Source: Limonium bicolor (lineage: Eukaryota; Streptophyta; Magnoliopsida; Caryophyllales; Plumbaginaceae). Taken from it: DNA of 64,000 bases. Each line of letters begins with the position of its first letter. Within the stretch, counting starts at the first letter, position 1. The notes under the pieces are model-generated. The model worked only from the letters and a program-made list of their open reading frames with translations. It ran no database searches and was not told where the DNA came from. Location of the stretch: NCBI GenBank assembly GCA_023374045.1, contig CM041783.1:93035298-93099297 (forward strand). Direction: 5' to 3'. Below, piece by piece: positions 1-64,000 of this stretch. The translations under genes were made by a program, and so were the position numbers.

Positions 1-15
1 ACGTGGGCGTAATCC

Positions 16-31
16 TTTTAAGGGGGGTAGA
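16..31 (+). promoter_or_regulatory. Upstream PPT-like site of element D
   Basis: TTTTAAGGGGGGTAGA matches the core of the terminal PPT at 1585-1600 but lies about 1.57 kb upstream and is not followed by an LTR. The preceding bases are the remaining part of a GATTACG/CGTAATC hairpin seen complete in the A and C copies; here the window edge cuts it. Candidate second plus-strand priming site; inference only. Confidence 0.45.
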
Positions 32-653
32 ACGCCTTAAACATACCGTACGTTGGAGTACGTAGCGCATGGTACACATGCTGCAAACACTATTATTGTA
101 CGTAGAGTACAAGTGTCATGATTGTGTTATATTACTTGAAGTAATACTGTGATGTATTATGTGTATGAACATAAATATATTTTAATTCGCATTAGTTATG
201 GCGAATAGGAAAGGGAGTACAGATAGATTGTTCTTACCCTATTTCCGACTATTTACGCAAACATTGCGAACAATAGTCACATCACACCTAACTTGTTAGC
301 TCTGATGTGAGAATTCAAGTAGAACTTTCTGTAGCCCTGATGAGAGATTTCGGATAGAAGGAGTAGCAAGCTCCGTATTATGTGATTTGTGACTCGGTAT
401 AAAACCGACTGTTTGAATGCGATGAGTGGATCGGCATGAGACCGATGTGTAATCTAGTAGAAGAGAATACTCTAGGTGTTGTATGAATAATAATAAGTCA
501 AGAGAACTTGGTACACGGTTAGGATACATGATCTTATATGCCAACGACTAGATTAATTACACTAGTTGACTTGTGTATCTATAGAACGCAAGGTGGCAAG
601 TAACAAGAGGAAACAAGATTAGAAATGAATAAACAATTAATTGATTGAAATGG

Positions 654-790
654 ACGTGGGAAGTTGAACTTGATCCTGGTCCGATCAAGGGAAACCGAAC
701 ACAAATTGAGGTGAGAGATAGTTCAACACTGACACTGACCACGTCGGGGTTGAATGATTCTCGAAACTTCCTACAAGTGGACACAGATAT
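654..790 (+). other. Conserved non-coding block with two hairpins (element D copy)
   Basis: Clearly homologous to blocks in A (38568-38705, 46212-46352 and inverted 25722-25870) and C (62063-62205). Hairpin 1 is CTTGAT (669-674), a 9-nt loop, then ATCAAG (684-689). A second hairpin lies near 737-755 around CTGAC and GTCGG. The surrounding D sequence has diverged far more than this block, which suggests a constrained cis-acting element. Confidence 0.6.
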
Positions 791-822
791 GAATGGAAAT
801 TGGAATTTAGGCGTCACTCGAA

Positions 823-1016
823 GAGCCGTGGACCGTGGAGTCCTTCGCCATTAGACCGGTGTGTCTGCGAGTGACATCACCCAGAGAGCCGTGGACCGCA
901 GAGCCCTTTGTCATTAGACCGGCGTGTCTGTGGGTGACTAAGGAAATAAGGTGACTGCCCGAGGAGCCGTGGACCGCAGTGTCCTTCGTTATGATCAAAC
1001 CGGTGTGTCCGCGGGT
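823..1016 (+). repeat. Tandem repeat, about 3 copies of 60-80 bp
   Basis: Three diverged copies each start with GAGCCGTGGACCG and contain a variant of CCGGTGTGTCTGCGGGTGAC. They lie between the conserved hairpin block and the PPT of D, a position where plant LTR retrotransposons often carry variable tandem repeats. Confidence 0.7.
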
Positions 1017-1198
1017 AGTAGACGTTGGTTGGGTTGGGGATCGCCAAGTCCTGGTCTTTAAGACTGCTTCCCTGTGAGTTGTCAACGTTAACTATATGTG
1101 CACACATACATGTGGAATGATGTGTGGGTATCCTCGCGAGATACTAACATATAGATAGGGATGCGTGGAGTATTCCTTGCAAACACCTTTGAGTACTT

Positions 1199-1352
1199 TA
1201 TGAGATTTGCACCTTGTCTAGTGCTGTGTATTATGAGATTTGCACCTTGTCTAGTGCTGTGTATTACGAGATTTGCACCTTGTCTAGTGCTGTGTATTAT
1301 GAGTTTTGCACCTTGTCTGGTGCTGTGTACTATGAGTTTACACCTGTTGAAT
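1199..1352 (+). repeat. 33-bp tandem repeat, about 4.7 copies
   Basis: The unit begins TATGAGATTTGCACC and continues CTTGTCTAGTGCTGTG. Four nearly identical copies are followed by a partial fifth, with a degenerate further copy near 1395-1425. The multiple-of-three unit opens reading frames on both strands; these are not genes. Confidence 0.85.
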
Positions 1353-1566
1353 ATGTACATAGTACCGCTGAGTACTTTTGGTTGATAAGTTGGATGTGCA
1401 CCTCGTTTAGTGCTGTGATATGAATGAGTTTATACCATGAGTTGGCTATTTGATATATACTGTATGTATAGACTAGGTCTGAACCTAGTGGGAGTTACTC
1501 CCTAGCAATGGACTGTTTGGTTACTTAGTGGAACTTGATTCCTTAGGTGAACTGTAGAGGATTAAG

Positions 1567-1601
1567 GACTTCGGGACGAAGCCTTTTTAAGGGGGGTAGA
1601 C
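1567..1601 (+). promoter_or_regulatory. Hairpin plus polypurine tract of element D
   Basis: A short inverted repeat (CTTC-GGGAC-GAAG, 1569-1581) is followed by a T run and AAGGGGGGTAGA, directly before the LTR start at 1602. The PPT primes plus-strand DNA synthesis in LTR retroelements. The hairpin-T run-PPT order is repeated in A and E. Confidence 0.75.
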
Positions 1602-4600
1602 TGAAATACCCCTAACCTTTAAAATATAATTAAATGATCTATTAATGATCTAAGATGATTATTAAACATCTAAATATTATTGGGGAACAATTTAAAAGAG
1701 CTCAACAAGGCAAAACACGCCTTAAGATCGGTAAAGCCAAAAATGTGCTTTAAGACACCATGAAGGTTGTATGACCCCAAGCAGGATCCAAAGTGGATTC
1801 CTAAGTATTATAATGAAGCAAGGAACACAATAAAACCATTCTCAAAGAGAACTAAGCTCAGGAACATCCTGTGACACAAAAATGTGCGCTAAAACTCCTT
1901 AAAGCACGTTTTTGTGAGATTGCCTTTTAAATTGATTTTTAATGGGCTTAAAAATTATAATTATCCTTAAATATGATATTTTATCATATTATATCATATT
2001 AGGAATTTAATTCCAGAAATTTACGAATTTTTACAAATTTAATATTAAAATATTAATAAAACCCTAAAGTGGGGCCCGCATGAGTCAACATTGACCAAGC
2101 ATGGTCAATGGTCAATTAATTGACTCATTTGGACCATGGAGGCCGGCTGCAATAAGAGAGGAGGGAGCATAAGTCATTGATTGACAAATAATGCTACCTA
2201 ATACATGACTTTTTCAAAATTAAGTTACTTTTTTTATTACCAATCATTCCCTCCTTCCTCCTTCCTTCCTTGTCCGATCTTCACCATCCCAGCCGAGTTC
2301 TCCCTTCCTCTCAAGCTCTCCAAGTGTGTTCTTGAGCATGGAAGGCAAGCCTAACTCCTAAGCTCCTAATGTAAGTGTTTTAATGTCATTTTTAGCTCTT
2401 TTTCTTCATCTCTTCACCACCAACACCTAAATTTCGTGGCTCATCAATTCCTATGGCTTATTCTCAGTGTTCTAAGGTTAGAACAAGAGCTAAACTCGGT
2501 TGAGACCAGTAGAGGGACCAAGGTTGTTCAAATCTACATTTTAAGGTAAAAATGTGCTTTAAGCTCATAACTTTTGATTCCCTTCGAGTTTGGCTGTGAA
2601 ACTTTGGTCATAGCCTCATCTTCTTCTCCTTTTCATGTGGAATCTGTTGGTTAGCCATTTGGAGCAAGGGTGACCGAGATCCAAGAGAAATACTCTCTTT
2701 TAAGGCATTTTTCCAAGGTAAAACCTAATAACAAGGTAGTATTTCGAGATCTAACTATTTCCTATGTCAATATGGTGGATCTAACACCTTGTGGTGTGTT
2801 TGGTTCAGGTCGAAAATACCTAGAACTTCCCTTGCATTTTTAAGGTGATTTTTGCCTTAAATCTTACATTAATTATTCCTTATGGTTAAGCTCAAGCTTG
2901 GAGTGTAACCATATCTTGTTTTTGTGTATTAAACATGTCTAAATCAAGTGGTGAATTTTCCTACAAGTGACCGAGCCTATACAAGGATAAATCAAGGTAT
3001 AAACACCTTAAACTTATGATTTTTGTAATTTTTAAGCATATATATATATATATGGCCGAGAGTGAATGTATATATATAGGTCATATTGACCTAAAAATGG
3101 AAAAAAATGGCTAAGATAAATTAAGCTAGTCATTTAAGGGATTTAATTAACATAATGGTCAAATTATGACATTATGTGGAAAAATAATTAAACCTAAGTG
3201 AGGCCGAATATATATGTGATATTTTGAGACATTTATTGTGTAATTTATTTTGCAAGTTCAAGGTTGTAATAAGGCCATGTCATTAGGCCATTTTAATTTA
3301 AGTTTATAAGCTTATTTAGTTTTATTTATGCTTATGATTAAAGTTGGGGCCAATTCGTAATTATTAAGGAATTAGAAAGCCGTGGGTAAATTAAGAGCAG
3401 TTTAGGGTTTTTAAATGAATTTAATAAGAAGTATAACATTTTATAAAGTTTTGGGTAAAAATTGTAAAAATAGAAAAGTATGGGGTGTTGTTGGTAATTA
3501 CCGAAAGTTTGGGTCCCAATTGGTATTAGTAGTCAAAGTTGACTATGTAGGAGACCTTGACCAAGTTTGGAGAATTTAAGGAATTAAAATACTACCTTAT
3601 ATTAAGATAGTAATTAAATTGTAAAAGATTTATAAGTCTTGGGGTGGTATTGTGATTTCCGAAAACTAGGGGTACTAAATGGAGCTTAGTACAAACCTTA
3701 GATTATTAGGGATTTTTAGAAGTTGATTTGGGTAAATTTGGAGTTTATATGAATTATCTAGGTATATTATAAGATATTTCATAACATTGTTACACATGGG
3801 TAACATATGTGGTAAAACCGAGATTTAGAGGAAGTATAAGGTTAATAATGATATTTATAACCTTTTGGTATGGTTTGGTAATTTTTGGGATTATATATAA
3901 GGTTTTATGAAGATATATGTATAATATATAGTTTTGGTGATATTAGAAACTATATGTTTAAAATGGGGTAAATTGTGAATATAGAAAGTTAAGTGGTGGA
4001 AATTAAATTTAAATAGACCATGGGGTCTGCTCGGCATTTTGGAAAATTATAACTATGGGTTATAATTTATTAAGGTTTAAGGATTATAATATAAGGTATA
4101 CATTATAAGTGTAACAATGGAATATATTTTTGGGATTGATTTGTAAGTTATGGAAGTTGGTGGGAATTAATTAAAACCGAGAGTTTAAGTGCTGTTTTGG
4201 ATTTTATAACAATATAACTATAGGTTATAATTGTTTAATGACTTAAATGTCATAATATATGTTATATAACTATAATATACATTATATAAATTATGTGGTG
4301 GATTTTGTAAATATTTGGGAATTATAGGTGCTGTTCGGAAATATTACTATTTTGGAATGAAGTTTTATATGGTTTTTTATGTTATAAGAGCTATAACATT
4401 TATAATATAAGAGGTATTCATCAAAAAGAATGAATATATATTATAATGACTTACCATATAATAATAGCCCTATAATGCATATACATAAATAAATATATGT
4501 CATAGTGTGGAAAATATATATAGTTCAATAACTATGTTTACCACAATTAAAATGATATGAGATGAAGGGAAAAGAATTATAAACATTGGATATGGAATTC

Positions 4601-6676
4601 TAATGTTAAGAGTGTACATGAAATAATAAGGATTTATATAATTCAAAGTATTTGTACATATGAATTATACAACATTACACTTGGAAAAACTAACCTTAGA
4701 AAAATAAATACTAAGGTGAGATGTATAGTGCATGACGAAGAATCATACATGCAATAAAGAAACAAACTATACGATCTACAAATATACGTTTAAGTTACAT
4801 GCGATAACAAAGTCCAGCAATAAGTATGTTAATATACGAGATAAGACTACGCATGTAATGTAACACTTTTCCAATCTCGAGTTAAACCGAAAGCCCGGCC
4901 AACATTGACAGTTAATAACGGGGGGTTAACCGGGAGTTATTAGTGACGGTACGGGGTACCGTAGAATTTTGTGTTGTTATACAGTATGCTAATCAGTAGC
5001 ATTATGTATTGTATAGACTGTTAGAGACGACACACGAAGCATAGGATCTTGCTGATTCATACTCCACCGTAATACACTAGGGTGAATGGTATGTTATTTA
5101 TGTGGCTTGATTGTCTCTGAGGATTCCCTCAGTTCAGACATTGTGTGAAAATCTGTGATAAGATTGAATGTCTGCTTGTGTGAATTAATATGCTTGAGTT
5201 GTGTATTAATGCTGCTTTACTATTACTGTCATGCGATAACAGTACCGTTCGTATATATGAACATATTATAAAACAAACTAGCGGCAGTGATGCTATCTTG
5301 TATGTGTAACATAAGGAACGTAAGTAAACGTTGTAGCATCAGGATAATAAGATATATATTATCTGAGACTTATATACGGAGCATTGGCCTCTTTAACACC
5401 GCTCTCGTATCTAACACTGGATCCCGAGTCGACATACTCAGGATTGGACTAACGACCTTAGTCTATTGTGTTAAAGGAAGTAATAAAACGATGCGATGGT
5501 ATAGATAAGTTATCAAGAGGATGTGGCTCTTGCTGTGAAATGTGATCCATTAACGATACTAGGATACCGTGTGGTAACCGTAAGTATCAGGATAAATTTT
5601 CAACGAACTACAGATTGTTCGTAGGACGGAGACTCTACCGCTGGAGTGGCTACTGCCGTGGGTGACCCGCCAAAGAGATGGGTAACTTAGAGACACGTCG
5701 TTCTAATGAGACGTTGTCATTAGACATGACCGAACAATTACGAACGATTATAATAACTCGTACATTAGGCGAACATTATGTGGGCGTGCATGCCAAAGAC
5801 GAGAGTTCATACTCGTTTATAATTCTCGTTGTTTCGCCTTGTTGTTCACTGGTTATGCTGTGTGGTTATGTGTGGTATGTTGGTGGTGTTGATTGAATAA
5901 GTCGTTGTACTCATAAGTGTGTGTTGTGAATTGGATTAATTAAATAAACTGTACTTATATCTGTGTGTGAACTGGATGAGTCGAGTCACTGTGCTCGTGT
6001 GTGGATTTTGTGGATTGTTCGTCGAACGGGTCGACGTACTCAACTATGAACTTTCAGGTGTTGTTGGAGTGGAGTCTACGTACTCATATAAGCGTTATAA
6101 CGCTTTCAGTGGTCTATTACGATGCGATGTGTGGAGCCGGGGGCTTATTTGTTATTTGAGTTTACTGCAAAATATAATGTTGCTTTACAGTTTTAATATT
6201 AAACTATTTGCATGAAAATGGTTTGCATGCTCTCGACCAAATAACTGAATGGTCCGAGGGTGCATGACAGTCAGGTAATAACATACTCAGCAGGGGCTGA
6301 TTCCATACCACAAACTACCATTTTTGCAGGTATGCAACTTCCGGTGTCGGCAAAGAGAGTGACGCGCTGGGTAGTATGATTATAGTTATTCGAACATGCA
6401 CTGTTGCATTTTGATACGAACCTAGAAACGTGTATAGGTTTTGGATACTTAGAAAGCTCACTGTGAATGTATTACATTTTGGTTTGGGAAGTTTAGATCT
6501 ATCTCTTGTTGTCACTGCGAGAAAAAGTTTCGTATGTAAGAATATATCAGGAAGCACGTTATTACTCGTATGGGCGAGTGAGAACGGTGACACCAGTAGT
6601 TGAGTTGTTGAGATTACCGCTGCGATTATATTGTTAAGTAAGATGATTAGGAGCCGATCAGAGTAGGGGTGTTACA
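1602..6676 (+). mobile_element. LTR of element D (3' LTR, 5.1 kb)
   Basis: It starts TGAAATACCCC immediately after a PPT and ends GGGGTGTTACA at 6676. No primer-binding site follows, so this is a 3' LTR. At 5075 bp it is very long and AT-rich. It holds several small palindromes (for example ACGGTA/TACCGT near 4944-4962) but no hairpin array like that in A and C. Small open frames at 5287-6215 have no recognisable domain. I see no gene in these 5 kb. Confidence 0.8.
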
Positions 6677-6969
6677 GGTTGTGTGTATGAGATTGTGTGT
6701 ATGAGATTGTTATGTGTATGTATGTACGCTCGATTATGAATGAATGTGTGTACTGTGCTTTACACCTCAGATTGTTATTTGTACATTGCTAATACCTTGG
6801 ACTACAATGAAGACTTGGGAGAAGCCATTAATGTGGCATAGTGCTTATGAACATACTCGGGTAGTGAGAATTATGAAATATGGGACTTGATCCCTAGGAT
6901 TAGCAAGAATGAAAAACATCAGTTAAGGAAGTAACAACTTCAGGACGAAGTTCCTTTAAGGGGGTAGGC
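6677..6969 (+). mobile_element. Element E, 3' tail of internal region with PPT
   Basis: Directly after the D LTR comes another short internal tail ending in CCTTTAAGGGGGTAGGC, followed by a second TGAAATACCCC start at 6970. A perfect 6-bp hairpin, AACTTC-AGGAC-GAAGTT (6936-6952), abuts the tract. The order implies that D inserted into E about 290 bp upstream of the E 3' LTR. Confidence 0.65.
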
Positions 6970-7224
6970 TGAAATACCCCGAATAATTAACAGTCCAAAT
7001 TCGTGAAGGTTAAATTAAATTATGAGTAACCACTATGATCATACGACTAAAACACGACAAACAAAATATTGTAATGTTGGTTGTGCGTATATATATATAT
7101 ATGACCATATAAACGTGTCGCATTGTTACTTATAACGTCGCATAACATCGTAACAAAAATAACACGATATAATATATGGTCTTACATATATAAATAAGCA
7201 TGTATAACTCATACAAAAAAAAGA

Positions 7225-7322
7225 GAAGAAAAAAAAGGAGCAAAGACGCTCCCGCTGAGGTTCGAACCCGAGACCTCCCGTACCTTCCCCGAACACTTTA
7301 ACCGGTTGAGCTAAGCTCACAT
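7225..7322 (-). ncRNA. tRNA-like / SINE-head-like Pol III unit
   Basis: Read on the minus strand there is an A-box match, TAGCTCAACCGG (7302-7313), then a B-box match, GGTTCGAACCT (7258-7268), about 33 bases later, as in tRNAs. A GGAGC/GCTCC hairpin and a run of eight T (terminator-like for RNA polymerase III) follow. D-arm pairing is poor and no clean cloverleaf forms, so it is not a normal tRNA gene. A tRNA-derived SINE remnant is the likeliest explanation. Confidence 0.45.
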
Positions 7323-7455
7323 TCGATAATCAACTGCACCGATTTATACAAGAGTAATAACATCTGTCATTAGATAAATTAAACCACCATACACCAAACC
7401 ATACCACCGAGTTGAACAAACAAAATAAATCAAACCAAATCTCACCTATGCCATT

Positions 7456-8409
7456 ATGTCGGTATACCCTGTTGTAGTACTAACTTCTACATGCCCCACA
7501 TACCAAACCGATCCTGCATGCCTCGATCAGGAAGCAGTCAACTCCTTTCCCACTTCCCCACTGCCTGATGTTTTGTGCCAGACCAGAGTATGGCCTGTTG
7601 CTAACTCTCACGTAATATTCCCCACAATATTAGCCATCCCTCTATATGCATTCTTCTTTTACAACTTCTGCATTCAACCCAGGACCTTGCCTTCTCCCTC
7701 GCATGGGTGTGTGTGTGTGTCATCGGTTATTAAACCCACTCAACTCCTTGCACCCCCTTCCAGTGGCTTCACGTTTTCGCACCAGTCCAGACCAAGACTG
7801 CTGGATTTCCTACATTCCTAGCGGAAGTCTTGAAATGGGTGCTTCAAGCTCAGGGAAACAGCAAGTAACCTCTCCCTACTCCTCTGATTTCTCACAAATA
7901 GACAGTAAGGAAATGCCCCAACACAAATCTTCTTCATTTCTGTTTTCTTCTCTCTGTGAGTTTCTGTCTGAAACTCCATGCTCAAATCTCCCTAATCTTC
8001 TGCCCGAATCACGCATGAACCTGGCATGGAAAAAAAATCTGCTAGTGTGACTCCTGGTAAGCGAGGAACAAAACCCTGTGCAGGAACTTCCGAGGGTAAG
8101 TCCATGAAACAAAAAAAAAACTCTGGTTGCATGATTCTTTTCACTATCCTGTTTTGTGCCTGAAGAACGTAATGAACTGACCTTTCTTTCCCACCTGTTC
8201 TCGTGCGTGTTTCCCTTGATAAAACCCTTCAAGGAGTGCGCAAAAAATCTCCAGGAAACAAGCCAGACACCCTCCTGAATATCAACCCAAGCGCGCAGAT
8301 AACCCTTGGGGAAAACGGCACAAATCATTCTTGGGTAGTCTCTGAGGTAAAGCTCTTCAAACCAAACGCAGAACTCTGTTCAAAATTACATTACCAAACT
8401 ATAGAATAA
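7456..8409 (+). other. Unassigned segment, possible captured gene fragment
   Basis: This stretch is richer in C than its surroundings and carries plus-strand open frames of 121, 134 and 68 codons at 7456-7821, 7646-8050 and 8203-8409. A reading from 7834 begins MGASSSGKQQ. Splice-donor-like GTAAG motifs occur at about 7901 and 8094. I recognise no protein family, could not join the pieces into a convincing spliced product, and there is no second copy in the window. It may be a transduplicated host fragment or simply non-coding. Confidence 0.25.
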
Positions 8410-8570
8410 CGAGCTAGAAGTGTTCCTTGTGTGGTAGGTTAATGATACTGTAATCTGGTAACTTAGATGAGGATTATCAATTGCTCAAACTCCTGCGTGA
8501 GTAATACTGATAATAGAAAAATTCTGCATGGGTCTATTAATGAACTAGTGCAGAAGTGAGTTTGAGGTCT

Positions 8571-11500
8571 TGAAATACCCCAAACCTTGATATGTTGTTA
8601 AACATTTAAACTATGGTATGTAAAGGCTAAAAAGTGCCTTAGAAACATCAGTGAACAATTTAAACCATAGTAAAATGCAATAAAGCACTAGGATACAGTT
8701 TGAGCAAAAACATGCTTTAAGCTATGAGTGAACTTGGTTAGGACCCAAAGAGCCTACCAATACTTAATAATATTCAATTATGATTTAATAAGGCTAATTA
8801 AGTCCTTAGGAAACTTTGGTAGACAATGAAACCAAACAAAACACAAATAAAAACCTTAAAGACAATATGAGCAAAAATGTGCTCTAAGCTTGGGATAAAT
8901 TTGTATAAGACCTAATGGTCATACCTATACCTTATAAATATGTTAATGAACATATTAAATCAATTACTAAAGAAAACCAAGCTTGAAAACAAGTTAAAAC
9001 ACAAAAAGTGCTTTAAGGAGTCTTAAAGCACGTTTTTGAAAAATTGTCTTGTAAATGAGTTTTGAATGGCTAAATGTCCATCATTTCTCTTTAATTAACA
9101 TGTGTACTATATAGTATCACATTTAGAAGTCTATATCAATGGGAAATCAAAAATTTCACTTCTATGTGCCTTGTTTTTTATGAATAGTAACTTTTATAAG
9201 CTAGTTGGTAACATATGTTATTATAAGTAAGTTAATTGGTCAACAAAGACCAAAACACCCTTCTTATTAGATGGGGGCCGGTTTCTATCATGGTGAGTCA
9301 CCAACATGTAAAAGAAATCAATTTAAGAAAGGAAGGAAAAGTAAGTAAAAGAAGAAAGTCACTTTATAACATAAATATCTTCCAAAAGCAAACTTACCTT
9401 CTCATTCTCTTCTTCCTTCTCATTTTACACTGTTCTTTCTCCCTTCATGCTCTCTTCTACGGTTTTCAATAGTACCACACCAAACTCCATCTTTGATCTC
9501 TTGTAACTCCTAGCTCCATGGTCCAAATTCAATTTCAAGACCACCATCCTTCTAGTTGGAGCAAGCTCTACACTTCTATCTTTTCAAATCTTCAAAAGCC
9601 TCATTTCAGTGCTAAGGAGATTCACCATTGATGGAGCTTGAGCTCACCTTTTCACATATTATTGTTCTCCTTTGCTTCTAGGTAAGGAAACTAAAAGAAA
9701 AAATGATGTTTCCTTCATTTTTGTATGTGTCCGAAAATTCACCTCACAATGGTGCTTTTTCTTGCTCTCTTCATAGCTTAATTCAAACTTCAAAGGACTA
9801 GGAGGAGTCCTATCGTGCTACTTAACCAAGCTCTCTTCCGAATTCCAAAGGTAATCATCAAATTTTGGTGTTTTAAGACACATATGTAAACCTAGGGTTT
9901 AACTATGAGTTGGAGTATTAAACTTAATGCTCATTACCCTTATATGTGTATTGATTAGAAGATTGACAAGTGATAAAAGCCCTTGCCGATTTTCTATCAA
10001 GGCAGAACAAAGAAAAACAAGTGGGAAGTCTTGAAAGAAAAGAGGTAAATGTGTTAACCTAATATGGTTTAAATGCCTAGGAAAATGAGCTTGATTTGCT
10101 TAATAAAATACCTAAGAAGCCAATGGCAAATGAGCTAGTAAAATGCTCTCAAGGAGTTTATTAAGGGCATATGTATTGTTGGGTGTATTTGCAGGTCAAA
10201 GGCATTATTTATGTGGGAAATTCAGTGTTTAAGGTTTATGTTATTTAAGGGCCTAAGAGCCATGTTATTTAAGGGCCTAAGTGCCAAGCAATTAAGTTTA
10301 TGCACTATATTGTGATGTAGTGGAAATTTGGTGAAGTTATGTGTGTGAGAAAGTTCTTGATGGATTTTAGGTGTTCTTGAATGAAATAAGGTAAAAACCT
10401 AAGTGTTTGGATGTGAGTATATACAAGAGAAGCTATGGCAAAATTTGGAAAATGTGTAAGAAGTTCTAAGTGATTTAAACAAGTTTTGGTGAACTAGGAA
10501 GTGTTAAAGGTGAACAAGTGTTTTACTAGGGAAGAAAGCATGTATTAAGGTGTTTTAAAGTGCTTCAAGGATTTAGGTATTATCTTGGAAGTTCTAGGAA
10601 TTCAATGAGTGTTTTGAGGAATGTATTAAAGTCTTGGAGAAGTTTGTTTAAGGTATAGGTAATGTTGATATTCAAGGAATACATGATGTTTAGGTAAGAT
10701 GTGGAAAAGGAGATTTAGTAGTAAGAAAAATGTTGGGAAATGATGCTAAGGTGTAGAGGAAACATCTTGGTATAGTGGTCATTATAGGTGAAATACCACT
10801 TAGAAAACCAAATGAAAAAAATGTACAAGTATTAAGAGATTTTGTCAGGAGTTTGTGGAATGATAAAGATAGTTTTGGTGGGTGATTTAAGGAATTTAGT
10901 ACATGGTTAAAGATGTGTTTGAAGTGCCCAAATGAGGTTAGGACATATTAGGATATATGAGGTGCAGTTTGGAGTTAAATGGGCAATGGAAAATAAGGGT
11001 CTGGCGTAGACCGACCTTGCGATCGAACTTGCCAAGGTCGGTCGAGCCCAGTTTACCCTGCGAGAATTGGTTTCTGGAATGGACCGACCTTGGGGACCGG
11101 ACTTGCAAGGTCGGTCGGGCTTGTATTTTGTGTACGAATTAAGTTTCTGGAATCGACCGAACATGGGACCGGAATTGGCAAGTTCGGTCGGGCCTGGATT
11201 TTCAAAGGGAATAAACTCTCGGGAATGGACCGAACATGCGACCGAACTTACAAGGTCGGTCGGAGTAGAAATTTTGACGGTAAAGTGTTCTGGAATGGAC
11301 CGACCTTGTGCAAGGTCGGTCGGTAAGGTCGGTCGGACCAAAAACATTGTTTAAGGTTATAAAATGATATGTAATGATGGGAATTGATTAGTAATGATGT
11401 TATAAGGTTGTTTAAGACATGTTAGGTGAGTTATAATGATTATTTTGTGGGGGAAAAGATGATTAAAATGTAAAAGTAAAAAGTTAAAAAGTGAAGTTAT

Positions 11501-11789
11501 GTAACTAAGTAAACGGGGAAAAGTTATAAGCACTAGACTTTAAACAATCATGATACCCCGATGTTAATAAAAATACATGTAATGTTATCATTTGTTCGAG
11601 GATTGCACGAGGAACATAAGTGGACACGATAAAGTGGACTCCGGTGATAGGTATGGTTTTCTTGCAACCTGTGTCCTACCGGATTACACCGGCTTGTATG
11701 CCTATGTGTTTTTCTGTGTGTTTGCCACGTTGTAAGATAAAACATGTAATGAGTTTACAGTAATTCATTTATGTGGCGTGTTCAACTCC
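8571..11789 (+). mobile_element. LTR A1, first 3.2 kb (5' LTR of the A tandem array)
   Basis: It starts TGAAATACCCC without a PPT in front, so it is the outer left LTR; the flanking bases are GGTCT. It is colinear with complete A LTRs at 39395-43975 and 47038-51654 until it stops at 11789, where element B begins after ACTCC. The missing 1.45 kb of this LTR lies inverted at 29827-31274. A GC-rich hairpin array occupies 11008-11338. No coding function. Confidence 0.9.
11008..11338 (+). repeat. Hairpin tandem array in LTR A1, about 5 units of 73 bp
   Basis: Each unit contains a GC-rich inverted repeat, typically GACCGACCTTG and CAAGGTCGGTC, separated by about 12-13 bases, followed by an AT-richer spacer ending in TCTGGAATG. 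The arms vary between units but mostly stay complementary (GACCGAAC pairs with GTTCGGTC). The unit includes ACCGAC, the core of the plant DRE/CRT element, on both strands. Confidence 0.85.
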
Positions 11790-12301
11790 TGTTATACCCA
11801 AAATTTTGACCCCCCTGGTTAGGGTCTGCAAGGTTTTGGTGTCGTGAGGGATATTTGATCGGGTAATGAGGGATTCCGGCTCGATCGGCGTGTTCCAGGT
11901 CCTGAGGAGCAGTTTCGTCATTGTCAGGGGCGTTTTCGTAATTTTTAAGGCTTTTGAGATCTCCTATAGGCTTTCTCTCTCCTCCAAAGGGTGCCCAAAT
12001 CAGCTCGAAACGCTTTGATATTTTAACCCATGATAGAGGATGACATTTTAAGCATAATGGCGTTGGAATTTTGATTTTTCGAATTTCCAATAATTTTCTA
12101 GCAATTTCTGACTGAATCTGACGAGAAATTCAATTTAAAAATGCTCCGCATTTAAAAAATTCGTTTCCACCTCAGAAAATTCATAATATCCATTCTTGAC
12201 ATGTGGTTAAAATTTCATAGCAAAATTCCTTTGGGAAGTTACTTAGTTAAAATATCGAAAAATCTTACTTTTACTAGATTTTCTTTATCTTTAAGAAAGT
12301 C

Positions 12302-12309
12302 TATATAAG
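12302..12309 (+). promoter_or_regulatory. TATA box of the B LTR promoter
   Basis: TATATAAG in a GTCTATATAAGG context, conserved in all four B LTRs (20461-20468, minus-strand 32543-32550, 62843-62850; the 3' LTR and solo LTR have an extra A). It is the best core-promoter match in the B LTR; the transcript start would lie about 30 bases downstream. Confidence 0.6.
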
Positions 12310-12885
12310 GGATAGGTTTTTGGATAAAATCAGAACCTCACATACTCAAGAACCCTAGAGAGTCAGAAAAGGCAGCCTCCTCTCTCTCTCTCACGTTTTC
12401 CAACACCCGGCCACCCAAATCATACCGAAAATCCCCAAATCATCATCTAAACACGTTTTCCAATTCCCAAAGCACCAATAATCATCAAAACCCCACAAAA
12501 ACACCACCAAAACGTGAAGAACAGCAAGAACAACCAACAACCAGAAGCTTGGTTCGAAGTCCTTCGGGTCTATCATCAACGGAGCACTCGACGAATCCCG
12601 GTGTGAAGAAACGTTGTGAATCCGAAGGTAAAACAGGTAGAAACTCAGCTTCCCTAATTCTCCACGGTATTATCTGTCTTGCCTCGAAATTTGGGCTCAA
12701 ACTAACCTTCGTAGCTTCTGTATTGCTGTTTATTCAAGCTTCTGTCCAATAACTTGTTTACTAAGTTTCGTGCTTAATTCGAATTCAAATTGAAAACTTT
12801 CAATCACTAACGTCTTGTACATCTTTCAGGCTACGCACCCATAAAATTTGAGCCAAAACACCCTTCGGGAACCCTCAAACCCGCC

Positions 12886-13131
12886 GTCCGAGGGTGTCCG
12901 CACCCGGACGTCATGTCCGGGGTCCCGGACTCTGTCCGAAGCCCGGACACCCACGGACGGCGGCGGGATTTTAAATTTTAAAATTTAGGTTTTCTGATAA
13001 TGTCCGGGCCCACGGACAGCCTGTCCGTGGCCCCGGACTTTACAATTTTTGTTTTCTTTTAATTCGACTTTATTTTCATATAGGTTAACTGGGGTCCGTG
13101 GTTCGGACATTAGGTCCGTGGCTACGGACGG
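12886..13131 (+). repeat. GC-rich GTCCG/CGGAC palindrome cluster in the B 5' LTR
   Basis: Many GTCCG and CGGAC motifs occur in both orientations. The clearest structure pairs GTCCGGGCCCACGGACAG (13002-13019) with the next 18 bases (13021-13038), 17 of 18 complementary. The same 37-bp palindrome is kept in the other three B LTRs. Function unknown. Confidence 0.7.
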
Positions 13132-13560
13132 AAACAAAATTTGACCTAATTCTGCCTCCGAAACCCTAGTTTAGGTAATTTTAATTTCACTTTAATTTTC
13201 TGTCAAAAAATGCTAAAAACACAAAAAAAACAGAAGCTCGCGCACTTAGGTTAAAACGACTCGTAATAAGCCGTAATAAACCAAGTAGAGGAAAAACGAC
13301 CTAGGAAGGGTAATGAAAGTAATTGAACCCTAATTAAGTCGAATATCAAGCCCCCGAACCCGAACTCTCCTTTCCTAATTTGATCTAGGTTAAAATTAGG
13401 TGGCGACTCGTAATAGGTTCCAGTGAGCTAGCTTAGGTTTTAATAATTATTGTTATATGACATAGTTATTAATCTTAGGCTATAAGTGGACCTAAAACCC
13501 GTTTAGATCCCAATCAAGTTAATCCACATAGGATAGGGTTTAAAATCGAGGCTCACAGAC

Positions 13561-13578
13561 TGGCGACTCTGCTGGGGA
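13561..13578 (+). promoter_or_regulatory. Primer-binding site of element B
   Basis: TGGCGACTCTGCTGGGGA begins three bases after the LTR end. It closely resembles the tRNA-complementary site of plant Tat/Ogre elements (usually assigned to tRNA-Arg) and differs from the TGGTATCAGAG site of A and C. It would anneal the tRNA that primes minus-strand DNA. Confidence 0.85.
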
Positions 13579-14779
13579 CAAACTTCTTAATTTTAACTTG
13601 CTTAATTTTAAGAAAGAGGGCTTAACTCGAAAAATGTTTATTTGGCTTTATTACATTGTTTGTTTACCTTTGTGCGCACTTTAATTCCTGCACCTTTGCA
13701 TCATATGAGTACGAGGGTCCACGCAAACCAGTTTTACCCCGGGACCCGTTTGAGGGTCCCCTGCCAGGGACTCACACCTTTTAGGTGATGTGAATAAGCG
13801 GGGGAAAAGAGGAGGGTGTCGTCTAACCACACCCCCTTAATACCTGGGCCTTAGCCCCAAGCGTTTTCCTGGCAGTGCCCTTACCTAGCCCTTTGTTTGG
13901 TCAGTCAAAGACCCGACCGTAGACGCATACCTTCAGGTGATGTGAAAAGAGTGGGGAAGCCCAAAGAGAATAGCGTGCAAGCCCTATTCCTTTGTGGTGA
14001 CCTGGGCCCACGCCCCAAGCACCTCTCCGGATCGATCCATACCCGGTTCAATTTAAACATCTAGTGAGGACATGTTGAATTTGTGTGGGCCTTGCTTGCT
14101 TGTGTGGTCGGCCCACTACCCAGCCTAGAGATTGATAGGAATTTCTCCTACATCAACCTAGCCCAACACGAATTGACAGCTCTATTTGTTTGCGGCCCGG
14201 AGGCCCTGTTTGGTTTAACATGTGAGTAGTTTGGGTCTCGGCCCAAAAGTTTAGATTTAGGTAATTTCTCTTCTGGCCCAATTTGAATTATCCAATTAGT
14301 TCTAGGCCCATAAAAAAGAAATTCACCTGAACTTGAAATAACTCACAAGTCCTTGAAATAAAATCTTTTTTAGAAACCACCTTCTCTGACCCAAAGAAAG
14401 TTAGACCCATTCGTGATTTAGGGACCATTCCAGCTCATGTGCTTTACTTCAGGCCCAAACACATTCCGGCCCAAGGGCTCATTCCAATCTAGGTAGACTT
14501 CTTGTCATGGCCCTATGCCAAAATCATAGATCCAGGTGTCACCTCTTAGGCACAATCAAAGCCATCCGTTTAGATTTCAGTCCAAATTCCAGTCTAAAAG
14601 TACTCCATCCCAAACACCTCATTTTCTGGGCATCCTGGCCCACTTCCTTTCAGTATAAGCCTGTTTTGGTTTTCGATCTACCTTGTGAAACGTCATTTTA
14701 GCCCTAGTATCATTCGGCCCACTTCCTTTTGCCAGCTAATAATGGACACCTTGGAAACAGGTAGGCCTATATCCCGAGA
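13579..14779 (+). other. Untranslated leader of element B
   Basis: About 1.2 kb between the primer-binding site and gag with no long open frame. It has two diverged copies of a block containing AGGTGATGTGAA and ending CCTGGGC...CCCCAAGC (about 13777-13870 and 13929-14028), and from about 14050 to 14730 a high density of GGCCCA motifs. Packaging and translation signals would be expected here, but none can be proved by reading. Confidence 0.5.
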
Positions 14780-15826
14780 ATGGCAGAAGGAGGAATTCCA
14801 ATCAGCACGGATGCTCGGTTAGCCATAGAATTCGATGAGATGCTGAAAAAGATTGAGCGCATGGAGAAGGCCAACAAGCCGGCCGGTTTTGATTACTTTT
14901 CCACTGGATTGTATCCCGAGATCGATCTCCCTCCAAAGTTGAAACTGCCAACACTTCCTCTGTACAAGGGTTCCTCCGACCCACAGCTTCATTTGGCAAT
15001 GTTCGATAGAGAAATGTCTATCCTTTTGCTGAACGATATGCAAAAGGCCAAGGTATTTGCTCGCTATCTTGATGAGACTCCTCAGCGTTGGTACATAACT
15101 CGAAGGATGAATACCAAGACATACGAGGAGGTCTGTGAAGCCTTTCTGCATCATTTTGAGTACGCTAGAAGTTTTGGAGTCACCAGGGCTGATCTTGCAA
15201 GCACACGACAAACAGAAGGTGAATCAATGACCGACTTCGTCAAGCGTTGGAGGATGAAGGCAGCCGCTATGCTCACAAATATGGACGAACAGGAGCAAAT
15301 CCGAATGGTAATCAAGAATATGCGAAAGCAATACAATGAGAAGCTGAAACTCACATACTTTCCTAGTTTTGACTTGCTGATGGGACAAGTTGGTGTCCTA
15401 GAGGAGTTGATCCATAAGGGAGAATTAAAGCTTGGGGACTCAGAAGACACCGGAAATGGTTCAAGGACAGCAGCTTGCGTCCAAAGAGGCATCCAAAAGA
15501 GAACCAGGCAGCATGAGGTAAACACCGTTCGACGGCTAAGAGAATCAGGCTGGGCTATTGGAGCATCAGAGCCACCTAGAAAGAAACTCCGTCAGAGAGA
15601 GTTCACAGACATCGGCCGACCGTTGAGCCAGGCTTTTAAAAGGCTCCAAGAGCGAAGCATACTACAACCTCTCACCCCCCGGCCTGGGGTCCCTCAGAAA
15701 GGAAGGAATCTAAGTCAGTTCTGCCGGTACCACCAATTACCTGGCCACGACACTGAAGATTGCAAGGCTTTGAGGCACACGATCCAGGACCTCTTTGACC
15801 AGGGGTTTCGATGCGACGATATCTAG
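14780..15826 (+). CDS. gag: Retrotransposon gag (nucleocapsid) polyprotein of element B
   Basis: A 348-residue protein that would form the cytoplasmic virus-like particle and bind the element RNA. The ATG sits in a good plant context (GAATGGC). Residues about 75-200 look like the plant Ty3/gypsy gag domain (Retrotrans_gag type), with the FARYLDETPQRWY segment and a following Q..GES..DFVKRW motif. A zinc knuckle lies at residues 315-328, CRYHQLPGHDTEDC, spaced C-X2-H-X4-H-X4-C, so the second cysteine is histidine, as often seen in Tat-lineage gags. A coiled-coil-like N terminus (EMLKKIERMEKANK) precedes. The frame stops soon after the knuckle (GFRCDDI, stop) and no protease or polymerase follows, so movement would need enzymes from another element. 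The frame is intact. Confidence 0.9.
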   Translation: MAEGGIPISTDARLAIEFDEMLKKIERMEKANKPAGFDYFSTGLYPEIDLPPKLKLPTLPLYKGSSDPQLHLAMFDREMSILLLNDMQKAKVFARYLDETPQRWYITRRMNTKTYEEVCEAFLHHFEYARSFGVTRADLASTRQTEGESMTDFVKRWRMKAAAMLTNMDEQEQIRMVIKNMRKQYNEKLKLTYFPSFDLLMGQVGVLEELIHKGELKLGDSEDTGNGSRTAACVQRGIQKRTRQHEVNTVRRLRESGWAIGASEPPRKKLRQREFTDIGRPLSQAFKRLQERSILQPLTPRPGVPQKGRNLSQFCRYHQLPGHDTEDCKALRHTIQDLFDQGFRCDDI

Positions 15827-16620
15827 GAGAATGCTTTTGTTAGAAATCACTTTAAATTCACAGTTCTTAGTTTAGACTTTAGAATATTTCGTTCCCATTC
15901 AGTTTTCCTTTTTAGAATACTTTGAGTAACTTTTCGATGTTTGTACTTAGTGTTATTCAATTTATTTGCCACTAATAAAGCTTTTGCATCCTTCACATCT
16001 TTAAGAAAATCATGTACAAATTTTTCGTAAATAAATGCTTTTTTTTTCTAACAAAAAAAAGGGTTTGAATGCGTGTTTTGATAAAGGCACGTGAAACAAT
16101 CATCTTCTTGCAATAGAACAAGACGATTCGTTTTTTTTCAAATGGGTGAACATGTCCGTCCAAACACCGTCACAGAACATCTAAAACAATCCACAAAGCG
16201 GTCCAAATTCTACATCTGTTTAAGTGTTGTCATAAACCCCAAATCAATACTAGGGGCAATTTGAGCTCAGGTCCGTCGTCTTTAATATTTCGTTTAAGCG
16301 TGTGAGCTAGTCTCTGAGTGAAACTCATGAGAGTGTCTCGAGCGGAAAAACCATGAGCGAACGGCGTGTCATTTTTACACGACTTCGGAAAGACCACATT
16401 CAAAGGTGAGGTAAACGGCATAACTCCGACCGAAGGAGACAATTTGTGAATTTACTCTTAGACCTGTGAAAAGTAACAAAGAGCGGATACACAACTATCA
16501 GGAATGACGAAGCGCCTAGGTACAGCACCACATAGCCAAAAGCTTGTGAACCCTGACATTAAACCCTAGGTACCCCCCTGAGCCTTTCGTATATCCCTTT
16601 TTGACATTATGAACTCCACA
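15827..16620 (+). other. Non-coding spacer after gag in element B
   Basis: AT-rich sequence with T and A runs and no supported ORF. It includes a PPT-like string ACTAGGGGCAAT near 16247-16258, one of several in this element. Nothing else recognisable is seen. Confidence 0.4.
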
Positions 16621-16634
16621 AAATAACCCGGCCA

Positions 16635-17229
16635 ATGATGAATGACCGACCCGGTGACCAAAGGAAGCGAGGAGCCCGACTCTCAGATAACATTCCCATC
16701 ATTCCAAAGAAGCAATGCCGCTATCAGCATGACAAAGTGATCCGCAAATGGTCCCAAAGTGACACAGGATCAACAGAGCTCACATCAAAACAGCTCTCGA
16801 AGCCCAAAACCGGGAAACACAAGAACCCCGAAGGCAAAGCCAAGAAAGATTAAAACAAAAGGCAAACCCGAAGTGCCTCGAAGAAATCCAAATGACAAAA
16901 AGAGAAAAGGTGTAAAGGACAACTTCAAAAGTCCAGGTCCAGAAGCTCGAAAGCAACGTCAACATGAAGCAGCTAGACGACTTCAAGACAAGGGAGATGA
17001 ATCCAAGAGAAGATGCAAGGTGCAGCTTTGGTCACCCCTTTTAAGCTCCACATACCTCAAATATCCCTCCATGGTCCCGTTGTCTTTCATCACACCCTAT
17101 GGCCACGTTATAAGCCTTAAAGACTTCCGACTTGATAGTTGTGTGTCCAATCACGTGAAAGTAACAGATCGAATGCGTAAATTCATCAAATATCAAATTC
17201 AATGGTCAAGAAGTTGTGACCGTAGGTGA
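16635..17229 (+). other. Two overlapping short ORFs, basic, unrecognised
   Basis: An open frame of 72 codons (16635-16853) overlaps one of 156 codons (16759-17229) in another frame. The first 100 residues of the longer one are rich in K, R, P and N (for example RRNPNDKKRKG). I recognise no domain. They could be a decayed remnant of a longer gag-pol reading frame or chance ORFs in A-rich sequence. No second copy in the window is available to test conservation. Confidence 0.2.
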
Positions 17230-17330
17230 GAAACGAGTGCAAGAATCAAACACTTTGAGTGTAAAGCACCACATCAAGACACAATCCTTGACCATGTGAG
17301 GATAAGACTTGTTCGCATGTTTAATCAAAG

Positions 17331-17434
17331 AAAATACTGGGGGCAATCGATCGTTCCGATCGATTGCCATGAACTCTAGCTCAGATTGCCTTAAGGAACA
17401 ATACTGGGGGCAATTGTTGGTTCCAACAATTGCC
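17331..17434 (+). repeat. Tandem pair of PPT-like sites with perfect 12-bp palindromes
   Basis: Two copies about 67 bp apart each begin ATACTGGGGGCAAT. The first folds as GGCAATCGATCG (17342-17353), loop TTC, CGATCGATTGCC (17357-17368). The second folds as GGCAATTGTTGG (17409-17420), loop TT, CCAACAATTGCC (17423-17434). The inner six bases differ between copies, yet both stems are perfect. An alternative is that copy 2 is a collapsed LTR, because it reads TGTTGG...CCAACA after the tract. Confidence 0.75.
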
Positions 17435-18048
17435 ATGACAACACCAACGGAAACCCAAAGCGTGGGCACCACAAACACCACCACGCAGGCCCACATAAGC
17501 CCTTACCACGTAGGCCCACATAAGCCCTTACCCTCACATCATACCACACATGCCCACATAAGCCTTAACCTCCACACAAACACTCTCAGGCCCGTCACTG
17601 GTCTTACCTCCACAAAACATCAGCTCATCTTAATCCAAATCACCATCCAAAATCACACCCCAACCCCAGGCTTGTCATAAATCCTGAACACCACAGCAAA
17701 AGCTTTCAGCACCACAATGAACACCACACATTTCCATTAGTATCGTGTTCATCCTCTGAGAAAAAAATTGCAGGTCTGGAACTCTTAGTCAGGAAATGAT
17801 TATTTCGCTTTCCTTTCTTAACAGTGTTTTTCTCAAGCATTGCCATGTTTGGCACATTTTCAGCTATTTCTTGCTTTGTGCAAATTTTCGGTTTTCGCAA
17901 GCACTTCAATTTCACTTTGCAATACTCGGGTAAACCTTGTCATCTCCATGTTTGGAACCTTAACAATTTGATCACAATGACAATCATTTGCATAAAACGT
18001 GTTTTGCATCCTCACATCATCAAGCATACTGCATTTGCCTGGTCAAGT

Positions 18049-18609
18049 TTAGATGGATCTCGGTCTCCATAAGCAACCGAGTAGATTGGGTCTCGGTCTC
18101 CATAAGCAACCGAGTAGATTGGGTCTCGGTCTCCATAAGCAACCGAGTAGAATGGATCTCAGTCTCCATAAGCAACTGAGTTAGATGGATCTCGGTCTCC
18201 ATAAGCAACCGAGTAGAATGGATCTCAGTCTCCATAAGCAACTGAGTTAGATGGATCTCGGTCTCCATAAGCAACCGAGTAGATTGGGTCTCGGTCTCCA
18301 TAAGCAACCGAGTAGATTGGGTCTCGGTCTCCATAAGCAACCGAGTAGAATGGATCTCAGTCTCCATAAGCAACTGAGTTAGATGGATCTCGGTCTCCAT
18401 AAGCAACCGAGTAGAATGGATCTCAGTCTCCATAAGCAACCGAGTTAGATGGATCTCGGTCTCCATAAGCAACCGAGTAGATTGGGTCTCAGTCTCCATA
18501 AGCAACTGAGTTAGATGGGTCTCGGTCTCCATAAGCAACCGAATAGAGTGGGTCTCGGTCTCCGTAAGCAACCGAGTAGGATGGATCTCAGTCTCCATAA
18601 GCAACTGAG
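18049..18609 (+). repeat. 33-bp hairpin tandem array, 17 copies
   Basis: Each unit holds an inverted repeat around CTCCATAAGCA: either CTCGGT...ACCGAG (11 units, one with a final mismatch) or CTCAGT...ACTGAG (5 units); one unit is mixed. The array lies in the 3' non-coding region of B. Its multiple-of-three length leaves a 201-codon frame open on the minus strand, which is a by-product of the repeat. Confidence 0.95.
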
Positions 18610-18633
18610 TTAAGATGAGTCTCATCCCTAAAC

Positions 18634-19060
18634 CTTAGGCACACATAAGACCTACCCTACATTCTATCCTTTTAGGCTCGTCATAAGACCTAGTTGCATT
18701 CCCTTAGGCTCGTCATAAGACCTAGAACTACCCTTTAGGCTCGTCATAAGACCTAGATCCAACCATTAGAGATAGGCTCGTCATAAGACCTAGAACCTCC
18801 CTTTAGGCTCGTCATAAGACCTAGTTGCATTCCCTTAGGCTCGTCATAAGACCTAGAACTACCCTTTAGGCTCGTCATAAGACCTAGATCCAACCTTTAG
18901 GCTCGTCATAAGACCTAGAACCATCCTTTAGGCTCGTCGTAAGACCTAGTTGCATTCCCTTAGGCTCGTAGTAAGACCTAGCATTACCTTTTAGCTTACC
19001 CACTCTCATCAAACACATGCATTCATCTCATTCATATGGGCTCGTCATAAGACCTAGCTG
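18634..19060 (+). repeat. About 31-bp tandem array with AGGCTCGTCATAAGACCTAG core
   Basis: Ten close copies plus an isolated eleventh at about 19039 share the 20-bp core. The linkers follow a repeating order (TTGCATTCC, AACTACCC, ATCCAACC), giving a higher-order period near 94 bp. Each core has a short TAGG/CCTA inverted repeat. Degenerate edge copies occur at both ends. Confidence 0.9.
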
Positions 19061-19285
19061 CATTACCCAGGCGCGCACAAGACCTGGCGACAGAAAGTTG
19101 GCGAGGTGATGGCAATAAATCCTCCTTTTGCGATGTCAACTTATTTTTGGGATCAACGAATGGTGGCAAGGCAATAAGTCCCCAGGGTTTTACCAGGGTT
19201 ATCCCTGCACACCGGCTTGGGGGGGATGGCAATAAGTCCACATTGGGTCCAGCCAGAGCATCGGCACGGTTTCGGTCCCCCAGAA

Positions 19286-19378
19286 GCATCCGAGCATCAT
19301 CAACATCATCGGCATTATCATCAGCATCAGCATCATTTGCATCATTAGCATTTCATGCATTCTTGCATTTGCATCCAG
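19286..19378 (+). repeat. CAT/GCATCA-type simple repeat
   Basis: Degenerate runs of ATCATC, GCATCA and GCATT motifs lie between the second and third arrays of B. No coding potential is inferred. Confidence 0.6.
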
Positions 19379-19390
19379 TTTTCACATCCT

Positions 19391-19835
19391 AGGCAGTCAA
19401 CGCTTTAGAATAGCTTGACATCATTTTCACCACTTTAGGTAGTCAGCGCCTCAGAATAGCTCGACAGCATATCGTCATTTCAGGTAGTCAACGCCTTAGA
19501 ATAGCTTGACATCATTTTCACCACTTTAGGTAGTCAGCGCCTTAGAATAGCTCGACAGCATATCATCATTTCAGGTAGTCAACACCTTAGAATAGCTTGA
19601 CATCATTTTCATCACTCTAGGTAGTCAGCACCTTAGAATAGCTCGACAGCATATCATCATTTTAGGTAGTCAACGCCTTAGAATAGCCTGACATCGTATC
19701 ATCCTTATAGGTAGTCGGCACCTTAGAATAGTCTGACATCACTTCATTATTATCTTTAGGCAGTCAGCGCCTTAGAATAGCTCGACAATGCTTTGTAGTT
19801 TAGGTAATTAGCGCCTCCGAGTAACTGGGCATCGT
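19391..19835 (+). repeat. 46-bp-type tandem array, about 10 copies in alternating dimers
   Basis: Units contain GTAGTCAACGCCTTAGAAT followed by AGCTTGAC, alternating with GTAGTCAGCGCC...AGCTCGAC, giving a period near 92 bp. The first type has a GTCAA/TTGAC inverted repeat; the second pairs less well. The last copies are diverged. Confidence 0.9.
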
Positions 19836-19935
19836 TAACCCGGTTTTCATACAACGTGGAGGATTCTGTGGAGTCCAAAATTTTGGGGCACCACTCAAGC
19901 ATCAACCAGACTTTTCACATTCGTTACAAAGTCCA

Positions 19936-19950
19936 GTTGACGGGGCAATC
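19936..19950 (+). promoter_or_regulatory. Polypurine-type tract before the B 3' LTR
   Basis: GTTGACGGGGCAATC ends directly at the 3' LTR start. The GGGGCAAT core recurs at about 16251, 17339 and 17407. It is short and interrupted by pyrimidines, so its quality as a primer tract is uncertain. Confidence 0.5.
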
Positions 19951-21743
19951 TGTTATACCCAAAATTTTGACCCCCCTGGTTAGGGTCTGCAAGGTTTTGG
20001 TGTCGTGAGGGATATTTGATCGGGTAATGAGGGATTCCGGCTCGATCGGCGTGTTCCAGGTCCTGAGGCAGTTTCGTCATTGTCAGGGGCGTTTTCGTAA
20101 TTTTTAAGGCTTTTGAGATCTCCTATAGGCTTTCTCTCTCCTCCAAAGGGTGCCCAAATCAGCTCGAAACGCTTTGATATTTTAACCCATGATAGAGGAT
20201 GACATTTTAAGCATAATGGCGTTGGAATTTTGATTTTTCAAATTTCCAATAATTTTCTAGCAATTTCTGACTGAATCTGACGAGAAATTCAATTTAAAAA
20301 TGCTCCGGCATTTAAAAAATTCGTTTCCACCTCAGAAAATTCATAATATCCATTCTTGACATGTGGTTAAAATTTCATAGCAAAATTCCTTTGGGAAGTT
20401 ACTTAGTAAAATATCGAAAAATCTTACTTTTACTAGATTTTCTTTATCTTTAAGAAAGTCTATATAAAGGGATAGGTTTTTGGATAAAATCAGAACCTCA
20501 CATACTCAAGAACCCTAGAGAGTCAGAAAAGGCAGCCTCCTCTCTCTCTCTCTCTCTCTCACGTTTTCCAACACCCGGCCACCCAAATCATACCGAAAAC
20601 CCCTGAAATCATCATCTAAACACGTTTTCCATTCCCAAAGCACCAATAATCATCAAAACCCCACAAAACACCACCAAAACGTGAAGAACAGTAAGAACAA
20701 CCAACAACCAGAAGCTTGGTTCGAAGTCCCTTCGGGTCTATCATCAACGGAGCACTCGACGAATCCCGTGTGAAGAAACGTTGTGAATCCGAAGGTAAAA
20801 CAGGTAGAAACTCAGCTTCCCTAATTCTCCACGGTGTTTATCTGTCTTGCCTCGAACTTTGGGCTCAAACTAACCTTTGTAAGCTTCTGTATGCTGTTTT
20901 ATCAAGCTTCTGTCCAATAACTTGTTTACTAAGTTTCGTGCTTAATTCGAATTCAAATCGAAAACTTTCAATCACTAACGTCTTGTACATCTTTCAGGCT
21001 ACGCACCCATAAAATTTGAGCCAAAAACACCTTCGGGAACAGCCTCAACGCCGCCGTCCGAGGGCTGTCCGCACCCACGGACGTCATGTCCGGGGTCCCG
21101 GACTCACTGTCCGTAAGCCCGGACGCCCACGAGACGGCGGCGGGATTTTTAAATTTTAAAAATTTAGGTTTTCTGATAATGTCCGGGCCCACGGACAGCC
21201 TGTCCGTGGCCCCGGACTTTACAATTTTCTGTTTTCTGTTTAATTCGACTTTATTTTCATATAGGTTAACTGGGGTCCGTGGTTTCGGACATTAGGTCCG
21301 TGGCTACGGACGGAAACAAAATTTGACCTAATTCTGCCTCCGAAACCCTAGTTTAGGTAATTTTAATTTCCACTTTAATTTTCTGTCAAAAAATGCTAAA
21401 AAACACAAAAAAACAGAAGCTCGCGCACTTAGGTTAAAAACGACTCGTAATAAGCCGTAATTAAACCAAGTAGAGGAAAAACGACCTAGGAAGGGTAATG
21501 AAAGTAATTGAACCCTAATTAAGTCGAATATCAAGCCCCCGAACCCGAACTCTCCTTTCCTAATTTGATCTAGGTTAAAATTAGGTGGCGACTCGTAATA
21601 GGTTCCAGTGAGCTAGCTTAGGTTTTAAAATATTATTGTTATATGACATAGTTATTAATCTTAGGCTATAAGTGGACCTAAAACCCGTTTAGATCCCAAT
21701 CAAGTTAATCCACATAGGATAGGGTTTAAAATCGAGGCTCACA
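19951..21743 (+). mobile_element. 3' LTR of element B
   Basis: 1793 bp, from TGTTATACCC to GCTCACA. It shares several variants with the inverted LTR at 31275-33063 that the 5' LTR lacks (TATATAAAGG, CTCCGGCATT, CCTTTGTAAGC, CGTAATTAAACC), so these two are closer to each other than either is to the 5' LTR. Confidence 0.92.
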
Positions 21744-24700
21744 GAACTCTTATGTGATCCTAGACTCAGTTAACTAAGGTTAACACTTCTGAGGTTAAAT
21801 GGTATCGGAGTTGAACACGCCACATAAATGAATTACTGTAAACTCATTACATGTTTTATCTTACAACGTGGCAAACACACAGAAAAACACATTGGCATAC
21901 AAGCCGGTGTAATCCGGTAGGACACAGGTTGCAAGAAAACCATACCTATCACCGGAGTCCACTTTATCGTGTCCACTTATGTTCCTCGAGCAATCCTCGA
22001 ACAACTGATAACATTACATGTATTTTTATTAACATCGGGGTATCATGATTGTTTAAAGTCTAGTGCTTATAACTTTTCCCCGTTAACTTAGTTACATAAC
22101 TTCACTTTTTAACTTGTTTTACTTTTACATTTGAATACATCTTTTCCCCCACGAAATTATCATTATAACTCACCTAACATGTCTTAAACAACCTTATAAC
22201 ATCATTACTAATCAATCCCCATCATTACATCATTTTATAACCTTAACAATGTTTTTGGTCCGACCGACCTTACCGACCGACCTTGCACAAGGTCGGTCCA
22301 TTCCAGAACACTTTACCGTCAAAATTTCTACTCCGACCTACCTTGTAAGTTCAGTCGCATGTTCGGTCCATTCCCGAGAGTTTCTTCCCTTTGAAAATCC
22401 AGGCCCGACCGAACTTGCCAAGTCCGGTCCCATGTTCGGTCGATTCCAGAAACTTAATTCGTACACAAAATACAAGCCCGACCGACCTTGCAAGTCCGGT
22501 CCCCAAGGTCGGTCCATTCCAGAAACCAATTCTCGCAGGGTAAACTAGGCTCGACCGACCTTGGCAAGTTCGATCTCAAGGTCGGTCTGCTCCAGACCCT
22601 TATTTTCCATTGCCCATTTAACTCCAAACTTCACCTCATATATCCTAATATGTCCAAACCTCATTTGGGCACTTCAAACACATCTTTAACCATGTACTAA
22701 ATTCCTTAAATCACCCACCAAAACTATCTTTATCATTCCACAAACTCCTTACAAAATCTCTTAATACTTGTACATTTTTTTCATTTGGTTTTCTAAGTGG
22801 TATTTCACCTATAATGACCACTATACCAAGATGTTTCCTCTACACCTTAGCATCATTTCCCAACATCTTTTCTTACTACTAAATCTCCTTTTCCACATCT
22901 TACCTAAACATCATGTATTCCTTGAATATCAACATTACCTAAACCTTAAACAAACTTCTCCAAGACTTTAATACATTCCTCAAAACACTCATTGAATTCC
23001 TAGAACTTCCAAGATAATACCTAAATCCTTGTAGCACTTTAAAACACCTTAATACATGCTTTCTTCCCTAGTAAAACACTTGTTCACCTTTAACACTTCC
23101 TAGTTCACCAAAACTTGTTTAAATCACTTAGAACTTCTTACACATTTTCCAAATTTTGCCATAGCTTCTCTTGTATATACTCACATCCAAACACTTAGGT
23201 TTTTACCTTATTTTATTCAAGAACACCTAAAATCCATCAAGAACTTTCTCACACACATAACTTCACCAAATTTACACTACATCACAATATAGTGCATAAA
23301 CTTAATTGCTTGGCACTTAGGCCCTTAAATAACATGGCTCTTAGGCCCTTAAATAACATAAACCTTAAACACTGAATTTCCGACATAAATAATGCCTTTG
23401 ACCTGCAAATACACCCAATAATACATATGCCCTTAATAAACTCCTTGAGAGCATTTTACTAGCTCATTTGCCATTGGCTCCTTAGGTATTTTATTAAGCA
23501 AATCAAGCTCATTTTCCTAGGCATTTAAACCATATTAGGTTAACACATTTACCTCTTTTCTTTCAAGACTTCCCACTTGTTTTTCTTTGTTCTTCCTTGA
23601 TAGAAAATCGGCAAGGGCTTTTATCACTTGTCAATCTTCTAATCAATACACATATAAGGGTAATGAGCATTAAGTTTAATACTCCAACTCATAGTTAAAC
23701 CCTAGGTTTACATATGTGTCTTAAAACACCAAAATTTGATGATTACCTTTGGAATTCGGAAGAGAGCTTGGTTAAGTAGCAAGATAGGACTCCTCCTAGT
23801 CCTTTGAAGTTTGAATAAAGCTATGAAGAGAGCAAGAAAAAGCACCATTGTGAGGTGAATTTTCGGACACATACAAAAATGAAGGAAACATCATTTTTTC
23901 TTTGAGTTTCCTTACCTAGAAGCAAAGGAGAACAATAATATGTGAAAAGGTGAGCTCAAGCTCCATCAATGGTGAATCTCCTTGGCACTGAAATGAGGCT
24001 TTTGAAGATTTGAAAAGATAGAAGTGTAGAGCTTGCTCCAACTAGAAGGATGGTGGTCTTGAAATTGAATTTGGACCATGGAGCTAGGAGTTACAAGAGA
24101 TCAAAGATGGAGTTTGGTGTGGTACTATTGAAAACCGTAGAAGAGAGCATGAAGGGAGGAAGAACCGTGTGAAATGAGAAGGAAGAAGAGAATGAGAAGG
24201 TAAGTTTGCTTTTGGAAGATATTTATGTTATAAAGTGACTTTCTTCTTTTACTTACTTTTCCTTCCTTTCTTAAATTGATTTCTTTTACATGTTGGTGAC
24301 TCACCATGATAGAAACCGGCCCCCTTCTAATAAGATGGGTGTTTTGGTCTTTGTTGACCAATTAACTTACTTATAATAACATATGTTACAAACTAGCTTA
24401 TAAAAGTTACTATTCATAAAAACAAGGCACATAGAAGTGAAATTTTTGATTTCCCATTGATATAGACTTCTAAATGTGATACTATATAGTACACATGTTA
24501 ATTAAAGAGTAATGATGGCCATTTAGCCATTCAAAACTCATTTACAAGACAATTTTTCAAAAATGTGCTTTAAGACTCCTTAAAGCACATTTTGTGTTTT
24601 AACTTGTTTTCAAGCTTGGTTTTCTTTAGTAATTGATTTAATATGTTAATTAACATATTTATAAGGTATATGTATGACCATTAGGTTTTATACAAATTTA

Positions 24701-25025
24701 TCCCAAGCTTAGAGCACATTTTTGCTCATACTGTCTTTAAGGTATTTATTTGTGTTTTGTTTTGTTTCATTGTCTAACAAAGTTTCCTAAGGACTTAATT
24801 AGCCTTATTAAATCATAATTGAATATTATTAAGTCTTGGTAGGCTCTTTGGGTCCTAACCAAGTTCACTCATAGCTTGAAGCATGTTTTTGCTCAAATTG
24901 TATCCTAGTGCTTTATTGCATTTTACTATGGTTTAAATTGTTCACTAATGTTTCTAAGGCACTTTTTAGCCTTTGCATACCATAGTTTAAATGTTTAACA
25001 ACATATCAAGGTTTGGGGTATTTCA
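21744..25025 (-). mobile_element. LTR A2, first 3.3 kb, inverted
   Basis: Reverse complement of the start-side 3282 bp of LTR A. It ends at 25025 with the complement of TGAAATACCCC next to a PPT complement. Its other end, GAACT, is the complement of AGTTC, which is found to the right of the solo B LTR at 33064. The rest of this LTR continues (+) from 33064. Hairpin array at 22259-22588. Confidence 0.9.
22259..22588 (-). repeat. Hairpin tandem array in LTR A2 (inverted copy)
   Basis: Same five-unit array as in the other A LTRs, read on the minus strand. It contains unit-specific substitutions, including TACCTTG and CAGTCG variants that weaken some arms. Confidence 0.8.
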
Positions 25026-25062
25026 ATCTACCCCTCTTAAAAGAACTTCATCCTCGAAGTTC
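25026..25062 (-). promoter_or_regulatory. PPT with upstream hairpin (A internal 1)
   Basis: On the minus strand the hairpin GAACTTC/GAAGTTC (25043-25049 and 25056-25062, 6-nt loop) precedes TTTTAAGAGGGGTAGAT, directly next to the LTR start. The G run is interrupted by one A here, unlike internals 2 and 3. Confidence 0.75.
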
Positions 25063-25721
25063 ACACTTCCCACACACCATTAGATTAGAACACAGGAATC
25101 ACTTGGAAATAAACTTCCATAACCCAAACATATTTTACATTACACCCTCGGACTTAATGGTCCGGGTAACACATTCACATCCATACATAACATAACATAT
25201 TCACATGATAACCTCGGACTCAATGGTCCGGGTATCTTAACAACATTTACACATACATAACAACCCTTAGACTCTCTGGTCTTGGGTAACATAACAACAT
25301 TTAGACACATAGGTCTTGATAACATAACAGCCTTTAGACACGTAGGTCTATATAACACAACAACATTTAGACTCATAAGTCTTGATAACATACGCCTTTG
25401 GAACTCAAGGTCAAAATAATATTTATTACACATACCACACAACATGTCATAGCATGTATAGCAATCAAAAATATCTTTGATATACACTGTGATCCCGGCA
25501 GAACCCGGTCGCGATGGACACCTTCCGTCCCCGTGCCCTTGGGAGATCAAAACAATCACTTAAATTTGATTTTTTTTCCTTGTAAGGTTAAGTAAGAAAA
25601 CTTTAATTATGTAAAGTATTTATCGACGCTTTATAATACCAATCCAGATCCTTTTTGAAAACACATATAACTCCAAGTCCAACTTATGCTCTTTGCTTCT
25701 TTTCTTAGCGCGGTTATTTGT

Positions 25722-25870
25722 GACCACTTATAGGGAGCTTCAAGAATCATCCAACCCTGATGTGATCAGCATCAGTGTTGAACTATCCTTCCACCCCAAT
25801 TTGTGTTCGGCTTCCCTTGATCACATGCAAATCAAGTTCCACTTCCCACTTCATTTTCAAGCATCAAGTA
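25722..25870 (-). other. Conserved non-coding hairpin block (A internal 1)
   Basis: Minus-strand copy of the block also found at 38568-38705, 46212-46352, 62063-62205 and 654-790, including CTTGAT/ATCAAG with a 9-nt loop. Confidence 0.6.
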
Positions 25871-26352
25871 ATACACTCATTTCCAATTTTCTATCTTTTA
25901 GTCTTTCTAGTCATAATCATAACATCTCCAAGGGATAGAACTTCATCTATCAGTTATTTCCATTCACTTTAATCATGTTACCTAGGGAATCTTATTCTCA
26001 CTAGGTCCTATGTCGGTTTCATACCCTTTCATGAATCACTATATAACATATATATACACATATATTTTATCAAAATACAACACACAGTTTCACATTTATA
26101 CACTGTCGGGGTTTTTGCTCCCCGGGAGTTTCTCTACTCCCCACACTTGTACTATCACACACCATTGTTAACAAACAAACACACTTATCACAATGGTATT
26201 CGCATCTTCTGTGCGCAATTACCACAATTAAACCATGAATGAATGCGTATGTTTACGTAGCATACACAACCAATCATCAAAACATTATTTGTGCTATGCA
26301 CAACATAAATCACGTACACTTGTACGGTAATACACACTAAGTGGTTTTGCGC

Positions 26353-26389
26353 TCCTCACCCCCCTTAAAAGGATTACGCCCACGTAATC
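26353..26389 (-). promoter_or_regulatory. Upstream PPT-like site with hairpin (A internal 1)
   Basis: On the minus strand GATTACG-TGGG-CGTAATC (perfect 7-bp stem) is followed by CTTTTAAGGGGGG and TGAGGAGCG. It lies about 1.3 kb upstream of the terminal PPT. Confidence 0.5.
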
Positions 26390-29300
26390 AATCACTAAAC
26401 ATTGGCTTAAAATGTTCTGATTAGAGGATCTTAACCCTATTGGCGGTTTAGTTCCTAACCAAGAATTCTCATTGGAGTTTGTTTAAACTCTTAGTTGGTT
26501 TCGATTCTGGCCTGTTAGGCTTCTAGGCGTTAATAATTAGCCATTTACTCATATTCACTATGCACATTGTACACTTGACTCACTGGTTCACTAGCGTCTG
26601 CTGCGCAACTCTGACAACTGTAGGGCTTAGTTTGCCCCATTCATTATTCTCATTGTATTGTACACCTCCCATATATCACCTTTATCTTGGTAATAATGGT
26701 TTCTCAACCGACGCGTGGTATCTCTTACCGTGAGCGAATTCGGTGAGTTATAAACTTTCTATCCACTTCCATAATAATTGACTGTATATACTGTTACATA
26801 TTTCACAATGATTGACTTGTTTCCTTCCGACTTACTGTCGGTTGAGATTGAGCTACTACCTAGTGTGTAGTGCTCTCTCAGCTATTTACAACATTTGGGG
26901 TATATTCCATACCGATATTGGTAGTTAGTGCTACTGTTCACTTATTATTAATCATGTCTCCACATTTGGTTTTGTACAAGTACTCTTTTATTGGTGCGGC
27001 CTTGCATTTCCTATGCATCGGCCATTATAACATTATTCCTCCACAATTAGCATGTTTCCAATTCCTGGCTATCCCACTTGATCATTACTGCGCAAGTGCA
27101 ATGCCAAAACACTCAGTCATACAGAGTGCAGAGGCGTAAACTCTTGACAGCAAATCTCTCATGTGATTCGCACGGAATTCACATTGTGTTTCACTGAGAT
27201 TCTGATCTCGTAATACTGGCTACTGGCTTACCGCCTAGTTTGTTTGGTATCACTTATCGGTTAACAATACTTATACAACGGTCGCTTGCCGCGTACCGTG
27301 CTCTTACTTCTTGTATGACACTAACTTACATGGTATTTGCTGTCACATTAACTTCCACACATATACTTACATTATTCACATTATGGTTCGTCATCATTTG
27401 GATGACTACCCAGTGCTCGTTGAGCGTTGTCCATCACACATTTAGCGTCCCACACGTACGGTGGTTGCTATTAGACTTATTACCCTTCCGGTCTTCCCAA
27501 GTGGTAGTAACCATATTGGTCCACCCTTAACGTATTTCTTGAGCTTGGTTCACATAACTACCGCTTTCACAGTATCGAGAGGTATCCCCACTCTTAATGT
27601 AGTGGTTCGTTTATCACTTTATTCACTTATACAAGATAAACTTCTGCAATCCATCTAATTTACATAACACATTTTATTTGTGGCATATAAGCCTTACTGC
27701 CTTGAGCTGCGCTCATTGTAGGCTGTCCACATACATGTACTTCTTTGTACAACATTACATGGTTTGGACATTATATTGAGCTCCATGACAAGGTCGTTAC
27801 TTCCGTTTCCTTCCATGGGATGCCCCTTAGGTTTGTCAGTCCGTCTCCTGACAACTTATGTCTAAACTGGGTGTTAGTTTCAACCCTTGTGTTTCTGTCA
27901 TGTTATTTCGTGCAACAATTGTAGATGTGAATACCCTTTAAGGATTGCTCCTGGGTGTTGCTAAGTCATGCCATTATATCTGGTTCACACTTATTGGTAT
28001 ATTCCGTTAGCCACGCCGTTTGCGTTCTTAACTGGCATATTATCCTCTTCTGTGAAGATCAACATTTCCTGGTAGTGTAGGTACTCATTCTAGGAGTTTC
28101 ATCCCGTTCATTGCACATTAATGTGTCCACATTAGGCATCTGCCTTGCCATGCACAGGCTAGGTCACCATTCCAGCTATCATGTTTATCCCTGAGGATCC
28201 TTAAGACGTATACGATATTGTCTTTACATAACAGTTAGTGCACTTCGCACCTCCTGACTCTTAAACATTTCTTTGAAAGGAATTCACTAATTCCTTTGGT
28301 CTTCTTAACTCAACTGAGTTCCTTAATTTCAACCATTCCTTGTAATCCTTAGCTCTTGTTTATCTTATACTGCTGACCGTAGTACGGAGTCGACTACTTC
28401 TCGTGTTTCGGACTCTACTTGTAAACATATGTGGGGTACCATACTGATACATTACTACTTACCCAAATAACCCATAAGTAGGTCTGTCAGGCCCACAAGC
28501 TCCTATCGGAGTGCGGTCGTCCCACATTACAATTGGTACACTCGTAGTGTCCGTCACACGCCTAGGTGAAGTATTCTGTTGTCAACTCCCTTATATTGTC
28601 CCGTGACAATATGCGTCCCGTGCTTCCCGAACTTAATCGAAGGAAAGTTTATCCACTGTTGTATCCTTGTCAACTGTCCTTGGTTTTACTGGTTTGGTTC
28701 TTAAAAGAAGGTAGAAAGAAGTGTTGGTTTGAAAGAAAATTTTGGTTTTGAAAAGAAAAGAGTTTGAATAAATCTGGGTTTGAAAGAAAATTTTCATGGT
28801 TTCACAACATCTTCTTACCTTAACCAAGTCTAGCTTCTTGCTGACTGGTGTACTTACAATTACAGAGGTTAGGCTAACAGGCCCTTCCACTGTTATGACG
28901 ATCACATTTAACTTTATGGTACTTTACCAAGTACTTTGTAGTGGTTTAAATTTCCCGAACAGCCCTGTTATAGCAGCACTTGCTATGGCAAGTGCGCCAT
29001 GCTAACTGGCTATCGGTTCAACACATACCGGTTGTGGTATTGTTCTTACCCGCACTATCATCAGTGGCCTTGTTGGCCCTCACTGACCTTACTGTCTTGA
29101 TAATAACTCCTCTAGGTGACTTCTCATTGTCTTCACATGATGATCATCAACTAGGGTGTTTCCCATTCTGGGAGACCCCTTTTACTTAGTATTGTATCCT
29201 CTTTGTAGCCGTTCCACGTATTTGTTGTGGTAGCTGAGACTTGTCTCTTGTTTGGGCACTACGTTGTAGTTCCCTTGTCGGTTGGTATACCGTTGGTGTA

Positions 29301-29793
29301 TTATTTATCAACTGTGGTCCCGGAGACACTCGTCTCGGGTTTCACTAATCCACTTCTTGCCTGCTGCACGGTCGGTGCGTTGCAAGCTGGTTATCCTCGA
29401 CTGCTCGGCATGTCGACCCAAGTTGCCGGAAATTCTATTCTTCTGTACACAAGATTCTTCATTCTTCGCTATTAAATGCGGTTAACATTGTTCAAATGGA
29501 AACCGTCTCCGGGATTCCCACATTTCGGGATCCACCGTATGACAGGTTCTCTGTACTCACAGCGGTACTTAATAACAGCCAGATCGGGTATTCCCGAGTA
29601 AGAGAGGACTTCCATCTCTCTGGCGTTGTTTCCCAAGTTATAAAACAGGGATTGTGGAGGGCGGGGAGGATATTGTAGGTTTCCAGTACACACTGGTAAT
29701 ACCTAACTAGCGTATCTCTCACGCTATCACTCAACCCTTAACCCAAAGTACTAAAATCCTAACTCGGTACTTCCTAAGCTCGGTAATTCAGTC

Positions 29794-29821
29794 ATCAGAG
29801 CGATACTTCGCTCTGATACCA
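29794..29821 (-). promoter_or_regulatory. Primer-binding site and hairpin (A internal 1)
   Basis: On the minus strand TGGTATCAGAGCG (29809-29821) lies five bases from the LTR end. It matches the complement of plant initiator-Met tRNA, and its ATCAGAGCG is the left arm of a perfect 9-bp hairpin with a 6-nt loop. Confidence 0.8.
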
Positions 29822-29826
29822 CTTTT

Positions 29827-31274
29827 TGTAACACCCCATCCAACAACGAACACATAAAAACTTTCTGCAGCGGAAAACATACTACCTCACATTACTTAAC
29901 TCATTGGTGTTACACGCCGTTAACCACCCACGTGGCTAACAAGGCTATTACATAAACATCGGTCTGATGGACTAGATTCCCGAGCGACTACACATTATTA
30001 TCCTTTCCATTAACCACAAAACTTACATATACCTTCCAATTGTACCGAGTATTCACAACCTGATGCCGATAACAATTTCGGACTTACTACACCTACTGTA
30101 TATACACAACTTAAATGATTACCCATGTACAACGACTACCCCGTCCTACTCTTGAACGGCTTCCAGCTCTTGCACCTGAAATAGGAAAGAAGAGAAAGGG
30201 TGGCCCCCAAGGGGCTTAGCACCTTTGCTGGTATGGTAATCCCGCAGCCCACATGCTACCGGGCCACGCACAACTAATTGTCGTCTTAGCATGCGGTTGA
30301 TTATATTTAAATCATGCATGCAACTGTAAGCACACAACACATAACATTTCGCCTCAATGGGCTCAACAAACGGATAATACATCTTTACTTGATAAGTCAC
30401 TCATGGTATTCATTATCCCTAGAGTGCTCCTCCTCTAATGGAGCTACTTCCTTAATAGACGACACTTACCCATAAATCGGGTTATCCTTAAACGCCTCTT
30501 ATCACAAATTGGGATTCATTTCCATGATCCACACACTCCATATTTTACAACATATAGCATTCCTCACATAACAAAACATAACAACACTTTTCACGTTTCG
30601 ACGTGCACATGATAACATCGCAATAGAAATGGCATTACAACAACATCACATAACATAACGGGAACGGTCCTCTTAGGAACCGACCCAAACATTGTTAATT
30701 CACTGGTGAGCCTAGAGAATGATGTCACCCTCATGGTAAGCTCGTTATACAACAACACAACACTCATTACCGTCCTAATAGTCGGACGAGTAACTTAAGT
30801 TAAGATGGTTTGGGTTTGGAGGCCCAAACACACACACACAAAACACATGTTCCCCCTAAACCGATCATAAGTCAGAATAGCTAAGCTTTGGAATAAGCTA
30901 ATGGGAGATTATAACCCGTGAGGGAAACAACCATAACAGAGAGAAGGGTAAGGCTAAGAATGACACCCACTCCCAAACAACACGCGACCGGCCAAACCGG
31001 ATTCCTCACCACTGTTAGTACATACTTACTTTATATATTAGTTAGAACCCCACTATGGAGTCTATCACATCTACACACGATACAGTATTACAACTGGGTT
31101 AAACACACAAGGGAGATCCCTACATTCACATACTCATATCACACAATTAACACACACATAGCCGTGGTTAGAACGTCCCATAGTTCGGATCGTTGCTCCG
31201 AATACCGAACTCTCAAGTGATCCTAGACTCAGTTAACTAAGGTTAACACTTCTGAGGTTAAATGGTATCGGAGT
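29827..31274 (-). mobile_element. LTR A1, last 1.4 kb, inverted
   Basis: Reverse complement of the end-side part of LTR A, from the complement of GGGGTGTTACA at 29827 to GGAGT at 31274. GGAGT is the complement of the ACTCC flank at 11785-11789, so this piece was originally joined to the LTR half ending at 11789. Confidence 0.9.
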
Positions 31275-33063
31275 TGTGAGCCTCGATTTTAAACCCTATC
31301 CTATGTGGATTAACTTGATTGGGATCTAAACGGGTTTTAGGTCCACTTATAGCTTAAGATTAATAACTATGTCATATAACAATAATTATTAAAACCTAAG
31401 CTAGCTCACTGGAACCTATTACGAGTCGCCACCTAATTTTAACCTAGATCAAATTAGGAAAGGAGAGTTCGGGTTCGGGGGCTTGATATTCGACTTAATT
31501 AGGGTTCAATTACTTTCATTACCCTTCCTAGGTCGTTTTTCCTCTACTTGGTTTAATTACGGCTTATTACGAGTCGTTTTAACCTAAGTGCGCGAGCTTC
31601 TGTTTTTTTTTGTGTTTTTAGCATTTTTTGACAGAAAATTAAAGTGGAAATTAAAATTACCTAAACTAGGGTTTCGGAGGCAGAATTAGGTCAAATTCTG
31701 TTTCCGTCCGTAGCCACGGACCTAATGTCCGAAACCACGGACCCCAGTTAACCTATATGAAAATAAAGTCGAATTAAACAGAAAACAAAAATTGTAAAGT
31801 CCGGGGCCACGGACAGGCTGTCCGTGGGCCCGGACATTATCAGAAAACCTAAATTTTTAAAATTTAAAAATCCCGCCGCCGTCCGTGGGCGTCCGGGCTT
31901 ACGGACAGTGAGTCCGGGACCCCGGACATGACGTCCGTGGGTGCGGACAGCCCTCGGACGGCGGCGTTGAGGCTGTTCCCGAAGGTGTTTTTGGCTCAAA
32001 TTTTATGGGTGCGTAGCCTGAAAGATGTACAAGACGTTAGTGATTGAAAGTTTTCGATTTGAATTCGAATTAAGCACGAAACTTAGTAAACAAGTTATTG
32101 GACAGAAGCTTGAATAAACAGCAATACAGAAGCTTACAAAGGTTAGTTTGAGCCCAAAGTTCGAGGCAAGACAGATAACACCGTGGAGAATTAGGGAAGC
32201 TGAGTTTCTACCTGTTTTACCTTCGGATTCACAACGTTTCTTCACACCGGGATTCGTCGAGTGCTCCGTTGATGATAGACCCGAAGGGACTTCGAACCAA
32301 GCTTCTGGTTGTTGGTTGTTCTTGCTGTTCTTCACGTTTTGGTGGTGTTTTTGTGGGGTTTTGATGATTATTGGTGCTTTGGGAATTGGAAAACGTGTTT
32401 AGATGATGATTTCAGGGGATTTTCGGTATGATTTGGGTGGCCGGGTGTTGGAAAACGTGAGAGAGAGAGAGGAGGCTGCCTTTTCTGACTCTCTAGGGTT
32501 CTTGAGTATGTGAGGTTCTGATTTTATCCAAAAACCTATCCCTTTATATAGACTTTCTTAAAGATAAAGAAAATCTAGTAAAAGTAAGATTTTTCGATAT
32601 TTTAACTAAGTAACTTCCCAAAGGAATTTTGCTATGAAATTTTAACCACATGTCAAGAATGGATATTATGAATTTTCTGAGGTGGAAACGAATTTTTTAA
32701 ATGCCGGAGCATTTTTAAATTGAATTTCTCGTCAGATTCAGTCAGAAATTGCTAGAAAATTATTGGAAATTTGAAAAATCAAAATTCCAACGCCATTATG
32801 CTTAAAATGTCATCCTCTATCATGGGTTAAAATATCAAAGCGTTTCGAGCTGATTTGGGCACCCTTTGGAGGAGAGAGAAAGCCTATAGGAGATCTCAAA
32901 AGCCTTAAAAATTACGAAAACGCCCCTGACAATGACGAAACTGCTCCTCAGGACCTGGAACACGCCGATCGAGCCGGAATCCCTCATTACCCGATCAAAT
33001 ATCCCTCACGACACCAAAACCTTGCAGACCCTAACCAGGGGGGTCAAAATTTTGGGTATAACA
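31275..33063 (-). mobile_element. Solo LTR of family B
   Basis: 1789 bp, complement of GCTCACA at the left edge to complement of TGTTATACCC at the right. There is no internal sequence or primer-binding site beside it. The flanks GGAGT and AGTTC do not match each other, but each matches a flank of the complete B element. TATA box on the minus strand at 32543-32550. Confidence 0.92.
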
Positions 33064-34133
33064 AGTTCGGTATTCGGAGCAACGACCCGGACTATGGGAC
33101 GTTCTAACCACGGCTATGCGTGTGTTAATTGTGTGATATGAGTATGTGAATGTAGGGATCTCCCTTGTGCATTTAACCCAGTTGTAATACTGTATGGTGT
33201 GTAGATGTGATAGACTCCATAGTGGGGTTCTAACTAATATCTAAAGTAATGGATAGACTCCATAGCTAACTAATATCTAAAGTGGTGAGGAATCCGGTTT
33301 GGCCGGTCGCGCGTTGTTTGGGAGTGGGTATCCTTCTTAGCCTTACCCTTCTCTCTGTTATGGTTGTTTCCCTCACGGGTTATAATCTCCCATTAGCTTA
33401 TTCCAAAGCTTAGCTATTCTGACTTATGATCGGTTTAGGGGGAACATGTGTTTGTGTGGTGTGTTCGGGCCTCCAAACCCAAACCATCTTAACTTAGTTA
33501 CTCGTCCGACTATTAGGACGGTAATGAGTGTTGTGTGTTGTTGTATAACGAGCTACCATGAGGGTGACATCATTCTCTAGGCTCACCAGTGAATTAACAG
33601 TTGGGTCGGTTCCTAAGAGGACGTTCCCGTTATGTTATGTGATGTTGTTGTAATGCAATTTCTATTGCGATGTTATCATGTGCACGTCGAAACGTGAAAG
33701 TGTTTATGTTTTGTTATGTGAGGAATGCATATGTTGTAAATATGGAGTGTGTGGATCATGGAAATGATCCAGTTTGTGATAAGAGGCGTTTAAGGATAAC
33801 CCGATTTGGGTAGTGCCTATTAAGGAAGTAAGCTCCATTAGAGGAGACACTCTAGGGATAATGAATACCATGAGTGACTTATCAAGTAAGGATGTATTTC
33901 CGTTTGTTGAGCCCATTGAGGCGAAATGTTATGTGTTGTGTTTACAGTTGCATGCATGATTTAAATATAATCAACCGCATGCTAAGACGACAATTAGTTG
34001 GCGTGGCCCGGTAGCATGTGGGCTGCGGGATTACCATACTAGCAAAGGTGCTGAGCCCCTTGGGGGCCACCTTCTCTCTTTTTCCTATTTCAGGTGCAAG
34101 AGCTGGAAGCCGTTCGAGAGTAGGACGGGGTAG
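33064..34133 (+). mobile_element. LTR A2, distal part, 3' end deleted
   Basis: Continues LTR A from AGTTCGG in plus orientation. At 34133 it jumps directly into internal sequence. By comparison with 51341-51782, about 440 bp holding the last 310 bp of the LTR, the primer-binding site and its hairpin are missing. A small local duplication of CTAACTAATATCTAAAG is present near 33230-33280. Confidence 0.85.
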
Positions 34134-36594
34134 TACCAGTGTGTACTAGAAACCTACAATATCCTCCCCGCCCTCCACAATCCCTGTTTTATAACTTGGG
34201 AAACAACGCCAGAGAGATGGAAGTCCTCTCTTACTCGGGAATAGCCGATCTGGCTGTTATTAAGTACCACTGTGAGTACAGAGAACCTTTCATACGGTGG
34301 ATCCCGAAATGGTGGTCCCGGAGCGGTTTCCATTTGAACAATGTTAACCATTTAATAGCGAAGAATGAAGAATCTTGTGTACAGAAGAATAGAATTTCCG
34401 GCAACCTGGGTCGACATGCCGAGCAGTCGAGTATAACCAGCTTGCAACGCACCGACCGTGCTGCAGGCAAGAAGTGGATTAGTGAAACCCGAGACGAGTG
34501 TCTCCGGGACCACAGTTGATAAATAATACACCAACGGTATACCAACTGACAAGGGAACTACAACGTAGTGCCCAAACAAGAGACAAGTCTCAGCAACCAC
34601 GACAAATACGTGGAACGGGCTACAAAGAGGATACAATACTAAGTAAAAGGGGTCTCCCAGAATGGGAAACACCCTAGTTGATGATCATCATGTGAAGACA
34701 GTGAGAAGTCACCTAGAGGAGTTATTATCAAGACAATATGGTCAGTGAGGGCCAACAAGGCCATTGATGATAGTGCGGGTAAGAACAATACCACAACCGG
34801 TATGTGTTGAACCGATAGCCAGTTAGCATGGCGCACTTGCCATAGCAAGTGCTGCTATAACAGGCTGTTCGGGAAATTTATAACCACTACAAAGTACTTG
34901 GTAAAGTACCATAAAGTTAAATGTGATCGTCATAACAGTGGAAGGGCCTGTTAGCCTAACCTCTGTAATTGTAAGTACACCAGTCAGCAAGAAGCTAGAC
35001 TTGGTTAAGGTAAGAAGATGTTGTGAAACCATGAAAATTTTCTTTCAAACCCAGATTTATTCAAACTCTTTTCTTTTCAAAACCAAAATTTTCTTTCAAA
35101 CCAACGCTTCTTTCTACCTTCTTTTAAGAACCAAACCAGTAAAACCAAGGACAGTTGACAAGGATACAACAGTGGAATAACTTTCCTTCGATTAATTTCG
35201 GGAAGCACGGGACGCATATTGTCACGGGACAATATAAGGGAGTTGACAACAGAATACTTCACCTAGGCGTGTGACGGACACTACGAGTGTACCAACTGTA
35301 ATGTGGGACGACCGCACTCCGATAGGAACTTGTGGGCCTGACAGACCTACTTATGGGTTAGTTGGGTAAGTAGTAATGTATCAGTATGGTACCCCACATA
35401 TGTATACAAGTAGAGTCCGAAACACGAGAAGTAGTCGACTCCGTACTACGGTCAGCAGTATAAGATAAACAAGAGCTAAGGATTACATGGAATGGTTGAA
35501 ATTAAGGATCTCAGTTGAGTTAAGAAGACCAAAGGAATTAATGAATTCCTTTCAAAGAAATATTTAAGAGTCAGGAGGTGCGAAGTGCACTAACTGTTAT
35601 GTAAAGACATCGTATACGTCTTAAGGATCCTCAGGGATAAACATGATAGCTGGAATGGTGACCCAGCCTGTGCATGGCAAGGCAGATGCCTAATGTGGAC
35701 ACATTAATGTGCAATGAACGGGATGAAACTCCCAGAATGAGTACCTACACTACCAGGAAATGTTGATCTTCACAGAAGAGGATAATAAGCCAGTTAAGAA
35801 CGCAAACGGCGTGGCTAACGGAATATACCAATAAGTGTGAACCAGATATAATGGCATGACTTAGTAACACCCAGGAGCAATCCCTAAAGGGTATTCGCAT
35901 CAACAATTGTTGCACGAAATAACGTGACAGAAACACAAGGGTTGAAACTAACACCCAGTTTAGACATAAGTTGTCAGGAGACGGACTGACAAACCTAAGG
36001 GGCATCCCATGGAAGGAAACGGAAGTAACGACCTTGTCATGGAGCTCAATATAATATCCAAACCATGTAATGTTGTACAAAGAAGTACATGTATGTGGAC
36101 AGCCTACAATGAGCGCAGCTCAAGGCAGTAAGGCTTATAAGCCACAAATAAAATGTGTTATGTAAATTAGATGGATTGCAGAAGTTTATCTTGTATAAGT
36201 GAATAAAGTGATAAACGAACCACTACATTAAGAGTGGGGATACCTCTCGATACTGTGAAAGCGGTAGTTATGTGAACTAAGCTCAAGAAATACGTTAAGG
36301 GTGGACCAATATGGTTACTACCACTTGGGAAGACCGGAAGGGTAATAAGTCTAATAGCAACCACCGTACGTGTGGGACGCTAAATGTGTGATGGACAACG
36401 CTCAACGAGCACTGGGTAGTCATCCAAATGATGACGAACCATAATGTGAATAATGTAAGTATATGTGTGGAAGTTAATGTGACAGCAAATACCATGGTAG
36501 TGTCATACAAGAAGTAAGAGCACGGTACGCGGCAAGCGACCGTTGTATAAGTATTGTTAACCGATAAGTGATACCAAACAAACTAGGCGGTAAG

Positions 36595-37132
36595 TAGAGG
36601 TGCTCAAAACCTGTCCGGCCCGGTGACCCGACCCGGCCCGGCCCGGAAAAAAGCCCGGTAAGCCCGAACCCGACGGGCTGTTCGGGCGGGCTTGGACAAA
36701 AAATGGGCCCGAATAAAAAACCGGGCCGGGCCGCGGCAAATTTTCAAGCCCGCGGGCCAAGCCCGCCGGCCCGGTTTTCAATATTATTATTATTTTTAAA
36801 AAATATATATAAATAATGTATATCTTATATTATTTGATATAATCATATATCAAAATTATATTATTACATATAATATAAAATTTTACTCAAATTTATATAT
36901 AATAATAATTTTGAAATTAAATATATATTTTTTTAATATTTTTTTGTTAAAAATAAAAATAAGCAAATAACCGGGCCCGGGCCGGGCACCGGCAGAGCTG
37001 GAAAAAAACCGGGCCTAGCCCGGCCCGAAGATATAAAAAACCGGGCCCGGTCTCCATGAGTAGGCCCGACGGGCCCAAAAAACTCTTTGGCCCGGCCCGA
37101 ACCCGGCCCGCCCGCCCGAATGATCACCTCTA
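36595..37132. mobile_element. hAT-like non-autonomous element (MITE)
   Basis: 538 bp absent from the matching place in internals 1 and 3. Ends are imperfect inverted repeats, TAGAGGTGCTCA and the complement of TGATCACCTCTA (one mismatch in 12). Flanking 8-bp duplications are GCGGTAAG and GCGGTAAA (7 of 8). Eight-base duplications and TAGAGGTG-type ends fit the hAT superfamily. Both ends are very rich in CCCGG/CCGGG and the middle (about 36780-36965) is A/T. No transposase. Confidence 0.88.
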
Positions 37133-38033
37133 GCGGTAAACACAGTAGCCAGTATTACGAGATCAGAATCTCAGTGAAACACAGTGTGAATTCCGTGCGA
37201 ATCACATGAGAGATTTGCTGTCAAGAGTTTACGCCTAATGCACTCTGTATGACTGAGTGTTTTGGTATTGCACTTGCGCAGTAATGATCAAGTGGGATAG
37301 CCAGGAATTGGAAACATGCTAATTGTGGAGGAATAATGTTATAATGGCCGATGCATAGGAAATGCAAGGCCGCACCAATAAAAGAGTACTTGTACAAAAC
37401 CAAATGTGGAGTCATGATTAATAATAAGTGACTACAGTAGCACTAACTGCCAATATTGGTATGGAATATACCCCAAATGTTGTAAATAGCTGAGAGAGCA
37501 CTACACACTAGGTAGTAGCTCAATCTCAACCGACAGTAAGTCGGAAGGAAACAAGTCAATCATTGTGAAATACGTAACAGTATATATAGTCAATTATTAT
37601 GGAAGTGGATAGAAAGTTTATAACACACCGAATTCGCTCACGGTAAGAGATACCACGCGTCGGTTGAGAAACCATTATTACCAAGATAAAGGTGATATAT
37701 GGGAGGTGTACAATACAGTGAGAATAATGAATGTGGCAAACTAAGCCCTACAGTTGTCAGAGTTGCGCAGCAGACGCTAGTGAACCAGTGAGTCAAGTGT
37801 ACAATGTGCATAGTGAATATGAGTAAATGGCTAATTATTAACGCCTAGAAGCCTAACACGCCAGAATCGAAACCAACTAAGAGTTTAAACAAACTCCAAT
37901 GAGAATTCTTGGTTTAGGAACTAAACCGCCAATAGGGTTAAGATCCTCTAATCAGAATCCATTGTGTGATAGACCGAGTGGAAGTTAAAGCACTTCACGA
38001 CGGCAGAACATTTTAAGCCAATGTTTAGTGATT

Positions 38034-38069
38034 GATTACGTGGGCGTAATCCCTTTTAAGGGGGGTAGA
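38034..38069 (+). promoter_or_regulatory. Upstream PPT-like site with hairpin (A internal 2)
   Basis: GATTACG (38034-38040), loop TGGG, CGTAATC (38045-38051), then CCTTTTAAGGGGGGTAGA. It is 1.3 kb upstream of the terminal PPT and not followed by an LTR start. Confidence 0.5.
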
Positions 38070-38567
38070 GCGCAAAACCACTTAGTGTGTATTACCGTAC
38101 AAGTGTACGTGATTTATGTAGTGCATAGCACAAATAATTTGTTTTGATGATTGGTGCGTATGTTACGTAAACATACGCATTCATTCATGGTTTAATTGTG
38201 GTAATTGCGCACAGAAGATGTGAATACCATTGTGATAAGTGTGTTTGTTTGTTAACAATGGTGTGTGATAGTACAAGTGTGGGGAGTAGAGAAACTCCCG
38301 GGGAACAAAAACCCCGACATTGTATAAATGTGAAACTATGTGTTGAATTTTGATAAATATATGTGTATATATATATTATATAGTGATTCATGAAAGGGTA
38401 TGAAACCGACATAGGACCTAGTGAGAATTAGATTCCCTAGGTAACAGGATTAAAGTGAATGGAAATAACTGATAGATGAAGTTCTATCCCTTGGAGATGT
38501 TATGATTATGACTAGAAAGACTAAAAGATAGAAAATTGGAAATGAGTGTATTACTTGATGCTTGAAA

Positions 38568-38705
38568 ATGAAGTGGGAAGTGGAACTTGATTTGCATGTG
38601 ATCAAGGGAAGCCGAACACAAATTGGGGTGGAAGGATAGTTCAACACTGATGCTGATCACATCAGGGTTGGATGATTCTTGAAGCTCCCTATAAGTGGTC
38701 ACAAA
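38568..38705 (+). other. Conserved non-coding hairpin block (A internal 2)
   Basis: Hairpin 1: CTTGAT (38586-38591), 9-nt loop, ATCAAG (38601-38606). Hairpin 2: CTGATG (38647-38652), 7-nt loop, CATCAG (38660-38665). Homologous blocks occur in C and D. Confidence 0.6.
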
Positions 38706-39029
38706 TAACCGCGCTAAGAAAAGAAGCAAATAGCATAAGTTGGACTTGGAGTTATATGTGTTTTCAAAAAGGATCTGGATTGGTATTATAAAGCGTCGAT
38801 AAATACTTTACATAATTAAAGTTTCTTACTTAACCTTACAAGGAAAAAAATTTCAAATTTAAGTGATTGTTTTGATCTCCCAAGGGCACGGGGACGGAAG
38901 GTGTCCATCGCGACCGGGTTCTGCCGGGATCACAGTGTATATCAAAGATATTTTGATTGCTATACATGCTATGACATGTTGTGTGGTATGTGTAATAAAT
39001 ATTATTTTGACCTTGAGTTCCAAAGGCGT

Positions 39030-39290
39030 ATGTTATCAAGACTTATGAGTCTAAATGTTGTTGTGTTATTAGACCTACGTGTCTAAAGGCTGTTATGTTA
39101 TCAAGACCTATGTGTCTAAATGTTGTTATGTTACCCAAGACCAGAGAGTCTATGGGTTGATATGTATGTGTAAATGTTGTTAAGATACCCGGACCATTGA
39201 GTCCGAGGTTATCATGTGAATATGTTATGTTATGTATGGATGTGAATGTGTTACCCGGACCATTAAGTCCGAGGGTGTAATGTAAAATAT
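39030..39290 (+). repeat. Degenerate tandem repeats before the A PPT
   Basis: Loosely repeated units of about 35-60 bp contain TGTTATGTTATCAAGACC or GTTACCCGGACCATTAAG, each with a short inverted repeat such as CGGAC/GTCCG. The same array occurs in internals 1 and 3. They sit in the pre-PPT zone where D has its own unrelated arrays. Confidence 0.55.
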
Positions 39291-39357
39291 GTTTGGGTTA
39301 TGGAAGTTTATTTCCAAGTGATTCCTGTGTTCTAATCTAATGGTGTGTGGGAAGTGT

Positions 39358-39394
39358 GAACTTCGAGGATGAAGTTCTTTTAAGGGGGGTAGAT
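39358..39394 (+). promoter_or_regulatory. PPT with upstream hairpin (A internal 2)
   Basis: GAACTTC-GAGGAT-GAAGTTC (39358-39377) then TTTTAAGGGGGGTAGAT, directly before the LTR start at 39395. Confidence 0.8.
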
Positions 39395-42300
39395 TGAAAT
39401 ACCCCAAACCTTGATATGTTGTTAAACATTTAAACTATGGTATGTAAAGGCTAAAAAGTGCCTTAGAAACATCAGTGAACAATTTAAACCATAGTAAAAT
39501 GCAATAAAGCACTAGGATACAGTTTGAGCAAAAACATGCTTTAAGCTATGAGTGAACTTGGTTAGGACCCAAAGAGCCTACCAAGACTTAATAATATTCA
39601 ATTATGATTTAATAAGGCTAATTAAGTCCTTAGGAAACTTTGGTAGACAATGAAACCAAACAAAACACAAATAAATACCTTAAAGACAATATAAGCAAAA
39701 ATGTGCTCTAAGCTTGGGATAAATTTGTATAAGACCTAATGGTCATACCTATACCTTATAAATATGTTAATGAACATATTAAATCAATTACTAAAGAAAA
39801 CCAAGCTTGAAAACAAGTTAAAACACAAAAAGTGCTTTAAGGAGTCTTAAAGCACGTTTTTGAAAAATTGCCTTGTAAATGAGTTTTAAATGTGTACTAT
39901 ATAGTATCACATTTAGAATTCTATATCAATGGGAAATCAAAATTTTCACTTCTATGTGCCTTGTTTTTTATGAATAGTAACTTTTATAAGCTAGTTTGTA
40001 ATATGTTATTATAAGTAAGTTAATTGGTCAACAAAGACCAAAACACCCTTCTTATTAATGGGGGCCGGTTTCTATCATGGTGAGTCACCAACATGTAAAG
40101 AAATCAATTTAAGAAAGGAAGGAAAAGTAAGTAAAGAAGAAGTCACTTTATAACAAAATATCTTCCAAAAGCAAACTTACCTTCTCTTCTCTTCTTCCTT
40201 CTCATTTCACACGGTTCTTCCTCCCTTCATGCTTCTTCTACGGTTTGCAATAGTACCACACCAAACTCCATCTTTGATCTCTTGTAACTTTTAGCTCCAT
40301 GGTCCAAATTCAATTTCAAGACCACCATCCTTCTAGTTGGAGCAAGCTCTACACTTCTATCTTTTCAAATCTTCAAAAGCCTCATTTCGGTGCCAAGGAG
40401 ATTCACCATTGATGGAGCTTGAGCTCACCTTTTCGCATATTATTGTTCTCCTTTGCTTTAAGGTAAGGAACTCAAAGAAAAAAATGATGTTCCTTCATTT
40501 TTGTATGTGTCCGAAAATTCATCACAATGGTGCTTTTTCTTGCTCTCTTCATAGCTTAATTCAAACTTCAAAGGACTAGGATGAGTCCTATCTTGCTACT
40601 TAACCAAGCTCTCTTCCGAATTCCAAAGGTAATCATCAAATTTTGGTGTTTTAAGACACATATGTAAACCTAGGGTTTAACTATGAGTTGGAGTATTAAC
40701 TTAATGCTCATTACCCTTATATGGTATTGATTAGAAGATTGATAAGTGATAAAAGCCCTTGCCGATTTCTATCAAGGAAGAACAAAGAAAAACAAGTGGG
40801 AAGTCTTGAAAGAAAAGAGGTAAATGTGTTAACCTAATATGGTTTAAATGCCTAGGAAAATGAGCTTGATTTGCTTAATAAAATACCTAAGGAGCCAATG
40901 GCAAATGAGCTAGTAAAATGCTCTCAAGGAGTTTATTAAGGGCATATGTATTGTTGGGGTTTGCAGGTCAAAGGCATTATTTATGTGGGAAATTCAGTGT
41001 TTAAGGTTTATGTTATTAAGGGCCTAAGAGCCATGTTATTTAAGGGCCTAAGTGCCAAGCAATTAAGTTTATGCACTATATTGTGATGTAGTGTTAATTT
41101 CGTGAAGTTATGTGTGTGAGAAAGTTCTTGATGGATTTTAGGTGTTCTTGAATGAAATAAGGTAAAAACCTAAGTGTTTGGATGTGGATATACAAGAGAA
41201 GCTATGGCAAAATTTGGAAAATGTGTAAGAAGTTCTAAGTGATTTAAACAAGTTTTGGTGAACTAGGAAGTGTTAAAGGTGAACAAGTTTTTACTAGGGA
41301 AGAAAGCATGTATTAAGGTGTTTAAAGTGCTACAAGGATTTAGGTATTATCTTGGAAGTTCTAGGAATTCAATGAGTGTTTTGAGAAATGTATTAAAGTC
41401 TTGGAGAAGTTTGTTTAAGGTTTAGGTAATGTTGATATTCAAGGAATACATGATGTTTAGGTAAGATGTGGAAAAGGAGATTTAGTTGTAAGAAAAGATG
41501 TTGGGAAATGATGCTAAGGTGTAGAGGAAACATCTGGTATAGTGGTCATTATAGGTGAAATACCACTTAGAAAACCAAATGAAAAAAATGTACAAGTATT
41601 AAGAGATTTTGTAAGGAGTTTGTGGAATGATAAAGATAGTTTTTGTGGGTAATTTAAGGAATTTAGTACATGGTTAAAGATGTGTTTGAAGTGCCCAAAT
41701 GAGGTTAGGACATATTAGGATATATGAGGTGAAGTTTGGAGTTAAATGGGCAATGGAAATAAGGGTCTGGAGCAGACCGACCTTGCGACCGAACTTGCCA
41801 AGGTCGGTCGAGCCCAGTTTACCCTGCGAGAATTGGTTTCTGGAATGGACCGACCTTGGGGACCGGACTTGCAAGGTCGGTCGGGCTTGATTTTGTGTAC
41901 GAATTAAGTTTCTGGAATCGACCGAACATGGGACCGGACTTGGCAAGTTCGGGGGCCTGGATTTTCAAAGGGAAGAAACTCTCGGGAATGGACCGAACAT
42001 GCGACGAACTTACAAGGTCGGTCGGAGTAGAAATTTTGACGGTAAAGTGTTCTGGAATGGACCAACCTTGTGCAAGGTCGGTCGGTCGGTCGGGCCAAAA
42101 ACATTGTTTAAGGTTATAAAATGATATGTAATGATGGGGATTGATTAGTAATGATGTTATAAGGTTGTTTAAGACATGTTTGGTGAGTTATAATGATAAT
42201 TTAGTGGGGGAAAAGATGTATTAAAATGTAAAAGTAAAACAAGTTCAAAAGTGAAGTTATGTAACTAAGTTAACGGGGAAAAGTTATAAGCACTAGACTT

Positions 42301-43975
42301 TAAACAATCATGATACCCCGATGTTAATAAAAATACATGTAATGTTATCAGTTGTTCGAGGATTGCTCGAGGAACATAAGTGGACACGATAAAGTGGACT
42401 CCGGTGACAGGTATGTTTTTCTTGCAACCTGTGTCCTACCGGATTACACCGGCTTGTATGCCAATGTGTTTTTCTGTGTGTTTGCCACGTTGTAAGATAA
42501 AACATGTAATGAGTTTACAGTAATTCATTTATGTGGCGTGTTCAACTCTGATACCATTTAACCTCAGAAGTGTTAACCTTAGTTAACTGAGTCTAGGATC
42601 ACATGAGAGTTCGGTATTCGGAGCAACGACCCGAACTATGGGACGTTCTAACCACGGCTATGGGTGTGTTAATTGTGTGATATGAGTATGTGAATGTAGG
42701 GATCTCCCTTGTGTGTTTAACCCAGTTGTAATACTGTATGGTGTGTAGATGTGATAGACTCCATAGTGGGGTTCTAACTAATATCTAAAGTAAGTATGTA
42801 CTAATAGTGGTGAGGAATCCGGTTTGGCCGGTCGCGCGTTGTTTGGGAGTGGGTATCCTTCTTAGCCTTACCCTTCTCTCTGTTATGGTTGTTTCCCTCA
42901 CGGGTTATAATCTCCCATTAGCTTATTCCAAAGCTTAGCTATTCTGACTTATGATCGGTTTAGGGGGAACATGTGTTTGTGTGGTGTGTTCGGGCCTCCA
43001 AACCCAAACCATCTTAACTTAAGTTACTCGTCCGACTATTAGGACGGTAATGAGTGTTGTTGTTGTTGTATAACGAGCTTACCATGAGGGTGACATCATT
43101 CTCTAGGCTCACCAGTGAATTAACAATGTTTGGGTCGGTTCCTAAGAGGACCGTTCCCGTTATGTTATGTGATGTTGTTGTAATGCAATTTCTATTGCGA
43201 TGTTATCATGTGCACGTCGAAACGTGAAAGTGTTGTTATGTTTTATGTGAGGAATGCTATATGTTGTAAAATATGAGTGTGGGATCATGGAAATGAATCC
43301 CAGTTTGTGATAAGAGGCGTTTAAGGATAACCGATTTATGGTAAGTGTCGTCTATTAAGGAAGTAGCTCCATTAGAGGAGGAGCACTCTAGGGATAATGA
43401 ATACCATGAGTGACTTATCATAAGTATGTATTATCCGTTTGTTGAGCCATTGAGGCGAAATGTTATGTGTTGTGTGCTTACAGTTGCATGCATGATTTAA
43501 ATATAATCAACCGCATGCTAAGACGACAATTAGTTGTGCGTGGCCCGTAGCATGTGGGCTGCGGGATTACCATACCAGCAAAGGTGCTGAGCCCCTTGGG
43601 GGCCACCCTTTATCTTCTTTCCTATTTCAGGTGCAAGAGCTGGAAGCCGTTCGAGAGTAGGACGGGGTAGTCGTTGTACATGGGTAATCATTATAGTTGT
43701 GTATATACAGTAGTGTAGTAAGACTGAATTGTTATCGGCATCAGGTTGTGAATACTCGGTACAGTTGGAAGGTATATGTAAGTTTTGTGGTTAATGGAAA
43801 GGATAATAATGTGTAGTCGCTCGGGAATCTAGTCCATCAGACCGGTACAATGTTTATGTAATAGCCTGTTAGCCACGTGGGTGGTTAACGACGTGTAACA
43901 CCAACGAGTTAAGTAATGGTATATGTTTTCCCTGCAGAAAGTTGTTATGTGTTCGTTGTTGGATGGGGTGTTACA
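39395..43975 (+). mobile_element. LTR A3, complete (4.6 kb)
   Basis: 4581 bp with a PPT on its left and a primer-binding site on its right, so it served as both a 3' and a 5' LTR in the tandem array. It has a small deletion near 39890 compared with LTRs A1 and A4. Hairpin array at 41775-42094. Short ORFs (for example 40337-40579) are not conserved as proteins. Confidence 0.92.
41775..42094 (+). repeat. Hairpin tandem array in LTR A3
   Basis: Five units with GACCGACCTTG/CAAGGTCGGTC-type arms as in the other A LTRs. One unit has lost bases in its right arm (TTCGGGGG) and the last has a short GTCGGTCGGTCGGTCGG run. Confidence 0.8.
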
Positions 43976-43979
43976 AAAG

Positions 43980-44007
43980 TGGTATCAGAGCGAAGTATCG
44001 CTCTGAT
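43980..44007 (+). promoter_or_regulatory. Primer-binding site and hairpin (A internal 3)
   Basis: TGGTATCAGAGCG (43980-43992), four bases after the LTR. ATCAGAGCG pairs perfectly with CGCTCTGAT (43999-44007) across a 6-nt loop. Confidence 0.82.
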
Positions 44008-45676
44008 GACTGAATTACCGAGCTTAGGAAGTACCGAGTTAGGATTTTAGTACTTTGGGTTATGGGTTGAGTGATAGCGTGAGAGATACGCTAGTTAGGT
44101 ATTACCAGTGTGTACTGGAAACCTACAATATCCTCCCCGCCCTCCACAATCCCTGTTTTATAACTTGGGAAACAACGCTAGAGAGATGGAAGTCCTCTCT
44201 TACTCGGGAATACCCGATCTGGCTGTTATTAAGTACCACTGTGAGTACAGAGAACCTGTCATACGGTGGATCCCGAAATGTGGGAATCCCGGAGACGGTT
44301 TCCATTTGAACAATGTTAACTGCATTTAATAGCGAAGAATGAAGAATCTTGTGTACAGAAGAATAGAATTTCCGGCAACCTGGGTCGACATGCCGAGCAG
44401 TCGAGGATAACCAGCTTGCAACGCACTGACCGTGCAGTAGGCAAGAAGTGGATTAGTGAAACCCGAGACGAGTGTCTCCGGGACCACAGTTGATAAATAC
44501 AACCAAGGTATACCAACCAACAAGGGAACTACAACGTAGTGCCCAACAAGACAAGTCTCAGTCTCAGCAACCACGACAATACGTGGAACGGGCTACAAAG
44601 AGGATACAATACTAAGTAAAAGGGGTCTCCCAGAATGGGAAACACCCTAGTCGATGATCATCATGTGAAGACAGTGAAGACAGCAAATACCATGTAAGTT
44701 AGTGTCATACAAGAAGTAAGAGCACGGTACGCGACAAGCGAACGTTGTATAAGTATTGTTAACCGATAAGTGATACCAAACAACTAGGCGGTAAGCCAGT
44801 AGCCAGTATTACGAGATCAAATCTCAATGAAACACGTGAATTCCGTGCGAATCACATGAGAGATTTGCTGTCAAGAGTTTACGCCTCTGCACTCTGTATG
44901 ACTGATGTTTTGGTATTGCACTTGCGCAGTAATGATCAAGTGGGATCCAGGAATTGGAAACATGCTAATTGTGGAGGAATAATGTTATAATGGCCGATGC
45001 ATAGGAAATGCAAGGCCGCACCCAATAAAAGAGTACTTGTACAAAACCAAATGTGGAGACATGATTAATAATAAGTGACTACAGTAGCACTAACTGCCAA
45101 TATCGGTATGGAATATACCCCAAATGTTGTAAATAGCTGAGAGAGCACTACACACTAGGTAGTAGCTCAATCTCAACCGACAGTAAGTCGGAAGGAAACA
45201 AGTCAATCATTGTGAAATACGTAACAGTATATACAGTTATTATGGAAGTGGATAGAAAGTTTATAACTCACCGAATTCGCTCACGGTAAGAGATACCACG
45301 CGTCAGTTGAGAAACCATTATTACCAAGATAAAGGTGATATATGGGAGGTGTACAATACAGTGAGAATAATGAATGGGGCAAACTAAGCCCTACAGTTGT
45401 CAGAGTTGCGCAGCAGACGCTAGTGAATCAGTCAGTCAAGTGTACAATGTGCATAGTGAATATGAGTAAATGGCTAATTATTAACGCCTAGAAGCCTAAC
45501 AGGCCAGAATCGAAACCAACTAAGAGTTTAAACAAACTCCAATGAGAATTCTTGGTTTAGGAACTAAACCGCCACTAGGGTTAAGATCCTCTAATCAGAA
45601 TCCATTGTGTGATAGACCGCGTGGAAGTTAAAGCACTTCACGACGGCAGAACATTTTAAGCCAATGTTTAGTGATT

Positions 45677-45709
45677 GATTACGTGGGTAATCCTTTTAAG
45701 GGGGGTAGA
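45677..45709 (+). promoter_or_regulatory. Upstream PPT-like site with shortened hairpin (A internal 3)
   Basis: Here the hairpin has lost two bases but still pairs: GATTAC (45677-45682), loop GTGG, GTAATC (45687-45692). CTTTTAAGGGGGGTAGA follows. Confidence 0.5.
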
Positions 45710-46211
45710 GCGCAAAACCACTTAGTGTGTATTACCGTACAAGTGTACGTGATTTATGTTGTGCATAGCACAAATAATTTGTTTTGATGATTGGTGCGTA
45801 TGTTACGTAAACATACGCATTCATTCATGGTTTAATTGTGGTAATTGCGCACAGAAGATACGAATACCATTGTGATAAGTGTGTTTGTTTGTTAACAATG
45901 GTGTGTGATAGTACAAGTGTGGGGAGTAGAGAAACTCCCGGGGAACAAAAACCACGACAGTGTATAAATGTGAAACTGTGTGTTGTATTTTGATTAAATA
46001 TATGTGTATTATATATATTATATAGTGATTCATGAAAGGGTATGAAACCGACATAGGACCTAGTGAGAATAAGATTCCCTAGGTAACAGGATTAAAGTGA
46101 ATGGAAATAACTGATAGATGAAGTTCTATCCCTTGGAGATGTTATGATTATGACTAGAAAGACTAAAAGATAGAAAATTGGAAATGAGTGTATTACTTGA
46201 TGCTTGAAAAT

Positions 46212-46352
46212 GAAGTGGGAAGTGGAACTTGATTTGCATGTGATCAAGGGAAGCCGAACACAATTGGGGTGGAAGGATAGTTCAACACTGATGCTGATCA
46301 CATCAGGGTTGGATGATTCTTGAAGCTCCCTATAAGTGGTCACAAATAACCG
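46212..46352 (+). other. Conserved non-coding hairpin block (A internal 3)
   Basis: Near-identical to 38568-38705, including both hairpins. Confidence 0.6.
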
Positions 46353-47000
46353 CGCTAAGAAAAGAAGCAAAGAGCATAAGTTGGACTTGGAGTTATATGT
46401 GTTTTCAAAAAGGATCTGGATTGGTATTATAAAGCGTCGATAAATACTTTACATAATTAAAGTTTTCTTACTTAACCTAACAAGGAAAAAAAATTTCAAA
46501 TTTAAGTGATTGTTTTGATCTCCCAAGGGCACAGGGACGGAAGGTGTCCATCGCGACCGGGTTCTGCCGGGATCACAGTGTATATCAATAATATTTTTGA
46601 TTGCTATACATGCTATGACATGTTGTGTGGTATGTGTAATAAATATATTTTGACCTTGAGTTCCAAAGGCGTATGTTATCAAGATTATGAGTCTAAATGT
46701 TGTTGTGTTATATAGACCTACGTGTCTAAAGGCTGTTATGTTATCAAGACCTATGTGTCTAAATGTTGTTATGTTACCCAAGACCAGAGAGTCTAAGGGT
46801 TGTTATGTATGTGTAAATGTTGTTAAGATACCCGGACCATTGAGTCCGAGGTTATCATGTGAATATGTTATGTTATGTATGGATGTGAATGTGTTACCCG
46901 GACCATTAAGTCCGAGGGTGTGATGTAAAATATGTTTGGGTTATGGAAGTTTATTTCCAAGTGATTCCTGTGTTCTAATCTAATGGTGTGTGGGAAGTGT

Positions 47001-47037
47001 GAACTTCGAGGATGAAGTTCTTTTAAGGGGGGTAGAT
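47001..47037 (+). promoter_or_regulatory. PPT with upstream hairpin (A internal 3)
   Basis: GAACTTC-GAGGAT-GAAGTTC (47001-47020) then TTTTAAGGGGGGTAGAT, next to the LTR start at 47038. Confidence 0.8.
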
Positions 47038-50000
47038 TGAAATACCCCAAACCTTGATATGTTGTTAAACATTTAAACTATGGTATGTAAAGGCTAAAAA
47101 GTGCCTTAGAAACATCAGTGAACAATTTAAACCATAGTAAAATGCAATAAAGCACTATGATACAGTTTGAGCAAAAACATGCTTTAAGCTATGAGTGAAC
47201 TTGGTTAGGACCCAAAGAGCCTACCAAGACTTAATAATATTCAATTATGATTTAATAAGGCTAATTAAGTCCTTAGGAAACTTTGGTAGACAATGAAACC
47301 AAACAAAACACAAATAAATACCTTAAAGACAATATGAGCAAAAATGTGCTCTAAGCTTGGGATAAATTTGTATAAGACCTAATGGTCATACCTATACCTT
47401 ATAAATATGTTAATGAACATATTAAATCAATTACTAAAGAAAACCAAGCTTGAAAACAAGTTAAAACACAAAAAGTGCTTTAAGGAGTCTTAAAGCACTT
47501 TTTTGAAAAATTGTCTTGTAAATGAGTTTTGAATGGCTAAATGTCCGTCATTACTCTTTAATTAAAATGTGTACTATATAGTATCACATTTAGAAGTCTA
47601 TATCAATGGGAAATCAAAAATTTCACTTCTACGTGCCTTGTTTTTTATGAATAGTAACTTTTATAAGCTAGTTTATAACATATGTTATTATAAGTAAGTT
47701 AATTGGTCAACAAAGACCAAAACACCCTTCTTATTAGATGGGGGCCGGTTTCTATCATGGTGAGTCACCAACATGTAAAAGAAATCAATTTAAGAAAGGA
47801 AGGAATAGTAAGTAAAAGAAGAAAGTCACTTTATAACATAAATATCTTCCAAAAGCAAACTTACCTTCTCATTCTCTTCTTCCTTCCCATTTCACACGGT
47901 TCTTCCTCCCTTCATGCTCTCTTCTACGGTTTGCAATAGTACATACCAAACTCCATCTTTGATCTCTTGTAACTCCAAGCTCCATGGTCCAAATTCAATT
48001 TCAAGACCACCATCCTTCTAGTTGGAGCAAGCTCTACACTTCTATCTTTTCAAATCTTCAAAAGCATCATTTCGGTGCCAAGGAGATTCACCATTGATGG
48101 AGCTTGAGCTCACCTTTTCACATATTATTGTTCTCCTTTGCTTTAAGGTAAGGAAACTCAAAGAAAAAATGATGTTTCCTTCATTTTTGTATGTGTCCGA
48201 AAATTCACCTCACAATGGTGCTTTTTCTTGCTCTCTTCATAGCTTAATTCAAACTTCAAAGGACTAGGAGCAGTCCTATCTTGCTACTTAACCAAGCTCT
48301 CTTCCGAATTCCAAAGGTAATCATCAAATTTTGGTGTTTTAAGACACATATGTAAACCTAGGGTTTAACTATGAGTTGGAGTATTAAACTTAATGCTCAT
48401 TACCCTTATATGTGTATTGATTAGAAGATTGACAAGTGATAAAAGCCCTTGCCGATTTTCTATCAAGGAAGAACAAAGAAAAACAAGTGGGAAGTCTTGA
48501 AAGAAAAGAGGTAAATGTGTTAACCTAATATGGTTTAAATGCCTAGGAAAATGAGCTTGATTTGCTTAATAAAATACCTAAGGAGCCAATGGCAAATGAG
48601 CTAGTAAAATGCTCTCAAGGAGTTTATTAAGGGCATATGTATTGTTGGGTGTATTTGCAGGTCAAAGGCATTATTTATGTGGGAAATTCAGTGTTTAAGG
48701 TTTATGTTATTTAAGGGCCTAAGAGCCATGTTATTTAAGGGCCTAAGTGCCAAGCAATTAAGTTTATGCACTATATTGTGATGTAGTGTAAATTTGGTGA
48801 AGTTATGTGTGTGAGAAAGTTCTTGATGGATTTTAGGTGTTCTTGAATGAAATAAGGTAAAAACCTAAGTGTTTGGATGTGAGTATATACAAGAGAAGCT
48901 ATGGCAAAATTTGGAAAATGTGTAAGAAGTTCTAAGTGATTTAAACAAGTTTTGGTGAACTAGGAAGTGTTAAAGGTGAACAAGTGTTTTACTAGGGAAG
49001 AAAGCATGTATTAAGGTGTTTTAAAGTGCTACAAGGATTTAGGTATTATCTTGGAAGTTCTAGGAATTCAATGAGTGTTTTGAGGAATGTATTAAAGTCT
49101 TGGAGAAGTTTGTTTAAGGTTTAGGTAATGTTGATATTCAAGGAATACATGATGTTTAGGTAAGATGTGGAAAAGAAGATTTAGTAGTAAGAAAAGATGT
49201 TGAGAAATGATGCTAAGGTTTAGAGGAAACATCTTGGTATAGTGGTCATTATAGGTGAAATACCACTTGGAAAACCAAATGAAAAAAATGTACAAGTATT
49301 AAGAGATTTTGTAAGGAGTTTGTGGAATGATAAAGATAGTTTTTGTGGGTGATTTAAGGAATTTAGTACATGGTTAAAGATGTGTTTGAAGTGCCCAAAT
49401 GAGGTTAGGACATATTAGGATATATGAGGTGAAGTTTGGAGTTAAATGGGCAATGGAAAATAAGGGTCTGGAGCAGACCGACCTTGCGACCGAACTTGGC
49501 AAGTTCGGTCGAGCCCAGTTTACCCTGCGAGAATTGGTTTCTGGAATGGACCGACCTTGGGGACCGGACTTGCAAGGTCGGTCGGGCTTGTATTTTGTGT
49601 ACGAATTAAGTTTCTGGAATCGACCGAACATGGGACCGGACTTGGCAAGTTCGGTCGGGCCTGGATTTTCAAAGGGAAGAAACTCTCGGGAATGGACCGA
49701 ACATGCGACCGAACTTACAAGGTCGGTCGGAGTAGAAATTTTGACGGTAAAGTGTTCTGGAATGGACCGACCTTGTGCAAGGTCGGTCGGTAAGGTCGGT
49801 CGGACCAAAAACATTGTTTAAGGTTATAAAATGATATGTAATGATGGGGATTGATTAGTAATGATGTTATAAGGTTGTTTAAGACATGTTAGGTGAGTTA
49901 TAATGATAATTTAGTGGGGGAAAAGATGTATTAAAATGTAAAAGTAAAACAAGTTAAAAAGTGAAGTTATGTAACTAAGTTAACGGGGAAAAGTTATAAG

Positions 50001-51654
50001 CACTAGACTTTAAACAATCATGATACCCCGATGTTAATAAAAATACATGTAATGTTATCAGTTGTTCGAGGATTGCTCAAGGAACATAAGTGGACACGAT
50101 AAAGTGGACTCCGGTGACAGGTATGGTTTTCTTGCAACCTGTGTCCTACCGGATTACACCGGCTTGTATGCCAATGTGTTTTTCTGTGTGTTTGTCACGT
50201 TGTAAGATAAAACATGTAATGAGTTTACAGTAATTCATTTATGTGGCGTGTTCAACTCCGATACCATTTAACCTCAAAAGTGTTAACCTTAGTTAACTGA
50301 GTCTAGGATCACATGAGAGTTCGGTATTCGGATCAACGACCCGAACTATGGGACGTTCTAACCACGGCTATGCGTGTGTTAATTGTGTGATATGAGTATG
50401 TGAATGTAGGGATCTCCCTTGTGTGTTTAACCCAGTTGTAATACTGTATGGTGTGTAGATGTGATAGACTCCATAGTGGGGTTCTAACTAATATCTAAAG
50501 TAAGTATGTACTAACAGTGGTGAGGAATCCGGTTTGGCCGGTCGCGCGTTGTTTGGGAGTGGGTATCCTTCTTAGCCTTACCCTTCTCTCTGTTATGGTT
50601 GTTTCCCTCACGGGTTATAATCTCCCATTAGCTTATTCCAAAGCTTAGCTATTCTGACTTATGATCGGTTTAGGGGGAACATGTGTTTGTGTGGTGTGTT
50701 CGGGCCTCCAAACCCAAACCATCTTAACTTAAGTTACTCGTCCGACTATTAGGACGGTAATGAGTGTTGTTGTTGTTGTATAACGAGCTTACCATGAGGG
50801 TGACATCATTCTCTAGGACCGTTCCCGTTATGTTATGTGATGTTGTTGTAATGCAATTTCTATTGCGATGTTATCATGTGCACGTCGAAACGTGAAAAGT
50901 GTTGTTATGTGAGGAATGCTATATGTTGTAAAATATGGAGTGTGTGGATCATGGAAATGAATCCCAGTTTGTGATAAGAGGCGTTTAAGGATAACCCGAT
51001 TTATGGGTAAGTGTCGTCTATTAAGGAAGTAGCTCCATTAGAGGAGGAGCACTCTAGGGATAATGAATACCATGAGTGACTTATCAAGTAAGGATGTATT
51101 ATCCGTTTGTTGAGCCCATTGAGGCGAAATGTTATGTGTTGTGTGCTTACAGTTGCATGCATGATTTAAATATAATCAACCGCATGCTAAGACGACAATT
51201 AGTTGTGCGTGGCCCGGTAGCATGTGGGCTGCGGGATTACCATACCAGCAAAGGTGCTGAGCCCCTTGGGGGCCACCCTTTATCTTCTTTCCTATTTCAG
51301 GTGCAAGAGCTGGAAGCCGTTCGAGAGTAGGACGGGGTAGTCGTTGTACATGGGTAATCATTTAAGTTGTGTATATACAGTAGGTGTAGTAAGACCGAAA
51401 TTGTTATCGGCATCAGGTTGTGAATACTCGGTACAGTTGGAAGGTATATGTAAGTTTTGTGGTTAATGGAAAGGATAATAATGTGTAGTCGCTCGGGAAT
51501 CTAGTCCATCAGACCGGTACAATGTTTATGTAATAGCCTTGTTAGCCACGTGGGTGGTTAACGGCGTGTAACACCAACGAGTTAAGTAATGTGAGGTAGT
51601 ATGTTTTCCGCTGCAGAAAGTTGTTATGTGTTCGTTGTTGGATGGGGTGTTACA
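47038..51654 (+). mobile_element. LTR A4, complete (4.6 kb)
   Basis: 4617 bp, TGAAATACCCC to GGGGTGTTACA, with a PPT to its left and a primer-binding site to its right. Best reference copy of the A LTR in the window. Hairpin array at 49476-49803. A candidate TATA-like TTTATAA lies at about 47830-47836, upstream of a CT-rich stretch; promoter position is uncertain. No coding function. Confidence 0.93.
49476..49803 (+). repeat. Hairpin tandem array in LTR A4
   Basis: Five units. In the first, the right arm is CAAGTTCGGTC and pairs with GACCGAACTTG rather than with GACCGACCTTG. In the second and fifth, GACCGACCTTG pairs with CAAGGTCGGTC. Confidence 0.85.
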
Positions 51655-52971
51655 AAAAGTGGTATCAGAGCGAAGTATCGCTCTGATGACTGAATTACCG
51701 AGCTTAGGAAGTACCGAGTTAGGATTTTAGTACTTTGGGTTAAGGGTTGAGTGATAGCGTGAGAGATACGCTAGTTAGGTATTACCAGTGTGTACTGGAA
51801 ACCTACAATATCCTCCCCGCCCTCCACAATCCCTGTTTTATAACTTGGGAAACAACGCCAGAGAGATGGAAGTCCTCTCTTACTCGGGAATACCCGATCT
51901 GGCTGTTATTAAGTACCACTGTGAGTACAGAGAACCTGTCATACGGTGGATCCCGAAATGTGGGAATCCCGGAGACGGTTTCCATTTGAACAATGTTAAC
52001 CGCATTTAATAGCGAAGAATGAAGAATCTTGTGTACAGAAGAATAGAATTTCCGGCAACCTGGGTCGACATGCCGAGCAGTCGAGGATAACCAGCTTGCA
52101 ACGCACCGACCGTGCAGCAGGCAAGAAGTGGATTAGTGAAACCCGAGACGAGTGTCTCTGGGACCACAGTTGATAAATAATACACCAACGGTATACCAAC
52201 CGACAAGGGAACTACAACGTAGTGCCCAAACAAGAGACAAGTCTCAGCAACCAGGACAAATACGTGGAACGGGCTACAAAGAGGATACAATACTAAGTAA
52301 AAGGGGTCTCCCAGAATGGGAAACACCCTAGTTGATGATCATCATGTGAAGACAGTGAGAAGTCACCTAGAGGAGTTATTATCAAGACAGTAAGGTCAGT
52401 GAGGGCCAACAAGGCCACTGATGATAGTGCGGGTAAAAACAATACCACAACCGGTATGTTTTGCCGATAGCCAGTTAGCATGGCGCACTTACCATATCAA
52501 GTGCTGCTATAACAGGTTGTGTCGGGAAATTTATAACCACTACAAAGTACTTGGGTAAGTACCATAAAGTTAAATGTGATCGTCATAACATTGGAAGGGC
52601 CCTGTTAGCCTAACCTCTGTAATTGTAAGTACACCAGTCAGCAAGAAGCTATACTTGTTAAGGTAAAAGATGTTGTCAAACCATGAAAATTTTCTTTCAA
52701 ACCCAGATTTATTCAACTCTTTTCTTTTCAAAACCAAAATTTTCTTTCAAACCAACGCTTCTTTCTACCTTCTTTTAAGAACCAAACCAGTAAAACCAAG
52801 GACAGTTGACAAGGATACAACAGTGGATAAACTTTCTTTCGATTAAGTTCGGGAAGCACGGGACGCATATTGTCACGGGACAATATAAGGGAGTTGACAA
52901 CAGACTACTTCACCTAGGCGTGTGACGGACACTAGAGTGTACCAACTGTAATGTGGGACGACCGCACTCCG
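51655..52971 (+). mobile_element. Internal region 4 of family A, interrupted by element C
   Basis: First 1.3 kb of the A internal region, starting with a primer-binding site at 51660-51672. It stops after GCACTCCG, which in internal 2 (around 35320) continues ATAGGAAC. The C LTR begins at that point, so C inserted here; the continuation is outside the window. Confidence 0.88.
51660..51687 (+). promoter_or_regulatory. Primer-binding site and hairpin (A internal 4)
   Basis: TGGTATCAGAGCG, five bases after the LTR; ATCAGAGCG (51664-51672) pairs with CGCTCTGAT (51679-51687). Confidence 0.82.
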
Positions 52972-55176
52972 TGAAATACCCCGAACTTAAATATAGGGAT
53001 TTAAATTAACTTAATACGTATTTAAGGGCCTCGTGGTACCTAATTAATAATTGTAAGGAAGAATAAATCCAAAAGAATAAAGAAACACTTTAAAAGCGAA
53101 AAACGCTAAAGCGTTAAATAACCATAGGAGGTATGAGACCTCGGTTAGCGTATTATAAGGATTCTAAAGGCTTAATTGAGTCTAAATAAATATTGGGGAA
53201 CAACTCCCGAAGAAAACGGATCCTTAAAACGGATTAAAACCACTAACGAACCTTAAAGCACGTTTTTCGAGGTAACCGGGAAAACGTGTCTTTAAGCGGG
53301 TCAAATAGACTCGTAACAATTTTGGTCAACTAAATAATCATTAATAAATATTAGTGAAGCTTTGGGACCAATAAAATCAATAAAACTAGAAATTAGTAAA
53401 AACTGTCAAAAACGGAAGTTGTGGGTAGAAGTATAAATAACCAAGAGTTATGTGTCCGCTTTTAAAATAAAAAAAATTGAAGTTGTGTGTGTGTGAGTAT
53501 GCCAGCCGATGGGCTCCCCCCCTCTCACTCTCACACACTCTATTAACTCCTCCTTATTTACAAACCTACAAAACTAATAAAGTAAAAACACTCACTACTT
53601 TATTCTACTCTCACATACTCTCTCTACCTATTCTCTCATTTCCCTCACGTGAAGCAGCAGCCCTCACCCTCTCTTTTTCTTCATATTCTACCTCCCTCAC
53701 GATTTCAATGGAGAAAAGAGCAACACCCACAAACTCTAACTTCTCTCCTTTGTAACTCTCTCCACACTCTTCCAAAAATTATAAAAATACCACCATTGTA
53801 ATCCTCTCCTCAAGAGCTACATTTTCATCTTTCCAAAATCCAAAAACAAGCATTTTCGATTTTATGGGTATTCCCCATTTGAAGCTTCAACACCACCATT
53901 AGAAGGCCCTGTTCTCCTTGTTCTTCTAAGGTAAAAATATTTCGGAAACTCCATCTTTTTCTAGCCTTTAAGGGCAAAACGAAATTTGAAGCTTAACTCT
54001 TGCTTGCTCTTTTATACCCAGCCGATTTTGGCATTTTGGTGGTGTGAGAAATCTTGTTCTTGAGCTATCCCAAACAGCTCTTGTGCTCTTGGAAGGTAAT
54101 AAAGTTTCTAAACCCTAAAACCTAGATTAAACTTGATTAATGGTTAGGGTTAGTTTTTGGTATTGAATGGTGTATGTGGATGTTGTAGTGTTAGAGGATT
54201 GGGGTTACAAAACCGGTGAGAAAGAAGAAGGAAAGAGTAAGGAGAAAGAAAGGGGAAACAAGGTAAGAATGCTCTTTTGTGTAACTTGGTATATATATGT
54301 ATGTAACAGTTTTTGGTAGCTTGGAATGAGTAATGGAAATGGTAATGTATTAGTAGTGTAATGTGTAGGAAGATATAAGTATATTGAAGTCTTAAAAGAC
54401 ACTTAAAAACTTGTTAAAATAGTTTGGGAATGAATGTTTGAGTGCAGGAATTTTAGTAGTGTTTTAGTATTGGTAATTATGTATGGGAGCTTGTATATTG
54501 ATTGTTGTGTATAAACAGGTGAGATGGTATTAATGTGTAAGGAAACATTGTGGTGAAAGTGTATAAAATATAGGGGAGACGATGGCGAAATTTACCTAGG
54601 AATGGAACACTTAGTGTGTTAGAAACTAGGTGACTAAGGTGTGTATGTGTAACAGATTTTGATTAAGGAAAATGGAGGGTAAGTTGAGAGAGATGGGTAA
54701 TGTATTCTAAATGCATTAGGAATGTTAGAAATGTCGATAGAAGAGGGAGAGGTAGAAGAGGAGTGTAAATGACAAAATCTGTAGCAAAAAGTATTTAAGT
54801 GCATTGTGGAAACTAGGAGGAATGAGTGTACAAGATTTGGTGAAATGGAGAGTTGGACTTGGGTATAGATATTGTAGTTGCTTGGAAATGAATCGGAATG
54901 GTAGGATGGCATTAGGAGAGGGAACTATGCATGGAGGAAATAAGAACCCAAAATCTGTAGCAAAAACTACTTGGAGAAACTATTGTAAGTGTTGAAAGGA
55001 AGTAAGGAATTGTGTAAGTTGTTGATGGATTTAGTAATGGATTTGGTGAATGAACTAAGGAGTATTAGGAGGTTTAATTAGTGTTAAAACATGTAGGATT
55101 AAGTGTAGGAACAATGGGGAAGTAATGGGTGAAAGAGAGGACTGAAAACAGAAATTAAAATACAAATACTGGAATC

Positions 55177-55423
55177 GACCGGACTTGCGACCGGACTTGC
55201 AAGTCCGGTCGAGTAGAAAATTTTCCCGTCAGTATGCTACTGGAATCGACCGGACTTGCGACCGGACTTGCAAGTCCGGTCGAGCAGAAAAATTTTCCGT
55301 CAGAATGTTACTGGAATCGACCGGACTTGCGACCGGACATGCAAGTCCGGTCGGACCAAAAAAATTCCCGATGAAACCTACTGGAATGGACCGGACTTGC
55401 CAGGGTCGGTCGCAAGTCCGGTC
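55177..55423 (+). repeat. Hairpin tandem array in LTR C, 4 units of about 71 bp
   Basis: Arms are GACCGGACTTG and CAAGTCCGGTC, so the middle of the stem differs from family A yet remains fully paired. The spacer (AGTAGAAAATTTTCCCGTCAG) is homologous to the A spacer AGTAGAAATTTTGACGG. In units 1 and 2 the inner arms form a gapless 22-bp palindrome. Confidence 0.88.
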
Positions 55424-55448
55424 CTGACAAAAAAAAAAATATTTTAAT

Positions 55449-55450
55449 AA

Positions 55451-55482
<32 letters not shown>

Positions 55483-55530
55483 CATATACATATATGTATA
55501 CCCATACATATATATATGTGTGTGTATGTA
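55449..55530 (+). repeat. (TA)n / TATG microsatellite
   Basis: A perfect TA run followed by TATATG, CATATA and TGTG variants, immediately after the hairpin array of LTR C. Confidence 0.85.
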
Positions 55531-57151
55531 GGCAAGCTAGTAGTAAGTAAGAAAGTAAAACCTAAAGTAATGAAACTAAGTAAGTAAGTAAAGTGTAAGT
55601 ATAAGAATTTGTGAAGACATAGTAAGTATGAGTTGGGAAACATAGTAAGAGTACAAGTTGAATAATTGTAGATGTTAATCATTCAATTGTATGTATATAA
55701 TAGGATTTGGTTTGTGACACCGGGGGACGTTTGGAAGTACGTACAACGGTGAACGGTATGATTTCTTCATGCCCTGTATCCTAATCTGGTTACCCCGATT
55801 TGTGTGCTTATTTGACCACCTAAATAAGATAAATGCATGAATCGGATTATATTGCACGTACTTGTGCTTGTTTACATTGTTCTTGATATTTGTCTTGAAC
55901 AATAGTTTGTATAATTCATGAAACATATGAATGATAATGATGTGTATTGTATTTTGTAGTGTACTTGTATGATGCATTGTATTTGTATGGACGTGCATAT
56001 GAACTTCGTACTGTACTATTGTGGCTTGAATGTTGACTTGTGCTAATTCCTAACTATCTAACTCCTAACTTAAGTGAGTAAATTGGAATGAGTACAAGTC
56101 CGATATAGCTTCGGCCACGCGTGAGGATGAGGAGACACAAGAGGTTGGATCCGATTCCTGGTTCGTAAGCTGGTCCACGGCCCAAATCCCTTAAGTGGGT
56201 AGCATCCTGGATTAGTGAACCAAGTAAATCCCGGTGGTGGGACGGAGTAGTCCCCGGGCCGGAGGTCCCGACGACTTAACATGAGTAAGAGTAAGAGTAA
56301 GTAAGTATGTATGAGTATGTATGCACATGTATGAAGTAATGAGTAAAAGAGTAATCTCCACCCGATTAACCCGGGTGGACCAATGAAGCTAACCCGTATT
56401 GTAAATTGTGTATGTATTGGGTATATGTATTCGGAAGAAGGTAAGTATGTATTTAATGGTTATGTAGTATTCCTTGTATGTAATGAAGTGTATGTGTGTA
56501 TGCTTGCGTAAGTATTCATGTATTGTGTATAAGAGCATGTATGCATGTATGTTGTATGAAAATGAACCGCATGTATTCGACCAAGTGGTCGGCGTACCCT
56601 CACTAGTACGCGGGGTATGCGGTTATCATGCTCGGCGAAAGCTGACCCCTTCGGGGGACATTTTTTAGTGTGCAGGTACCCGTAGCGAATGTGGTCAAGG
56701 CACGAGACCGACGTCTACATTGGATAGTGGTAGCGGGATGTAGAGGTGTATTGACTAGCACACCCTTGTATTTAGAAAGTAATGTAGTAGTGAGGAATGG
56801 GTAGCAAGTGGTCTCTTAGTGAGTATGTACGAACTTGAAGAGGTATTATACTTGTATGAGGAACTTAGTAAACTCGGTATGTAGATTATATTGTATTGTA
56901 CTTGGAGTATTGTACTGAATGGAGATTGTAGCGGTATTTGGTGTATGAAATATATATGGTAGATATGTAATACTCGGGATTCCGGTCCATCAGACCGATG
57001 CTGTATGTAGAATCAGTAGCCTTGTTAGTCACGTGGGTGACTAACGGCATTGTATCACCCATCGTATGTAAATATTATCCGCTGCGTGTATCTGATGAGT
57101 AAGGAGATTGGACGTTAATGGTTGTATTAATGGTAGGGGTGTTACAAAAAG

Positions 57152-57179
57152 TGGTATCAGAGCGAAGTATCGCTCTGAT
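57152..57179 (+). promoter_or_regulatory. Primer-binding site and hairpin (element C)
   Basis: TGGTATCAGAGCG five bases after the LTR; ATCAGAGCG (57156-57164) pairs with CGCTCTGAT (57171-57179) across AAGTAT, as in family A. Confidence 0.82.
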
Positions 57180-60100
57180 GACTGGAAATACCGAGTTTAG
57201 GAATACCGAGTTAGGAATTAGAAGCTTAGGGCTAAGGGCTGAGTGTTAGCATTAGAGATATGCTAGTTAGGAACTACCGGTGAATACCGGATACCTACAA
57301 TACCAGTCCCGCCCGCCGCAAACCCCCAATATATAACTTGGGAAAGGACGCCAGAGAGAAGGAAAGTCCTCTCATACTCGGGGAAACCCGATCTGGCAGT
57401 TGTGAAGCAATCACACAGTAACAAGAACCGACATATGGTAGATCCCAAGAACTGGAAGATCCGGAAATGGAACCCGGTTGAACAACAATACCCGCACTTA
57501 ATGGCGGTAGAATGAGAACTCCAACCATAAGGAGACTACAACATGCAACAACATGGGGCGACATGCTTAGCAGTCGCAGAACCTAGCTAAACAATCAGCA
57601 GCAGGAAAAGAAGCGCTAAACGTACAATGGAATGGAAAAGGAGCAGTAATGGGACCCGGGACACAAGTCTGCGGGACAACAGTAATAGCCAAGCAGCACC
57701 TCCAACGGCATGCTAGCTGGCTAAGAACATAGTCAGAAGTGGTTAACTCCAGAGCTACAACGCCATTAAGGTTGCAACACCTGACCGATATAGCTCAGAC
57801 AACTACAAGAACAACCATGAGATATAATCCGGTAGGACTACAAGAGTAGTGCCTAAACAAGGTAGGCTCAGTAACCACCACAAAGGTGTGGGAACGAGTC
57901 ACAAGGAACGACACTAAACCAAATAGAATGGGAGTCTCCAAGGATTGGAGAAACATCCCGATTAACAACAATCACGTCAAGATCTTGGAGAAGCTACCTA
58001 AAGGAGCGAGTATACCCATTGCAGATCGACAAGATCAAGGGAAAGGTCAACAAGACTATTAAATATAAGCAGAAACCATACCAAGATTGGTATAGGATTA
58101 TCCAAAAACCACCGATACCGCGCACTTGCCACGGCAAGTGCAGTAAGGACAGAGATATGTAAAGGAACACTAATACGTCACAAGTACATAGTAATGTACG
58201 GTGACAGTAACGAAACAACCACAGGATCAAACATCCTAAAACTGAAGGAGTGGAACCTTGGAAAGGCCTAACAGCCCGACCACTGTACTTAGAGCATACC
58301 AGTCAGCGGGAGGCTAGACTTGGTCAAGACCTCAAACATGGTTACGCCATGAGAGATTTCTTTTAACACCGAACCATTGTTTTAAAACCCAAAATTTTCT
58401 TTTCAAAACCACAACCCTCTTTTAAAAACCTTGGATTTTAAAACCAGATCAACAACATTATGGTGAGTATCACAGGATGATACAAGAGGAGTGGGCAACA
58501 GAATACTTCACCTAGGCGTGTGACGAACACTACGAGTATACCCGTTACGGGATGTGGGACAACCGCACTCCGAAGGAGCTTGTGGGCCCGACATATAGTT
58601 GGGTAAGTGGTAACGTATCAACATGGTACCCCACGTATGTATACATGTAGTGTACGACACACGGGAAGTAGTCAACTCCGTTCTACGGACCATCAGTAAG
58701 TTCAACCCAGGACAACTGGACACCTCAGACAATTCAGCGTAAAGGAACTCAGAAGACCCATCTGAAGATAAGGAGTAAGAACTAGGAAGTGCAAAGAGCA
58801 CAGACTAAAAAGTATAGACATTGGATATGTCTCAAAGACATCAAGCAAATATATGACAGCGGGGAAGGATACCCAGCCTAAACACAGTAAGGCAATCGCC
58901 TAACGTGAACACCACGATACTCAACAACGGGGCGAAGTCCCCAAGAGCAATCACAAGATTACCACTAAATATAATCCGTCATCGAAAAGGGTATTAAACC
59001 TAGTCTCAAGCGCTAGGAGCAAGTATAAACAGTCTACCCAAGGACGGGAGACGTCACAAACCAAAAAGATAGCTAATACAATACCAGAAGACGGTATGGA
59101 GGACGACACATGTCATAAACATTAGCCGGATGTAACGGCATAACTACCAACACCCAGGAGCGATCCTTGAAGGTGTTTGCGTTACAACAGTTGACGAGCG
59201 TAATGATATGAGCACGGGAGCTAAAACGACACTCGGTTAGGACACCGAAGGGATTTCACTTAACAGGAAATGCCCTAAGATATTGAGAGACACCTATAAC
59301 ATCAGATTACCTAAAGGGTCTCCTATGAACGGAAGCGTGATGTCACGACTTACCATGGAGCCCAATAATACCTCCAACCTATGACGGTATATGGAGTGGA
59401 AACGCATAAGCAGCTTGCAAAGAGCATAGCTGCAGCAATACGGCTTAAAAGCCATCAACCAGCTACGTGTAACCTTAAACGGTTGCAAAACCACACCATA
59501 CTAACAAGACTGCAAAATTGCCTCATACAACAAGAAATCAACAACTGGACCATAAATTCAACCCAACACTTTGAGTGGCTTGGAGTAATGGCCAACCCAT
59601 GTCACTGTCACTAGAGCATCAGCCTAGTATACAGTGACGGAGTTCTTATACCGCTATGCCTTCTGTAGCAATGTAGCACAGAGGCATGAGAATCATGGTA
59701 ATGCCAACATTGGCCTAGCCCACACTTGGACACACGAGAAACCCAAGGGAAGGTACCCCTCGTTAACCAAAGACCACAATGCGGTGATGATGTGAACCTT
59801 AGAAAAGGCTTCCATCTACTATAACAATAAAACCACGCAATAGATATTGCCAAGGGGATGATGGATAAGGAAATGAGATTTCCAAACCATTACGACTTAA
59901 GGAGTAAGCATACTCCATACACCTAAACATGCGGTGGACCATTGCGTAAACACCAACATAGCAACCTTGTCGTTAGACCTATGAGTGGAGACAAACCCTC
60001 AACAAGAACCTTCACTTGTCAGTGATGGAATACCCTCCAATTGGAGAACGGGACCAGAAAACCCTTGAAGTTCATGGGATGTGCTGGTAGTATACATACA

Positions 60101-61440
60101 AGCAAAACTACACAGCCAGAGCCTAAACCAATGCTCAGCACCGAAAGGCAATAACTAAAGCATAATGTGAAGTGAACACACATGAACACCATGAATGATT
60201 AACGCTCAAGAGAGCTTATGACCCGATGAGTTATCTCATCCTTGGTCAACCAAGATACTTGGTGAATGTATCACAAATGATGAAAATAATCACAAATGAT
60301 GAAAATAAAACATCCCCAATGGGAAGATAATAGTAGTGCGGTACGCTACAACAATCGTCATACACACGAACATTGGGAACCCCAGGGTATTCATACCATA
60401 AGGGAATGGTGCCAATGACAATGGCAATGAGTAAAGAGAAACTATCACAGTAACAGAAACAGTAAAAACAATGTTGTATAATAAGTAAGAACACGGTGCG
60501 CAACAGGCGACCGCTATGAGGAGTAGTTAAGCAATAACAGGAGTATAAGTATGAGATAACACACAGAAATATCTTTCCTATAACATAAGTGACTTACTGT
60601 CAAGCGTTTACGCCTCTGCACTCTGTAGGACTGAGTGTTTTGGTATTGCGCTTAGGCAGCTAATGATCTAATGGGATGGCTAGGGATATGGAGAATGTAA
60701 ACCGTAGTAAACCTTTCTTTTCACCAACAAACATGGCACTAGCCAGTTCAGCAAACTTAGCAACAAACCGTGCGGCCTAAGGCCAAAGAGCACGAAGATG
60801 TACAATACACTAAACAATCACAAAGTGTGAATTCCAATGGAATGAGGAGTGAAAAGAGACTTAAGAAAGTCAATAGGACCGACGCATAGAAATGTAGAGG
60901 TCATACAAGTAAGAAACCCTTGTTGACACCAGAGGAAGCACTACAACTAAGTAGTTGACTTTAACCTCGCCCGACAATAAGTCGGAGGAGCTTAACGAAT
61001 AATCGTACAGCAGCGATAGCATGTTCAGAAATTACCAGAGAGCTGGTTATAACCTTAAACTCATTGAGTTCAAACACGGTAAAAGGATACCGTATTTGTT
61101 TAATAAACCTTATGCCCATAATAGACGGATAAAAGCTGTGAGCATTACATTAAGGATAGCACGAGTGAGGGTAAATAACCCGATTTATCATGGGCGCCAG
61201 CAGAAGCTAGTTGGGCCCCAGCTAGAAGTATAGCAAAATGGTATTCATGCTTGAAGCCTAATAGGCTAGAACCGAATTATGATGAGTTAAATAAACCATA
61301 TAGAAATCCTTGGTGCAAAGACTAACCATTGGTATGGTTGAGACCCTTTGACCAAGCATATTGTATATGTACCGTAGTGAAGCTAACGCTTCAGATTACC
61401 CAAATTGATTAACCAAGTTTAATAATAATAAAATATGGTA

Positions 61441-61476
61441 GATTACGTGGCGTAATCCCTTTTAAGGGGGGTAGAG
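61441..61476 (+). promoter_or_regulatory. Upstream PPT-like site with hairpin (element C)
   Basis: GATTACG (61441-61447), loop TGG, CGTAATC (61451-61457), then CCTTTTAAGGGGGGTAGAG. The flanking sequence is diverged from A but this motif is intact. Confidence 0.5.
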
Positions 61477-62062
61477 CGAAAACCGCTTAATGTAAGTTTT
61501 TATGGATAAAACACATAAAACTATAATGTGCATAACACAAATGAGAAATTATTCGATGAGTGGTACTTACGTTATATAAACATACGTATTCATTCATATT
61601 GAATTGTGGTAACTAAGCATTAGACATGCAAATACCATAGGGTGAATATACCCATCTTGTAACACCAGTGTAAGAGTATTGGTAAAGAAGAGTAATGAGT
61701 AGTGGATGGAGCTCCACAAGTATGGTAACCTTTGCAGAAGTAGTACGAAATGAATGAGGATAGTAGATGAATGAAGTTTATGAGATAGGAATCGTAAGTA
61801 AATATTTGAAACAATGGAAGACACTAAATCTTAGAAATGAAGTCTTCCTTAGTTAGAATATAGGATATGATGGTGAGTAATGGACGGAAGTAGTGAAGGG
61901 TGATGAAATGAGCATTAGGATCGAACCATGAGTAAAGCATTTGGGAAGTAAGTGAGGACGATTGATGGATTGATTCCATCCTTTGGAGATGTATGAATTC
62001 GTATCACAACTAGAAAGGGTAAAAAGATAGAAAATGAAAACAATTAAATACTTGTTTGTTTG

Positions 62063-62205
62063 AAACTGATGTGGGGAAGTAGAACTCGATCCTGATCAGA
62101 TCGAGGGAAACCGAACACAAATTGGGGTGGAAAGTAGTCAACACTGATGCTGATCACATCAGGTCGAATGATTCTTGAAGCTCCCCTCAAGTGGTCACAA
62201 GAATC
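62063..62205 (+). other. Conserved non-coding hairpin block (element C)
   Basis: Hairpin 1 here is CTCGAT (62085-62090), 9-nt loop, ATCGAG (62100-62105): both arms differ from A and D at matching positions. Hairpin 2 (CTGATG...CATCAG) is as in A. Confidence 0.62.
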
Positions 62206-62336
62206 ACACATTGGATAGAAGTAATGATATAAATTGAATTTGGAGTTGTATGTTTTAGAAAAATTTAATTGGTTGGTGAAAGAATTTCCTGGTATGGAGA
62301 TGAGGATCTGCTAGAAGTGTGTACCGAAGAAGATAG

Positions 62337-64000
62337 TGTTTCTACCCAAAATTTTGACCCCCTGGCTGAGGTCTACGAGGTTGTGAGAGCCATCTCCATC
62401 AAACAGTAAGAGACTCCGGCCCGATCGGCGTGTTCCAGGGCCTGAGGAGCAGTTTCGTCATTGTCAGGGGCGTTTTCGTAATTTTTAAGGCTTCTGAGTT
62501 CTCCTATAGGCTTTCTCTCTCCTCCAAAGGGTGCCCAAATCAGCTCGAAATGCTTTGATATTTTAACCCATGATAGAGGATGACATTTTAAGCATAATGG
62601 CGTTGGAATTTTGATTTTTCGAATTTCCAATAATTTTCTAGCAATTTCTGACTGAATCTGACGAGAAATTCAATTTAAAAATGCTCCAGCATTTAAAAAA
62701 TTCGTTTCCACCTCAGAAAATTCATAATATCCATTCTTGACATGTGGTTAAAATTTCATAGCAAAATTCCTTTGGGAAGTTACTTAGTTAAAATATCGAA
62801 AAATCTTACTTTTACTAGATTCTCTTTATCTTTAAGAAAGTCTATATAAGGGGATAGGTTTTTGGATAAAATCAGAACTTCATATGCTCAAGAACCCTAG
62901 AGAGTCAGAAAACACGGCTTCCTCTCTCTCTCTCACGTTTTCCAACACCCGGCCACCCAAATCATACTGAAAATCCCCCGAAATCATCATCTAAACACGT
63001 TTTCCAATTCCCAAAGCACCAATAATCATCAAAACCTCACAAAAACACCACCAACACGTGAAGAACAGCAAGAACAACCAACAACCAGAAGCTTGGTTCG
63101 AAGTCCTTTCGGGTTTGCCATCAACGGAGCGCTCAACGAATCCCGGTGTGAAGAAACGTTGTGAATCCGAAGGTAAAACAGGTAGGAACTCAGTTTCCCT
63201 AATTCTCCACGGTATTATCTGTCTTGCCTCGAAATTTGAACTCAAACTAACCTTCGTAGGCTTCTGTATTGCTGTTTATTTGAGTCTCTGTCAGATAACT
63301 TGTTTGCTAAGTTTCGTGCTTAATTCGAATTCAAATTGAAAACTTTCAATCACTAACGTCTTGTAAATCTTTCAGGCTTCACACCCATAAAATTTGAGCT
63401 CAAAACACCCTCGGGAACCTTCTGAAAACCCCTGTCCGTGGGTGGTCCGTGACCTCGGACCCATGGTCCGGGACCTCGGACGCGTTGTCCGAGACCACGG
63501 ACACCCACGGACGGCGGCGGGATTTTAAATTTTAAAAACTTAGGTTTTTCTAATAATGTCCGGGCCCACGGACAGCCTGTCCGTGGCCCCGGACTTTGAA
63601 ATTTTTTGTTTTCCTTTAACTTCGACTTTTCTGCGTAATTAGGTTAACTGGGGTCCGAGGGTTCGGACATTAGGTCCGTGGCCACGGACAGAATCAAAAT
63701 TCGACCTATTTCTGCCCCCGAAACCCTAGTTTAGGTAATTTCACTTTTCACTTTTATTTCTGTCAAAAAATGCTAAAAACACAAAAAAACAGAAGCTCGC
63801 GCACTTAGGTTAAAACGACTCGTAATAAGCCGTAATAAACTGAGTAGAGGAAAAACGACCTAGGAAGGGTAATGAAAGTAATTGAACCCTAATTAAGTCG
63901 AATATCAAGCCCCCGAACCCGAACTCTCCTTTCCTAATTTGATCTAGGTTAAAATTAGGTGGCGACTCATAATAGGTTCCAGTGAGCTAGCTTAGGTTTT
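62337..64000 (+). mobile_element. LTR of family B, third locus, cut by window end
   Basis: Begins TGTTTCTACCCAAAATTTTG, a variant of the B start, and stays colinear with B LTRs to the window end, about 130 bp short of the expected LTR end. TATA box at 62843-62850 and the GTCCG palindrome cluster (about 63430-63690) are kept. More diverged than the other three copies. It lies in the C internal region. Confidence 0.88.

Follow-up and report, generated by a model that had tools for sequence, protein, structure and literature searches.

A segment of a tandem array of element A in the genome of Limonium bicolor has probably been inverted by ectopic recombination between two copies of a second element, B, which lie in opposite orientation. 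The inversion is read from the sequence of a 64-kb window, the whole stretch of DNA that was analysed.

The two B copies are a full element at 11790-21743 (+) and a solo LTR at 31275-33063 (-, 1789 bp), with LTRs that are 98% alike. The full element consists of LTR1 (11790-13557, +, 1768 bp), an interior (13558-19950, +) and LTR2 (19951-21743, +, 1793 bp). A third B LTR, which starts at 62340, runs off the end of the window. B is identified as an LTR retrotransposon by its TG...CA LTRs, its 5-bp duplications (when unswapped) and a gag frame at 14765-15823. This frame matches PF03732 at 24.7 bits, just over the cut-off of 24.1. A Pfam scan of all eight plus-strand open frames of at least 75 codons in the interior (13558-19950) revealed nothing beyond gag; no frame of that length matched the reverse transcriptase or integrase that an autonomous element would carry. 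A tRNA search with ARAGORN under the bacterial code gave no hits. Of 2584 candidates in the gag search, one protein matched, with 44% identity across 20% of the query (E 2.3e-10), and this single match is too little to place B. Three longer tandem-repeat arrays, with periods of about 33/66, 31/63 and 45/91, occupy the interior at 18049-19787.

The flanks of the B copies are one sign of the exchange. The full element has ACTCC on its left (11785-11789, +) and GAACT on its right (21744-21748, +; AGTTC on the other strand). The solo LTR is positioned between GGAGT (31270-31274, +; ACTCC on the other strand) and AGTTC (33064-33068, +). The first-pass annotation had reported these four 5-mers and their positions, and they are exact to the base on re-reading. 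It had also observed that the flanks of neither copy match as they stand, and that flipping the intervening segment back restores the duplications. Both observations hold: the present pairs agree in none of two cases, whereas the swapped pairs agree in both (ACTCC/ACTCC and AGTTC/AGTTC), and once unswapped the duplications of both insertions are 5 bp long. The 5-mers at 11785 and 31270 are the left and the displaced duplicate of insertion 1; those at 33064 and 21744 are the right and the displaced duplicate of insertion 2. From the 5-mer content of the window, both swapped matches are expected by chance with a probability of 1.8e-6, and one of 1,000,000 random quadruples had both. Chance agreement of the 5-mers is thus ruled out.

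The host of both insertions is a young array with a period of 7.64 kb (from the start at 39395 to that at 47038) and LTRs of 4.58-4.66 kb. It contains four A LTR copies, of which a3 (39395-43975, 4,581 bp) and a4 (47038-51654, 4,617 bp) are intact, and a1 and a2 are each split by a B copy. The A LTRs start with TGAAATACCCC and end with GTTACA; within a few bases they are followed by TGGTATCAGAGC, which we take to be the usual initiator-Met tRNA primer site. A may be a LARD-like non-autonomous element, a kind in which very long LTRs enclose a short interior devoid of coding domains. The three interior open frames of A that were scanned gave no Pfam matches. The left part of a1 (8571-11789, +) and its right part (29827-31274), less the 5-bp duplication, add up to 4,662 bp. 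The total for a2, the right part of which occupies 33064-34134 (+), is about 4,348 bp. The expectation that both split LTRs would measure about 4.66 kb when rejoined is therefore correct for a1 but not for a2, which is short because the 3' end of the LTR and the boundary between LTR and interior have been deleted at 34129-34134. About 440 bp have been lost there from a2, namely the 3' end of the A LTR, the primer site and the start of the interior, and the next alignment resumes at 51778. The alignments flanking this deletion share a 6-bp overlap, as in microhomology-mediated loss. Further to the right, 52972-62263 is occupied by a diverged relative of A, similar at 60-74% in mostly colinear blocks. 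It opens with TGAAATACCCCG at the very point, within the interior, at which the young array breaks off. Similar LTR starts are found at 1602 and 6970.

The flanks and the core were mapped separately onto the intact A stretch (a3, interior and a4; 39395-51654, +), an alignment that the first-pass annotation had put forward. The pieces are colinear with this stretch, with the middle piece inverted. Positions 8570-11789 map to 47037-50259 in a4 (+, 98.1%), and 33064-34134 map to 50318-51341 (+; also to 42608-43671). Both ends of the core map in reverse, 31274-28507 to 50255-52971 and 21744-27344 to 50322-44679. The inverted segment (21744-31274, -) is thus made up of the left part of a2, an A interior and the right part of a1. 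The mapped pieces overlap by exactly 5 bp at each of two places in a4, 50255-50259 (ACTCC, the site of insertion 1) and 50318-50322 (AGTTC, the site of insertion 2). Apart from these overlaps, A sequence is neither lost nor doubled at the joints with respect to a4. The other intact copy, a3, differs by one base at the first site (ACTCT). The mapping is independent of the four flanking 5-mers and is the stronger test. An inverted duplication in place of an inversion was also considered and is ruled out, as the core supplies what a1 and a2 lack.

All three B LTRs keep their full length at the joints, in keeping with homologous exchange and less so with end joining. It is extremely unlikely that the arrangement arose by breakage and end joining that fell at the B copies by accident, or that the flanks are similar by chance. 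Small deletions with short overlaps do exist nearby (34129-34134), but every joint retains intact LTR ends and 5-bp duplicates and is exact to the base, and chance similarity would have to produce both swapped matches.

The two insertions hit neighboring A units in opposite orientation, at positions that differ by only 63 bp within the unit. Such a spacing has a chance of about 1.6% in a 7.64-kb unit (2 x 63 / 7643) and perhaps reflects a target preference. The genealogy of the A copies is no help in deciding the history. In the left part of the A LTR, seven of eight two-to-two sites pair a1 with a2 (and a3 with a4), and the eighth pairs a1 with a3. The single two-to-two site of the right part joins a1 and a2, although by distance the right part of a1 is nearer to a3 and a4 than to a2.

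The B LTRs are more informative. Their sites were polarized with the LTR at 62340, the sole outgroup, which ends at about alignment column 1689. Seven polarized substitutions unite LTR2 with the solo LTR (columns 294, 895, 916, 937, 1019, 1109 and 1185), and none unites LTR1 with either LTR2 or the solo LTR. Five of the seven fall outside a hypervariable block at columns 1060-1250. Polarized indel columns, too, unite LTR2 and the solo LTR (three, one of them in an ambiguously aligned run) and neither of the other pairs. In the AU test each of the two other trees has a p of 0.009, or 0.0003 when columns 1060-1250 are omitted; the KH and SH tests are milder (p 0.035, and 0.022 without the block). 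The result is independent of the root because no rooting of the quartet gives LTR1 and LTR2 as sisters. LTR1 and LTR2 look like parts of different insertions, in agreement with the duplications. LTR1, non-sister to the other two, abuts a duplicate of insertion 1 and belongs to that insertion at least in its 5' and middle parts. The outer end of LTR2 and the 5' end of the solo LTR abut the duplicates of insertion 2; LTR2 belongs to this insertion, as do the 5' and middle parts of the solo LTR, judging from the mapping and the LTR trees. Polarized sites are absent from columns 1-293, and also beyond column 1185 for substitutions and column 1524 for indels. No switch of affinity is seen within any LTR, and a change that would make the solo LTR chimeric is likewise not seen inside it. 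The hybrid nature is thus shown for the element as a whole and not for any single LTR.

The swapped duplications alone allow two geometries. If the exchange took place between LTR2 and the solo LTR, the B interior stayed where it was, whereas an exchange in LTR1 or the interior moved all or part of the interior with the flip. The two geometries predict different sister LTRs. The first-pass annotation had implied a crossover between LTR2 and the solo LTR, with an extent of 9.5 kb (21744-31274). This proposal fails in its simple form (AU p about 0.009) because it predicts that LTR1 pairs with either LTR2 or the solo LTR, and both trees are rejected. It could be rescued by gene conversion over a tract of at least about 0.9 kb. 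Such a history yields the same swapped duplications, makes LTR2 and the solo LTR alike and leaves the older states in LTR1, but it needs the extra conversion to run across columns 294-1185; otherwise both of its predicted trees are rejected. The conversion history is a variant of the inversion, and the rather low likelihood that we assign to it is counted within that of the inversion as a whole.

An exchange within the B interior or the 3' end of LTR1 is more likely. Its left point would, in the absence of conversion, fall between 12949 and 20240, the positions of the last LTR2-solo substitution in LTR1 and of the first one in LTR2, respectively. The flipped piece, if no conversion occurred, is then more likely about 11-19 kb long and includes LTR2. 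For an exchange in the 3' end of LTR1, the right point would be at 31275-31890.

We infer the succession of events, the place of the exchange and the correctness of the assembly. Two B retrotransposons would have inserted independently, in opposite orientation, into neighboring units of the tandem A array, each creating its own 5-bp target-site duplication (ACTCC in one case, AGTTC in the other). The opposed copies would then have undergone homologous (ectopic) recombination, which would have turned round all the DNA between the exchange points and moved one member of each duplicate pair to the other copy. The present full-length B would be a hybrid that carries LTR1 and the left duplicate of insertion 1 together with LTR2 and the right duplicate of insertion 2. 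The recombining partners may have been a solo copy on the left and a full copy on the right, with the exchange in the 3' end of LTR1. Alternatively, two full copies may have recombined in the B interior, one of them being later reduced to a solo LTR.

The first-pass annotation held that the exchanged duplications prove the inversion. The inversion between opposed B copies is strongly supported by the duplications, the colinearity and the non-sister LTRs, but 'prove' is too strong because an assembler that flips a segment at inverted repeats would produce the same picture. Had it crossed here from one inverted B repeat to the other, with the un-inverted order being the true one, the swapped duplications and the hybrid element would look just as they do. 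Indel-rich patches, with LTR1 and LTR2 among them, hint at an uneven consensus. We consider such an error improbable, though not negligibly so: the 64-kb window is free of N, and at 1.8 kb the solo LTR is short enough that long reads of ordinary length should span it.

Private indels number 16 in LTR1 (short deletions), 13 in LTR2 and one in the solo LTR. Among the A parts, the left part of a3 has 24 and the right part of a2 has 16, compared to three in the left part of a1, three in the left part of a2 and one in the left part of a4. Patches of private short indels, mostly deletions, cover 11790-13557, 19951-21743, 33500-34500 and 39500-43500, and adjoin clean stretches of the same repeats. 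They possibly reflect uneven consensus quality.

The inversion need not have been a single event. The opposed B copies might act as a standing switch that has flipped the array segment more than once, so that both orders exist in the species; repeated exchange or conversion would then account for the lasting likeness of LTR2 to the solo LTR and for the difference of LTR1. We regard this as very unlikely.

The B case belongs to a kind of rearrangement that is already known, and the surprise is moderate to low. Hughes and Coffin reportedly described, in 2005, rearrangements of human endogenous retroviruses through ectopic recombination between proviruses, and are said to have taken mismatched flanking duplicates as its sign. 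Their case concerns human proviruses.

A close parallel is inversion 2z3 of Drosophila buzzatii, which was made by the transposon Galileo (PMC2775673). As described there, the Galileo copies, like the B pair, are in opposite orientation with exchanged target-site duplications, and their terminal repeats are similar between copies and unlike within a copy. Galileo, however, is a DNA transposon with 7-bp duplications, whereas B is an LTR retrotransposon with 5-bp duplications; the piece flipped here would measure about 11-19 kb. A switch point is seen in both Galileo copies, unlike in the B pair, where none is seen. The Galileo inversion was compared with non-inverted chromosomes, for which the intact A copies are an internal substitute here.

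In plants, LTR exchange between separate insertions in the same orientation, with loss of sequence, is described for wheat (PMC7156093). The exchange is between insertions in both cases, but it led to sequence loss in wheat and probably to an inversion in B. Tandem arrays of retroelements are described for Cassandra (PMC7215508). Large inversions are described for maize, and LTR exchange was not found in the text examined (PMC2773423). No plant LTR inversion shown by exchanged duplicates was met in the literature covered, which mostly leaves subscription papers outside, and no claim of a first case is made.

The B pair is a compact case that can be read from one sequence, in which the flanking duplicates, the colinearity of the host array and the LTR genealogy agree on an inversion. 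It also contains a trap: the B element looks complete, with TG...CA at its ends, yet it is probably a hybrid derived from two insertions. The REANNOTATE paper states that LTRs of one element that do not cluster would reveal inter-element exchange, and that such exchange invalidates LTR dating (PMC2672092). The full B element carries this sign, as its two LTRs fail to cluster. Because the element is probably a hybrid, an age estimate from the divergence of its LTRs would be misleading, and any filter that requires the duplications to match would reject it.
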